The translations under genes and the position numbers were made by a program. Under the pieces are notes generated by a model. The model saw only the letters and a list, made by a program, of their open reading frames with translations. It did not search any database and was not told the origin of the DNA. A DNA stretch of 43,508 nt from a virus. Position 1 is the first letter of the stretch. The number at the start of each line of letters is the position of its first letter. Shown here piece by piece: positions 1 through 43,508 of the stretch. The stretch lies in IMG/VR virus record IMGVR_UViG_3300049732_000064, positions 1 to 43,508 of that record; one strand, 5' to 3'.

Positions 1-437
1 CCAGCCGCTAGATACTTCTCGTGCCAGCGCAGCATGTCGCGCGCAGTAATCTCGTTGACGACCTTATCCCCCATTTCGCGGTCAACGCACTTGCAGAGAA
101 CGTCGTAGTAGTGCCGAGTGGCAAACCGCTTCTTGCGGTACGGTGAGTCCTCGTCTGTAAGGTAGCACCTTACAAGGCTGCCGACCGTGCCATCGAATAC
201 GATGGCTCGCGGCAGCCCACCCTTGCTCCAGACCAGCATTTCGTCCTGAAGCTGCCGGCAGCGGTCCTCGATCCATGCCCGCTCGTGATCGCTTGGGGAC
301 TGACCGCACCATAGGCGGGCGGACTTCGGCAGGAACCCGCGTTTGATGAAGTCGGTACGCGCGTGCCATCGCGCCTCCCATCCGTTTATGCGAGGTTTCC
401 AAGTCAATCCTGGGGCTTGAATATCAGGCCGCGTCAT
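1..437 (-). CDS. int: Tyrosine site-specific integrase, N-terminal part (runs off window)
   Basis: The visible 145 residues form the N-terminal arm and the start of the SAM-like core-binding domain of a phage tyrosine recombinase. A stretch of the type GSLVRCYLTDEDSPYRKK is followed by TRHYYDVLCK and ITARDMLRWHEKY, a pattern typical of alphaproteobacterial prophage integrases. The catalytic domain (R..H-x-x-R..Y) lies beyond the left edge. The ATG is preceded by AGGAG at 8-nt spacing and the start overlaps the upstream excisionase-like gene by 14 nt. It would be the last visible gene of the leftward early operon and would catalyse attP/attB recombination. The family call is by eye; the missing catalytic half limits certainty. 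Confidence 0.8.
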   Translation of the reverse strand, partial: MTRPDIQAPGLTWKPRINGWEARWHARTDFIKRGFLPKSARLWCGQSPSDHERAWIEDRCRQLQDEMLVWSKGGLPRAIVFDGTVGSLVRCYLTDEDSPYRKKRFATRHYYDVLCKCVDREMGDKVVNEITARDMLRWHEKYLAA

Positions 438-633
438 GTGCTTTACTCCTGAAAGCCACAATCTTAGACCCATAGGCGTGGTCTAGGTAAGCCTCCACCG
501 ACGGCCAGTGGCGCTTATTCCCCATCGTCCCGTGCTTGGGCGGGAAGCCCTTTTGACGGTCGAGCAAAGCCAAAGTCTCGGAGGGCATCCCCGTTGCCTT
601 GAGTATCTCGCTGTCCGTCACGAACATCCTCAC
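424..633 (-). CDS. Small MerR/excisionase-like DNA-binding protein
   Basis: A 69-residue protein lying directly before and overlapping the integrase, the usual place for an excisionase or recombination directionality factor. The N-terminal half (TDSEILKATGMPSETLALLD) reads as a winged-helix or helix-turn-helix of the AlpA/MerR type, and the following GxKRHWPSVEAYLDHAYG resembles the wing plus closing helix. The GTG start is preceded by GGGAA about 7 nt upstream. Inferred role: bending att-site DNA to favour excision, or regulating int. A plain transcription regulator is the main alternative. Confidence 0.5.
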   Translation of the reverse strand: MRMFVTDSEILKATGMPSETLALLDRQKGFPPKHGTMGNKRHWPSVEAYLDHAYGSKIVAFRSKAHDAA

Positions 634-646
634 GGTTTATTTCCCA

Positions 647-1351
647 TTAACGCCCCGCGCGTAACCTTGGAGCGGCCCCTTGGGGATGCTCCAAGCTCGC
701 ACCCGTTGGAACGGGCTCGTCCATTGGACGGGCCGCATTAGGTTTCGGATAGGGGTTTGATTTCAGCTCGAGCCGCCGCGCCTTGGTCTTGCCACCGACA
801 GAAAGCGGCCTCCAATACAGGTGCTTGCCTTCGTCCCAATGTGGTTCGATATGGCGACTTGGCAGCAACGTCCTTAGCTTGTCTGGGCTGCGGGTGCCCC
901 AAGTCGAATTGCAAGACCGCCCAGGCTTGAATACGCCGTCGATTAGAAGGCCATCCATAGCTCGTTCTCTGCGCCCGTCATATTGCCACCCTGACGCCTG
1001 ATAGATGCCGCCGTGGTGCCCATGCGTGGCGTCAGCAAAGCTAATAGCTAACGAATGCTTGGCCAGCGTCAGCCAATGACAGGCAAATGAAATTAGCTTC
1101 GATAGAGGGATGTTGCAGCTTGGATTGCGGACAAGGCGCGTCAGTTCGATTAGTTCTTCCGCCCATCGTGTGGGCGGAATGCTAAAGATGGCCGCTGCTA
1201 TAGGCTCCCCCCTGTCTCCAAACAGGCCGCCAGCAGACCGAATGCAGTAGCAGTGCTGAATGTTTCCTGGCATCCGATGCGAATAGTGAAATTGCTTCAC
1301 TAGTGGCCATACTTCGTTCGGGTCTGCGCCGGTCATAAAATACGGTTCCAT
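647..1351 (-). CDS. Mom-like GNAT-fold DNA-modification protein
   Basis: A 234-residue protein close in size to Mu Mom (about 231 residues). Seen: FHYSHRMP near residue 22, ELTRLVRNPS around residue 70, and SFADATHGHHGGIYQASGW around residues 103-121. The ELxRL...S[FY]AD..HGxxGxIYQAxxW.Y.G pattern is what I associate with Mom and its phage relatives, which are GNAT-related enzymes that modify adenines and block host restriction. The proline-rich C-terminal 40 residues look unstructured. It sits in the leftward early operon next to int/xis, consistent with anti-restriction. No adenine methylase partner is visible. The family is moderately certain; the chemistry is inferred. Confidence 0.6.
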   Translation of the reverse strand: MEPYFMTGADPNEVWPLVKQFHYSHRMPGNIQHCYCIRSAGGLFGDRGEPIAAAIFSIPPTRWAEELIELTRLVRNPSCNIPLSKLISFACHWLTLAKHSLAISFADATHGHHGGIYQASGWQYDGRRERAMDGLLIDGVFKPGRSCNSTWGTRSPDKLRTLLPSRHIEPHWDEGKHLYWRPLSVGGKTKARRLELKSNPYPKPNAARPMDEPVPTGASLEHPQGAAPRLRAGR

Positions 1352-1389
1352 TTATTTGGTATTTTCGCCATATTTGCTGTGCAGTGATT

Positions 1390-1406
1390 GTTAATTCCCA
1401 ATTAAC
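1390..1406. promoter_or_regulatory. 7+3+7 perfect palindrome
   Basis: GTTAATT-CCC-AATTAAC is a perfect inverted repeat. It overlaps the stop codon of the 56-residue gene and precedes the Mom-like gene by about 40 nt. It is too AT-rich and short for a terminator and lacks a T-tract; an operator is possible. Related TTAAT/GGGAATAA words occur at other gene junctions nearby, so it may also be chance. Confidence 0.3.
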
Positions 1407-1572
1407 GGTCGCCAAGCACGGCGTCACACAGTCGGATCATTTCAGTTAATCGCGTGTCGCGACCGACCGTTTCCGTTGCGCCGTCGATTTCGTTCAGTAG
1501 GGCCTCACGCACGTCACGAAGCGCCTCGGCGGCGTCAACGTACATTTGCATCCAATTTGGCTCGGTCATCAT
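1402..1572 (-). CDS. Small early protein, unknown function
   Basis: A 56-residue, acidic, helical protein (MMTEPNWMQMYVDAAEAL...). An ATG with GGGA 6 nt upstream is preferred over a TTG four codons earlier. It contains no domain I recognise. It belongs to the leftward early operon between the 25-residue membrane peptide and the Mom-like gene. Confidence 0.5.
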   Translation of the reverse strand: MMTEPNWMQMYVDAAEALRDVREALLNEIDGATETVGRDTRLTEMIRLCDAVLGDR

Positions 1573-1588
1573 GGTTATTCCCAAATTA

Positions 1589-1666
1589 TCAGTTCGGAAA
1601 CGTGCAGGCGCGCCAGATGATGAAGGCGAGCCAGCCGATCAGTAGTGCGATCACAATTTCAGTCAT
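1589..1666 (-). CDS. 25-residue single-pass membrane peptide
   Basis: An ORF encoding MTEIVIALLIGWLAFIIWRA plus five more residues. Nearly the whole peptide is one transmembrane helix ending in an arginine. Its ATG lies inside the last codons of the upstream gene (8-nt overlap), as expected for translational coupling, but no strong ribosome-binding site is seen. Small phage membrane peptides of this kind can act in exclusion or lysis timing; here that is speculation. Confidence 0.35.
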   Translation of the reverse strand: MTEIVIALLIGWLAFIIWRACTFPN

Positions 1667-1949
1667 TCGCGCGCTGACCCGTGGTTAACCGTTCTTGCGC
1701 GCGTTTAAACGCAGCTCCGAGTGTCCAGGGGCGCGTCCCGAATAAATCAAGACGCTCTCGACAATCCAAAACGTCGAAATATTTTCTGAGAGAAATCCCC
1801 TCGGCATTGAGATAGCGACAGACGACGCAATCTGCTGTCCAATAGTCATATTCGGTGGCGGGGTCTTGTCTCCCCAGCCATGCAGTGATTGCCTCAAGTG
1901 AAAATGGATCAACTTTCGTTGGTTGTTCCCATTTTGGATCGTAGAGCAT
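1659..1949 (-). CDS. Small early protein starting MLYDP, paralogous start with neighbour
   Basis: A 96-residue protein with AGAGGG 8 nt before the ATG. The opening MLYDPKW and the phrase FSLEAITAWLGRQDPATEYDY resemble a family of short phage/actinobacterial proteins. It contains a C-x-x-C-like pair (DCVVC) near residue 41. The first 14 nt of the gene (ATGCTCTACGATCC) and the preceding CGACC are shared with the upstream gene, which suggests a duplication of the start region. Function unknown. Confidence 0.6.
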   Translation of the reverse strand: MLYDPKWEQPTKVDPFSLEAITAWLGRQDPATEYDYWTADCVVCRYLNAEGISLRKYFDVLDCRERLDLFGTRPWTLGAAFKRAQERLTTGQRAND

Positions 1950-1967
1950 CGGTCGGACCCTCTATGG

Positions 1968-2282
1968 TTAATTGCTCACTAACGCGCGACTTACCTCGCG
2001 CAACTTGGCAATGTTTTGCTCTTTGGTGTGCGTTTCGTTGAATTGCGCTATGCCGCCCTTCATCGACCCCCAAAGCGCGCCAATGGCCCTGTCCTTTAGC
2101 TCCGTGTTGCCAGCGGCCGCCCTTGCAATCGCTCCGATCAGGCACACGCGGCCTTCGGTATCCTCAAAGGTGAACGGGCAATGCCCGTGCCGCTCCATAT
2201 AGTCGGCGGCTCGCGCCAGAACTTCCGAGACTGTCGCCGGCACGACATCTGGCATCTTGAACTTGATTGGATCGTAGAGCAT
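1968..2282 (-). CDS. DUF6197-like protein
   Basis: A 104-residue protein with GGAGG 7 nt before its ATG. The pattern TVSEVLARAADYMERHGHC..., then a cysteine-containing RVCLIGAIARAA helix, matches my memory of the DUF6197 family, small proteins found in phages and actinobacteria with no known role. It shares the MLYDP opening with the downstream gene. It lies in the middle of the leftward early operon. Confidence 0.6.
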   Translation of the reverse strand: MLYDPIKFKMPDVVPATVSEVLARAADYMERHGHCPFTFEDTEGRVCLIGAIARAAAGNTELKDRAIGALWGSMKGGIAQFNETHTKEQNIAKLREVSRALVSN

Positions 2283-2307
2283 TGGTCGCCTCCGTTATAA
2301 TTTCACG

Positions 2308-2466
2308 TTAGTCGGCTTGCTTCCATAAATCCTCTGCCAAGACACGATACCAGTTGGCCTGCGCTTCCAACTTTCTGACCTCATCGGCCATTTCCTCAAT
2401 GTCATGCAGCGCCCATGCACAGCGTTGGTAGGCGAGACTGACGACCCCGGCCTCTTTCGAGGTCAT
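2308..2466 (-). CDS. Small helical protein, unknown
   Basis: A 52-residue protein (MTSKEAGVVSLAYQRCAWAL...) predicted to be almost entirely helical, ending EDLWKQAD. Its ATG overlaps the stop of the upstream zinc-ribbon gene as ATGA, which decides the start over an in-frame ATG four codons earlier. No recognised family. Confidence 0.5.
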   Translation of the reverse strand: MTSKEAGVVSLAYQRCAWALHDIEEMADEVRKLEAQANWYRVLAEDLWKQAD

Positions 2467-2627
2467 TGTGCCATCCATTGTGGAACGTACTCATCTTCCA
2501 GTTCATCCCGACATGATTTGCAGAATGTGTGGTCCGTAGAATCATTGCGCCTCTCTATCGAGTAGCAAAAGCAATCGGGATCATCGTCACTATCGACGGC
2601 CCGTTCGCATCGTTCACAGATCACCAT
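2463..2627 (-). CDS. Small zinc-ribbon-like protein
   Basis: A 54-residue acidic protein with two CxxC knuckles (CERC at residues 4-7 and CKSC about 30 residues later), the layout of a zinc ribbon. GGTGA lies just upstream of the ATG. Its stop is fused by ATGA to the next gene. Such mini zinc proteins are common in phage early regions; partner and role are unknown. Confidence 0.55.
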   Translation of the reverse strand: MVICERCERAVDSDDDPDCFCYSIERRNDSTDHTFCKSCRDELEDEYVPQWMAQ

Positions 2628-2636
2628 GCTCACCAG

Positions 2637-2972
2637 TCACCTCCGAATCCGAAATGCCGCTTGGATGATTTTGACCACCTGCATTTCGGCATTGATGTCG
2701 CCGCTGACCTTGTAGAGTGCCCGCGCCCATCCAATAGGGTCGCAATCTTTCCAAAAAGCCGCTTCGCCAATTTCGTGCTGTAGCGTGTGGCATCGACGGC
2801 ACAAAGGAAGCGCATCACGGTCGTTAGGCTTCTGTCCAACGCCGGGGTTTTTCTTTCCGTGGGTGGCCGACGAGAAGCGAATGTGTGCAGCGTCCGAACC
2901 CTGATTGTCAGCGCACCTGGCGCATGGGAGAAGTCTAAGACGTTTAAGGTGTGCTTCATCGCGCTCCCTCAA
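2637..2972 (-). CDS. HNH/DUF968-like nuclease (recombination region)
   Basis: A 111-residue protein. Seen: CARCADNQGSDAAHIRF at residues 17-33, then ALPLCRRCHTLQHEIG around residues 54-69: two CxxC pairs, an AHI histidine and a C-H-x-x-x-H helix, i.e. a zinc-bound beta-beta-alpha (HNH-type) metal finger. This matches the DUF968/YbcO-like group of phage recombination nucleases. It overlaps the next upstream gene by 4 nt. Likely acts on branched or single-stranded DNA during phage recombination; activity is inferred. Confidence 0.65.
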   Translation of the reverse strand: MRERDEAHLKRLRLLPCARCADNQGSDAAHIRFSSATHGKKNPGVGQKPNDRDALPLCRRCHTLQHEIGEAAFWKDCDPIGWARALYKVSGDINAEMQVVKIIQAAFRIRR

Positions 2973-3166
2973 TTTGATCCCGGTGGTTTGTCGAGTTGCG
3001 CCAAGGCAAGCCAGCGCGACTCGCCGTTCTTGGGTGGCGCGCCAATCACATCCATGAAAAGCTCGAAAGCCTCGGCTGGAAAGGCGAGTGTAATCTGATA
3101 GTCACCTGACGTTTTCATGTGGCGCCAGGACAGATATTCAACGGGAAAGTGCGTATAGTCGGTCAT
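2969..3166 (-). CDS. Small early protein, unknown
   Basis: A 65-residue protein with a motif of the form SGDYQITLAFPAE followed by a helix and PPKNGESRWLALAQL. Its ATG overlaps the preceding stop by 1 nt and its stop overlaps the HNH-like gene by 4 nt. Its place between an ssDNA-binding-like gene and a nuclease gene suggests a role in DNA metabolism, but nothing in the sequence proves it. Confidence 0.55.
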   Translation of the reverse strand: MTDYTHFPVEYLSWRHMKTSGDYQITLAFPAEAFELFMDVIGAPPKNGESRWLALAQLDKPPGSN

Positions 3167-3504
3167 TAGAATGGAACCTCATCGTTCATTTCCTCTTTGA
3201 TGGGCCTTTTCGGCTTGCGAAAGTCGATACAGGCAACTTGCCGGCCCTGATAATGAGTAACGCCCTCCTGCATAACGATTGTTTTTCCGGTCCACATATC
3301 CGTATCGTCACCGAAGGCATCAATGAGGAATTGATTTTTTGTCTTGTTCAGGACGACGCCCTTATCCTTTTCCGTGAAGAAAATGACCGGCTTGCGCTCG
3401 TCGCCCACCTCTCGGATTTCAACCGTTGAAATGGTGACAAGGGTCGGCTTTTCCAAATCGGCCGCCCTTAAATATTCGGATGGAAACATTGCAGATGCTC
3501 TCAT
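3166..3504 (-). CDS. ssDNA-binding-like protein with SSB-type acidic tail
   Basis: A 112-residue protein with AGGA 8-9 nt before its ATG. The body (PSEYLRAADLEKPTLVTIST, then KPVIFFTEKDKGVVLNKT and FGDDTDMWTGKTI) is a widespread phage family of probable OB-like beta proteins. It ends in EEMNDEVPF, closely resembling the acidic DxxPF tail by which SSB proteins recruit partners. Inferred role: coating single strands during phage replication or recombination, with the neighbouring HNH-like nuclease. The fold assignment is inference. Confidence 0.55.
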   Translation of the reverse strand: MRASAMFPSEYLRAADLEKPTLVTISTVEIREVGDERKPVIFFTEKDKGVVLNKTKNQFLIDAFGDDTDMWTGKTIVMQEGVTHYQGRQVACIDFRKPKRPIKEEMNDEVPF

Positions 3505-3514
3505 ATTTTAGTTC

Positions 3515-3787
3515 CTATTCTGCTGCTGCTTGTGATTCTGCGTGTTCAACAATGATCGGAAGATTGTCGTAGATGTCGCGTGTGGCCCGCACGACCGCCA
3601 GTGCGACCAGCAACTCACGTTCGGCACTGTTGAGATATTCCCGCGCGAGGGTTTCCCATGCCGGCCTTGCTTCAAGACCGCCGATTGCGGCCTGCAATTG
3701 CTTGGCGTGATATTCGAGCCAGCCAGCCGCGCCCTGAACCTTGTTTAGCCGTGGCGCGATGCGCCGGTCCCATTCTTCCATTTTCAT
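3515..3787 (-). CDS. Helical early protein, unknown
   Basis: A 90-residue, mostly helical protein (MKMEEWDRRIAPRLNKVQ..., then WETLAREYLNSAERELLVAL). It is linked by an ATGA overlap to the upstream ribbon-helix-helix gene. A phage-type accessory replication protein is plausible, but no family is recognised. Confidence 0.55.
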   Translation of the reverse strand: MKMEEWDRRIAPRLNKVQGAAGWLEYHAKQLQAAIGGLEARPAWETLAREYLNSAERELLVALAVVRATRDIYDNLPIIVEHAESQAAAE

Positions 3788-3957
3788 TCTGCCGGCTCCA
3801 TCGTCGGGGAGTTGATGCGCTCAAGGATTAGAAGGCGAATCCAAGCGGAGAGATTCGTTCCATCATCCAACGCCCGTTGCTGTGCCCGCTCCTTTTCCTG
3901 TTTAGTTAAGCGGAGTGAAACTGCGGTTTGTAGTTGCCACCATGTTTTCTGAGACAC
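3784..3957 (-). CDS. Ribbon-helix-helix (CopG-like) DNA-binding protein
   Basis: A 57-residue protein starting at GTG, with GGGAG 7 nt upstream and an in-frame stop further upstream, so the start is well fixed. It reads as a short beta strand (TAVSLRLTKQ), then KERAQQRALDDGTNLSAWI and a second helix LLILERI, the size and order of a CopG/Arc fold. It overlaps the secreted-protein gene by 56 nt and the helical gene by 4 nt. Probably a small transcription regulator of the early region. Confidence 0.6.
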   Translation of the reverse strand: MSQKTWWQLQTAVSLRLTKQEKERAQQRALDDGTNLSAWIRLLILERINSPTMEPAE

Positions 3958-4354
3958 TGTTGACTCCCGGTTTTACGAACACATAGCCTCTGACGCTACG
4001 TTGATGAATGCGCGACAAACCTCTGCCGGAGTTGTAATCGCGCACGGTCCAAACATCGCCACGAACATGGGCGACTAGCAGAAAAACATGATGAGGACGG
4101 ACTGCGACCGCTCCTGGCCTTGCGGCCGTGGGGGGGAATAGAACGCGCCACATGGAAGCCCTGTTGAGGCGCGCGTCCGTAAGACCGAGGAACAGCCGCA
4201 GTCCGCAGCCGCAATAGGCTCTGGGACACCCCGGGGGACGTGAGCCTATTACAGTTGTCGAATTTCCATTTGGGTCGAGTGGTTCGGCGCGAGCTTGCAG
4301 CGCCAGCATGAGAATCGTGACAAACATCGCGACCACCAAAATGTTTTTCACCAC
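3902..4354 (-). CDS. Secreted protein with Cys/His-containing domain (possible CHAP/NlpC-like fold)
   Basis: A 150-residue protein. GTG is chosen because GGAGG lies 6 nt upstream. Residues 2-20 are a signal peptide (KNILVVAMFVTILMLALQARA, split here by its cleavage region). The mature part carries CPRAYCGCGLR, then RPHHVFLLVAHV and VRDYNSGRGLSRIHQRSVRG, a pattern I recall from Rhizobiales secreted proteins. An early Cys, a later His pair and an Asp would suit a papain-like (CHAP or NlpC/P60-like) hydrolase, but this is inference. In an early operon such an exported protein could alter the lysogen envelope. Confidence 0.6.
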   Translation of the reverse strand: MVKNILVVAMFVTILMLALQARAEPLDPNGNSTTVIGSRPPGCPRAYCGCGLRLFLGLTDARLNRASMWRVLFPPTAARPGAVAVRPHHVFLLVAHVRGDVWTVRDYNSGRGLSRIHQRSVRGYVFVKPGVNSVSENMVATTNRSFTPLN

Positions 4355-4476
4355 TGAATGCCTCCGGGAATTGATGAAGCCATGAGGACGCCAAACAGCG
4401 CCGAAATGCTCAGAACTGTCAGAAGCCAAATGCAGATCACGCAAACACTGCGAATGCCTGCCATGAGTTCACGCAT
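4348..4476 (-). CDS. 42-residue membrane peptide
   Basis: Encodes MRELMAGIRS, a hydrophobic segment VCVICIWLLTVLSISALFGV (one transmembrane helix) and a short polar end. It starts immediately after the stop of the upstream gene (TAAATG) and its stop overlaps the start of the secreted-protein gene, so it is embedded in the operon. No family is known to me. Confidence 0.45.
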   Translation of the reverse strand: MRELMAGIRSVCVICIWLLTVLSISALFGVLMASSIPGGIQW

Positions 4477-4638
4477 TTACAGCCCCGCTTCATCTTCTTC
4501 TGTTGAAAGCCGGTACCGCCCGTCTGGGTTTTGCCAGTAGCCACGCTTGGGCGCTTTAATCGTGTCATCGAGCGGGTCTGGGTCGCCCAGATGCTCGATG
4601 AGTTTTCCGTTTTCGTCGTGAACCTTGACCCAGCCCAT
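4477..4638 (-). CDS. First gene of leftward operon, unknown acidic protein
   Basis: A 53-residue acidic protein (MGWVKVHDENGKLIEHLGDP...). The ATG at 4638 is chosen because GGGAG lies 6 nt upstream and because it falls downstream of the predicted leftward promoter; longer in-frame starts would overlap that promoter. No domain is recognised. Confidence 0.5.
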   Translation of the reverse strand: MGWVKVHDENGKLIEHLGDPDPLDDTIKAPKRGYWQNPDGRYRLSTEEDEAGL

Positions 4639-4690
4639 ATCGCGCTCCCGTGCTTTGGCGAAATTCAGAAACGGTTTCATCGCGTGGGAA

Positions 4691-4719
4691 GTCATACCCC
4701 ACATACCGTGTGAAGTCAA
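4691..4719 (-). promoter_or_regulatory. Leftward early promoter (pL-like)
   Basis: On the minus strand TTGACT (4719-4714), a 17-bp spacer and TATGAC (4696-4691). This places the transcription start about 45 nt before the first leftward gene. All genes from here to the left edge read the same way with tiny gaps, as one operon. Confidence 0.5.
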
Positions 4720-4725
4720 GTACCG

Positions 4726-4775
4726 TTATCCACAGTTGGTGTGAGAAAATGAAAATTTATTTTGCGATAATATTA
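4726..4775. other. DnaA box beside AT-rich stretch, candidate origin
   Basis: TTATCCACA at 4726-4734 is a perfect DnaA-box consensus. It is followed directly by an AT-rich stretch (4743-4773). It lies between divergent promoters in the control region, about 1.1 kb from the replication protein gene. A single box is weak evidence for an origin; it may instead make the early promoters respond to host DnaA. Confidence 0.35.
4763..4771 (+). promoter_or_regulatory. Extended -10 promoter, rightward
   Basis: TGCGATAAT fits an extended -10 (TG-N-TATAAT, one mismatch). It would start transcription near 4778, about 40 nt before the 71-residue gene. The leader contains a small inverted repeat TACCG-TCCCC-CGGTA (4785-4799). 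Confidence 0.4.
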
Positions 4776-4816
4776 GGCATGGGCTACCGTCCCCCGGTAA
4801 GGTAGGGGATACTACT

Positions 4817-5032
4817 ATGGCTGGTATGTCTCTCGAAAAAGAATGGGAAATCAGGCGGTTGGCGTCGAAATATATTCACGCTATTCTGACTGATGTCGGG
4901 GAAATAGAAGAGGCAAAGCTAATCGCGGCAATGATTCTGAATATTTTGCTGCATCCGGTGCCGGTGCCAGCGCCAGCGCCAGCGCCAAACGTGGCGGCTA
5001 CGGATATGATTAGGCTCGTATTCTCCGCTTAG
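4817..5032 (+). CDS. Small helical protein with Pro-Val/Pro-Ala tail, unknown
   Basis: A 71-residue protein. AGGGGA lies 8 nt before the ATG. An N-terminal helical domain (LEKEWEIRRLASKYIHAIL) is followed by a low-complexity VPVPAPAPAP segment around residues 48-57. It converges on the repressor gene and overlaps its end by 4 nt, so its transcription would oppose that of the repressor. A Cro-like or antirepressor role would suit the position, but there is no sequence support. Confidence 0.5.
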   Translation: MAGMSLEKEWEIRRLASKYIHAILTDVGEIEEAKLIAAMILNILLHPVPVPAPAPAPNVAATDMIRLVFSA

Positions 5033-5334
5033 GCCCGCTTAGCCCTTTGGGCGGCCCTCTGGGCGTTTATTAGCGCCACCTTGATGTCGTCTGGCAGCCG
5101 AAGGGTCACGCCCCTATAGACCCATTCCTGGGGCACTGAGAGGCTATTCTCAAGTCTGAAAGCCGCATCCAGGTCGATCCGGCGGATTCCCTTCTCATAA
5201 TTGCTCCAGGCATTGCCGGAAATGCCAGCATAAGCAGCCATTTCAGCCTGCGAGAGTTCGAGGCCCTTGCGTAACAAGGTGAGCCTCCGCGCTATTGCGG
5301 TCATCGAATAGGGGCTTTCAATATCCCGGCTCAT
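5029..5334 (-). CDS. XRE-family transcription regulator (candidate immunity repressor)
   Basis: A 101-residue protein from the chosen ATG (a GTG 14 codons upstream is also possible). The helix-turn-helix runs over TAIARRLTLLRKGLELSQ, EMAAYAGISGNAWSNYEKG and DLDAAFRLENSL, a standard Cro/C1-type domain. The C-terminal 35 residues are basic and helical; there is no peptidase/dimerisation domain, so this is not a LexA-cleavable CI. It is divergent from the VRR-NUC operon with overlapping promoters, the usual layout for a lysogeny switch. Confidence 0.75.
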   Translation of the reverse strand: MSRDIESPYSMTAIARRLTLLRKGLELSQAEMAAYAGISGNAWSNYEKGIRRIDLDAAFRLENSLSVPQEWVYRGVTLRLPDDIKVALINAQRAAQRAKRA

Positions 5335-5399
5335 AGGGCCGGAAAGTTCCACATTTAGAAACACAACACTACACACGCCTCGGCGTTGGATTTACTCCC

Positions 5400-5430
5400 T
5401 TGACAGTATCCACCAACCGTGTGATATAGA
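5400..5430 (+). promoter_or_regulatory. Rightward early promoter (pR-like)
   Basis: TTGACA at 5400-5405 and TATAGA at 5425-5430 (19-bp spacer; GATATA at 5423 gives 17 bp). It lies upstream of the nuclease and replication genes, facing away from the repressor gene. Confidence 0.55.
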
Positions 5431-5449
5431 GCAATCACTAAGCAGTCAA
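5423..5449 (-). promoter_or_regulatory. Repressor-gene promoter overlapping pR
   Basis: On the minus strand TTGACT (5449-5444), a 15-bp spacer and TATATC (5428-5423). The -10 hexamer shares its bases with the rightward promoter, so the two should exclude each other. The flanking CTTGAC and GTCAAG also form a dispersed inverted repeat. Confidence 0.4.
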
Positions 5450-5465
5450 GCGTTATTTGTAATGC

Positions 5466-5495
5466 GTTGCCTTTAGGGAAATTCGGGAAGGCAAC
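5466..5495 (+). promoter_or_regulatory. Hairpin sequestering the VRR-NUC ribosome-binding site
   Basis: GTTGCCTT (5466-5473) pairs perfectly with AAGGCAAC (5488-5495) around a 14-nt loop. The GGGAAGG ribosome-binding sequence sits in the 3' arm and the TTG start follows the stem directly. This would reduce translation until the stem opens; a DNA operator is the alternative. Confidence 0.5.
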
Positions 5496-5837
5496 TTGGC
5501 TACCGCCGAAGATTCAATCCACAAGGCTGTCGCGGATCATTTGCGCCTGCGTGGCGTGATCGGCCTCCTATGGTGGCATACGCCCAACGATGGGAAGCGC
5601 AGCTACAAAACCGCCTCGCGTCTCAAAAAAATGGGAATGCTGCGCGGCGTTGCTGATATTTGCGCTCTGCACAACGGAATCTTTTACGCACTAGAACTTA
5701 AGGCCGAGAATGGCCGTCCGACTGTTGAGCAACTGAAGTTTCTCTCCGATGTGACTGAGGCCGGCGGCTATAGCTGCATTTCATACGGTCTTGACCGTGC
5801 ACTTAAGGTTCTAGAATCGTGGGGACTGATCCGGTGA
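5496..5837 (+). CDS. VRR-NUC domain nuclease
   Basis: A 113-residue stand-alone VRR-NUC protein of the size usual in phages. The PD-(D/E)xK-type residues are visible: GVAD (D54), LELK (E67, K69) and the glutamine in PTVEQLKFL (Q79). The start is TTG; no ATG is available in frame, and homologs begin the same way (xATxEDSIHKAV). These enzymes cut branched or structured DNA during replication and recombination. It is first in the rightward operon and overlaps the replication gene by 4 nt (GTGA). Confidence 0.8.
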   Translation: MATAEDSIHKAVADHLRLRGVIGLLWWHTPNDGKRSYKTASRLKKMGMLRGVADICALHNGIFYALELKAENGRPTVEQLKFLSDVTEAGGYSCISYGLDRALKVLESWGLIR

Positions 5838-6673
5838 CGCGCTGGTATCGAGCCTACGTCGGAACCTGCACCGATCCCAAGATTGCAGCCGTTGCCTATT
5901 CAAGCAAAACATCGAAGTGCAAAGTCATTGCAATGTGGCACTTTGTTCTGGAGTTGGCCGCAGATGCCCGCAATGGCGGAAAACTCAGAATGGACGCGGC
6001 CCTATTTTGCGGTGCACTTGATTTGAACATCGAGGAAGTCAAATCAATTTGGGCACACATGATCGATCGGGGCATGGTAACGGACGATCAGGTAGTTTCT
6101 TGGAAAAAACGGCAGTACGAAACGGACACAATAGACCCGACAAACGCCGAGAGGCAGCGCAGATGGAAAGCAAAACATTTTGGTAACGGTACGGTAACGG
6201 AACACAAACGATCAGAGTCAGATACAGATACAGAAAGTAAGAGAGTCCCGCTTCGCGGGAAAGAAAATGGGAATTCGAGAAAAGGTTTAATTTCCGACGA
6301 CTGGCGTCCATCAACCGACAGCACTCAAAAGGCCCAGAAGCTAGGGTTAACCCAGGCTGAAATAGGGCGGGAAGCTGAGAAATTTCGGAACCATGCGCGC
6401 CAGAATGAGCGGAAATGTGTGAGATGGGATTCGGCATTTGATAACTGGTGTATTAGGGCGGCCGAATATCTAAATCGTTCGCCACCATCGGAAAAAACTG
6501 GCGGATTTTCTGCCACACCCGGCTCTGCGGAGTTTTCGGCGTGGCGGACTTTTGCGCGTGATAGCGGCAAGCAATCTTTGGTTCGCTTGTTGGATCAGCG
6601 TGAACTGGAGGGAAGGGCTTTTGAATTTGAGTCTCAGTGGCCACCAGGAGTTAGCATCAATGTCATGGGGTAA
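5834..6673 (+). CDS. Replication initiation protein, DnaT-like domain
   Basis: A 279-residue protein from a GTG overlapping the previous stop, with GGGGA 8 nt upstream. The N-terminal 100 residues look like a winged helix (CKVIAMWHFVLELAADAR, LDLNIEEVKSIWAHMIDRG). A polar linker follows, then a C-terminal block with ISDDWRPS, EAEKFRNHARQ and WDSAFDNWCIRAAEYL, the pattern of the DnaT DNA-binding domain. Such proteins act as replisome organisers loading the host helicase. No phage helicase or polymerase is visible, so host DnaB and Pol III are probably used. Confidence 0.65.
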   Translation: MTRWYRAYVGTCTDPKIAAVAYSSKTSKCKVIAMWHFVLELAADARNGGKLRMDAALFCGALDLNIEEVKSIWAHMIDRGMVTDDQVVSWKKRQYETDTIDPTNAERQRRWKAKHFGNGTVTEHKRSESDTDTESKRVPLRGKENGNSRKGLISDDWRPSTDSTQKAQKLGLTQAEIGREAEKFRNHARQNERKCVRWDSAFDNWCIRAAEYLNRSPPSEKTGGFSATPGSAEFSAWRTFARDSGKQSLVRLLDQRELEGRAFEFESQWPPGVSINVMG

Positions 6674-7157
6674 GCATCAGGTTTTGACTGCTGAACAGGT
6701 AGAATACGCAAAATATCTGCGCAAGAACGGCAGCGGCCGGCGGCCGGTCATGTGTCCACGCCGAATAGCAAAAGTTATTGGAGTTGGTGAGGGCGCCGTG
6801 AGGCGTGCGCTTGGTTTGGAAACTGCGAGCTGCGGAATGCTTCGCGAGAGGACGGCGCATTATGCGGTTAAGTTCAAAGAGCCGGTTCCTCTCGCGGTAT
6901 TGATTGAGCGCGAGCGGGCAATGAATGAGGAGCGCTCGTTAGGTGCTGTTGCGTTTGGCGATCCTCCATTTTCAAGATCAGCATTAGGAAGGCGCAATGG
7001 CGAGGCGAGGCAGGAAACGAAAAACGGGAAGGCGCGAACCCAATGGGAGGATGCAGCGCGAGCGTGGCATAGACCAAAACGCAGTGGCGGCCACATTACC
7101 GCACCGAACGGCGGACGTTTACTGGCTCGGCTTGCACAGGGCGATCCCTGCCGATAG
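6660..7157 (+). CDS. Helix-turn-helix protein, unknown
   Basis: A 165-residue protein starting MSWGKHQVLTAEQVEYAKYL with AGGAG 9 nt before the ATG; it overlaps the replication gene by 14 nt. RRIAKVIGVGEGAVRRAL (around residues 37-54) is a recruited-type helix-turn-helix as in Hin-like or sigma-like DNA-binding domains. The C-terminal 55 residues overlap the next gene in another frame, which is unusual. It may be a regulator of phage transcription. Confidence 0.55.
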   Translation: MSWGKHQVLTAEQVEYAKYLRKNGSGRRPVMCPRRIAKVIGVGEGAVRRALGLETASCGMLRERTAHYAVKFKEPVPLAVLIERERAMNEERSLGAVAFGDPPFSRSALGRRNGEARQETKNGKARTQWEDAARAWHRPKRSGGHITAPNGGRLLARLAQGDPCR

Positions 7158-7557
7158 GCGTCACGATCCGATGGCCGAGCACCCGCTGGGGCGCTATTGC
7201 CTGGTGGGCGCTATTTCGGCATTGCAATACGACGCCGGCCGGATGTTTGCGCGCGAAGTCAGCCAATATCGGCGCGTTCTGGACATTGCCAAGGATCGCC
7301 AGTCAATAGCGGGTTTTGGGCAGCCATGTCCTCCGACTCCGCGTGAATTGGATGAGCGGCAATGCGTGGAAATCATGCGGGATTATATGCTGGCATTCGA
7401 GGCTATCGGGAGTCGGGCCGCCCAGGCGGTCATGAAGCATGTGGCAATTCTAGAGCGGGAATTACAGCCGGAACTATTTGGCTACCTTAGCTTGGGACTA
7501 AACAACCTTGTCATACATTATGACTTGACAAACAGGAACAAATCGGGTACGTCATAA
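6997..7557 (+). CDS. Basic-tailed phage protein, possible late regulator
   Basis: A 186-residue protein with AGGAAGG 4 nt before the ATG. The start MARRGRKRKTGRREPNGR is a highly basic arm typical of a Rhizobiales phage family; the rest is helical (YCLVGAISALQYDAGRMFA, RDYMLAFEAIGSRAAQAVM). Its place at the end of the early rightward operon, before the late genes, is where antiterminators or late activators often lie. That role is inferred from position only. Confidence 0.6.
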   Translation: MARRGRKRKTGRREPNGRMQRERGIDQNAVAATLPHRTADVYWLGLHRAIPADRRHDPMAEHPLGRYCLVGAISALQYDAGRMFAREVSQYRRVLDIAKDRQSIAGFGQPCPPTPRELDERQCVEIMRDYMLAFEAIGSRAAQAVMKHVAILERELQPELFGYLSLGLNNLVIHYDLTNRNKSGTS

Positions 7558-7610
7558 ATACACGATCCGATTTGCGTCGAAAACCCCATAAAATTTGATT
7601 TTCCTAACGC

Positions 7611-7706
7611 GCGTGGCCGCCGGTCGCCTTAGCGAGACAGCGGGCTTGATTCGGTCCCGCCCTGATCAGGCGATGGGATAGCCTTGGAGTACCAGGGCGA
7701 CGGCCG
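7611..7706. ncRNA. GC-rich structured non-coding stretch
   Basis: This stretch in the 169-bp gap between convergent operons can fold. GTCGCC (7623-7628) pairs with GGCGAC (7696-7701), extended by GGCC (7615-7618) with GGCC (7702-7705). Inside are GCGGG (7640-7644) with CCCGC (7656-7660), and the palindrome CCTGATCAGG (7661-7670). It may be a small RNA or a bidirectional terminator; there is no strong T-tract. The type is uncertain. Confidence 0.3.
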
Positions 7707-7726
7707 AAAATTCATTTTATTCGCGT

Positions 7727-7987
7727 TTAAGTATCTTCTGTGCGTAGTGCGTCTAGGTGTTCGGCCAACTTGTTAAGCTCGACCTCGCTTATCCATTGCT
7801 CGCCCTTTTTGGATACGCGGGCCATTGATCCGGCACCGTAGATATGCACCTCTAATTTATCGGCGCTGATCCAATGCTTATCCCCCAATCCGGGAGCCAT
7901 TGAAAAGCCAAGGCTGCGGAGGAAGTCATAGACTGGCTGTCGCGGCCCACCCACCGGAAAGCGACCTTCATTTGGCCATTCTGTCAT
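7727..7987 (-). CDS. Small early protein, unknown
   Basis: An 86-residue protein. The ATG at 7987 has AAGGA 8 nt upstream, better than one three codons earlier. The sequence has a helix-strand-strand look (VYDFLRSLGFSMAPGLGDKH, LEVHIYGAGSMARVSKKG). It is last of four leftward small genes. No family is recognised. Confidence 0.5.
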   Translation of the reverse strand: MTEWPNEGRFPVGGPRQPVYDFLRSLGFSMAPGLGDKHWISADKLEVHIYGAGSMARVSKKGEQWISEVELNKLAEHLDALRTEDT

Positions 7988-8009
7988 AATCGTCATCCTT
8001 AATCCGTGT

Positions 8010-8246
8010 TTAACAGTTCAGACTGATGGGAAAGTGATCGTCAGCCAGCTGGTCAATCATCTGGCGGGCGTCAGCTTCGCTATTGCCAGTCGCGATATTG
8101 TGGCCGTCTTTGGTGATGTAGAAGGCAAGGCCAGTGATTGACCGTTGGACTATATAGCCCTTATAGGCGGTGCGCTCTGTCGCTGCCTCCCAAATCTTAT
8201 CCCGCCTTGCGTTGATTCGTTGGGCGCGTGTCGTATGGTTTGCCAT
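8010..8246 (-). CDS. Small early protein, unknown
   Basis: A 78-residue protein starting MANHTTRAQRINARRDKIW; GGAGG sits 5 nt upstream. A basic helix is followed by a beta-rich middle (YKGYIVQRSITGLAFYITKD) and a closing helix with EADARQMIDQL. The fold hints at a small double-stranded-RNA/DNA-binding-like alpha-beta protein, but no family can be named. Confidence 0.5.
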   Translation of the reverse strand: MANHTTRAQRINARRDKIWEAATERTAYKGYIVQRSITGLAFYITKDGHNIATGNSEADARQMIDQLADDHFPISLNC

Positions 8247-8276
8247 ATTCCCCTCCATTAGATTGTTAACAGCAGA

Positions 8277-8438
8277 TTAAGCGTAAGATGGCGAGGCAAT
8301 ATAAAACCAGTCGTGATCCTCATCGGCCTCGCGGTTCATATCGTCTGCAACGCGCTTTGCGATGGCTTCTGAGGCGAACTCTTGACCATCGCGAAAATCC
8401 ACATTGCCTTGGCCATCCATTGCGATGATTGTCCACAT
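8277..8438 (-). CDS. Small early protein, unknown
   Basis: A 53-residue acidic protein (MWTIIAMDGQGNVDF...). The ATG at 8438 follows an AAGGATCAGG ribosome-binding region. It is patterned as two strands and one helix (SEAIAKRVADDMNREA), similar in outline to its 78-residue neighbour. Confidence 0.5.
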   Translation of the reverse strand: MWTIIAMDGQGNVDFRDGQEFASEAIAKRVADDMNREADEDHDWFYIASPSYA

Positions 8439-8515
8439 GATCCTGATCCTTAATGGGTGATTAGCGGTTTTGCCTTCTATACTCTGCCCCATGTAGAGGC
8501 AGAGGGAACAAGGCA

Positions 8516-8824
8516 CTATGCGGCCAATTCCTCGCCCGTCTCGCCATCTACGTCGTACATGCTTTCAATAGCCTCTTTGGCCGACTCGTATGTCTCGTAT
8601 GGTCCCGACCATTCGGTGCAATCCATATAGCCAGGAGCCGAAAGTCGGCAGAACCAACCGGAGGTCTTTTCAATCTCGGCACCCTCTAGCTGCTCGCCCT
8701 CTAGGTAATCGGCAAGCCCGTCAGAATTGCCCTCGGCAACATCGCAGGGGATCAATTCGGTGCCGCATGTCGTTTCAACGGACCACATTTCGGTCTTGTT
8801 ATATTGCGGGATCATGTGAGGCAT
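8516..8824 (-). CDS. Acidic early protein, possible DNA mimic
   Basis: A 102-residue protein with about 24 Asp/Glu and very few Lys/Arg. GGAG lies 7 nt before the ATG. The ends are acidic (EAIESMYDVDGETGEELAA), and the middle contains three cysteines. Strongly acidic small early phage proteins are often inhibitors of host nucleases or CRISPR systems; here only the charge supports that. Confidence 0.5.
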   Translation of the reverse strand: MPHMIPQYNKTEMWSVETTCGTELIPCDVAEGNSDGLADYLEGEQLEGAEIEKTSGWFCRLSAPGYMDCTEWSGPYETYESAKEAIESMYDVDGETGEELAA

Positions 8825-8884
8825 TGTCGTCTCCTATTGGCTGTAGCGTTAGTGAGAGAACTGCGCTTCCTTCTAATTATCCTT

Positions 8885-8903
8885 ATCCCACATAGCGTGG
8901 GAT
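8885..8903. promoter_or_regulatory. 7-bp inverted repeat, operator-like
   Basis: ATCCCAC-ATAGC-GTGGGAT is a perfect inverted repeat with a 5-nt spacer. It is centred in the 122-bp gap between the divergent acidic-protein gene and the small terminase gene. The position suits a switch-point operator controlling late gene entry. Confidence 0.4.
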
Positions 8904-8921
8904 TATGCAATAGGGAATGTG

Positions 8922-8941
8922 AGCAATAAAATTGCTTTTTT
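8922..8941 (+). terminator. Rho-independent terminator/attenuator before the late operon
   Basis: AGCAAT-AAA-ATTGCT (8922-8936) followed by five more T. It ends 5 nt before the small terminase start. No plus-strand gene lies immediately upstream, so it would stop a short leader RNA, as at the lambda late promoter where Q overrides a terminator. Confidence 0.5.
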
Positions 8942-8946
8942 AGGCC

Positions 8947-9462
8947 ATGCAAAATCAAAAAACGCCACCGCAAAAAACAGAAATATCTCTGGGCGATCTC
9001 TCGCCAGAGGAGCAGGCATTTGCGGAGGAATTGGCACTTAGCGACAATCAATCACAGGCCTATCGCAATGCCTATGGTGCCGAGGGTTATAGCCCGAATG
9101 CTCTCAAGGTAAGGGCCTGCCGCAAGGCTGCAGAGCCAAAAATCAAAAATTATGTGGCTGCGCTGCGCGGTGCCGGCCTCGCTAACGCAAGGCTAACCCT
9201 GGAGCAACGGATAGCCGATGAGCGCGCATTTGCTCAAAGGGCCGAGGATGCGGGCAACTTCGGGGCCGCGGGTGGGGCATATGACAGGCTTAACAAGCTA
9301 TTGGGCCTCTATGTTGAGCGGCATATGGAGATGGATTCGGACCCGATTTCAGCCCTTGAGCAGATCGCAAAGGAATTTGGACCGGATATTGCGCGGCAGC
9401 TCGCCACCAAAGAGGGCGTTTCATGGGCGCCGCAAGATGAACCACCGCCAAGCCTTAATTGA
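8947..9462 (+). CDS. terS: Terminase small subunit
   Basis: A 171-residue protein. LSPEEQAFAEELALSDNQ, then SQAYRNAYGAEGYSPNALK and ACRKAAEPKIKNYVAAL form the N-terminal helix-turn-helix block of phage small terminases; a helical oligomerisation region (LEQRIADERAFAQRAEDA) and an Asp/Ile-rich end follow. It recognises the packaging site and hands DNA to the large subunit. The partner gene lies about 14.4 kb downstream, unusually far. The ribosome-binding site is weak, with AGG only 3 nt from the ATG. Confidence 0.75.
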   Translation: MQNQKTPPQKTEISLGDLSPEEQAFAEELALSDNQSQAYRNAYGAEGYSPNALKVRACRKAAEPKIKNYVAALRGAGLANARLTLEQRIADERAFAQRAEDAGNFGAAGGAYDRLNKLLGLYVERHMEMDSDPISALEQIAKEFGPDIARQLATKEGVSWAPQDEPPPSLN

Positions 9463-9634
9463 TACAATATGCTATGCGCTTGCCCAATACATAGCCGTAA
9501 GGGATGATGTCCCAATCTATGACTTATTACATGCACTGGATGCGGTGCAACACAGGATCACAGAACAACTAATTCAGGACCACCCGGAACTAATCCCGGA
9601 ACTCTCGCATATAATGAACAGTACAAAGCACTAG
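9437..9634 (+). CDS. Small helical late protein, unknown
   Basis: A 65-residue all-helical protein (MNHRQALIDTICYALAQYI...). Its start lies inside the end of the small terminase gene (26-nt overlap) and its end overlaps the convergent secreted-protein gene by 4 nt. No family is recognised. Confidence 0.5.
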   Translation: MNHRQALIDTICYALAQYIAVRDDVPIYDLLHALDAVQHRITEQLIQDHPELIPELSHIMNSTKH

Positions 9635-9816
9635 CAGTCAAAAACCCAGTCACACTGGCCCTGCGCATTGCACACACACCGCGCGCTATTCATCTTGCAC
9701 CCAATAGGCGGAATAGGCCTGATCCCGCACTGAATAGACTGTGCATGTGCCGTACCAACAGTAGCTATAATGAGTAGGACTGCGATGGCTGTTACAATGG
9801 CGGTGATGTGGGGCAT
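9631..9816 (-). CDS. Secreted cysteine-rich peptide (moron-like)
   Basis: A 61-residue protein. Residues 1-26 are a signal peptide (MPHITAIVTAIAVLLIIATV, ending AHA-Q). The mature 35 residues contain seven cysteines (QCGIRPIPPIGCK, RCVCNAQGQCDW, C-terminal C), suggesting several disulfides in the periplasm. I recall similar short cysteine-rich peptides from Rhizobiales. It is the only minus-strand gene inside the late operon, with an operator-like repeat upstream, as in a lysogenic-conversion moron. Confidence 0.6.
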   Translation of the reverse strand: MPHITAIVTAIAVLLIIATVGTAHAQSIQCGIRPIPPIGCKMNSARCVCNAQGQCDWVFDC

Positions 9817-9859
9817 TGGTGCTGCGCCTAGCGTGTGTGTGTTGGATTTCAAACGATAG

Positions 9860-9883
9860 CATAGTGCTGGCCATAACACTATG
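9860..9883. promoter_or_regulatory. Inverted repeat upstream of the secreted-peptide gene
   Basis: CATAGTG-N10-CACTATG. It lies 44 nt upstream of the ATG of the minus-strand cysteine-rich peptide gene. It is a likely operator for independent control of that gene; a clear -35/-10 pair could not be fixed. The rest of 9884-10089 shows no gene. Confidence 0.4.
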
Positions 9884-10089
9884 TCCCAAAGTGTACGCGC
9901 GCTAATGGCCTATTAACCGTAACGCTAGCTAAGCCGTTGGTGACATTGGCGTAAAGGAATGTAAGACACAGTAGTTTTTGGCCATCTATTATTCACATTT
10001 TGCTCCGCCGCGGCCCTGGCGAGGGGTGGCGGCCCCCCTTCGTCCTACAATAATAAAGTCTATCCCCCATCTGACCCACGGCCACTTCA

Positions 10090-10137
10090 AACGCTATGGA
10101 TAACGCAGCCCCATAACTGGATAACGCTATGGATAAC
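10090..10137. repeat. 15-bp direct repeat with three TGGATAAC copies
   Basis: AACGCTATGGATAAC occurs at 10090-10104 and 10123-10137, and TGGATAAC a third time at 10118-10125. The reverse complement GTTATCCA is DnaA-box-like (first 7 of the 9 consensus bases). The second copy supplies the ATG of the next gene; the first gives a six-codon decoy frame. Confidence 0.55.
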
Positions 10138-10317
10138 TGTCCGCAGTGTGGTGCGAGCTACGCACTGGTTGGTCGTGTTCACAATTGCCGACCGAGGGAA
10201 GTGCCGCAGCAGACCCACACGACCGCAACTTATCTGTATCGCGATCCCGTCAAGCGCCGTGCCCAGGTGGCGGCGAACATGCGGTCATACCGTGCGAGGA
10301 AGAAACTCAATGGCTGA
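10129..10317 (+). CDS. Small zinc-ribbon late protein
   Basis: A 62-residue basic protein. CPQCGASYALVGRVHNC at residues 4-20 gives CxxC plus a third cysteine; the end is basic (KRRAQVAANMRSYRARKK), suited to nucleic-acid binding. It overlaps the following gene by 8 nt. Role unknown; nearness to the small terminase gene suggests packaging. Confidence 0.5.
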   Translation: MDNCPQCGASYALVGRVHNCRPREVPQQTHTTATYLYRDPVKRRAQVAANMRSYRARKKLNG

Positions 10318-10492
10318 CACGAAAAAGACCGGCACCTACAAGGGCAAGTCCAACAAGCTTGGCTATGGCGGGCGGGCGCAGCAATTGAAGGACCGTGGCG
10401 TTCCCGGTGGGGTTATCGGCGCGATTGCGCGGCGCAAGGGCGCGGCGCCTGGCGGCCCGAACTATCACGGCGGCAAGAGCCGCTGGCACTGA
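10310..10492 (+). CDS. Small basic Gly-rich protein, phage family
   Basis: A 60-residue, strongly basic protein (KGKSNKLGYGGRAQQLKDRG, then VPGGVIGAIARRKGAAPGG). I recall this pattern from several Rhizobiales prophages, usually near terminase or head genes. No function is known. It lies between two genes with overlapping starts and stops, so it is clearly translated in series. Confidence 0.55.
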   Translation: MADTKKTGTYKGKSNKLGYGGRAQQLKDRGVPGGVIGAIARRKGAAPGGPNYHGGKSRWH

Positions 10493-10680
10493 TGGCTGGT
10501 CCCTTCGCGACTTCGGTGCCAGCCCCCCGGCTGGCTCTGGAGGACGACTTCGTTCTGCTTATTGTCGGCACTGGCGAACCGAACGCCACCCCGGTCGCCC
10601 TTTTGCTCGAACCGTTCATAAACAGCATTTCCCCGCTGCGTATTTGCGATCCATTTGAAGATTGGTGCCGTGGTTCATGA
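10492..10680 (+). CDS. Small protein coupled to the tail fibre gene
   Basis: A 62-residue protein with an Ala/Pro/Leu-rich composition (LALEDDFVLLIVGTGEPNA). It starts on the stop of the previous gene (TGATG) and its stop overlaps the fibre ATG as ATGA. These couplings support translation; no function is recognised. Confidence 0.45.
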   Translation: MAGPFATSVPAPRLALEDDFVLLIVGTGEPNATPVALLLEPFINSISPLRICDPFEDWCRGS

Positions 10681-13265
10681 CCGATAAGACGCTTACAGAA
10701 CTATCGCAGATTCCGGCGAACACGGCCACATCCGTGTCGGATGAGGATTTGCTTTACATTGTTCAGGGTGGCGTCTCCAAGGCGGTTGACGTTGCTACGT
10801 TTAATGGTAGTTCTTTGCTTCTTAATCCCAGCGGGATTGATACAACCGTAATTGATACGGCTGGCACCTATTCTTTTCCGGCCTTTGCGTGGCCTGATAC
10901 ACTATCTGCGCCGGCGGTTTGGCATCTCGACTACACGACTACGAGTGCATCCACCCTGAATGGGGCTGGGTTATCCGTACAAATGACCGCCTCCGCTACG
11001 GCGCCCGCGGCGGGCGCCCCGTCAGCCATTTCGGCTGGCACGCTGGTTATGCGCGATGGGTTGGATGCAGTCGGGATTCTTGGTTATATCAACAATGATT
11101 CGTCTGTTGCCTCTCCTGTCGGGCCGGCTATTTGGGGACTCATTCGCGGGAATATGTCATCCACCGGCCAGGTGGACGGGTTTCGCGCCACGGCAGAAAA
11201 TACCCCAACCGCAACGGCAACTGTCACCATAAGTATTGCAAGCCCGGCTGTAATAACATGGACCGGCCACGGATTATCGGCCGGGGATGCTGTTTTCTTT
11301 TCATCAACAGGATCAGTCCCGACAGGAATCTCGACTTACGAAACTTATTATGTGCTGGCTGCCGGTCTAACCTCGGATACTTTTAGAATCGCCCCCAGGC
11401 CTGCAGGAACCGCGATAGACACATCGGGAACGCAATCTGGAGTTCATTCCGGCTATATAGTCGTAAATCCCAGAGCCGGCCTGCATATAACCAATACAGG
11501 CCAGACATCCTTTGCCACGGGGATACTGATTACATCGGCGGAGGATTATGGCGTGCGTGTTGGCATCGACGCCAACAATGTGTCTCCCACTCATCCATAC
11601 TCGTTCTGGGGCTTTGCTACGCCTACAGCTTGGCCTGCAATGACCGAACTCTGGTATATCGACAACGCCGGGAATGAAACAGTCACAAGCATCACGGCAT
11701 CATCAACCATTGTATCCTCATCCACCATTACAGGCACTTCATTCGCGGCGACCTCAGTGGGGTCAACATTTGGAACCGGTAGCGGTGGCGTGGCGGGATA
11801 TTTTTCTTCAAATTTGGATGGCCAGTTTCCGAGCACGAATAGCGGATTGGCCATAGGGTCAAATAAAAGCGGTGGTTCGTCGGAAGTTGATTTTATCAAC
11901 TCAAATACCGCATCCTTGGTTTCGTTTAATTTCTATCAGCAGACTGGCGCCTCTGCTGTAACATTGCTTGCATCAATACTACCAACATCTGGGATCAAAA
12001 TACCAATCTCTCTCGCCGCGGCAACATCAGGAGACGGCCTTACTCTTACAAACGATACTGCAGCAACAGTAGGCAATCAGAGTTATAGCCCGCGATTGAG
12101 ATTAACCGGGCAGGGCTGGAAAACCGACGCCACGTCAGCATCGCAGACCGTCGATTGGATTATTGAAAACGAGCCGCTGCAGGGCGCGGCGAACCCATCA
12201 ACACGGCTGTATTTTAAAAGCCAGATAAATGGTGGCGGATATAATACAAGGATGTACCTTTATGACAATGTAGCGGGGACACAGTCGACTCTTTCATTAG
12301 ATAATTCCAGCTCATCTCAAATAGAACTCAATGTTGGAGGTAATACTGCTTTATTTCTCTATGCCGACGGCGCGCAACTTCTGTTAGGCTCCCAGTTTAA
12401 TCTGCCACTAAAATTTTATACTAACAACACTGAGAAGGCGAGACTATCAGGATCGGTATTTTCTCCTGGCGCCGATGATGGGACGGCGCTTGGCTCGACC
12501 AGTCTGCAATGGTCAGACGCCTTTATTGCATCTGGCGGTCAGATTGTTTTCAATAATGACGTTAGCCTTACACACAGCACAGACCTACTTACGGTTGCCG
12601 GCGGTAGCATCAAGCTTGCTGCCGGTACGACTGGATTTGCACCGCTGCAATTGCAGGCGGGGACAAACACCACAACTGCAGTTGACGGTGCGGTGGAGTT
12701 TGACGGACAGGCATTGTTTTTCTCGCCGGATGCAAGCGACCGTAGAATTATTCCCACTGTTGCGATTACACGGCTTCATGCCGATAACACATTATCTGAC
12801 AGCACTTCGCTGCAAAAGATTTTCAATGCGTCGGCATCCGGGGCGCTAACGCTTCCGGTTGGGTCTTATATTTTTGAGTGCGTTGTCGGTATTGATACAA
12901 TGTCGGCAACGTCCGGCAATGCTGCACTATCAATAATCGGTGCTGGTGGAGCAACGGTTACCAATACAATTCAGGTTGTTATCGGCATTGATGGAGCGCA
13001 GGCAACGGCCGGTGCGGCCTCTGGTGCATCGTGGTCTGTTACCAACGATGCTCCGGCTGCAAACAATAGTGTTGTTACGGCTACAACCGCTACAGCGATG
13101 GCGGTCATGTGGAAGGGTTCTTTCGAGGTCACTGGTGCGGGGACTATTATTCCGTCCGTTGACCTGATTACCGGTGGGGTCACGCCGGCCGTGAAGATAG
13201 GTTCATACTTCATGTGCTGGAGAATGGGGGCCGCGACAGACGTAACACAAGGAAACTGGAGCTAA
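10677..13265 (+). CDS. Large tail fibre/tailspike-type structural protein
   Basis: An 862-residue protein, very rich in Ser/Thr/Gly/Ala. The first 40 residues (ELSQIPANTATSVSDEDLLY, VVQGG-like IVQGGVSKAVD) form the virion-attachment motif seen at the start of many phage fibres. The middle is repetitive beta-rich sequence, including an alternating TSITASSTIVSSSTITGT stretch around residues 340-360. The last 170 residues look like a beta-sandwich tip (TRLHADNTLSDSTSLQK; LPVGSYIFECVVGID). Likely the receptor-binding fibre. It stands directly before the glycan cassette, so it is a candidate substrate. Confidence 0.7.
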   Translation: MTDKTLTELSQIPANTATSVSDEDLLYIVQGGVSKAVDVATFNGSSLLLNPSGIDTTVIDTAGTYSFPAFAWPDTLSAPAVWHLDYTTTSASTLNGAGLSVQMTASATAPAAGAPSAISAGTLVMRDGLDAVGILGYINNDSSVASPVGPAIWGLIRGNMSSTGQVDGFRATAENTPTATATVTISIASPAVITWTGHGLSAGDAVFFSSTGSVPTGISTYETYYVLAAGLTSDTFRIAPRPAGTAIDTSGTQSGVHSGYIVVNPRAGLHITNTGQTSFATGILITSAEDYGVRVGIDANNVSPTHPYSFWGFATPTAWPAMTELWYIDNAGNETVTSITASSTIVSSSTITGTSFAATSVGSTFGTGSGGVAGYFSSNLDGQFPSTNSGLAIGSNKSGGSSEVDFINSNTASLVSFNFYQQTGASAVTLLASILPTSGIKIPISLAAATSGDGLTLTNDTAATVGNQSYSPRLRLTGQGWKTDATSASQTVDWIIENEPLQGAANPSTRLYFKSQINGGGYNTRMYLYDNVAGTQSTLSLDNSSSSQIELNVGGNTALFLYADGAQLLLGSQFNLPLKFYTNNTEKARLSGSVFSPGADDGTALGSTSLQWSDAFIASGGQIVFNNDVSLTHSTDLLTVAGGSIKLAAGTTGFAPLQLQAGTNTTTAVDGAVEFDGQALFFSPDASDRRIIPTVAITRLHADNTLSDSTSLQKIFNASASGALTLPVGSYIFECVVGIDTMSATSGNAALSIIGAGGATVTNTIQVVIGIDGAQATAGAASGASWSVTNDAPAANNSVVTATTATAMAVMWKGSFEVTGAGTIIPSVDLITGGVTPAVKIGSYFMCWRMGAATDVTQGNWS

Positions 13266-13384
13266 TGACCCCAGAGGATAGACTGAAGATTCTTATTGGC
13301 GATCTGCATTTCCAGATTGCGTTGCTAGCGAGCAAACTGGAGGAAGTACAGAAGAAAGAGGCGGATAAGAAGGCGGACGAATAA
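13265..13384 (+). CDS. 39-residue coiled-coil peptide
   Basis: Encodes MTPEDRLKILIGDLHFQIAL, then a Lys/Glu-rich helix ending KKADKKADE-like. It starts on the last base of the fibre stop codon and ends on the first base of the next ATG. It may be a fibre chaperone or attachment helix; unproven. Confidence 0.5.
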   Translation: MTPEDRLKILIGDLHFQIALLASKLEEVQKKEADKKADE

Positions 13385-13602
13385 TGGAAAGGGGATATTT
13401 CCAATTCGATCTAGATGATGAATTGCCGCAGAAGCTAAAAGCTCTTGAGGACCAGGGCTGGCAATACGACAGGGAAAACAAGTCAACGATCCACTTCAAT
13501 CTTGTCCGCAACAATTCTGCCAACGAACTTGGCGGCCTTGGCCGCCTGGTTATTGATGAAACCAAAGTCCACATCATAAGGAACGGAAAAATCGTCGGAT
13601 GA
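13384..13602 (+). CDS. Small protein, unknown
   Basis: A 72-residue alpha-beta protein (FQFDLDDELPQKLKALEDQG; VIDETKVHIIRNGKIVG). It is linked by a 1-nt overlap upstream and a 4-nt overlap (ATGA) to the glycosyltransferase downstream. No family is recognised. Confidence 0.5.
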   Translation: MERGYFQFDLDDELPQKLKALEDQGWQYDRENKSTIHFNLVRNNSANELGGLGRLVIDETKVHIIRNGKIVG

Positions 13603-14630
13603 TGCGATGGGCAGCGATCTGCCGTCTGGGGGGAATCGGGGATAATCTAATAGCGGCGTCGGTACTAAGACCGTTAAAGCGCCTTGGCTATGCAGTTGAG
13701 GTCATAACTGGCGAGCCATGCCACGTTGTTTATCTCAATAATCCGTTCATCGATAAGCTATCCGTCAAGAAAGAGGGGGACATTCCTTCGGGTGGCGACT
13801 GGCAGAAATGGTTTGCCCAACGCTCGGGTGAATATGATCTGCTAGTAAATCTGAGCCATTCCTGTGAAAAGCTTCACGCGGTCTGGGCCTCAGAAACATC
13901 GTTTTGGTGGCGACCTGAGTATCGCAGAAAACTCTTTGGGGGCAGCTATCTTGAAACGGTCCACGATATTGTAGGCGTTGCTCATGATTTCGGGCCGCTG
14001 TTCTTTCCGACCGATGAGGAACGCGCCCGCGCGCTGAAGCTCAAGAAGAAGATCGGGGAGAGGTACGTCACCTGGGTCATATCTGGCTCCAGAATAGACA
14101 AGATTTATCCTTATGCTGGTATGGCTATTGGCAGGATTATCAAAGAACTGAATATTCCTGTCGTGATGACCGGCAATGGCGGCAAGCAGTTTGAATATGC
14201 CAAACAAATCATGGGGCATATTGAGCGGCAAAACGGCTCTCACGATGGGCTGCATCTTGCACTAACGCCCGAGGGGGCCGACCCCGGTGGTCATCAGGAC
14301 TGGCCCATCAGGAGAAGCCTGGCTCAGTTACTCGCCTCGGACCTTGTTATAACGCCGGACACGGGAGCGGCGTGGGCCTGTGCAATGGAGCCGATGCCAA
14401 AGATCGTGATGGTGTCACACGCGAGCGCGGAAAACATTACGAAGCATTGGGTCAATACGACAACGTTTCATGCGGACCGCAACCGGGTGCCATGCTGGCC
14501 GTGTCATCGGCTGCATAATGATATTTCAACCTGCACCCCTAATAAGGATGGACATGCCTCAGCCTGCATGAGTGATATTTCTGTCGAGACAATACTGGAG
14601 AGAGCCAGTGCGTTCCTGCGGCGAATGTAA
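13599..14630 (+). CDS. GT9-type (heptosyltransferase-like) glycosyltransferase
   Basis: A 343-residue GT-B fold enzyme of normal GT9 length. The N-terminal ICRLGGIGDNLIAASVLRPL is the usual GT9 opening; the C-terminal LLASDLVITPDTGAAWACA is the nucleotide-sugar-binding signature. A late cysteine set (VPCWPCHRL, STCTPN, SACMSD) matches the C-x-x-C...C...C pattern of many GT9 enzymes. These normally add ADP-heptose or similar sugars to lipopolysaccharide cores. Being first of the cassette in the late operon suggests action during virion assembly or on host surface glycan. Confidence 0.8.
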   Translation: MMRWAAICRLGGIGDNLIAASVLRPLKRLGYAVEVITGEPCHVVYLNNPFIDKLSVKKEGDIPSGGDWQKWFAQRSGEYDLLVNLSHSCEKLHAVWASETSFWWRPEYRRKLFGGSYLETVHDIVGVAHDFGPLFFPTDEERARALKLKKKIGERYVTWVISGSRIDKIYPYAGMAIGRIIKELNIPVVMTGNGGKQFEYAKQIMGHIERQNGSHDGLHLALTPEGADPGGHQDWPIRRSLAQLLASDLVITPDTGAAWACAMEPMPKIVMVSHASAENITKHWVNTTTFHADRNRVPCWPCHRLHNDISTCTPNKDGHASACMSDISVETILERASAFLRRM

Positions 14631-15012
14631 TCTTTGCTGTAAGCTGGAGAAGATCGAGAATTTCAAGCCGGCGAGAAAATGGTGCCATCATTGCACCATC
14701 GGCAAGGACGGGTGCGGAATCTACGAGACGCGCCCCTCTGCGTGCAAGAATTTCAACTGCCTCTGGAAAACCAATGAGGAAATGCCGGAGGACATGCGGC
14801 CAGACGTGGTTCGTGCCTATGCAGTGGAACTTAATGGCGGCGTCAAGGTTGTGATGGACCCGGACCATGTGGATTTCAAGAGTCCGGTTGTGGAATGGGT
14901 AAGGGCGCACGGTTATCACGCCCTGGTTCTGACCGGATGGCAACTTAATTTCGTACCGGCCGATGGGGACAAGCCGATACCAGAGAAATTGGTGATTGAT
15001 TGGGTACTCTAA
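14608..15012 (+). CDS. YkgJ-like CxxCxxCC metal-binding protein
   Basis: A 134-residue protein from a GTG with GGAGAG upstream, overlapping the GT9 gene by 23 nt. CGECNLCCKLE at residues 4-14, WCHHC and GCGIYETRPSACKNFNC give eight or more cysteines in the order typical of the YkgJ/UPF0153 family, thought to bind zinc or iron-sulfur. The C-terminal half is alpha-beta and lacks cysteines. No biochemical role is established for the family; its place beside a radical SAM gene makes a redox or metal-supply role possible. Confidence 0.65.
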   Translation: MRSCGECNLCCKLEKIENFKPARKWCHHCTIGKDGCGIYETRPSACKNFNCLWKTNEEMPEDMRPDVVRAYAVELNGGVKVVMDPDHVDFKSPVVEWVRAHGYHALVLTGWQLNFVPADGDKPIPEKLVIDWVL

Positions 15013-15776
15013 AACTCCCAGATGTAACTCTTGTCTGTGTCGAAACGCGCGAACATGAGCTGGCGAGGCTTGCCGTCGAGGATTGCGTCAGGAGGGTTGA
15101 GTTCGGGGACGTTCTGGTTCTTACCGACCGCCCGCTTGATTTCTTCTCGCTGACTTATTTTTGCGATCCGCGCATTATTACTGTACAAGACTGGCCGGAG
15201 AAGGTTGGCTGGTCGCGGTCCTGGTGGTTTGATGTTCCGCCGCTTCTGAAAACCGCCAACACGCTCAATATCCAGTGGGATAGCTGGGTGTGGCAGCCGG
15301 AAATGTGGCGCGATGAGTTTCTGAAGTACGACTATGTTGGTGCGCCGTGGTGGTATGAGGACGGCAAGAACGTAGGAAATGGCGGGTTCTGTCTGCGCTC
15401 GACGGCGCTGAGTAGATACATAGCCGACAGGCGGCAAAAGTATCCGTGTGATACTGCGGTAGATGACGATTTGCTCTGTCGCAAGTATCGCGCGGGCCTA
15501 GAGGGGGCTGGCTTTGTATGGGCGCCGGAGTGGATTGCCCGTGATTTTTCCTATGAGGGCTGCGGTCCTCCGGGTCACCCGAACACGGCCCCGCCAACGA
15601 AGCATTTTGGCTTTCATGCGATGTTCAACTGGTGGTCCGTGCTTGACAGGCCGGGATTGATCGAGCGCACTAAGATTGCGCTGAAATCAAAATACATTAC
15701 CAAGAGTTACATCTTCAGGGCATTTCAAGGACACCCTGAGTTTAATTCTCTTATGAGGGAAATAGAGAATGGCTAA
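15000..15776 (+). CDS. DUF5672-like glycosyltransferase
   Basis: A 258-residue protein. The TTG start is followed by GTLKLPDVTLVCVETREHEL and overlaps the previous stop. Motifs SWVWQPEMWRDEFLKYDYVG, APWWYEDGKNVGNGGFCLRS and KHFGFHAMFNWW are those I associate with DUF5672, a GT-A-like family near sugar transferase clusters. A DDD motif (TAVDDDLLCRKY) may serve metal binding. Substrate unknown. Confidence 0.7.
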   Translation: MGTLKLPDVTLVCVETREHELARLAVEDCVRRVEFGDVLVLTDRPLDFFSLTYFCDPRIITVQDWPEKVGWSRSWWFDVPPLLKTANTLNIQWDSWVWQPEMWRDEFLKYDYVGAPWWYEDGKNVGNGGFCLRSTALSRYIADRRQKYPCDTAVDDDLLCRKYRAGLEGAGFVWAPEWIARDFSYEGCGPPGHPNTAPPTKHFGFHAMFNWWSVLDRPGLIERTKIALKSKYITKSYIFRAFQGHPEFNSLMREIENG

Positions 15777-16164
15777 CGTCTCTGCTTATCTCGCCAAGGC
15801 ATACCTTGACTGGTGCCTTGGCGGGGCCTCCGCTACACAGCCATCAAACAGATGGGTGGGGCTTGCTGTCGGTACACCCACAAGTGTCTCCGGTTCGGAG
15901 ATGGGAACGCTTACGGGCTATTCGCGCCTTACTGCTTTGTTTGGGGCGGCCGCCTCTCCAGCGGGAAGTGCCTCAAATACCGCGGCGATGTCATATGGTC
16001 CATTTTCGTCCAACGGCTCTGTAATCGGCGTCCATGTCTGGGATGGCAGTCCGGTGGCATCCAGCAACATGCTCTGGTATGGTACGCTTCTGACCAACAG
16101 AACCTTTATTCCGGGGGACGTATTGGCCTTCTCGGCGGGTGCGTTGATTATCACTTTGAGCTGA
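15769..16164 (+). CDS. Tail-fibre accessory protein, Gp80-like (copy 1)
   Basis: A 131-residue protein starting NVSAYLAKAYLDWCLGGASA and ending GDVLAFSAGALIITLS. The helix followed by Thr-Pro-rich Ig-like strands and the terminal FAAGALxITL is the hallmark of a small phage fibre family (Gp80-like). It lies between two glycosyltransferase-type genes and is followed by a related gene, so fibre and sugar genes are deliberately mixed. Confidence 0.65.
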   Translation: MANVSAYLAKAYLDWCLGGASATQPSNRWVGLAVGTPTSVSGSEMGTLTGYSRLTALFGAAASPAGSASNTAAMSYGPFSSNGSVIGVHVWDGSPVASSNMLWYGTLLTNRTFIPGDVLAFSAGALIITLS

Positions 16165-16168
16165 AGCA

Positions 16169-16546
16169 ATGCCGCTCGATCCCTATACCGAGAAGGCGCT
16201 TCTCGATTGGGCCTTGGGCGGTGCAACACCCCCATCGGCACCGACGCAAAGATGGGTTCAGTGGGCTACTGCTTCGCCAACATCGGCCTCTGCGTTTGAT
16301 GGTCCGTTCAGCCCTCGCATGACGGTGACGTTTGCGGCTGCGAACAGCCCGCAGATGAGTGCCACCAATTTGAATGCGGTTACGGGAACCGCAACGGCGG
16401 CCGCTACTGCGGTTGGGTGGAATTTATATGATAGGTCTGTCGGCGGAACGCGACTGGCATGGGGAACGTGGTCGGCAAACGTAGGCTGCAAGTCGGCCGA
16501 TAACCCGGCGTTCGCGGCGGGTGCGCTCAAGATCACGTTAAGCTGA
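16169..16546 (+). CDS. Tail-fibre accessory protein, Gp80-like (copy 2)
   Basis: A 125-residue paralogue of the preceding gene. It shares the opening YTEKALLDWALGGATPP and the end AFAAGALKITLS, with a diverged middle (MTVTFAAANSPQMSATNLNA). Tandem duplication followed by divergence is the simplest reading. Likely a second tail-tip or fibre subunit. Confidence 0.65.
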   Translation: MPLDPYTEKALLDWALGGATPPSAPTQRWVQWATASPTSASAFDGPFSPRMTVTFAAANSPQMSATNLNAVTGTATAAATAVGWNLYDRSVGGTRLAWGTWSANVGCKSADNPAFAAGALKITLS

Positions 16547-16547
16547 T

Positions 16548-17207
16548 ATGACGGTACGCGGTGGATCGGGCGGCACTATTTCGGATGGGGGATTGTCTGG
16601 ACGTGGTCTGTTAACTGAGGTTGCCGCAGCGACCCTGCCTGGGGCTGGCGCGCTTTCTGCAAGTGCGCGACTAATCGAAATTAGTGCAGCCACGTTGGCT
16701 GGCTCTGGGAATCTATCTGGTAGTCTTTCTAAACTTGCGTATCAGATAGAGGCCAATCTTTCCGGTTCTGGCGGTCTGTCTGTTTCGGCGCTATTGAATT
16801 TGGCGGCGGCTGCTCAGTTTGCTGGTGTTGGCGGATTATCTGGAGACGCATCGTCTCGCGCCCCGATAATGGCAGAGGCGATATTTGCGGGCAGCGGAAA
16901 TTTGTCGGCAAATCTAAATGGGATTTTGGCAGCACTCGCCAATCTCGATGGCTCCGGCTCTTTCTTGGGGGATTTGATTCTGGCCGCAAGTGCGCCAGTC
17001 CCAGATAATGCAATTGCTACGACTAACTACAGCTTACATCCGGTGAATTGTTTGATGATAGATAAGGGGCCACTGTCAAGTTTGAAGAAGAAAGTTACCG
17101 AGTGGAATATTCCTAAGCCGGATACCAAGGAAAGGGCTACGGCGACAAAGAGCCAGCCGGCTAAATTGGTCAAGCGGCTAACCATTCCGAAGTCATGGTT
17201 GCAATAG
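16548..17207 (+). CDS. Gly/Ser/Ala repeat structural protein
   Basis: A 219-residue protein whose first 145 residues consist of imperfect units of about 25 residues around A-x-L-x-G-[SA]-G-x-L-[SG] (for example AATLAGSGNLSGSL, EANLSGSGGLSVSA, AEAIFAGSGNLSAN). The last 60 residues are basic and Lys/Thr-rich (KKKVTEWNIPKPDTKERATA). It is probably a fibre-type beta-solenoid or collagen-like virion component. Dense Ser beside glycosyltransferase genes makes it a plausible glycan acceptor; that is inference. Confidence 0.5.
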   Translation: MTVRGGSGGTISDGGLSGRGLLTEVAAATLPGAGALSASARLIEISAATLAGSGNLSGSLSKLAYQIEANLSGSGGLSVSALLNLAAAAQFAGVGGLSGDASSRAPIMAEAIFAGSGNLSANLNGILAALANLDGSGSFLGDLILAASAPVPDNAIATTNYSLHPVNCLMIDKGPLSSLKKKVTEWNIPKPDTKERATATKSQPAKLVKRLTIPKSWLQ

Positions 17208-17830
17208 GTCCGGTATTTTCCACGCCATGCTACGTTGGGAATGTCCAGCCGGCCTATCTTAGATCATGTATTACCCTGACAAGCGTTCTTGCGGCAGAGA
17301 AGATAGATCACGACTGGCTAATTAGCTGGAACGAGAGCCTGATAAACCGGGCCAGAAACGAGATGACGGCTTCGTTTCTCAATACGGGCTATTCGCATCA
17401 GTTCTGGATAGATTCCGACATTGAATTTACTCCAGACGACATAGCGAAAGTCTGGAACATGGATGCCGATATTGGTGTTGGCGTCTATGCAATGAAGAAA
17501 CCTGACAAGCAGTATTTTGCCGCATGGAAGGATGGTGCGCTGGTTCACAATCTTGACCAGTACGGTGACGACCCGATTGAGGTTGATCTGGCTGGGACTG
17601 GCTTTATGTGCATCAAGCGAGAGGTGGTAGAAACTCTGGCTAGAAAGGTAGAACACTACGAGGGGCCGAATGGCATGGTGCCCGGCCTCTATATGACCCC
17701 GATCCATAACGGCGGACTTGAGAGCGAGGACTACCATTTCTGTCGTATCGCCAGGGAAGCGGGTTTTAAGGTGATGATGCACCCGATGGTGCGCCTCAAG
17801 CATTGGGGCAACTACCCGTATGGGGCTTAA
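17195..17830 (+). CDS. GT-A fold glycosyltransferase (DSD motif)
   Basis: A 211-residue protein. NESLINRARNEMTASFL precedes FWIDSDIEFTPDDIAK, where D73-S-D75 is a DxD metal/nucleotide-sugar site. GTGFMCIKREVVETL and DYHFCRIAREAGFKV fit the acceptor half of family-2-like or Anp1-like transferases. It overlaps its neighbours by 13 and 11 nt. Sugar and acceptor unknown. Confidence 0.7.
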   Translation: MVAIGPVFSTPCYVGNVQPAYLRSCITLTSVLAAEKIDHDWLISWNESLINRARNEMTASFLNTGYSHQFWIDSDIEFTPDDIAKVWNMDADIGVGVYAMKKPDKQYFAAWKDGALVHNLDQYGDDPIEVDLAGTGFMCIKREVVETLARKVEHYEGPNGMVPGLYMTPIHNGGLESEDYHFCRIAREAGFKVMMHPMVRLKHWGNYPYGA

Positions 17831-18452
17831 AGACCTGATGACGGGTTATGGCGGGTTTTCTTTTCCGCTGCCGAGAATTGCCGGAACATACAGGGGGAAA
17901 AACCTTATCGTCTGCGGTGACGCGCAATGTGTCTGGATTGATCTGGAACTGTTCGGTGCGCGTGACGATAGCCACATGGGCCGGGTCAGGAAGGATGGTT
18001 GGGACATAATGGTGGTGAACAAGCTTGGGGAGACTTTCCCCGGCTGGATCAATCACTGGTACTCCAACCTTCCGCGCGTCATCAATGCTTCGATTGCGGC
18101 GAGGCGCGATGAATATACTCGCGAGTTTTCGCCTTCATGGATTACGCACTCTTGTAACGTGGGCGCGGACCATCGCTGGCCGTGGGGTGGACATGGTACT
18201 TCTGGTCTTGGTGCGGTGCTTGTGGGCGTTGGTCTTGGTTATGACCGCATCGTTCTTTGCGGCCTACCTCTTGATGACGGCCCGCACAACGGCGAACCGC
18301 ACTGGCGCAAGACAAAGTTTGCCTCAAGCGAAGCCGCAGGAAGCAAGATGGACGACAGGGACCACCACTGGAGGCGAGCCATAGACTTGGCGTTCGATAA
18401 GAAAGTTAGGTCAATGTCAGGCCGAACGAAGGAATGGCTTGGTGGCCCGTAA
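17820..18452 (+). CDS. DUF115/sialyltransferase-like sugar-pathway protein
   Basis: A 210-residue protein. KNLIVCGDAQCVWIDLEL near residue 27 and a later HGTSGLGAVLVGVGLGYDRI with VLCGLPLDDGPHNGEPHW suggest a Rossmann-like fold of the DUF115 or GT42 type found in phage and capsule loci. The conserved THS and GxSGL segments would form the donor site. It is flanked by a DxD enzyme and a GT8-like enzyme, so a transferase role is likely. Family certainty is moderate. Confidence 0.5.
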   Translation: MGLKDLMTGYGGFSFPLPRIAGTYRGKNLIVCGDAQCVWIDLELFGARDDSHMGRVRKDGWDIMVVNKLGETFPGWINHWYSNLPRVINASIAARRDEYTREFSPSWITHSCNVGADHRWPWGGHGTSGLGAVLVGVGLGYDRIVLCGLPLDDGPHNGEPHWRKTKFASSEAAGSKMDDRDHHWRRAIDLAFDKKVRSMSGRTKEWLGGP

Positions 18453-19008
18453 GATTGTTCTCGTTCTCAAGCGTTCGCAGGATTACGATTTTGATTATGT
18501 TGACAGGCTGACGGACAGCCTAGACCTGTACTGTTCCAATTTTGAACTGGATGTAATTGAGGAACCTCCCTGGCCGCGTTGGTGGGCCAAGATGGCGATA
18601 TTCGATCCCTCGGTGACGGGGGATTTTCTTTATCTGGATTTAGACACGGTTGTACGAGGCAATATCGATAGCCTGTTTATCGGAAGGCTCACCGTTCTTG
18701 CCGACTTTAATTTGCCAAGGCCAAACTACATGGCGTCCGGTGTCATGTTTGTGCCGGAGTCCGACAGGGACCAGATTTGGCGAAGCTGGATAGCCGATCC
18801 TGAATTTCATATCAGGAAGCATGGCGGGAATGGCGACGGTGGATTTTTGAGCCAGTTCTGGAAACATAGGGCCGCGCGCTGGCAGGAAGAACTGCCCGGT
18901 AAGATCGTGAGTTACAAGGTGCATTGGAAGAAAGCACCACAACCGGACGCAAGCGTAGTCTGTTTTCACGGTAAGCCGCGCCCCAGGGATGTGAACTGGA
19001 TTTTATGA
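18442..19008 (+). CDS. GT8-like glycosyltransferase
   Basis: A 188-residue protein from GTG (a TTG one codon earlier is possible). PPWPRWWAKMAIFDPSVTGD leads to FLYLDLDTVVRGNID, with the DxD metal site. MASGVMFVP, GGNGDGGFLSQF and VCFHGKPRPRDVNW near the end match short GT8-like proteins. It overlaps the radical SAM gene by 4 nt (ATGA). Confidence 0.75.
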   Translation: MARKIVLVLKRSQDYDFDYVDRLTDSLDLYCSNFELDVIEEPPWPRWWAKMAIFDPSVTGDFLYLDLDTVVRGNIDSLFIGRLTVLADFNLPRPNYMASGVMFVPESDRDQIWRSWIADPEFHIRKHGGNGDGGFLSQFWKHRAARWQEELPGKIVSYKVHWKKAPQPDASVVCFHGKPRPRDVNWIL

Positions 19009-20048
19009 ACGTCTTTTCATCGTTGAAGGCCGCATGGCATATCGAGAAGATTGCGGCGCTTCGGGAAGGAAAAGACATTGTACCAACGCATGTGCAGTTG
19101 ATTATTTCTGATTTGTGTAATCAGGATTGTCATTTCTGCGCTTATCGGATGAGTGGCGGCTTTTCCACCGAGAAGTTTGCCGATGAGGAAGGAAACAGGA
19201 ATCCGGTCAGGTTTATTCCGACAGCCAAGGCAATTGAAATCCTTAATGATTGTGCGGAGCTTGGCGTAACGTCAATCGAGTTCACTGGTGGGGGTGAGCC
19301 GACCGTTCACCCAGATCACATTGAGATTATCGGTAAGGCTCAACAGCTTGGGCTACAGACCGGCCTTGTCACCAATGCCGTTAAATTGAGGGATGATGGG
19401 GTTTTTCGCGGGCTTGACTGGCTGCGTGTCAGCCTTGATGCGGGGACGCCGGAAACGTATCGGCGGATCAGGGCCTCGAAGCAATGGCCGAAAGTCATCG
19501 CCAATATCAAATTGGCAGCCACTTTCGAGAAGCCGCTTGTTGGTATTGGATTTGTGGTTACACGCGAGAACTACAGCGAACTGGTGGATGCTTGCAAACT
19601 GGTCAGGGATGCCGGCATCCCATATGTGCGTATCAGTGCGATGTTCTCCGAGTTCGGGGCGCGCTATTATGACGACATTCTTGACAATATACGCGAGCAG
19701 AGGGAACTGGCTGCGGCGCTTGCGACTGATTCTTTTAAGGTGGTTGATTTTTTTGGCAACCGCATTGAGGACTTGGTTTTAGGAAAGCCCGATTATTCTT
19801 TTTGTGGTGAGCAGCAGTTTGTTCTCTACATCGGCGGCGATCAGAAAGTCTACACCTGCTGCACTAACGCCTACACGACGCATGGCCAGATTGGCGATTT
19901 GAGCAGACAGTCGTTCAAGGATTGGATCAAGTCGCACCGCCGTTACGATTTTGATGCCAGCAAATGTCATCATTGTCAGTTTAACGACAAAAATCGTGTC
20001 ATTAATTTCATGCTTGAGAAGGCACCCAAGCATGTTGGCTTTGTATAA
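19005..20048 (+). CDS. Radical SAM enzyme with SPASM-like C-terminal cysteines
   Basis: A 347-residue protein. C38-N-Q-D-C42-H-F-C45 is the CxxxCxxC site for the 4Fe-4S cluster that cleaves S-adenosylmethionine; TGGGEP at 94-99 is the SAM-binding GGE motif. C267, C285-C286 and C321-H-H-C324 with GQIGDL between them resemble the SPASM/twitch region that carries auxiliary clusters in peptide- or sugar-modifying enzymes. All cysteines are intact and the length is normal. Such enzymes are rare in phage late operons. It may modify a sugar or a fibre peptide; the substrate is unknown. Confidence 0.8.
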   Translation: MNVFSSLKAAWHIEKIAALREGKDIVPTHVQLIISDLCNQDCHFCAYRMSGGFSTEKFADEEGNRNPVRFIPTAKAIEILNDCAELGVTSIEFTGGGEPTVHPDHIEIIGKAQQLGLQTGLVTNAVKLRDDGVFRGLDWLRVSLDAGTPETYRRIRASKQWPKVIANIKLAATFEKPLVGIGFVVTRENYSELVDACKLVRDAGIPYVRISAMFSEFGARYYDDILDNIREQRELAAALATDSFKVVDFFGNRIEDLVLGKPDYSFCGEQQFVLYIGGDQKVYTCCTNAYTTHGQIGDLSRQSFKDWIKSHRRYDFDASKCHHCQFNDKNRVINFMLEKAPKHVGFV

Positions 20049-20520
20049 GCACACATTGGTTCCAGACCTTGCGGGGCTTGAGGGTCACATAGGAAGCCCG
20101 AAGCTTATTGTTGATATAGGAGCTGGCATAAGGCCGGCGACATGGGTCAATGCCAGGAGGCATATCTGTGTCGAGCCGTGTCATGTATATGCGGAAATAC
20201 TCCGCGATAATGGTTATGAAGTAATCGAGACAGAGGCAGCTGACGGGATTTACTCGGCGCCATACGCCGACATGATCCTGATGCTTGATGTTATCGAGCA
20301 TATGGAGCGCGAGGACGCCAACAGTGCCATCGGATGTGCCATGATGCGTTCTGACAGGGTTATGATCTACACCCCGAACGGGTTTGTGCCACAGGACGAG
20401 GACAAGTGGGGCCTCGGACAAGTTGAGTGGCAGACGCATCGTTCCGGGTGGACACCGGATGATTTTGACGGCTGGAAGATCATAGAAGGCAAGGAAGGCT
20501 TTGCAGCCATATACGGATGA
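20032..20520 (+). CDS. Class I SAM-dependent methyltransferase-like protein
   Basis: A 162-residue protein starting at an ATG 17 nt inside the radical SAM gene. LIVDIGAGIRPATWV is motif I (GxGxR-like), CVEPCHVYAEIL the acidic ribose-binding strand, and ADMILMLDVIEHMER motif IV. It is short, lacking much of the usual substrate domain. It is probably a sugar or small-molecule O-methyltransferase within the cassette. Confidence 0.65.
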   Translation: MLALYKHTLVPDLAGLEGHIGSPKLIVDIGAGIRPATWVNARRHICVEPCHVYAEILRDNGYEVIETEAADGIYSAPYADMILMLDVIEHMEREDANSAIGCAMMRSDRVMIYTPNGFVPQDEDKWGLGQVEWQTHRSGWTPDDFDGWKIIEGKEGFAAIYG

Positions 20521-21073
20521 GGCGGCGGAGTTCTTTCGGCGGATTACCCCGGAAGAAGCCGAACGCTTCATGGCGGTCAGTACGCATCCGATGCGGGACT
20601 TGGTGGCATCGGTTGTGGCTGGCCGCCAGTTATTAGACCTCGGATGCGGCAAGGGAATCAGGATTGCCGAGTTGTACGACCCCGACAAATATCTTGGGGT
20701 CGATTGCTCAGAGGAACTGGTCAATATCGCCAAACGCGATAATCCGAGACATAAGTTCATTGTCTCCGGCATTCTTGATTTCCTTGCGACACAGGAGAAC
20801 AAGAGTCACGAAGTCGGATTGATGGTTGCGGTTCTTGAACATGTGCCGACACTGGAGACGGCGCAGCGGATTTATGCGGAGGCCCGCAGGGTCGTGAAAG
20901 AACTTCTTGTCGGATGGCATATGGTTCCAAACGGCCGGCAAAACCTGATTATGCGTGTCAAAGCCGATCTGACGGAGCCGATCTGGCAGAACAGATGGAG
21001 GGCCGGTTCGTTTGATGGCGCGGTACAAGTTAAACACCTTGACCATGCCGAACTATGGACCGTGCGTGATTGA
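20501..21073 (+). CDS. Class I SAM-dependent methyltransferase
   Basis: A 190-residue protein with a TTG start overlapping the previous stop by 20 nt. LLDLGCGKGIRIAELY is a full motif I; YLGVDCSEELVNIAK is motif II and VGLMVAVLEHVPTLETA motif IV. It resembles methyltransferases that cap or decorate glycans. It is adjacent to a second methyltransferase-like gene, suggesting two successive or different methylations. Confidence 0.75.
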   Translation: MQPYTDEAAEFFRRITPEEAERFMAVSTHPMRDLVASVVAGRQLLDLGCGKGIRIAELYDPDKYLGVDCSEELVNIAKRDNPRHKFIVSGILDFLATQENKSHEVGLMVAVLEHVPTLETAQRIYAEARRVVKELLVGWHMVPNGRQNLIMRVKADLTEPIWQNRWRAGSFDGAVQVKHLDHAELWTVRD

Positions 21074-21641
21074 GGATTTTGTGCCCTACTCGGACAGTAG
21101 GGCGCTTGTTTCGGCCGGGAAGCATTACCGGGCGCTAAACTTCATTCTGGATGTCGGATACATCTTTGATGAAGGTTTAACGCTATATGAGCCGATTGTA
21201 AGGGAAACCGGATCGTGGCTGCGGTTGGGGCACTATCATAACGGAATGATTGTTTATTCCGAGGGTGGTAGCGGTCCCCATCAGCCATTTATGTTCGGGA
21301 CTGATTGTTACTACACAGACAACGCCCCGCACGCCAAGTTATATAAAAACGGGCGGGTATTGATAGATCATTGGGGCGACGTAGCAGAACTTGGCAATGC
21401 CTTTGTGGATGACCTCGGACTGATTTTCGAGGCGCGCCGGGAATGTCAGGCGGCACCTTCCGGGTGGGCGCTTTACAGCGCAGATCACGATGGGAAGAAA
21501 GTGAAATACCTCTGTAATGGAGCCAATCCAGCCATCTACAACGGCACCGTTTATTACGGCATCTGGGCCGGAACGCAATTCGATATTGCAACAATGGATC
21601 GACGGGATTGCCTACCCGCCGACCCATACATACCAGCTTGA
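21012..21641 (+). CDS. Beta-rich protein of unknown function in glycan cassette
   Basis: A 209-residue protein rich in Tyr, Trp, Gly and Asp (LRLGHYHNGMIVYSEGGSGP, FMFGTDCYYTDNAPHAKLY, AIYNGTVYYGIWAGTQFD). The repeated short strands resemble a beta-propeller or sugar-binding sheet, but I cannot name a family. The TTG at 21012 has GGAGGG 9 nt upstream; ATGs follow at 21015 and 21045. It overlaps the methyltransferase gene by 62 nt. Confidence 0.5.
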   Translation: MMARYKLNTLTMPNYGPCVIEDFVPYSDSRALVSAGKHYRALNFILDVGYIFDEGLTLYEPIVRETGSWLRLGHYHNGMIVYSEGGSGPHQPFMFGTDCYYTDNAPHAKLYKNGRVLIDHWGDVAELGNAFVDDLGLIFEARRECQAAPSGWALYSADHDGKKVKYLCNGANPAIYNGTVYYGIWAGTQFDIATMDRRDCLPADPYIPA

Positions 21642-22671
21642 TGGACTGATACCTACCGGCGATCTTAGGAGGCGCCTGGACGTTTTCAACGAAATTGCTC
21701 CTGGGTTCTTTGACAGTGGCAATTTGCTTGATGTCGGGTGCAACAAGGGCTTCTTTTCCCTGCTGCATAAGGGGGAAGTTACCGGCATTGATACGAATGA
21801 AGAATATGTAAGGCTTTGCCTTACACTCAGGCCGGATGGCACTTTTATCAGGTGTGCTTTTGGCGAGGTCATGTTCGCCAAGCCGTTCGATAAAATCTTT
21901 ATCGGCAACGGCCCGCACTATCCATACGCGCAATGGGGATGGAAATATGTGGACCTTCTGGCGGAACTTAGTAGCGGTTTGGTACTTACGGAGGGATTAT
22001 TTGAAGCAACGAACAGGGACTCGCGGCGCTGCATACCCGACAAGAAGCAGCCGGCCTTCACCAAATCCAAGCGGGACGAAGCGCACGAAAGGCACTTCAT
22101 CAAAGTCGCGGAGACAGCCTCGCCGCTGACCCACCGCACGGTAGTTCTCTGGCGCAGGAAGGGATTGCTACACTTTGCCGACCCGGCTCATTATGCTGGC
22201 TATCTTGTGGAGGTTTATAAAGGTTGTAAGCCATTAGTTGACACTTCGGATGTCGTCATGGAGGTCTGTGTTCGCCACGACCGCGGCGTTCTCGGCCGCC
22301 AGATTATCGACTGTCGGGACTATATCTTTGTTGACCGGGATGAGGCTCGTCCGGGGTTAAATCTTGACGCCGTCAAAGACGAACTGCCAGAGTGCGACGT
22401 TCTTATCTCCACGGCTATCCTGCATCATACGGAGCCTAAATACCTATCGGCGCTGTTTGCCAACATGGCGAGGGCGACCCGCAGGCGCATGATCCTGGTG
22501 GGGCCATCGGCGGATAACGGCGGACCCCTGTTCGGGGACCACAAGTATCATATCAATGTTGAGGAAATGCGTTGTATTTCAGAACAGAACCATTGGAAAC
22601 TTGTGCAATGGTCCCGCTGTGGACTGAGCGAGCCATACGCGGAAGTCAAACTGATATTCGAGCCGCAGTAA
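21586..22671 (+). CDS. Two-domain methyltransferase-like protein
   Basis: A 361-residue protein from TTG at 21586 (an ATG at 21517 would add 23 residues of doubtful character). Domain 1 has LLDVGCNKGFFSLL (motif I) with TGIDTNEEYVRLC, then FIGNGPHYPYAQWGW. Domain 2, from about residue 215, has YIFVDRDEARPGLNLDAVKD and CDVLISTAILHHTEPKYL, resembling motifs II and IV of a second, degenerate methyltransferase that lacks a clear motif I. It may be an active-plus-regulatory fusion. Confidence 0.55.
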   Translation: MQQWIDGIAYPPTHTYQLDGLIPTGDLRRRLDVFNEIAPGFFDSGNLLDVGCNKGFFSLLHKGEVTGIDTNEEYVRLCLTLRPDGTFIRCAFGEVMFAKPFDKIFIGNGPHYPYAQWGWKYVDLLAELSSGLVLTEGLFEATNRDSRRCIPDKKQPAFTKSKRDEAHERHFIKVAETASPLTHRTVVLWRRKGLLHFADPAHYAGYLVEVYKGCKPLVDTSDVVMEVCVRHDRGVLGRQIIDCRDYIFVDRDEARPGLNLDAVKDELPECDVLISTAILHHTEPKYLSALFANMARATRRRMILVGPSADNGGPLFGDHKYHINVEEMRCISEQNHWKLVQWSRCGLSEPYAEVKLIFEPQ

Positions 22672-23285
22672 TTATTCCGATTGGTCCGGGGCATGAGGAA
22701 ATATCACGAACCGCGATAAAGAGCGTTCCTCCTTGGCTGGAATGTATTGTTGTAGATGATACTGGTGGCGCATTGGGGCGCTCGGCCGCCAGAAACCGGG
22801 GCGCGGATTTGACCTCGGCGGAATGGCTGTTCTTTCTGGATGCCGACGACAGGATGTGTTGCGATGTATCATGTATTGATACAAACACCGAAGCTACGTT
22901 CGGCAGCGTTTGTCTCGACTCGAAGGTAAGGGCGCGCAACATCCATCCCTGCGGGTGGCGTGACATTGCGCTTTACGGTTCGCGCGGGACACTGAGCATG
23001 GGGTTCTTTTGCAGGGCCGATGTAGCTCGCCGGCTGAGGTTCGATGAGGCGCTGGATGCCGGCGAGGACTTCGATTTCTACCTGCGGCTATCATCGTTTA
23101 CTAAACGCGATTACCCGTTAGTAAAAGTTGGCTATGATCTTCCATCCGCAACGGGGCCGCGTGGTTATGTAAGTCTTGATTGGGTTTCTGTCTGCAATGG
23201 GATTATTGCCAAGGCTGTCGAGGAAAACCCGCAAAAATATGATCTCCGTGGTGATGCCATACTGGCGAAGGCAGTCAATTCTTAA
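22608..23285 (+). CDS. GT2-type glycosyltransferase
   Basis: A 225-residue protein from an ATG 64 nt inside the previous gene. AAVIIPIGPGHEEISRTAI opens a GT-A fold; ECIVVDDTGG, SAARNRGADLTSAEWLFFLD and the DADD metal motif are classic family 2. GEDFDFYLRLS provides the catalytic-base region (xED). The start is uncertain: no ATG, GTG or TTG lies nearer the conserved core. Probably uses a UDP- or dTDP-sugar. Confidence 0.75.
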   Translation: MVPLWTERAIRGSQTDIRAAVIIPIGPGHEEISRTAIKSVPPWLECIVVDDTGGALGRSAARNRGADLTSAEWLFFLDADDRMCCDVSCIDTNTEATFGSVCLDSKVRARNIHPCGWRDIALYGSRGTLSMGFFCRADVARRLRFDEALDAGEDFDFYLRLSSFTKRDYPLVKVGYDLPSATGPRGYVSLDWVSVCNGIIAKAVEENPQKYDLRGDAILAKAVNS

Positions 23286-23898
23286 GAAGAACCTGAACCG
23301 CTACGCGGATTTCTACGATAACATTGAAGTTATCGTAGTTGACGATGGCTCCCCGGAGCCGGCGCAATCAGATCACAAGTTTGTCCGCATCATCAGGCTT
23401 CCGGCAAAGGATCATGCGCTTAATCCTTGTGTCTGTTTCAATAGGGGCGTTGCGGAGGCGCGCGGCGATACGATTGTTCTGACTAATCCAGAAGTGTTGC
23501 ACAGGGAGCCGATCCTTCAGCGTATGAAGGCTCGACTTGACGGATTAGGCAGGGCCTACGTTGCGGCTGCCTGCTGGGGCGGCTCCTGGTGGTACTGCCA
23601 TTCAACGAGCGAGCCACCGGATATGAAGGTTGGCAGGGCACGTCGGCCGGAGGGGGCGGGATTTCATTTCTGCTCCATGTTGCCGCGCTCGCTCTATGAG
23701 GAAGTCGGTGGTTTCTCGGAAGAATACCGCAACGGGCAGGGCTACGAGGACAACGATTTTCTGTGGAGGTTATGGATGGCCAAGACACAGTTTGAAATCA
23801 TGGATGATTGCGTGACTGAGCATATAGCCTGCCTTCCGTCCAAGTGGCATGGTGGTAGCAATAAAGAGCTTTTTGAGCGCAAATGGGCGAATGTCTGA
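23239..23898 (+). CDS. GT2-type glycosyltransferase
   Basis: A 219-residue protein. MISVVMPYWRRQSILKKNL, VIVVDDGSPEP, CFNRGVAEARGDTIVLTN (with NPE in place of the usual DxD) and GYEDNDFLWRLWM (the ED(N)D base) place it in GT2, close to galactosyltransferase-type C-terminal domains. It overlaps the large terminase start by 8 nt, closing the cassette. Confidence 0.75.
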   Translation: MISVVMPYWRRQSILKKNLNRYADFYDNIEVIVVDDGSPEPAQSDHKFVRIIRLPAKDHALNPCVCFNRGVAEARGDTIVLTNPEVLHREPILQRMKARLDGLGRAYVAAACWGGSWWYCHSTSEPPDMKVGRARRPEGAGFHFCSMLPRSLYEEVGGFSEEYRNGQGYEDNDFLWRLWMAKTQFEIMDDCVTEHIACLPSKWHGGSNKELFERKWANV

Positions 23899-25348
23899 CG
23901 CAGCAAGGCTTGCCTCACTAACTGACATTTATCGGCGCGGTATTAGGGAAAATCGTCTGGCTGTCTATCAGCCATATCCGTGGCAACTAGAATTTCACAA
24001 CGCCGGGAAAGATAACCCCGAACGGATGTTGATGGCGGCCAACCGCGTCGGCAAGACGCGCTGTGCGGCAGCCGAGTCGGCCTATCATCTGACGGGAGAC
24101 TATCCCGATTGGTGGAATGGTAAGCGTTTCGATTATCCAGTGTTGGTTTGGTCTGGTTCTCCGACGAATGAAACATCGCGGGATATTGTACAGGCAGAAT
24201 TGATTGGCGATCTGGGGGCCGGCTTAGGAACAGGCATGGTCCCGCGCGCGAAGATCATCGGCCAGCCCCAGACGCGGCAGGCTGGCGTCAAAAACGTAGT
24301 TGAGTCGTTCAAGGTCAAGCACAGGTCCGGCGGCGTTTCTGTCTGCACTCTGAAAACCTACGAGATGGGTTGGCAGAAATGGCAGGGCACGGCTCCGCAT
24401 GTGGTGTGGCTGGACGAAGAACCGGATGATTATAAGATTTTCTCTGAGGCGCAAACTCGAACGATTACATCGCATGGTGTGATTCTTGTGACGTTTACGC
24501 CTCTGCTCGGTATGACTGACTTAGTAGATCATTTTATGTCACCACCGAAGGAGATTGCTCATAGGATTTTTGTTAAGGGGGCCACCTGGGACGACGCACC
24601 GCATATGAGTGACGTTGATAAAAAGGAGAGGGCAGCATCTTATCGCACTCATGAGGTCGCGGCCCGTACTCAGGGCATTCCCATGATGGGCAGGGGTGCC
24701 ATCTTTCCAATTTCTGATGATCGCATTTCTTGTGACCCGTTTCCGATCCCGGATCATTTTGCAAGGATTAAGGGCTGCGATTTTGGTTATGAACATGCAG
24801 CGGCCGGCGCCGAAATTGCTTACGACCGCGATCAGGATATTGTTTACGTTATTGATTGCTACAAAGAGAAAGAACAATTAGCCCCCTATCATGCCGCTTG
24901 GTTCAACAAGTCCAACAGGTGGATTCCTGTTGCATGGCCGCATGACGGATTGAACACGGAAAAGAGCGGCGGCAGCAAGATCAAGGATGCTTATATCGAA
25001 TATGGCGTTAATATGCTCGGCAAGTCGGCTCGCTACGCAAAAGCCAAGGGCGAGGACAGGGAAAAGGGCGGCGGACAGGATCAGTGGCCGATAATCGACA
25101 AAATTCGCGACAGAATGAGAACTGGAAAGTTCAAAGTATTCTCAAATTTATCTGAATGGTTTGAGGAAAAGCGTTCTTACCACACAAAAGAAACGAATGA
25201 CGGCGGATCAAAGATTGTCGCTAGGCGTGACGATATTCTTAAGGCAACATTCTACGCGGTGATGATGCTGAGATATGCGGTTACGCAGGGCGAAATAACA
25301 CCACAACGCAGCGTGGCCTCTGCTCCGATAGTGACAAGCAGGTTATGA
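23891..25348 (+). CDS. terL: Terminase large subunit
   Basis: A 485-residue packaging ATPase/nuclease from ATG 23891. MAANRVGKT (residues 48-56) is the Walker A, VVWLDEE (171-177) the Walker B with catalytic Glu, and ILVTFTPLLG a coupling motif. The C-terminal nuclease begins at GCDFGYEHAAAG (D297) and ends near RRDDILKATFYAVMML. It pumps DNA into the prohead and cuts concatemers. Its start sits inside the last glycosyltransferase gene and its end overlaps the next gene by 4 nt. Confidence 0.9.
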   Translation: MSDAARLASLTDIYRRGIRENRLAVYQPYPWQLEFHNAGKDNPERMLMAANRVGKTRCAAAESAYHLTGDYPDWWNGKRFDYPVLVWSGSPTNETSRDIVQAELIGDLGAGLGTGMVPRAKIIGQPQTRQAGVKNVVESFKVKHRSGGVSVCTLKTYEMGWQKWQGTAPHVVWLDEEPDDYKIFSEAQTRTITSHGVILVTFTPLLGMTDLVDHFMSPPKEIAHRIFVKGATWDDAPHMSDVDKKERAASYRTHEVAARTQGIPMMGRGAIFPISDDRISCDPFPIPDHFARIKGCDFGYEHAAAGAEIAYDRDQDIVYVIDCYKEKEQLAPYHAAWFNKSNRWIPVAWPHDGLNTEKSGGSKIKDAYIEYGVNMLGKSARYAKAKGEDREKGGGQDQWPIIDKIRDRMRTGKFKVFSNLSEWFEEKRSYHTKETNDGGSKIVARRDDILKATFYAVMMLRYAVTQGEITPQRSVASAPIVTSRL

Positions 25349-25692
25349 AATCCATTATTACGTCGAGAGAAAAGCTGGAAGAAAGTTTCAAGAGGGCCGG
25401 CCTCGATTTGTTGCCGCGTGAGCGGGCGGGGAACTATGAGCTTTTTATCGGGGACGGGTTTTCTTCCGCCCCGCATTTTCAGTGGCAGCGATTTGGTGTC
25501 GAGCCAGGAGAATTTCCAGCCGGCATGTTCGTCACGTTCTGGTGGCTTGGCAAGGACGTTGGATCAACGGTCAAACTCCATATCGGACGACCAATGTTTA
25601 TGAATTTGTCTGAGTTCAGACGCGAGGCCCGCGTGAATGCCGCCCGCAAGGATGCGAAGGCGGCGTTGAAAAGGCTTAAAAGGGCGCATTGA
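25345..25692 (+). CDS. Small late protein between terminase and portal, unknown
   Basis: A 115-residue protein, ATGA-coupled to the terminase. A beta core (NYELFIGDGFSSAPHFQWQR, GMFVTFWWLGKDVGSTVKL) is followed by a long basic helix (RREARVNAARKDAKAALKRL). No family is recognised; its position suggests a packaging or prohead factor. Confidence 0.55.
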   Translation: MKSIITSREKLEESFKRAGLDLLPRERAGNYELFIGDGFSSAPHFQWQRFGVEPGEFPAGMFVTFWWLGKDVGSTVKLHIGRPMFMNLSEFRREARVNAARKDAKAALKRLKRAH

Positions 25693-27575
25693 TGGCATCG
25701 CAATCTGACGTTAAGACAGTCGATACGCAAGATGCTTCCGTCTCTCCCAAGCGAAGGTTTGACGCGCGCGATTGGGACTACATCGCTGAATTTGTCATTG
25801 ATGAATACAACAAGCGCAAGCGGGATCGGAACAGTCTTGAGCGCATCTGGGCCGACATTGACCGTCAGATCGCGATGGAGCCTGATGTCTCCTATAAGAA
25901 GTTGGCCAATGGAAAGCCCGACCTAGACAAAAACTGGATGTCGGAAGTCGAGTTACCGCTTCAGGCGCAAGCCCTGGAGGTTCTGAAGGCCGATGCACGG
26001 AGGCTGATGTTCCCGGATACCGGGCTGTTCTTTCGTGCACATGGTGCGATGACAGACGACTACCTGCAAACCGTCGAATTGCAATCACTTATCCTTGGCG
26101 ACCAGACGGAAGTCCCGTCGCTTATGACGCAGGACAACATTGACAAGCTGGTTGAGGGCTTTGTTCTTCACCAGTTCGCGCAGACCGATTTTCCCTCCCG
26201 CATGGATCGCATCAACGCAGAGGGCTTCAAGTACGGGATGGGCGTCGGTCGCGGGCGCATGGAGACAAAGAACGTCTATATTGACGAGGCACGTGGGCGC
26301 AGGAAGGAAACACAGAAAATTCCAGTTCTGGTTCCCTGCTCCATCAAGAATCTCTACCTGGACGACATGCGGCCGTCCATTCATTCGTCTCATGTTCTCG
26401 GGCCGGCTCATATCTGGGTTGACAACATACGATACGAAAATCTGGCACTTGCGGCCAGTCGGGGTTCATCCGATCCCGACGATGAAGATGGCGGTTGGAT
26501 GGCTGGTGCGATCAAGAAGATCGAGGCCGACGATAATGGCTATGTCCAACTTCTTGAAATGGAGGGCGATATTATTGTCCCTCGCAAGACGGTTAGGAGC
26601 ATTGTTATTCCCGGTGCCGTTGTAACGGTTGCGCTCGGCGGCAAGGACGGCGGTGGCAATGCTACAAGGGCAGTAGTTCGCTTCCGCTTCAGGAAATATC
26701 CGTTCTCAAGCTACATGCTGTTTCCATATCAGTACGAATCGGCAAATGACGCCTATTCGACAAGCCCGCTAATGAAAGGTCGTCCGTTGCAAATTCTGGC
26801 GACGGAAGCCGCAAACAGGATGATTGATAGTGGGGCATTGAAGATTGCTGCGCCAGTTGGGTGGGACAGGTCCGATCCGGTTCTTGCGGCACAGGGCGGC
26901 CCGAAGATTCATCCCTATGCGAAATGGGGTAGTAACGATCCGGCAAGTCTCAAGGTCTTTACAGAACTAGGTGGCGACCCGTCCACGATGGGCGCAATAA
27001 TGACAAACGCCATTAGCCTCTATGCTGATCTGGTCGGGGTTTTGCCGGCCCGGCTTGGCGCCCAGACAATCAGTCACACGACAGCCTTTGCTAAGGATGC
27101 GGAGTTGCAGCGCGGCGCGGTTCGCACCGTGAACTATGTCAACGCCTCGGGCCAGGGACCGATGCTTAAGTGGCTGGACATGGCCTATCAGATGGGCCGC
27201 GACAGCATCGGCAAGGACAAAATCAGTTTCTTCATTGCCTCCTACGGCGGGTTTGTCGAAGTCTCGAAGGAGCAATTGCCGGAGCAGGCGGTCTTTGAGT
27301 GGCTCGGCGCCGGTGGCCCGCAGGATGAGAACCAGAAGCTCCAGAACAAGGTCAATGGATTGCTTCTGGCCTCCAAACTTGATGCGATCAACGCCCAGAC
27401 CGGCAAACCGATGCGGATTGATTACAACAAGGCGATTGACCAAGTGCTTCGCGAGTCCGGCTGGAGCGATCTTGATGCGATCAGGCAGGGCGAAACGAGC
27501 CTTGCCGGAGCGCAGGTCGGACCAGGACCGGCGGTCGCGGCACTACAAAATCTGGCGCTGCAACAGCCGCAATGA
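25692..27575 (+). CDS. Portal protein
   Basis: A 628-class protein (627 residues from the ATG on the previous stop) lying between terminase and scaffold, where podoviral portals occur. DYIAEFVIDEYNKRKRDRNS, PLQAQALEVLKADARRLMFP, KYGMGVGRGRMETKNV and GRPLQILATEAANRMIDSG suit the stem, clip and wing of a large podovirus-type portal. It forms the dodecameric DNA channel. No frameshifts. Confidence 0.75.
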   Translation: MASQSDVKTVDTQDASVSPKRRFDARDWDYIAEFVIDEYNKRKRDRNSLERIWADIDRQIAMEPDVSYKKLANGKPDLDKNWMSEVELPLQAQALEVLKADARRLMFPDTGLFFRAHGAMTDDYLQTVELQSLILGDQTEVPSLMTQDNIDKLVEGFVLHQFAQTDFPSRMDRINAEGFKYGMGVGRGRMETKNVYIDEARGRRKETQKIPVLVPCSIKNLYLDDMRPSIHSSHVLGPAHIWVDNIRYENLALAASRGSSDPDDEDGGWMAGAIKKIEADDNGYVQLLEMEGDIIVPRKTVRSIVIPGAVVTVALGGKDGGGNATRAVVRFRFRKYPFSSYMLFPYQYESANDAYSTSPLMKGRPLQILATEAANRMIDSGALKIAAPVGWDRSDPVLAAQGGPKIHPYAKWGSNDPASLKVFTELGGDPSTMGAIMTNAISLYADLVGVLPARLGAQTISHTTAFAKDAELQRGAVRTVNYVNASGQGPMLKWLDMAYQMGRDSIGKDKISFFIASYGGFVEVSKEQLPEQAVFEWLGAGGPQDENQKLQNKVNGLLLASKLDAINAQTGKPMRIDYNKAIDQVLRESGWSDLDAIRQGETSLAGAQVGPGPAVAALQNLALQQPQ

Positions 27576-27802
27576 GTCACGTTCTGGCTTCCCTGCTTGT
27601 CCACATCAGGCAGCATGAGGGGTTTTCGGAACTGCTTGCGCTTGTTGAGCGTCCGACGATTACGACATTCAGAGTTAGTGATGCCGAGAAGCCGGAAACG
27701 GCGCGTTCCCGGTTTATCTACCAATCCGGTCAGGTGGCGCAACACGATCAGTGGATCGCCGCCTTGACCGGCAAATCCACTTCGCAACAGGAGACTAAAT
27801 GA
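27572..27802 (+). CDS. Small head-region protein, unknown
   Basis: A 76-residue protein coupled on both sides by ATGA overlaps to portal and scaffold genes. An N-terminal helix (HVLASLLVHIRQHEGFSELL) is followed by a strand pair. Its place suggests a prohead-assembly accessory role; nothing specific is recognisable. Confidence 0.5.
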   Translation: MSHVLASLLVHIRQHEGFSELLALVERPTITTFRVSDAEKPETARSRFIYQSGQVAQHDQWIAALTGKSTSQQETK

Positions 27803-28392
27803 GCGAAGAAAATACGCAAGCTGTGGCACCCGCCACCGAACCTGCGGCGCAGTCCGCAGCGGAGGTAGCTAGCGCACAGAGTAACGTGCCTGACCTCGAC
27901 TCGCTTCTCAGTGAGTACGATACCCAGGTAAAACCACAACCCGCACCTGCGGCTACCCAGCCCCAGAATGACGTGGTGCTTCAACTCCAGAAAGAAGTTG
28001 AAAATCTGAAGCGTTCGCATGTAGCGGCGAAAGAGCGAGACGACCTCACTAAAGTAATCAAGAACTTAAAGGGCGATGCCCAGGTTCCAGATTGGGCGGT
28101 GAGGGGTTGGCTTTCGACCGTTGCAGAGCAGAATCCAGGTATCAATGACATCTGGAATAACCGCGAGTCCAATCCTTCGGCGGCGAAGAAACTTGTCGCC
28201 TCGCTGAAGAAACAATGGGACGCGGAGCAGGCCAAGAACAAGCCTGTTGATGTTGAAGCAACTACGGACAAACTGGCCGTTGCGGCTGCCGTTCGGGGCA
28301 CTTCATCAAAGACACCCGAAGAACCAAAAAAGAACTACGGTGGAATGAATAATACCGAGTTCAGACAGGAATTGTCTAAATACGGTCTTTAG
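27799..28392 (+). CDS. Scaffolding protein
   Basis: A 197-residue, acidic, Ala/Pro/Gln-rich protein immediately before the capsid gene. The first 70 residues are disordered (AVAPATEPAAQSAAEVASAQ), the centre a coiled coil (QLQKEVENLKRSHVAAKERD), and the end basic (KNYGGMNNTEFRQELSKYG). This is the standard build of podoviral scaffolds, which guide coat assembly and leave before packaging. Confidence 0.7.
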   Translation: MSEENTQAVAPATEPAAQSAAEVASAQSNVPDLDSLLSEYDTQVKPQPAPAATQPQNDVVLQLQKEVENLKRSHVAAKERDDLTKVIKNLKGDAQVPDWAVRGWLSTVAEQNPGINDIWNNRESNPSAAKKLVASLKKQWDAEQAKNKPVDVEATTDKLAVAAAVRGTSSKTPEEPKKNYGGMNNTEFRQELSKYGL

Positions 28393-28421
28393 GTGTCATG
28401 GGGCTTAGGAGGCCCTGAGAA

Positions 28422-29507
28422 ATGGCACTGACAGCAATTGATACGGGCACGTATAGCCCGCATCCAGTAAATGCGTTGATGGAGCAGGCGTTCTTGCGCC
28501 GCGCTCAACAGGTCTGCCCGTATTTCGCGGGTACGCAACCTGGACAGATGGCGACGAATGCCGGGACGGCGACTGTAAAATGGCGCCGGTTCGAGCAAGA
28601 GACGCCGACGACTTCGGCACTGACGGAAATCTCGACTGCTGCTTATGGCAACAGCCGCAACGCCGACACGCCGACAAACACTGATGTAACTGCGTTGGTC
28701 GCAAAGTATGGCCAGTTCTATATCCTGACAGAAGAAGTTGACCTTCTCTCCGTCAGCGGTACGGCGCTGGAACTCATGGACATCCTCGGTGAATCCGCCG
28801 GGCGTTCATTGAACATGCTGATGCGTAACGTCATGGAAGACTCGTCCACGCAGGTTTATGCGGCGAACGTGGCTTCCACTGGTGCCGTTCACGCAGCGGT
28901 CGCCATAGGTGATTTGGATTTCATCCTTAACACCCTGACGCGCAATTCGGCGCGGACCTTTTCTCCGTTGAGCAATGGTTCCGTAAATATCGGCACCGTC
29001 CCGATTCTGAGTTCATATTGGGGCATTTGCCACCCAGACGTTGCCTACAACATCACGACTATTACCGGCTTTAATTCGGTTGAGAAGTACGCCGGTCAGG
29101 TTGCGCTTGTTGAAGGCGAGTTCGGATTTTACGGCCGCGCTGGCCGTGGCATCCGGTTCGTCATGTCGGAAGATTCGTCTGTAGACGCCAACGCTGGTGC
29201 GGCTCTATCAGGTGCCGACCTTCGTTCTACGGGCGGCTCTGTTATTGACATCTACACGACCGTCATCTACGGGCAGAATGCCTATGGCTCGGTTGGTCTT
29301 GGCAAACGGCATACTGACGGTGTGTATCGTGCCGGTGACAATACTGGTGGTTGGGAGCTTATCAGCCATCCGAAAGGTTCGGCCGGAACTGGCGACCCCT
29401 TCAACGAAATCTCTACGATTGCGTGGAAGGCTTGGTATGCCGGTGCCGTTCTTAACGCCAATTGGGGCCGCGCACTTCGCAGCGGTGCAACCCGGCTGGA
29501 TAACTAA
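28422..29507 (+). CDS. Major capsid protein, N4-gp56 family
   Basis: A 361-residue coat protein. ATVKWRRFEQETPTTSALTE, TNTDVTALVAKYGQFYILTE and ALELMDILGESAGRSLNML are recognisable N4-gp56 family patterns; later segments (SYWGICHPDVAYNITTI, RGIRFVMSEDS) fit the HK97 fold A- and P-domains. A strong AGGAGG ribosome-binding site precedes it and a strong terminator follows, as expected for the most abundant virion protein. Confidence 0.85.
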   Translation: MALTAIDTGTYSPHPVNALMEQAFLRRAQQVCPYFAGTQPGQMATNAGTATVKWRRFEQETPTTSALTEISTAAYGNSRNADTPTNTDVTALVAKYGQFYILTEEVDLLSVSGTALELMDILGESAGRSLNMLMRNVMEDSSTQVYAANVASTGAVHAAVAIGDLDFILNTLTRNSARTFSPLSNGSVNIGTVPILSSYWGICHPDVAYNITTITGFNSVEKYAGQVALVEGEFGFYGRAGRGIRFVMSEDSSVDANAGAALSGADLRSTGGSVIDIYTTVIYGQNAYGSVGLGKRHTDGVYRAGDNTGGWELISHPKGSAGTGDPFNEISTIAWKAWYAGAVLNANWGRALRSGATRLDN

Positions 29508-29522
29508 TCTAAACCAAACTGG

Positions 29523-29547
29523 CGGGGGGCTTCGGCCCCCCGTTTTT
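29523..29547 (+). terminator. Strong rho-independent terminator after the capsid gene
   Basis: CGGGGGGC-TTCG-GCCCCCCG, an 8-bp GC stem capped by a stable C(UUCG)G tetraloop, then TTTTT. It probably trims transcription after the capsid gene so that downstream tail genes are made in smaller amounts; some read-through is required. Confidence 0.9.
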
Positions 29548-29557
29548 ATGAGGACAA

Positions 29558-30031
29558 ATGAGTATTATACCGGACTACAACAAACTACTCGATCCGCGTG
29601 GCCCGTGGGCGCGAGCCAGACGAATTGAGTTGATAAGATATGCAGCCGAACTCGGCATCCAAGAAATTAGCGAGGAAATGCCGAAGGAAGTTATTGTAAA
29701 GATTCTACAATCAAGAGGCATACAGCCACCAAGTGTACCGCCAAGATTTGTGGGTGCGCTTGCGGATTCACGATCTGGTGATACCAGTCCAACCAGCCAT
29801 CATTATAACGGATCGCAGGTACCGAAGATTGCAGAAAGAGCCGTTGAAATTAATGCCGATGATTTGGCTTTGCAAGAGTGGAAGAAAAGCCGCGAGAAGC
29901 CCAAGGAACTGACTTTCAACGAGATGCGCGCCGAATTGAAGGCTTCTGGCGTGAAGTTGGACCGGCGCTGGCGCATGGCGGAAGTCAGGGCGCAACTGGA
30001 GAAACTGAGAAGTGGCCAAAACACTCCTTAA
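29558..30031 (+). CDS. Head-associated protein with SAP/HeH-like motifs
   Basis: A 157-residue protein with GAGG 6 nt before the ATG. Two helix-extension-helix-like segments are visible: residues 23-52 (IELIRYAAELGIQEISEEMP...) and 118-150 (LTFNEMRAELKASGVKLDRR). Such SAP/HeH motifs bind DNA. Pro/Ser-rich linkers separate them. Just after the capsid gene, it may be a minor head protein contacting packaged DNA; role inferred. Confidence 0.5.
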   Translation: MSIIPDYNKLLDPRGPWARARRIELIRYAAELGIQEISEEMPKEVIVKILQSRGIQPPSVPPRFVGALADSRSGDTSPTSHHYNGSQVPKIAERAVEINADDLALQEWKKSREKPKELTFNEMRAELKASGVKLDRRWRMAEVRAQLEKLRSGQNTP

Positions 30032-30680
30032 CTGCGTTAATGATCTTTTCAAGATGGCCGAGTTGACGGCCGGCGATCAGTCCGCGCTCTCTACCCTGAC
30101 GGATTCGGCGCGTCAACATGACATCGACGCTTGTATTCTTGCCATCAATCAAACAATTGACGAAATGTATTCAACCATTGATGAGGCCAGGCCGCAGCAG
30201 CAGGCATCCAGCACAATCACGCTTGTTACGGGGCAGCGCAATTATACGCTTGCGACTAATTTTGTGAGGTTGCACTTTCCGCTGATTGACCAGACCAATA
30301 CGCAATATATCAATCAATTTGGCGGCACCTATGACGACCTGTTGGAACTTGACCCAGAGGTTGACGATACTGGCGTTCCGATGTGGGCCGTTATTCGTCC
30401 AACCGACAGCGCACTCTACGTCTATCCGACTCCGACCAGCGTGGAAAACGGGAACGTATATACCTATCAATATGACTCAGACACCGAACTGACTGCGGCA
30501 GCCTCGACCGTTCCCTTTAACAATTTCGTCTATCGCGCGTTCCTGCCGGCGGCCTTTCAGTTATGGAAGCGGGAACGGCGCGGTGAGTTTGATGCGGCTC
30601 TATTCAAAGATCATCTCGGGCGCGCTCTGCGCCGGTTGGGTCAGGTCGGTGCGGATGATAATTACAATCCGAGATGCTAG
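30012..30680 (+). CDS. Head-tail connector/adaptor protein
   Basis: A 222-residue protein with a GTG start overlapping the previous gene by 20 nt. The helical start (KTLLNCVNDLFKMAELTAGD) and the later TITLVTGQRNYTLATNFVRL, ALYVYPTPTS and PFNNFVYRAFLPAAFQLWKR match the phage adaptor family that sits under the portal in podoviruses (P22 gp4-like position). Confidence 0.65.
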   Translation: MAKTLLNCVNDLFKMAELTAGDQSALSTLTDSARQHDIDACILAINQTIDEMYSTIDEARPQQQASSTITLVTGQRNYTLATNFVRLHFPLIDQTNTQYINQFGGTYDDLLELDPEVDDTGVPMWAVIRPTDSALYVYPTPTSVENGNVYTYQYDSDTELTAAASTVPFNNFVYRAFLPAAFQLWKRERRGEFDAALFKDHLGRALRRLGQVGADDNYNPRC

Positions 30681-32354
30681 ATGACGATTAAGAAGTATGG
30701 GCCGAATGATGTTGCTGTTGAACTGAAATTCGGCGGCGGTCTGCACACCAGAGCGAGTGAGGATGAGATTGACGCACGCGAGGCGTCCGATGGGCAAAAT
30801 TTTGTTCTCGATCTTGACAATCGAGAACTGAGGCCTCGCGCCCCCTTTGATCTTGTCGGCACGGTGCCGGGGTCCGGCTCGGTCCTCGGCGGCGGCTCGC
30901 TTCTAAAATCAGATGGCACGGTTTCCACATTATTCCAGAGGGGCGGCACCGTTTGCGAATGGAATGGCGGAACTGGTTTTTCTCCTGTCGGCACCTGCAA
31001 CAGCGCGTCCAAGCTTCGTGGAAACTGGCGCGCTCATAATTGGATGCTGTCTGACAAGGTTCTGTTTTCTGATCTGACTTTGAACGATGTAGTCAAGGAG
31101 TGGGATGGGACCACATTTCAGAGTGTATCATTTACTGATACAAGCGGTGCGGCATTCGGCTCCTTTGGTGCGAAGTATATTGACGTATCGAACGAGCGCG
31201 TTCTGTATGCCAACGTCAAGGATCATGGCACTTCCTTTCCTCACCTGATGGTTGGATCGGCGCAATCAAATTATTTAATGATTGATACGTCGAACCAGCC
31301 CTCTAGCTCGCTTTCTACCGGCGACCCATTTTATATGGTTATTCCCGATCTAAAGCCCATCAATGGGCTAGTCGGGGCCTTTGGTACGCGCATTCTCTCG
31401 ACCGAAAAGGGGAGTCTGTTCAAGCTTGATGGGACGACCGCCAAGGATTTTGCTTTTTCTGACTACTATCTTGGCTCGGCGGCCTCGGGAAACCAGTCAC
31501 TTGCCTACATCGGCAACGATATTATTTACGGGCGTCAGGGTCGCATTGAGAGTGTCAGGGATACGGCAGCATTTGGCAATTCTGAAGCGATTGATCTTTC
31601 CCTGATTGTTGCAGATCAGTTGGAGGACTTTACCGGGTGGACAACGGTATTCAATGGCCGCAAGAATCTTGTCTATATGTTTCCAGAAGATGAGTCTGAG
31701 GTCTGGGTATTTAACACGGCGATGAGGACTTCCCGTCTTGTACGGGGCGACGATCCCACAGATCAATTTGTAGATCAAACTGTTGGGAAGCGGGTGGCGG
31801 GGAAACTTAGTCCTTGGATGAGGTGGACAACTGCTCACCCGCTTGCGTTTCAGCCAACATTTGTTGATTCCATGCTCGATCCGGCTACCGGACTTGAATG
31901 TGTATTCATGGGTGATTCCGGCGGGAATATTTATCGGCTGGAAGGAGTCGGAGACTCTGGTGATGGCGGAATTAACAACATTCAAACATCATGGACAAGC
32001 AAGTTATTTTCTGCCCCATTGGATGCAGAAGTTTTCACATTAGAGGGCCACATTAAATATAGAAAGCAGGCAACGGAATCTGTTGTTACAATTACAATTA
32101 TGTATGCCGGCCGTGTTGCTTTTGACAAAAGCACTACGCTTACGCTCCCGGCCACGGAAGCCAATTATTTCGGTGACACGATCTATTTCGGCGGGAATAT
32201 ATATTTTGGTGCAACATTTCAGGATCGCCTGATTCGGCAGTATTTCAGGGTTCCAGGTCAATCCAATGATTTTCAGGTCAGGATTGAGGTTGACGGAGTT
32301 AATACCTTTAACATCAATGAAGTCCATCTGAGGATGCGGGCCGCGTCTCAATGA
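30681..32354 (+). CDS. Tail hub/nozzle-type protein, beta-propeller-like
   Basis: A 557-residue protein directly after the adaptor. VAVELKFGGGLHTRASEDEI and the repeated Trp/Gly/Asp blades (GTVCEWNGGTGFSPVGTCN, DVVKEWDGTTFQSVS, LSTEKGSLFKLDGTTAKD) suggest a beta-propeller like the P22 gp10 or podoviral nozzle proteins that close the DNA channel. A short C-terminal beta domain ends VDGVNTFNINEVHLRMRA. Homology is judged by position and build. Confidence 0.6.
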   Translation: MTIKKYGPNDVAVELKFGGGLHTRASEDEIDAREASDGQNFVLDLDNRELRPRAPFDLVGTVPGSGSVLGGGSLLKSDGTVSTLFQRGGTVCEWNGGTGFSPVGTCNSASKLRGNWRAHNWMLSDKVLFSDLTLNDVVKEWDGTTFQSVSFTDTSGAAFGSFGAKYIDVSNERVLYANVKDHGTSFPHLMVGSAQSNYLMIDTSNQPSSSLSTGDPFYMVIPDLKPINGLVGAFGTRILSTEKGSLFKLDGTTAKDFAFSDYYLGSAASGNQSLAYIGNDIIYGRQGRIESVRDTAAFGNSEAIDLSLIVADQLEDFTGWTTVFNGRKNLVYMFPEDESEVWVFNTAMRTSRLVRGDDPTDQFVDQTVGKRVAGKLSPWMRWTTAHPLAFQPTFVDSMLDPATGLECVFMGDSGGNIYRLEGVGDSGDGGINNIQTSWTSKLFSAPLDAEVFTLEGHIKYRKQATESVVTITIMYAGRVAFDKSTTLTLPATEANYFGDTIYFGGNIYFGATFQDRLIRQYFRVPGQSNDFQVRIEVDGVNTFNINEVHLRMRAASQ

Positions 32355-32860
32355 AGGGCAGGAAGAAATGGCGCCTGAGCAAAACGCTCTCACGCCGTAC
32401 TGAAGTGCGCCCGATAGAGAATGATGACGTAAAATACGCATGGGCCGCGTACAAGCAAGGCGAACTTGCGGAACTTAAACTACCGGACAATCTTAATGCC
32501 GTTGATTTCAAGTTTGAATTTGAAAAATTCGTTCTGCAACACGCTCATGCGGCCTGGACTGTTATCACAGAAACACAAAAGGGATTCATTCCAACCGGGT
32601 TTGTTCTTGGTCAGTGGGGGCCAGCTTTTATGATTATTGGATCGATCATTTGGTTTCCGTGGGCGTCATGCCGCAACATAATCGAGGGAACTGTTTTTCT
32701 ATTCAACAGACTGCGGAAGGAATTTCCGGTTCTCGGATTTGCCAGCGACGAACACAAGCCGCTTTATGAGGCCTGCTGTATGCACGGAATCATGCACAGG
32801 ATCGGCACGTCGCACAGCCTGGGGGAGAAGATGACGGTGTTTGAGGTAAGGACGCAATAA
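32351..32860 (+). CDS. GNAT-like virion-region protein
   Basis: A 169-residue protein, ATGA-coupled to the hub gene. EVRPIENDDVKYAWAAYKQG, AAWTVITETQKGFIPTGFVL and FVLGQWGPAFMIIGSIIWFP followed by NIIEGTVFLFNRLRKEFPVL have the order of a GNAT fold. Similar GNAT-like proteins occur at this place in podoviruses (compare T7 gp13). The acetyl-CoA P-loop (QxxGxG/A) is not evident, so it may be structural rather than enzymatic. Confidence 0.5.
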   Translation: MKGRKKWRLSKTLSRRTEVRPIENDDVKYAWAAYKQGELAELKLPDNLNAVDFKFEFEKFVLQHAHAAWTVITETQKGFIPTGFVLGQWGPAFMIIGSIIWFPWASCRNIIEGTVFLFNRLRKEFPVLGFASDEHKPLYEACCMHGIMHRIGTSHSLGEKMTVFEVRTQ

Positions 32861-32862
32861 AA

Positions 32863-33588
32863 ATGACCAACTTATTCAAGCCAAAGGTCGAACTTGTAAC
32901 GCCCTCAACTCCATCTTTTAGTGGCGGCGGCTTGCTCGGTAGTTCTGGGAGCGGGCAGGGTGTCGTAACCGCTAATGCGGCTAGGAATGATGTTATCAGC
33001 GGTCTTTCCGGCGCCGGCGAAACGGCCGCTAACACGTTTGGCAATCTTTATGAGACAGTCAAACCGGGGTTTAACGATCTTCTTAGTGCGCGTCTAAATA
33101 GTTTCAATGACTCTGCTCGTTCGGCCATTGGCGACCTGGCGCAGAACCTTTCTGCAAGGCGCATTCTAGGTTCAAGCTTTGGCCAGGACACGCTAACGCG
33201 CGGGCGGGCAGAGTTTAACAGGCAGCGGGATAACATTGTTGCCGACAACTTCTTGAAGTCTCTGGAGGCGCAGCGACAACTTACGGCGGACCAGTTCAAG
33301 GCGCGCATTGCGGCCTTCCAGCCCAAACTTGATGAATTGAATCTTGAGGCCAGTCTTGCGGCAAGTCTTGGTTTAGCCGGCTCGAAGGCGATTGCGGATG
33401 CCGCGCAATTTAATGCCAAGAACCAGAATGCAGCCAATGCTGCCGGAACAACCGGCCTCTGGAGCGCCATCGGAACTGGACTCGGGTATCTGCTTCCAAC
33501 CAATCCATTCAAGAGTTTTGGTGGCGGGGGCGGTGGTTTTAGTTTCGACGGCGCGTCGGTTGACCCGAGCAGCGTATTCTTGGTTTAG
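32863..33588 (+). CDS. Small ejection (internal virion) protein
   Basis: A 241-residue protein, rich in Ala, Asn, Gln and Gly. A helical centre (FNRQRDNIVADNFLKSLEAQ, QLTADQFKARIAAFQPKLD) is followed by Ala-rich amphipathic segments and a Gly-rich tail. It is the first of three large Ala-rich genes between hub and fibre, where podoviruses keep proteins injected with the DNA (P22 gp7/gp20/gp16-like). Assigned by position and composition. Confidence 0.55.
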   Translation: MTNLFKPKVELVTPSTPSFSGGGLLGSSGSGQGVVTANAARNDVISGLSGAGETAANTFGNLYETVKPGFNDLLSARLNSFNDSARSAIGDLAQNLSARRILGSSFGQDTLTRGRAEFNRQRDNIVADNFLKSLEAQRQLTADQFKARIAAFQPKLDELNLEASLAASLGLAGSKAIADAAQFNAKNQNAANAAGTTGLWSAIGTGLGYLLPTNPFKSFGGGGGGFSFDGASVDPSSVFLV

Positions 33589-33597
33589 GGATCGAAT

Positions 33598-35088
33598 ATG
33601 GCAGACAATCCTGGAATTGCTTTTTCCGACGCATTTGCCAAACAGCAACAGCTTGGAATTAACGACAGGGCACAGCGCGCAACTGAGCAACAGCAGCAGT
33701 TCGAGCAAGATGCCGCGCGCAAGGCAGAGGCAGAGCGGCATATTGCCCAACTGCTTACTGTGGCAAGCAATATTACCAAGGCGGCTTCCGAGGCTGGCAA
33801 TAATCCGATGACGATTGCTGGATCAATTCAGCCATTGGGTGATACTGCGGCCCAAATCGCCAATGATACATACGGTCCAGATGGGGGCGCTCGCGTGCAG
33901 CGCATGTTTCAGGCATTGCTTGCTAGGCCGCCGCTTGAGGATAAGACCAGCAAAAAACAATTCGTCACCGTTCCCGGCGGTCCATTTGAGGGATCAACCG
34001 GCTATACTTTCGATACTGGAACTGGCACGCTAAGCGCTCCGCTCACTGGTCCCGGCAAACAGAGCAAGAATCTGACGGCCCCAGAAACAACCATTACTGG
34101 CATATCGGTGGATGGGCAGCCTACGGAGACCCCGCCCTCGCCAACCCCGCCCGCCCCAGACTTCAATCAAAGATTTGCGGCGACGAATGCGCCTGTAACG
34201 AGCGATGCTTTGCCACAGGTTTCGGTGCCCGCTGATTTGCCTCCCGGCCCACAGGCGATTGATTTTGCCATCAAGAATAACATAACCGGGGAGGAATTTC
34301 TAAAGACCATTCCTACAAATTACCGCTCAAGAGTTAAGGCCATTGCCGAATATCGTGAGGACCCCAGAGCTGCTTTGGCCCGTTTGAAGGGTGCTGAGCG
34401 CAATCAAATAATGAGTGCAGTTCACCAATACAGTGCTGGGTCCTATGATATGAAATATTACCCGGCCATGTCGGCGGCAGTTAAGGAATTTTTAGCTGGC
34501 GGCAATACGTCTCCGGCGGGCCAGATAACGGCGGGTAACGTGGCGATCCAGCATCTTAAAACGGTTGGTGATGCTGTTGATGCAATGGATGCCGTCCCCG
34601 GCCTTTTGGATAAAATTGCAAAATCAAACACATCTTTCGCGAGCTATGCTGCAAAGGCCCTGCAAAATAAAGCCGTGGCTGGTACATCTGAGGGGCGTGC
34701 ATTACAGGCGTTCCTGACCGCACGCAATCGCTACGCCGAAGAAATTACAAAGTTCTATGCTGGATCGCAGGGGGCTGAAGCGGATCGCCAACGCACACTG
34801 GATACGTTGGATGCGGCCAAGACACGCGGCGAACTTTACAGCGCCCTCAATACAGAAACCGATCTTCTCGACGGCAAAGTAAATGTCCTTCAGGATCGTT
34901 GGAAAACCGCCCTGTCAGGTCCCAAACTTTTCGATGCAACGATAAGACAGCGCCAGCCCGACTTTCCAATCATACAAGGGAAAACTAGGGAAGCACTCGA
35001 TAACGTCCGGCAAAAATACATTGCCATTCGATTTCGTGGACAGGACCCCAACATTGTCTCTGACCCCCTAGGATTGTTTTCAAAATGA
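33598..35088 (+). CDS. Ejection (internal virion) protein
   Basis: A 496-residue protein. Gln/Glu-rich coiled coil at 15-50 (RAQRATEQQQQFEQDAARKA), a Pro/Thr-rich linker at 150-220 (TETPPSPTPPAPDF), then an all-helical body (NVAIQHLKTVGDAVDAMDAV, SEGRALQAFLTARNRYAEEI). No lysozyme or protease motif is visible. Likely one of the proteins forming the trans-envelope channel at infection. It overlaps the next gene by 4 nt. Confidence 0.55.
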   Translation: MADNPGIAFSDAFAKQQQLGINDRAQRATEQQQQFEQDAARKAEAERHIAQLLTVASNITKAASEAGNNPMTIAGSIQPLGDTAAQIANDTYGPDGGARVQRMFQALLARPPLEDKTSKKQFVTVPGGPFEGSTGYTFDTGTGTLSAPLTGPGKQSKNLTAPETTITGISVDGQPTETPPSPTPPAPDFNQRFAATNAPVTSDALPQVSVPADLPPGPQAIDFAIKNNITGEEFLKTIPTNYRSRVKAIAEYREDPRAALARLKGAERNQIMSAVHQYSAGSYDMKYYPAMSAAVKEFLAGGNTSPAGQITAGNVAIQHLKTVGDAVDAMDAVPGLLDKIAKSNTSFASYAAKALQNKAVAGTSEGRALQAFLTARNRYAEEITKFYAGSQGAEADRQRTLDTLDAAKTRGELYSALNTETDLLDGKVNVLQDRWKTALSGPKLFDATIRQRQPDFPIIQGKTREALDNVRQKYIAIRFRGQDPNIVSDPLGLFSK

Positions 35089-36776
35089 CACTAGACGAAT
35101 ATAGACTGCAATATCCGGCATATAAGGATATTCCAGATCAGCAATTGGCTGATGCCCTCTATAACAAGAATTATGCTGAGAAATTGCCGCGCGACGAATT
35201 TGATAAAATGATAGGCCTTACCAAGCCAGTTACGGCTGGCGGGGTGGCGGCGGCGGCTGGGACTGGACTGGTTAAGGGCGCGACGGCAATGGCTGGCCTC
35301 CCAGGAGATATTGCCTCCGGAATCGATTATCTTATAGACAAAGTTGCGCCTGGCGCACCACAGGAAGCCAGAGACACAATTAAATCCGCCTTCCGCGCCG
35401 CCGTTCCCTATTTGGGCACTCCATCAAGCGGCCAACTGCGCTCCAATGTTGAGTCCGTTACCGGTAAATTACATGAGCCGCAGAATAAAGTAGAAGAATA
35501 TACCCAAAGCGTTGCGGAGATGGCCCCCGGACTACTGGCCGGTCCAGGTGGGCTTGTTCGGCGCGGCATTGAACAGGTGGTATTACCCGGTGCTGCCGCT
35601 CAAGCGGCCGGCGATATTCCCGGAGTCAAAGGAACGGCGGCAGAGCCGTTTGTTCGCGCTGCTGCTGGCATTGCCGCTCCGATTGCCTCGGGGCGTATTA
35701 TTACTCCCATTACAACTCCAAAAACGCGAGTAGAGGCCAGAGAGTTATTGCAGAAAGAGGGCGTTGATGTTTCTGCCGGCCAGGCCACCGGAAGCAAATT
35801 TCTACGCAAGGCCGAGGAAGAACTTGGTGGGGCCACAACTGAAAACCTTGCCCAAAGACAGAACGAACAATTCACCGCCGCAGTAATGAAACGGGTTGGG
35901 GAGGATGCAAACCAAGCCACCCCAGAAGTTGTCGATGGAGCATTTAAAAGAATTGGTGGTGAGTTTGACCGTCTCTCAGCAAACAACGTAATTCTGCATG
36001 ATCCGCAACTAATGACAGATATAAAGTCGAAGGTCCAAGACTATAACGATCTGGTGCCAGATGCCCTGCGCTCAAAGCTGGTGCAAAAGGTTGAGGAAGC
36101 AGTAAACCAACAAGCACAACCAGCCAATATAATGATGGATGGAGAGCAATATCAGTCATTGCGCTCGCGTCTTGGTGTGCTTGCTAGGGGCTTACGCAAA
36201 GACCCGGAGCAGCAATATGCGGTTTATAGCATTCAACGCGCCTTGGACGATGCTATGGAAAGATCAATCCAGCAAATAAACCCACAGCAACTTGGCGAAT
36301 GGCAACAGGCGAGAACACAATACAAGAACCTTCTAACGGTTGAACGCGCTGTAAACTATCAGGGCGAGGCCGCGAGTTCCGGAATTATAACTCCGCAAAA
36401 CCTTGCCCGCGCCATTAAGGGCATGGGTGGTGGCAGGGATTATAGCCGGGGAAGAACAGAACTCTCGGTGCTGGCCCGTGCCGGTTCTGAAGTTATGGCG
36501 CCGCTCGCAAACAGCAATACCGCATCCCGCGCCCGCACTTCCAATTTCCTCCATGCTCTAGGTGCCGCCTTTGGTGCGGCTGGCGGCTATGGTTCGCATC
36601 TTAGCCCAGAACAGATTGTTCTTGCGGCCACTGGCGGAGCCTTGCTTCCAAGGGCGGTAGGTGAAGGATTGGTTCGGGGTCGCAGGATTCTTGGAAATGC
36701 TGTTCTGCCAGAACGACAAACATTCGGGGCCAACTTCTCTCGCGGTCTTTTAGCCGGCGATTTCGGCAGACGATAA
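35085..36776 (+). CDS. Large ejection protein with membrane-inserting segments
   Basis: A 563-residue protein. The start LDEYRLQYPAYKDIPDQQLA is common at the front of phage pilot proteins. Gly/Ala-rich hydrophobic stretches near 50-75 (VTAGGVAAAAGTGLVKGATA), 150-205 and 500-525 could insert in a membrane; the centre is helical (QYAVYSIQRALDDAMERSIQ). Probably ejected with the genome to form the DNA channel. It lacks a visible enzymatic motif. Confidence 0.55.
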   Translation: MTLDEYRLQYPAYKDIPDQQLADALYNKNYAEKLPRDEFDKMIGLTKPVTAGGVAAAAGTGLVKGATAMAGLPGDIASGIDYLIDKVAPGAPQEARDTIKSAFRAAVPYLGTPSSGQLRSNVESVTGKLHEPQNKVEEYTQSVAEMAPGLLAGPGGLVRRGIEQVVLPGAAAQAAGDIPGVKGTAAEPFVRAAAGIAAPIASGRIITPITTPKTRVEARELLQKEGVDVSAGQATGSKFLRKAEEELGGATTENLAQRQNEQFTAAVMKRVGEDANQATPEVVDGAFKRIGGEFDRLSANNVILHDPQLMTDIKSKVQDYNDLVPDALRSKLVQKVEEAVNQQAQPANIMMDGEQYQSLRSRLGVLARGLRKDPEQQYAVYSIQRALDDAMERSIQQINPQQLGEWQQARTQYKNLLTVERAVNYQGEAASSGIITPQNLARAIKGMGGGRDYSRGRTELSVLARAGSEVMAPLANSNTASRARTSNFLHALGAAFGAAGGYGSHLSPEQIVLAATGGALLPRAVGEGLVRGRRILGNAVLPERQTFGANFSRGLLAGDFGRR

Positions 36777-36824
36777 TTCACACACAATCAGAACTGAGGC
36801 CGTCCACTGACGGGATAAGAACCT

Positions 36825-37778
36825 ATGGCAAGTCCATACACTTCACAATCTGCAAGCGGCTACAACGCAAGCCCGCCGCCCGATGACGGTTCCGAAATTG
36901 CTTCGAATCAAGTTCTTTGGGCGACGATCAAGACCAAGCTTGCCGATCCGGCAAAGAACCTAGCCGACAATATCAATGCGGCAATATCGGATGCTTTCGA
37001 TGTTACTATCAGCGGTGCATCCGTTTCCAGCCAATCTACCAGCTATCAAGTCCTGTCTGACGATCAGGGAAAGCTGATACGTGCCACGGCATCTAGCATT
37101 ACAATAACAACCCCAAGCGCGACGACAGTCAGTTCGCCGTTTGTATTTGCCGTTCTTAATAATTCTGGTGGAAACATAACCCTGGATGGCAGCGATTCCC
37201 AGACAGTGAACGGCGCGGCAAATATTACTCTACCGGATGGCCAGGGGGTTCTCGTATTCACGGATGGAAGCAACTGGTTTGTTATTGGCTGCATTCTTTC
37301 AACGGCAGACCTGACTATTGCTGATCTTACCGCCACAACCGTTACCGCATCTGGCGCTGTAAGTGGCGGGTCTGCAACCGGAACGATGGTTGCCACTCAG
37401 ACAGATCAGGAAACGGGAACTTCAACATCAACCCTTGTATCTCCCGGCAGGCAGCACTTTCATACCGGTCATCCAAAGTTTGTTGCCTTTGCCACGGTGT
37501 CTGCCGGTACCCCGACACTTCAGACACCGCCGAGCTATAATATCACTTCCATCACAGACACTGGTTTAGGTGACCTGACCATAACGATTGCCACCGACTT
37601 TTCCGGTTCGACATGGGCGCCGCTTTCAAACACTGATAAGACCGGCACGAACGCAGACGATGATTTTTACAAAGGCCCCGCCGCCGCCGGTAGCATCGAG
37701 GTTGTCAACCTTGAAACGGGGGTTTCAGCCCGTGACCCTATTTCTTGGTCAGTTATCGGATTTGGCGATCAGGCATGA
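36825..37778 (+). CDS. Tail fibre/needle-type protein
   Basis: A 317-residue Ser/Thr-rich beta protein. The N-terminal 50 residues (DDGSEIASNQVLWATIKTKL) are a conserved virion-anchor motif of alphaproteobacterial phages. The middle (GKLIRATASSITITTPSATT, GNITLDGSDSQTVNGAANIT) matches short beta-helix repeats. It is distinct from the large fibre at 10677, so the virion may carry two adhesins. Coupled by ATGA to the next gene. Confidence 0.6.
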   Translation: MASPYTSQSASGYNASPPPDDGSEIASNQVLWATIKTKLADPAKNLADNINAAISDAFDVTISGASVSSQSTSYQVLSDDQGKLIRATASSITITTPSATTVSSPFVFAVLNNSGGNITLDGSDSQTVNGAANITLPDGQGVLVFTDGSNWFVIGCILSTADLTIADLTATTVTASGAVSGGSATGTMVATQTDQETGTSTSTLVSPGRQHFHTGHPKFVAFATVSAGTPTLQTPPSYNITSITDTGLGDLTITIATDFSGSTWAPLSNTDKTGTNADDDFYKGPAAAGSIEVVNLETGVSARDPISWSVIGFGDQA

Positions 37779-38320
37779 TGGGCGGGATTGTTTACACCCG
37801 CCATGATGGTGGGGTGTCAATCTGTTATCCGTCAGAAACGATTATTTCCGTCATGGGCTGCGGTGGGTTCTGGGACCATCTGCCTGTAGGTGTCATGGAT
37901 CGGCAGATTGCAAGCATGGTTAACCGGGGCATTAGTGAGCGCGCCGCTCACCGTTACGCCAAGGCGGTGATGTTCGGTGGCTGCACTACGGCGGAAGCCC
38001 TGGAAATCATCAGGGACCGAGACTGCGGACACCTCGGCACCGCCCATGAACTATGGGACATGGCCGACATCCCCAAGGACAGATGGTTTCGTAATGCGTG
38101 GATTCGTTCTCACAATGGCGGACCAATCTCGATTGACCTGAAGAAAGCAAAACCAATCCAGTTCAATTATATTCGCGGCGCCATAAAGGCGGAAAACAAG
38201 CGCAGGGAATCAAACCTCGACCTGCTCCTGTCGCCAATCGAGTTCGATTCCAAGGCAGTCCGCCAAAAGATATTGAGTGCCAGAGATGAAAACGAACTCC
38301 GCGCAATCTGGCCCCTATGA
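37775..38320 (+). CDS. Conserved phage protein of unknown function
   Basis: A 181-residue protein. The phrases GGIVYTRHDGGVSICYPSE, HRYAKAVMFGGCTTAEALEI and WIRSHNGGPISIDLKKAKPI belong to a family I remember from Rhizobiales prophages, always near endolysin genes. No function is established. It starts on the fibre stop (ATGA) and ends on the endolysin ATG. Confidence 0.65.
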   Translation: MMGGIVYTRHDGGVSICYPSETIISVMGCGGFWDHLPVGVMDRQIASMVNRGISERAAHRYAKAVMFGGCTTAEALEIIRDRDCGHLGTAHELWDMADIPKDRWFRNAWIRSHNGGPISIDLKKAKPIQFNYIRGAIKAENKRRESNLDLLLSPIEFDSKAVRQKILSARDENELRAIWPL

Positions 38321-38847
38321 AACAGAACTTTGATCGTTCGTTTGACCTCGTTGTGGGGTCAGAGGGAACATACGACAACGATCCAGATGATAGAGGAAAC
38401 TGGACCTCCGGCATTGTCGGCGTCGGTCAGTTAAATGGCACCAAGTACGGCATTGCCGCCTTTGTTTATCCATATCTCGACATCAAAAAACTGTCCTTGG
38501 ACAAAGCCAAGGAAATCTACCGGCGCGACTATTGGGGGGATCGGTGCGACGGCCTCAACTCTGGAATAGATTACGTTTACTTTGATATGTGCGTGAATAA
38601 CGGGAAGGCGGCCGCGAACAAATTGCTTCAGCGCGCGCTTGGCATTTCGGCAGATGGCATCTGGGGGCCGCAGACAGAACGGGCTGTTACCGAAGCCGAT
38701 CCCGTTAAGGTGATTAACGCCCTCACGGCCATTCGTAATTCCTACTACCACTCGCTCAAGATGTTTTGGAAATACGGACGCGGCTGGCTCAATCGGGTCG
38801 CCCGCGTTCGCAACGATGCAATCAAACTAGCAAAGGAAAGCACGTGA
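38317..38847 (+). CDS. Endolysin, glycoside hydrolase family 108 muramidase
   Basis: A 176-residue protein. SEGTYDNDPDDRGNWTSG near the N-terminus contains the catalytic Glu (E16) of the GH108 EGGY motif. Around 104-123 the LQRALGISADGIWGPQTERA segment is the peptidoglycan-binding (PG_binding_3) half. It cleaves the glycan backbone of murein at lysis. No signal peptide; release depends on the holin encoded next (4-nt overlap, GTGA). Confidence 0.85.
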   Translation: MKQNFDRSFDLVVGSEGTYDNDPDDRGNWTSGIVGVGQLNGTKYGIAAFVYPYLDIKKLSLDKAKEIYRRDYWGDRCDGLNSGIDYVYFDMCVNNGKAAANKLLQRALGISADGIWGPQTERAVTEADPVKVINALTAIRNSYYHSLKMFWKYGRGWLNRVARVRNDAIKLAKEST

Positions 38848-39044
38848 ATACAAATCTCATCCACAATATCATCAATGTTGTTATCGCCCTCATCGCGTCA
38901 GCGGCGGCGTTCGACTGGAGCGTTTTCCTGTCAGCAACGGCAGCAGCTAAAATCGTGGCTGGACTGGCTATTGCGAAGATCGTCATCAACGCGATTCGCG
39001 ACGGACTTGGCGGATTGGTTAAAGAACAACCGCCGGTACAGTAA
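38844..39044 (+). CDS. Holin-like membrane protein
   Basis: A 66-residue protein from a GTG overlapping the endolysin stop. Two hydrophobic helices, IINVVIALIASAAAFDWSVF and AKIVAGLAIAKIVINAI, are joined by a short turn, followed by a polar C-terminus: the layout of a class II-type holin. It would form the membrane lesion that frees the endolysin. Confidence 0.65.
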   Translation: MNTNLIHNIINVVIALIASAAAFDWSVFLSATAAAKIVAGLAIAKIVINAIRDGLGGLVKEQPPVQ

Positions 39045-39266
39045 ATGGACTGGCTCTCTCTCGCGTTACTGCTTTTGCGTATCGCCGACAAGATCGCGGA
39101 CTGGTTGCGCGAAAGGGGCCAGATGGACGCCGGCAGGGATAGGGCATTGGCCGAACAGGCCGCGGCCATTCTTGCAAAGACATCCGTAGCAAAGGCCGTC
39201 CTTCAGGATGTAACCGGCATGACCTCAGAGCAGGTTGATGCAAGATTGAAGTGGCTCGAACTATGA
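39045..39266 (+). CDS. Lysis-region protein with N-terminal membrane helix
   Basis: A 73-residue protein. DWLSLALLLLRIADKIADWL is a membrane or amphipathic helix; the rest is a polar coiled coil (RDRALAEQAAAILAKTSVAK). It could be a short inner-membrane spanin or holin regulator. It has an ATGA junction with the next gene. Confidence 0.5.
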   Translation: MDWLSLALLLLRIADKIADWLRERGQMDAGRDRALAEQAAAILAKTSVAKAVLQDVTGMTSEQVDARLKWLEL

Positions 39267-39457
39267 ACGTCACTTGCTTCGGCTTCCTTGTCATCTTCAC
39301 ATGCCAAATTCCAGCACAGTCTCAGATCGACTCTTTCTGTCAGGTGTATCAGCCGGTGATACAGCAAAGAGGCGATGGCGCGATTACGGCTACCGATGGC
39401 GTGAAGCGGCGCATCCTGGCGAATGAACTCACATATAGAAAAGTCTGTAAAAAATGA
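39263..39457 (+). CDS. Rz1-like secreted lysis protein
   Basis: A 64-residue protein. MNVTCFGFLVIFTCQIPAQS is a signal peptide without a clear lipobox; the mature part (SFCQVYQPVIQQRGDGAITA ... YRKVC) resembles Rz1-type short proteins of alphaproteobacterial phages, which have a cysteine near each end. It may bridge to the outer membrane as a spanin partner. Coupled by 4-nt overlaps at both ends. Confidence 0.5.
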   Translation: MNVTCFGFLVIFTCQIPAQSQIDSFCQVYQPVIQQRGDGAITATDGVKRRILANELTYRKVCKK

Positions 39458-39630
39458 GCGATGTTCAGCGCAGCCTCGGCCGCATTGAAGGTGAAATCAG
39501 GGGCATCCGCACAGACATTGCGGAGCTTCGCGAAGATATTAACGGCGTGAAAAAGCGAACTTATTTTCATAGTGGCATCTTCTCAATCATCGTCGCTTTC
39601 GTCACCGCCAAATTAACGGGAGGTCATTAG
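39454..39630 (+). CDS. XhlA-like coiled-coil/membrane protein
   Basis: A 58-residue protein. An N-terminal coiled coil (LGRIEGEIRGIRTDIAELRE) is followed by a C-terminal hydrophobic helix (SGIFSIIVAFVTAKL), the order of XhlA/holin-associated proteins. Likely assists membrane disruption at lysis. Confidence 0.55.
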   Translation: MSDVQRSLGRIEGEIRGIRTDIAELREDINGVKKRTYFHSGIFSIIVAFVTAKLTGGH

Positions 39631-40353
39631 CTGAGCAACCAGCGATTACTATTCATCGACATCGAAACACACCCCGCCATAATAGCCAGTTGGTCATTGC
39701 GTTCCCCGGATGCCTCTGCCGTCTGGGTTGAGAGAAACACCTTCATTCTATGTTTCTCGGCCATGTGGGCAGACGAGAAGAAAATCCGGGTCCACGCCCT
39801 TCCAGATTACAAAAAATACAAACGTGACCGGTATGACGACCGGCATCTCTGCAAAGAGCTTTTTCGTTATCTGGATGCGGCGGACGTGGTATGCGCCCAT
39901 AATGGGGATCGCTTCGATCTTCCGCTCATCATGGGCCGTTTCTGGATGAACGGCATTCACAAGCCGTCCCCATTCGACACTATCGACACGCTGAAGGTGA
40001 TGCGGCAATTCCGCCTCGACAGCAACAAACTCGATAATGTCGCCCGCCAGCGCAAGTTGGGCCATAAGATACCCAACACCGGGGCGCACCTCTGGCGCTC
40101 TTGCGGCGAAGGCGACCGCAAATCCTGGAAAAAGATGTCCGAGTATTGCGGCCACGATACCGAACTTCTCGCCACCACCTATAAAGACCTCGCCCCCTGG
40201 ATGAAAAACCATCCCGCCCTGCATGACGACGGCTGCCACGTCTGTGGCTCCAGCAATCTTCACCGTCGCGGCCCCGTCAGAAAATCCAAAACCCGCTTTC
40301 AGTTCCGCTGTGAGGACTGCAATCACTGGATGGTCAAGACCGTGAAGCCATGA
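39631..40353 (+). CDS. DnaQ-like DEDDy 3'-5' exonuclease with C-terminal zinc ribbon (CTG start)
   Basis: A 240-residue protein. All four DEDDy motifs are present: LFIDIET (D10, E12), AHNGDRFDLP (D96) and Y172-C-G-H-D176. Residues 203-233 hold a zinc ribbon (CHVCGSSN ... CEDC). The first motif lies upstream of the first TTG (39697), so that start would destroy the enzyme; a CTG at 39631 directly after the previous stop has GGGAGG 7 nt upstream and is the only good start. It may repair or degrade DNA, yet sits beside the lysis genes. Confidence 0.75.
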   Translation: MSNQRLLFIDIETHPAIIASWSLRSPDASAVWVERNTFILCFSAMWADEKKIRVHALPDYKKYKRDRYDDRHLCKELFRYLDAADVVCAHNGDRFDLPLIMGRFWMNGIHKPSPFDTIDTLKVMRQFRLDSNKLDNVARQRKLGHKIPNTGAHLWRSCGEGDRKSWKKMSEYCGHDTELLATTYKDLAPWMKNHPALHDDGCHVCGSSNLHRRGPVRKSKTRFQFRCEDCNHWMVKTVKP

Positions 40354-40667
40354 TCCCATTCAAATCCATTCGCGTCGGAATCTATGACGTAAAAATAGAA
40401 AAGCTGAAAGGCAAGGAGGAAGATGAATGTCTGGGACTTTACAAAAACGAGTGCCAGACAATCTACCTACTAGAGAAAATGTCGAGCGAGAGACAGGAGG
40501 CGGTAATCTTCTTGCACGAACTGTTCCACGCAATCCTGTCCATTCAGGGTATTGGCGGGGGAAAAATCCAGGAAGAACAAGCGGTGGACGGATTATCGAC
40601 GGGTCTGGCTATGGTTATTCGCGACAACCAAGAACTAATGGAATGGCTAAAGGGAAAACTATCGTGA
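40350..40667 (+). CDS. HExxH-type metallopeptidase-like protein
   Basis: A 105-residue protein. AVIFLHELFHAILSIQG around residues 51-67 contains H-E-L-F-H, the zinc site of gluzincin-like peptidases, with an E-E-x-x-V-D stretch (QEEQAVDGLSTGL) that may give the third ligand. Short phage proteins of this kind resemble ImmA/IrrE-like or SprT-like domains. Substrate unknown. Coupled by overlaps at both ends. Confidence 0.65.
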   Translation: MIPFKSIRVGIYDVKIEKLKGKEEDECLGLYKNECQTIYLLEKMSSERQEAVIFLHELFHAILSIQGIGGGKIQEEQAVDGLSTGLAMVIRDNQELMEWLKGKLS

Positions 40668-40846
40668 CTTGGAAACACGTTGCTTACGTTCCGAAGCATC
40701 GCAAATCTGAATTTGAGGCACTCGGCTGGAAAGTAGAGGACAAACTTAATGGAACCCATCACGGAGACTGGAGCTACATCGGAGAATACGTTGGACCAGA
40801 AGGAAAAGAACCCCCCTGGCCGCTTGATGTTGATCCTGTCGGCTGA
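40664..40846 (+). CDS. Small protein, unknown
   Basis: A 60-residue protein from a GTG overlapping the previous stop (GTGA). WKHVAYVPKHRKSEFEALGW, then a Gly/His-rich strand region and a Pro-rich end. The sequence looks like a small beta-alpha domain; no family is recognised. Confidence 0.5.
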   Translation: MTWKHVAYVPKHRKSEFEALGWKVEDKLNGTHHGDWSYIGEYVGPEGKEPPWPLDVDPVG

Positions 40847-40976
40847 ACAACTGGCCGAAGCAATCACGCGAGCGCATGGGGTCAAGATGAATCCAGACGA
40901 CTTCGCACTCAAGAGCGCCGTGATGATTCTGAAAATCCTGCCGCCACTGTATTATGAACCCCGCAGTAGTCAGTAG
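40827..40976 (+). CDS. Small helical protein, unknown
   Basis: A 49-residue protein (MLILSAEQLAEAITRAHGVK...). ATG 40827 gives a usual 20-nt overlap; an ATG at 40749 with GAGGA upstream would add 26 residues. Contents: one long helix and a hydrophobic second half. Function unknown. Confidence 0.4.
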   Translation: MLILSAEQLAEAITRAHGVKMNPDDFALKSAVMILKILPPLYYEPRSSQ

Positions 40977-41343
40977 CCTTCTTTTCCTGCTTGTCAGCGA
41001 CTATGCGGCCCCGGACATCGGTTACTACTATGACAGCCTTCGGATGCCAGATAATCCGATGGTTTCGTGCTGCGGGGTGGGGGATGCCTATTATGCCGAC
41101 ATCACCGAGACAGAGCCGGCAACTGGCGGCCTTGTTGCCGTCATAACCGACGAACGACCGGACAGTTTCATCCTGCCAGATGGCCGCACAATCAATCGGC
41201 GGCATATCCCGGTTGGCACCAAGTTTGTCGTGCCTAAGCACAAACTCCGTAAGCCACCAATCCCCAATCCGACTGGCCACACCATTATCTTTATAGGCGC
41301 CCAAATGAATGTGCTTTGTTACGAACCGCAGGCGCTCGGCTGA
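40954..41343 (+). CDS. Conserved secreted protein with CC motif
   Basis: A 129-residue protein. Residues 1-17 (MNPAVVSSLLFLLVSDY) are a signal peptide. PMVSCCGVGDAYYADITETE and VAVITDERPDSFILPDGRTI, then RRHIPVGTKFVVPKHKLR and GHTIIFIG, follow a pattern I recall from many Rhizobiales phages and genomes. The paired cysteines and periplasmic location suggest an envelope role. Not linked to lysis biochemically. Confidence 0.6.
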   Translation: MNPAVVSSLLFLLVSDYAAPDIGYYYDSLRMPDNPMVSCCGVGDAYYADITETEPATGGLVAVITDERPDSFILPDGRTINRRHIPVGTKFVVPKHKLRKPPIPNPTGHTIIFIGAQMNVLCYEPQALG

Positions 41344-41546
41344 TGGTGGTACTTCTTGTCCTTCTTATTATAACAGCAGACGGCCCGAAGCAGACACAAC
41401 TGGAACAGCAATCGCTCGATGATTGCTGGATCAGGGCGCACGCCCTTATCGAAAAAGCCGATCCTGTAAGCCTGGAGAAAGCCGGGGTTGTCGGCATTGG
41501 CGCCGGCTGCGTTGTTATCAATGTCAGTCAGGAAGTGGGGCGATAA
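41343..41546 (+). CDS. Small secreted or membrane-anchored protein
   Basis: A 67-residue protein starting on the previous stop (TGATG). MVVLLVLLIITADG is a signal or anchor helix; the rest is polar with two cysteines (DDCWIRAHALIEKADP, GAGCVVINV), perhaps one disulfide. No family is recognised. Confidence 0.5.
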   Translation: MVVLLVLLIITADGPKQTQLEQQSLDDCWIRAHALIEKADPVSLEKAGVVGIGAGCVVINVSQEVGR

Positions 41547-41626
41547 TGGGGCGGCTATTCCTGCTGACCTTCACCGTCATGATTGCGATGGCGGTACTGG
41601 CGTCGATCATTCGCCCGCTGTTGTGA
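41546..41626 (+). CDS. 26-residue membrane peptide
   Basis: Encodes MGRLFLLTFTVMIAMAVLAS plus IIRPLL: one transmembrane helix with Arg at both ends. It starts on the last base of the previous stop and is the last gene of the rightward operon. Plausible but tiny. Confidence 0.4.
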   Translation: MGRLFLLTFTVMIAMAVLASIIRPLL

Positions 41627-41628
41627 TG

Positions 41629-42093
41629 TTACCGATCCGCAAGTCCGCAAGGGACGCGCTCACCTTTGACAACGTGGTGCGGCCCAATCTCGTCCTCGTG
41701 GAGCGTCACTTTTATATCGCAAAAGACGCACCCGCAGCTTCGCGTTACGCTTGACTGCTCATTAAGGGCGGCCTCAACATTTTCAACCCTGTCGGCGTCC
41801 TTGATTGGTTTAAGTGTTGAGAGATCGACGGTCGGCTCAGTAACGCCTAATGCCGTCATGGCATCTTTTGCAATCTGATCCTCGATTCCGTCATAGCAAT
41901 TAAGATAGTGGTCCAGCAGAGGCTTCAGCGCCGCCCGCAGCCGCTCGATTTCGGCCACATTTCCATCAATAATTTTCGCTGCCTGATCCACCCGACTCCT
42001 CCACAATTCTTCGGTGGTCGGGGCATTAACTGATGGACCGTCTGCCACTCCATCCGTCGCAGGGACGCCGCGAAACCTCGCCAGAATTTCCAT
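41629..42093 (-). CDS. Leftward-arm protein with C-terminal cysteine cluster
   Basis: A 154-residue protein. ATG 42093 has AAGGA 7-8 nt upstream, better than one six codons earlier. A helical centre (DQAAKIIDGNVAEIERLRAA) precedes SCGCVFCDIKVTLHEDEIGP and HHVVKGERVPCG, where four cysteines and histidines could hold zinc. It converges with the late operon, only 2 nt separating the stops. Unknown function. Confidence 0.6.
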   Translation of the reverse strand: MEILARFRGVPATDGVADGPSVNAPTTEELWRSRVDQAAKIIDGNVAEIERLRAALKPLLDHYLNCYDGIEDQIAKDAMTALGVTEPTVDLSTLKPIKDADRVENVEAALNEQSSVTRSCGCVFCDIKVTLHEDEIGPHHVVKGERVPCGLADR

Positions 42094-42126
42094 ATTGTTG
42101 TCCTTTGTCATATCGTTATCTACCTA

Positions 42127-42246
42127 TCAACCGTAACGCCGCCGAAGCCAATCCAGCAATCGCTTACCTCGCTCATTAAGATAGACACCAGTCTCTCGGC
42201 AGATTGCCTCTCTGGCGCTCAGTCGTATCAAGATGTGTCGGTACAT
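42127..42246 (-). CDS. 39-residue basic protein
   Basis: Encodes MYRHILIRLSAREAICRETG plus VYLNERGKRLLDWLRRRYG; ten arginines make it strongly basic. GGAGA lies 6 nt before the ATG. One helix-turn-helix-like pair is possible, so it may bind nucleic acid. The large inverted repeat lies just upstream. Confidence 0.45.
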   Translation of the reverse strand: MYRHILIRLSAREAICRETGVYLNERGKRLLDWLRRRYG

Positions 42247-42272
42247 GGTTTTCTCCATTTATATGCAGTTTA

Positions 42273-42313
42273 GGCACTTATAGTGAGTTTATCGGAATCT
42301 CACTATAAGTGCC
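42273..42313. promoter_or_regulatory. Perfect 15-bp inverted repeat
   Basis: GGCACTTATAGTGAG (42273-42287) and CTCACTATAAGTGCC (42299-42313) are exact inverse copies with an 11-nt spacer. Each arm contains the quasi-palindrome CACT-ATA-AGTG. There is no T-tract on either side, so an operator or recombination/replication site is more likely than a terminator. Confidence 0.65.
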
Positions 42314-42318
42314 GTTGT

Positions 42319-42474
42319 TCAGGCATTAACTTTATCGCCCCTGTCCCGGTTCTTAGACAGCGACTCCGCCAACTCAAAGAGAGCCAGAGCTATTGCCATC
42401 AATCCGGTTGCCTCACACGGCGCCTCATCCTTGATGCAGCGCTCTAGCCTTAGCCTTATCTCCGGTGTTGACAT
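42319..42474 (-). CDS. Small helical protein, unknown
   Basis: A 51-residue protein (MSTPEIRLRLERCIKDEAPC...) with three helices. The ATG at 42474 is preferred because a longer frame would read into the tRNA-like element. The ribosome-binding site is weak. Function unknown. Confidence 0.45.
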   Translation of the reverse strand: MSTPEIRLRLERCIKDEAPCEATGLMAIALALFELAESLSKNRDRGDKVNA

Positions 42475-42500
42475 GGTTAACTTCCGATTAAGCGTAAAAC

Positions 42501-42605
42501 TGGCTCCCGTCGCGGGAATCGAACCCACTGTTCGGCCACTGGCCTCCGGTTTTGATGCTTTGCATCTCCGCCCTCTACGACCATCGGCTCTGCTCCAGCA
42601 CGGGA
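42501..42605 (-). other. tRNA 3'-end-like element (T-arm, acceptor, CCA)
   Basis: On the minus strand GTGGG-TTCGATT-CCCGC (42528-42512) is a proper T-arm, followed by GACGGGA, G and CCA (42501). TCCCGTG at 42605-42599 pairs with the 3' acceptor strand at 6 of 7 positions. The 5' half does not fold into normal D and anticodon arms and contains an extra hairpin GATGC-AAA-GCATC; total length 105 nt. It may be a degenerate tRNA or an attachment-site fragment. Confidence 0.5.
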
Positions 42606-42609
42606 ATTG

Positions 42610-43023
42610 TTATCGACACGTCAACCGTTTCCAATTCCATCCGCATTGACGAACCATTGGCCGGTATAGGTCGCGCAGCCAGGGCCATTGCATGACGGCC
42701 AGCTCGGCTTGCGCCATAAGCCAATCCGGCTCTCGCTTAACGTCATTGACTACTGGCGGCTCCGTAGGCCGAGACTCGCGCATCCACCATCTTGGGTGGG
42801 CGTCCATGTACCGCCGCCATTGAGCGAGCGTCATGTCGCCCTTGATGTTGTTGCAAATCCAACATGCCCAAACCTTCTCTCGCCCGCCCTTAGATCGCGG
42901 ATGAACATGATCCTTGGTGGGCCATAGCAGCTCGTCATTGGCCTGCATTGGACGGGAGCAGTAGGCGCATGGTTGCCCAAGCGCCTGTTTATACTGCCGC
43001 GTCAGATTGTATTTAGTCGCCAT
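42610..43023 (-). CDS. HNH endonuclease
   Basis: A 137-residue protein. CAYCSRPMQANDELL at residues 19-33, WPTKDHVHPRSKGGREKV (the DHxxP core) and WACWICNNIKGDMTLAQW give a complete zinc-bound HNH finger (CxxC...DH...CxxC-N-x-x-K). The C-terminal 60 residues are Trp/Arg-rich. It may help in DNA processing at packaging or be a homing-type enzyme. It starts 11 nt inside the upstream gene. Confidence 0.8.
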   Translation of the reverse strand: MATKYNLTRQYKQALGQPCAYCSRPMQANDELLWPTKDHVHPRSKGGREKVWACWICNNIKGDMTLAQWRRYMDAHPRWWMRESRPTEPPVVNDVKREPDWLMAQAELAVMQWPWLRDLYRPMVRQCGWNWKRLTCR

Positions 43024-43261
43024 CCATCTTCTCAAGATCGCTAACCAGGGCGGCAACCTTACCGTCTGGGCATTCGTCGCTCCACATGACACGGGGCATC
43101 TGGATCATCGCAACCGGCTCATCGTAGCTGGCTGTGTCGATCATGATGACCTTGCAGTTGGCCACCCCAATCGGCATCACCCGGCGCCCGTCCTTTAGTT
43201 TACTGGACTTGCCACGCCATACAACCTTGTCACCCGCAGCGATTTGCTGTACGTTTTCCAT
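43013..43261 (-). CDS. Small beta-rich protein, unknown
   Basis: An 82-residue protein from an ATG with GGAGA 6 nt upstream. VQQIAAGDKVVWRGKSSKLK, RVMPIGVANCKVIMIDTA and EPVAMIQMPRVMWSDE suggest an SH3-like or KOW-type barrel. It follows a strong promoter. No family is recognised. Confidence 0.5.
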   Translation of the reverse strand: MENVQQIAAGDKVVWRGKSSKLKDGRRVMPIGVANCKVIMIDTASYDEPVAMIQMPRVMWSDECPDGKVAALVSDLEKMDGD

Positions 43262-43291
43262 CTTCATTCTCCACATTGTCAAACAGCGTTG

Positions 43292-43327
43292 TCCGGTGAT
43301 TTCCCCACCGGATGACGCATTATAGCA
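43292..43327 (-). promoter_or_regulatory. Extended -10 promoter with hairpin at the start of the leader
   Basis: On the minus strand TGC-TATAAT (43327-43319) is a perfect extended -10. Directly downstream TCCGGTG-N7-CACCGGA (43312-43292) forms a 7-bp inverted repeat covering the expected start site, as an operator or leader hairpin. Confidence 0.55.
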
Positions 43328-43508
43328 TATCGACTTTTCCAGATTTTCAGACATCAATGGGTTAGCGCCGATCTCGCTCTGATGACATTGAAGAAATAAT
43401 TTTGCTTGACACGGTTTTCACTCATCCTCGCCAGTGTCGTTCACGAGCACTGAATCATCTTCCTCGTCCACGTTCTCGTCGGGCATCACGGTTGACTAGC
43501 CATTAACG

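Follow-up and report, generated by a model that had tools for sequence, protein, structure and literature searches.

The window analysed here, a linear stretch of 43508 b that makes up a whole IMG/VR virus record, derives from a podophage whose large terminase (TerL) is approximately 42% identical to those of Vibrio, Rhizobium and groundwater podophages, with the portal, capsid and ejection genes located downstream of the large terminase gene. The interval between the small and large terminase genes (Table 1) is best explained as a block of tail-fibre genes in a P22/GP4-like podophage and contains two mobile gene modules. Module A (13599-17207) comprises a GT9 glycosyltransferase, a YkgJ-like protein, a DUF5672 protein, two gp80 copies and a GxGxLS-repeat fibre, and module B (17195-23898) comprises small glycosyltransferases, methyltransferases and a radical SAM enzyme.

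Table 1. Coordinates and supporting matches of the genes from the small to the large terminase
Feature	Position	Strand	Evidence or remark
Small terminase	8947..9462	+	Left border; phrog_51 1.6e-8
867-aa fibre-like ORF	10662..13265	+	Weak phrog_584 0.005; fibre by look and position
GT9 glycosyltransferase (GT-B)	13602..14630	+	PF01075 matches of homologues, predicted fold
YkgJ-like CxxCxxCC protein, variable member	14572..15012	+	phrog_9155 2e-12; Pfam below cut-off
DUF5672, predicted GT-A glycosyltransferase	15000..15776	+	PF18922 4e-13
gp80a, GP4 fibre-I family, proposed acceptor/scaffold	15769..16164	+	PF23140 4e-23
gp80b, second GP4 fibre-I protein	16169..16546	+	PF23140 2e-13
fibC, fibre with five GxGxLS repeats, proposed acceptor	16548..17207	+	Period ~20 aa
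GTdxd, GT-A glycosyltransferase	17195..17830	+	phrog_1574 1e-34
Uncharacterised partner, DUF115-like by look	17820..18452	+	54-61% identical in L009, L029, L130
GT8-type glycosyltransferase	18439..19008	+	phrog_1962 1e-41
Radical SAM (rSAM), SPASM-like C-terminal Cys	19005..20048	+	Radical_SAM PF04055 8e-19
MT1, class I methyltransferase-type	20032..20520	+	Own family only; start chosen from homologues
MT2, class I methyltransferase	20501..21073	+	Methyltransf_11 1.4e-9
Orphan	21012..21641	+	Only in near-identical contig L002
MT3, methyltransferase	21517..22671	+	Methyltransf_25 6e-6
GT2a glycosyltransferase	22572..23285	+	Glyco_tranf_2_2 9e-7; also L009, L024, L108
GT2b glycosyltransferase	23176..23898	+	Glycos_transf_2 3e-10
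Large terminase	23891..25348	+	Right border; Terminase_6N 7e-21, 6C 2e-10

The fibre region between the terminase genes

A sequence-only reading of this DNA had placed the end of the small terminase at 9462 and the start of the large terminase at 23891, and both borders are reproduced by profile matches and, for TerL, by the start of homology: the frame opens at the ATG at 23849, and homology extends from residue 15 on, which corresponds to the ATG at 23891. All genes from 13265 to TerL lie on the + strand, with junctions that range from a 125 b overlap to a 4 b gap (some of the overlaps hinge on the choice of start), which agrees with the continuous chain of genes described there. Transcription of the block together with the late genes is probable, judging from gene order. 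A promoter scan yields no more candidates than chance, and terminator-like sites occur above chance (27 vs 16.5). The ORF at 10662-13265, for which no Pfam family is found, and the orphan at 21012-21641 are both within the interval and were absent from the earlier list of enzymes.

The two terminase genes are apart in every relative that holds both, with spacings of approximately 5 kb in L040, 9 kb in L009, 10 kb in L129 and L132, and 14 kb in L130, the loci in which small terminase homologues are present. These relatives are contig fragments, and the structural genes in several of them were named by eye. The space between their terminase genes contains fibre genes interspersed with glycan enzymes that differ from one relative to the next, among them FkbM-type and other methyltransferases and sulfotransferase-like proteins (by eye; no Pfam match). 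In the Roseobacter phage CRP-4, a gp80-family gene and a fibre gene adjoin the terminase gene, without annotated glycan enzymes. The spacing in relatives and the arrangement in CRP-4 therefore indicate that, in this lineage, the terminase genes are split by the fibre region, which the enzymes invaded. The proposal that an enzyme cassette splits the terminase genes is thus correct with regard to the split and not with regard to its cause, since separation by the fibre region is a lineage trait.

The gene content beside TerL differs strongly among relatives, and comparable enzymes in MW202801 and MW202512 occupy a different position, after the capsid gene. This variability speaks for a reading in which the late operon and fibre region simply tolerates insertions and is prone to recombination, the enzymes being hitchhiking cargo with no functional link to the fibres.

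GT9 and its gp80 partner

The window GT9 protein gives no direct profile match, and its identification, as proposed in the sequence-only reading, is supported by two of 11 close homologues that match PF01075 and by the predicted fold. The AF2 model (pLDDT 81) matches GT9 structures in Foldseek, namely 3tov (Veillonella GT9, 4e-12), WaaF (1psw, 6e-10) and TibC (4rap, 1.5e-6), and WaaC is matched as well. The catalytic GGxGD motif starts at residue 10, and the C-terminal cysteines C298, C301, C311 and C322 are invariant in 11/11 homologues. Because several ordinary bacterial GT9 enzymes carry similar four-Cys ends with varied spacing, this end cannot choose between a protein and an LPS acceptor, and the four-Cys finger loses weight as proof that the enzyme is a protein heptosyltransferase of TibC type.

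The DUF5672 protein, also named in that reading, scores 49.7 bits on PF18922 (curated cut-off 24.4), and its high-confidence AF2 model (pLDDT 90) finds its best structure matches in glycogenin and UGGT, from which a GT-A glycosyltransferase is predicted; neither this protein nor GT9 has a sequence-level match among solved structures. The YkgJ-like protein is supported by its PHROG family and by eight cysteines that are invariant among six homologues, with the Pfam match below the cut-off. The three fibre-type genes reported among the enzymes correspond to two PF23140 (gp80) copies, which score 82 bits (gp80a) and 51 bits (gp80b) against a curated cut-off of 27, and to the repeat protein fibC. 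The original description of the gp80 family concerned a virion fibre. In fibC, the GxGxLS motif occurs five times, against 0.07 occurrences expected from shuffling, and in relatives fibres with comparable repeats are located 3' of gp80. The serines of the GxGxLS repeats or the loops of gp80 may be the acceptors.

Relatives of gp80a at 65-76% identity are found at 16 viral loci. DUF5672 lies directly 5' of gp80a in 16/16 of these close relatives, and each of the 13 with sufficient upstream DNA also has GT9 on that side. Judged from their flanks, these loci belong to several backbones that have no genes in common: HK97-type siphophages, a group of podophages, a contig of contractile-tail type with baseplate-J-like genes (assigned by eye), and the window. 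The converse scan from GT9 yielded 63 clusters at 95% identity, 51 of them with at least 5 kb downstream, and a gp80-family gene is present downstream of GT9 on the same strand in 50 of these 51. DUF5672 is found in just 18 of the 51 GT9 clusters and is therefore an addition to the GT9-gp80 pair; its co-divergence with gp80a is unclear (r=0.37). NDP-sugar-type enzymes occur inside module A of another locus, L217.

The distances of GT9 and gp80 are correlated over 55 clusters (r=0.68) and over 1354 contig pairs without any common flanking gene (r=0.62, permutation p=0.001), in Mantel tests that preserve neither tree shape nor all recombination. Since 38 of the 55 clusters fall into one flanking-gene component (single linkage), the backbones of the GT9 clusters are not all independent, and the test without shared genes corrects for this pairwise only. 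Genes for gp80 without GT9 are present in CRP-4, as well as in four prophages of alphaproteobacteria (approximately 8 kb on each side, or to the contig end), and a search of 385 genomes from the class of a Rhodospirillaceae MAG recovered remote gp80 genes only, without the enzymes. That GT9 almost never occurs without gp80, and gp80 exists without GT9, fits an enzyme-substrate pair. The Ser/Thr content of enzyme-linked and unlinked gp80 proteins reveals no clear difference.

These genomic patterns suggest that one GT9-gp80 pair travels between unrelated phages and that the viruses sugar-coat their own fibres. Because GT9 and gp80 co-diverge even where the backbone is not shared, and are paired so consistently, hitchhiking cargo is an improbable explanation of the locus. 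Neither a GT9-gp80 pairing nor a fibre-linked heptosyltransferase is reported in the papers searched, and none of them mentions a phage DUF5672 protein.

The radical SAM-containing module

The DxD, GT8 and two GT2-type enzymes that had been recognised in module B are all recovered by profiles (Table 1). The profile of GTdxd matches STIV A197 (1e-4), and the gene is located upstream of TerL in L009, L029, L030, L033, L040, L130 and L132. The GT8-type profile matches the Skp1 galactosyltransferase (Gal-Skp1 GT) and glycogenin, and a DLD motif is invariant; that of GT2b, whose family includes 23 ORFs of the examined loci, matches chondroitin synthase. The protein encoded at 17820-18452 had been described as a DUF115-like enzyme, an assignment that the profiles do not confirm: the window protein has no Pfam or other match, and one remote aligned protein (17% identity) matches MptE-like. 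The three proteins considered methyltransferase-type are supported unequally, MT2 and MT3 by profile and MT1, which gives no Pfam or PHROG match, by its own family only.

The radical SAM enzyme is established by PF04055 and by a CxxxCxxC motif that is invariant in 16 members, and the match of its C-terminal region to SPASM is weak (18.6 bits, cut-off 21.5), with C267, C285, C286, C321 and C324 invariant. Its nearest solved structure is BlsE, a sugar-nucleotide decarboxylase. Approximately 20 viral relatives at 40-73% identity and one near-identical contig were found, against six cellular relatives of at least 37% identity among 84,980 bacterial and archaeal species; one of these six (L109) lies within a prophage-like late operon. 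More distant cellular homologues come from glycan loci. The homologue in L110 adjoins PseB/NeuB-type genes and that in L112 genes of GT2 and GT4 type, and those in L115 and L116 belong to O-antigen-type clusters that encode DUF5672-type proteins as well, with a methyltransferase gene as direct neighbour; genes outside the profile set were named by eye.

The neighbours of the radical SAM gene are also conserved. The MT1 family adjoins it in L009-L013, L016, L017, L023-L025 and L027, and MT3 homologues do so in L108 and L109. MT1 is commonly before and GT2b commonly after the radical SAM gene, and this order, which likewise argues against hitchhiking, is kept in unrelated phages: the methyltransferase-radical SAM-GT2 set lies between the head and tail genes of siphophages in L010, L013 and L017, and in L015 the radical SAM gene follows the portal gene of another podophage. 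Glycosyltransferase genes within or beside structural genes are also a feature of phage virion glycosylation systems.

The presence of the enzymes inside head and tail gene clusters of unrelated phages supports the late placement that had been claimed for the block. A single pathway, gained or lost together, does not stand: the two halves differ in distribution, so a single cassette was rejected in favour of two modules with separate histories and lineage-specific additions.

Proposed function and comparison with known systems

The cassette probably serves the late, cytoplasmic glycosylation of tail-fibre proteins by two mobile modules. GT9 would place the first sugar on the gp80 copies and/or on the GxGxLS-repeat fibre encoded just downstream, as TibC-type heptosyltransferases do on the adhesin encoded beside them, and DUF5672 would extend this sugar. 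Variable partners may tune the glycan, the YkgJ-like protein here and FkbM-type methyltransferases or NDP-sugar enzymes elsewhere. Module B, with its GT-A, GT8, GT2, methyltransferase and radical SAM enzymes, would assemble and cap a more extended glycan, either on the same fibre or on a different one. These steps would take place in the cytoplasm before assembly and would be fed by host-derived nucleotide sugars. We infer the activity, the sugar, the acceptor, the late timing, and the effects on adsorption and on recognition by hosts or grazers. A linkage between enzymes and fibre genes could also come from the exchange of host-range regions, which counts against fibre glycosylation, as do the unclear co-divergence of DUF5672 with gp80a and the lack of the N-terminal barrel of TibC in GT9.

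GT9 enzymes are classically builders of the LPS core, and the model of the window enzyme matches WaaF and WaaC. The enzymes could accordingly alter a glycan of the host envelope, either LPS core or O-antigen, and so block the re-adsorption of progeny to debris or exclude competing phages, with fibre and receptor modification travelling as one host-range unit. Co-transfer would be expected in this case too, and distant relatives of the radical SAM and DUF5672 proteins are present in cellular polysaccharide clusters with flippases. However, the cassette enzymes have no convincing transmembrane segment (values just above 1.6 come from gp80a and from an MT1 start that was extended in error), and no flippase or Gtr-type partner is present. 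Their late-operon genes would probably be silent in a lysogen, and it is GT9 and one particular small fibre protein that form the tightest pairing across unrelated phages. Remodelling of the host envelope is therefore unlikely, though it is the main rival and a more serious contender than hitchhiking, and decoration of the virion, which the sequence-only reading also preferred, is favoured by the head and tail placement, the lack of convincing transmembrane segments and the GT9-gp80 pairing.

The decoration of hypermodified phage DNA by the glycosyltransferases was also considered, as a Mom-like DNA-modification gene is present at 647-1351 and viruses are known to encode glycosyltransferases that modify DNA (Cell Reports 2024, as cited in PMC12619734). 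However, the Mom-like gene is on the other strand and 12 kb away, the enzymes sit with fibre genes, and a search for a Tet/JBP-type base oxidase, run without a working positive control, found it in 0/18 records (the window and relatives). This explanation is very improbable indeed.

Beyond fibre glycosylation as such, it is possible, and we propose it tentatively, that the genes represent a self-contained mobile system in which GT9 co-diverges with its fibre substrate in podophages, siphophages and probably myophages, exchangeable modules, one of them centred on a radical SAM enzyme that is almost confined to phages, elaborate the glycan, and the sugar tunes host recognition or escape from the lectins of hosts or grazers. 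To our knowledge, phage virion glycosylation is known mostly from mycobacteriophages and with few enzymes. The glycosyltransferase-fibre pair occurs in dozens of environmental phages, and the predicted acceptor adjoining the enzyme offers a testable enzyme-substrate system. The late-gene glycosyltransferases, methyltransferases and radical SAM enzymes of environmental phages are usually filed as auxiliary metabolism; fibre glycosylation, if true, would account for their frequency. DUF5672 additionally gains a likely function as a GT-A glycosyltransferase, as predicted from its model.

A comparison with prophage gtrABC seroconversion cassettes reveals phage-encoded glycosyltransferases in both cases, those of gtrABC altering a surface glycan. 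The gtrABC cassettes need membrane GtrA/GtrB-type proteins, whereas the window cassette enzymes include neither a membrane flippase nor a bactoprenol-linked glycosyltransferase. In Cobavirus (Zobellviridae) phages such as CRP-4, gp80-family and fibre genes are next to TerL as in the window, and the difference lies in the absence of annotated glycan enzymes there. The viral glycosyltransferase STIV A197 resembles GTdxd by profile, and the STIV capsid protein is glycosylated (PMC10551542); unlike the window, STIV is an archaeal virus with a single glycosyltransferase and an unproven acceptor. Virion glycosylation in mycobacteriophages concerns the subunits of capsid and tail tube (Freeman et al. 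2023, as cited in PMC12619734), and phage-encoded glycosyltransferases are proposed to decorate virion proteins in both systems. The window set is larger, includes radical SAM and methyltransferase enzymes, and is located among tail-fibre genes.

A further close parallel is provided by the bacterial autotransporter heptosyltransferases TibC/AAH (BAHT). TibC, a heptosyltransferase that acts on a protein, has a four-cysteine finger; its gene is often followed by that of its autotransporter substrate, and approximately 97 residues precede its GGxGD motif (PMC4358343). The window GT9 differs in that it lacks the N-terminal beta-barrel, its GGxGD motif beginning at residue 10, in that there is no sequence-level match, and in that its partner is the phage fibre gp80 rather than an autotransporter. 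It resembles TibC/AAH in the predicted GT9 catalytic fold of GT-B type and in four C-terminal cysteines, a motif that is not diagnostic, and also in that the GT9 gene is followed by a surface-protein gene, with a repeat-rich protein encoded nearby.

Composition and contents of the block

Within 13000-26000 of the window, a region that covers both the block and the terminase gene, the GC skew has clearly positive values (0.10-0.15); it is approximately zero immediately upstream and mostly lower downstream than within. The block contains an orphan that has no match in the profile search and a homologue on only one contig, which is near-identical to the window; by eye, the protein has a beta-propeller-like appearance. 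A Mom-like DNA modification gene lies separately from the glycan block. In L002, a near-identical contig, all of the cassette proteins are identical to those of the window, and the identity of the capsid protein at the contig end falls to 94%, which possibly reflects recent recombination or an assembly join.

Features of the window and of related loci
Feature	Locus	Position (strand)	Remarks
Integrase N-terminus-like fragment	Window, left edge	3-473 (-)	By eye; no Pfam family match
Excisionase-like ORF	Window	424-633 (-)	By eye; no Pfam family match
Mom-like DNA modification protein	Window	647-1351 (-)	PF25680, 3e-18; phrog_1384, 6e-27
HTH_3 repressor-type gene	Window	5029-5376 (-)	
Orphan	Window	21012-21641	209 aa; inside block
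Dehydrogenase-, epimerase- and C-methyltransferase-like proteins	L217/L218/L222	5604-8534	By eye
Prophage-like late operon	L109 (Zixiibacteriota MAG)	8689-15946	
Methyltransferase-like domain fused to GT9	L237 (Magnetococcales MAG)	9494-11047 (-)	Cellular protein

Lifestyle of the phage

The integrase-like fragment, the excisionase-like ORF and the HTH_3 repressor-type gene are signs that the phage may be temperate.

Viral and cellular relatives

In the phage loci L217, L218 and L222, the dehydrogenase-, epimerase- and C-methyltransferase-like genes sit between GT9 and DUF5672, and this set may constitute an NDP-sugar pathway within module A, the GT9-containing part of the block. The L109 operon carries GT8, two radical SAM, MT3-type and GT2b-type enzymes, which are flanked by capsid genes on one side and by head-tail genes on the other. 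The GT9 part of the L237 fusion belongs to the phage GT9 clade (28% identity) and has the same four cysteines, and phage-like genes are located a few kb from the fusion gene.
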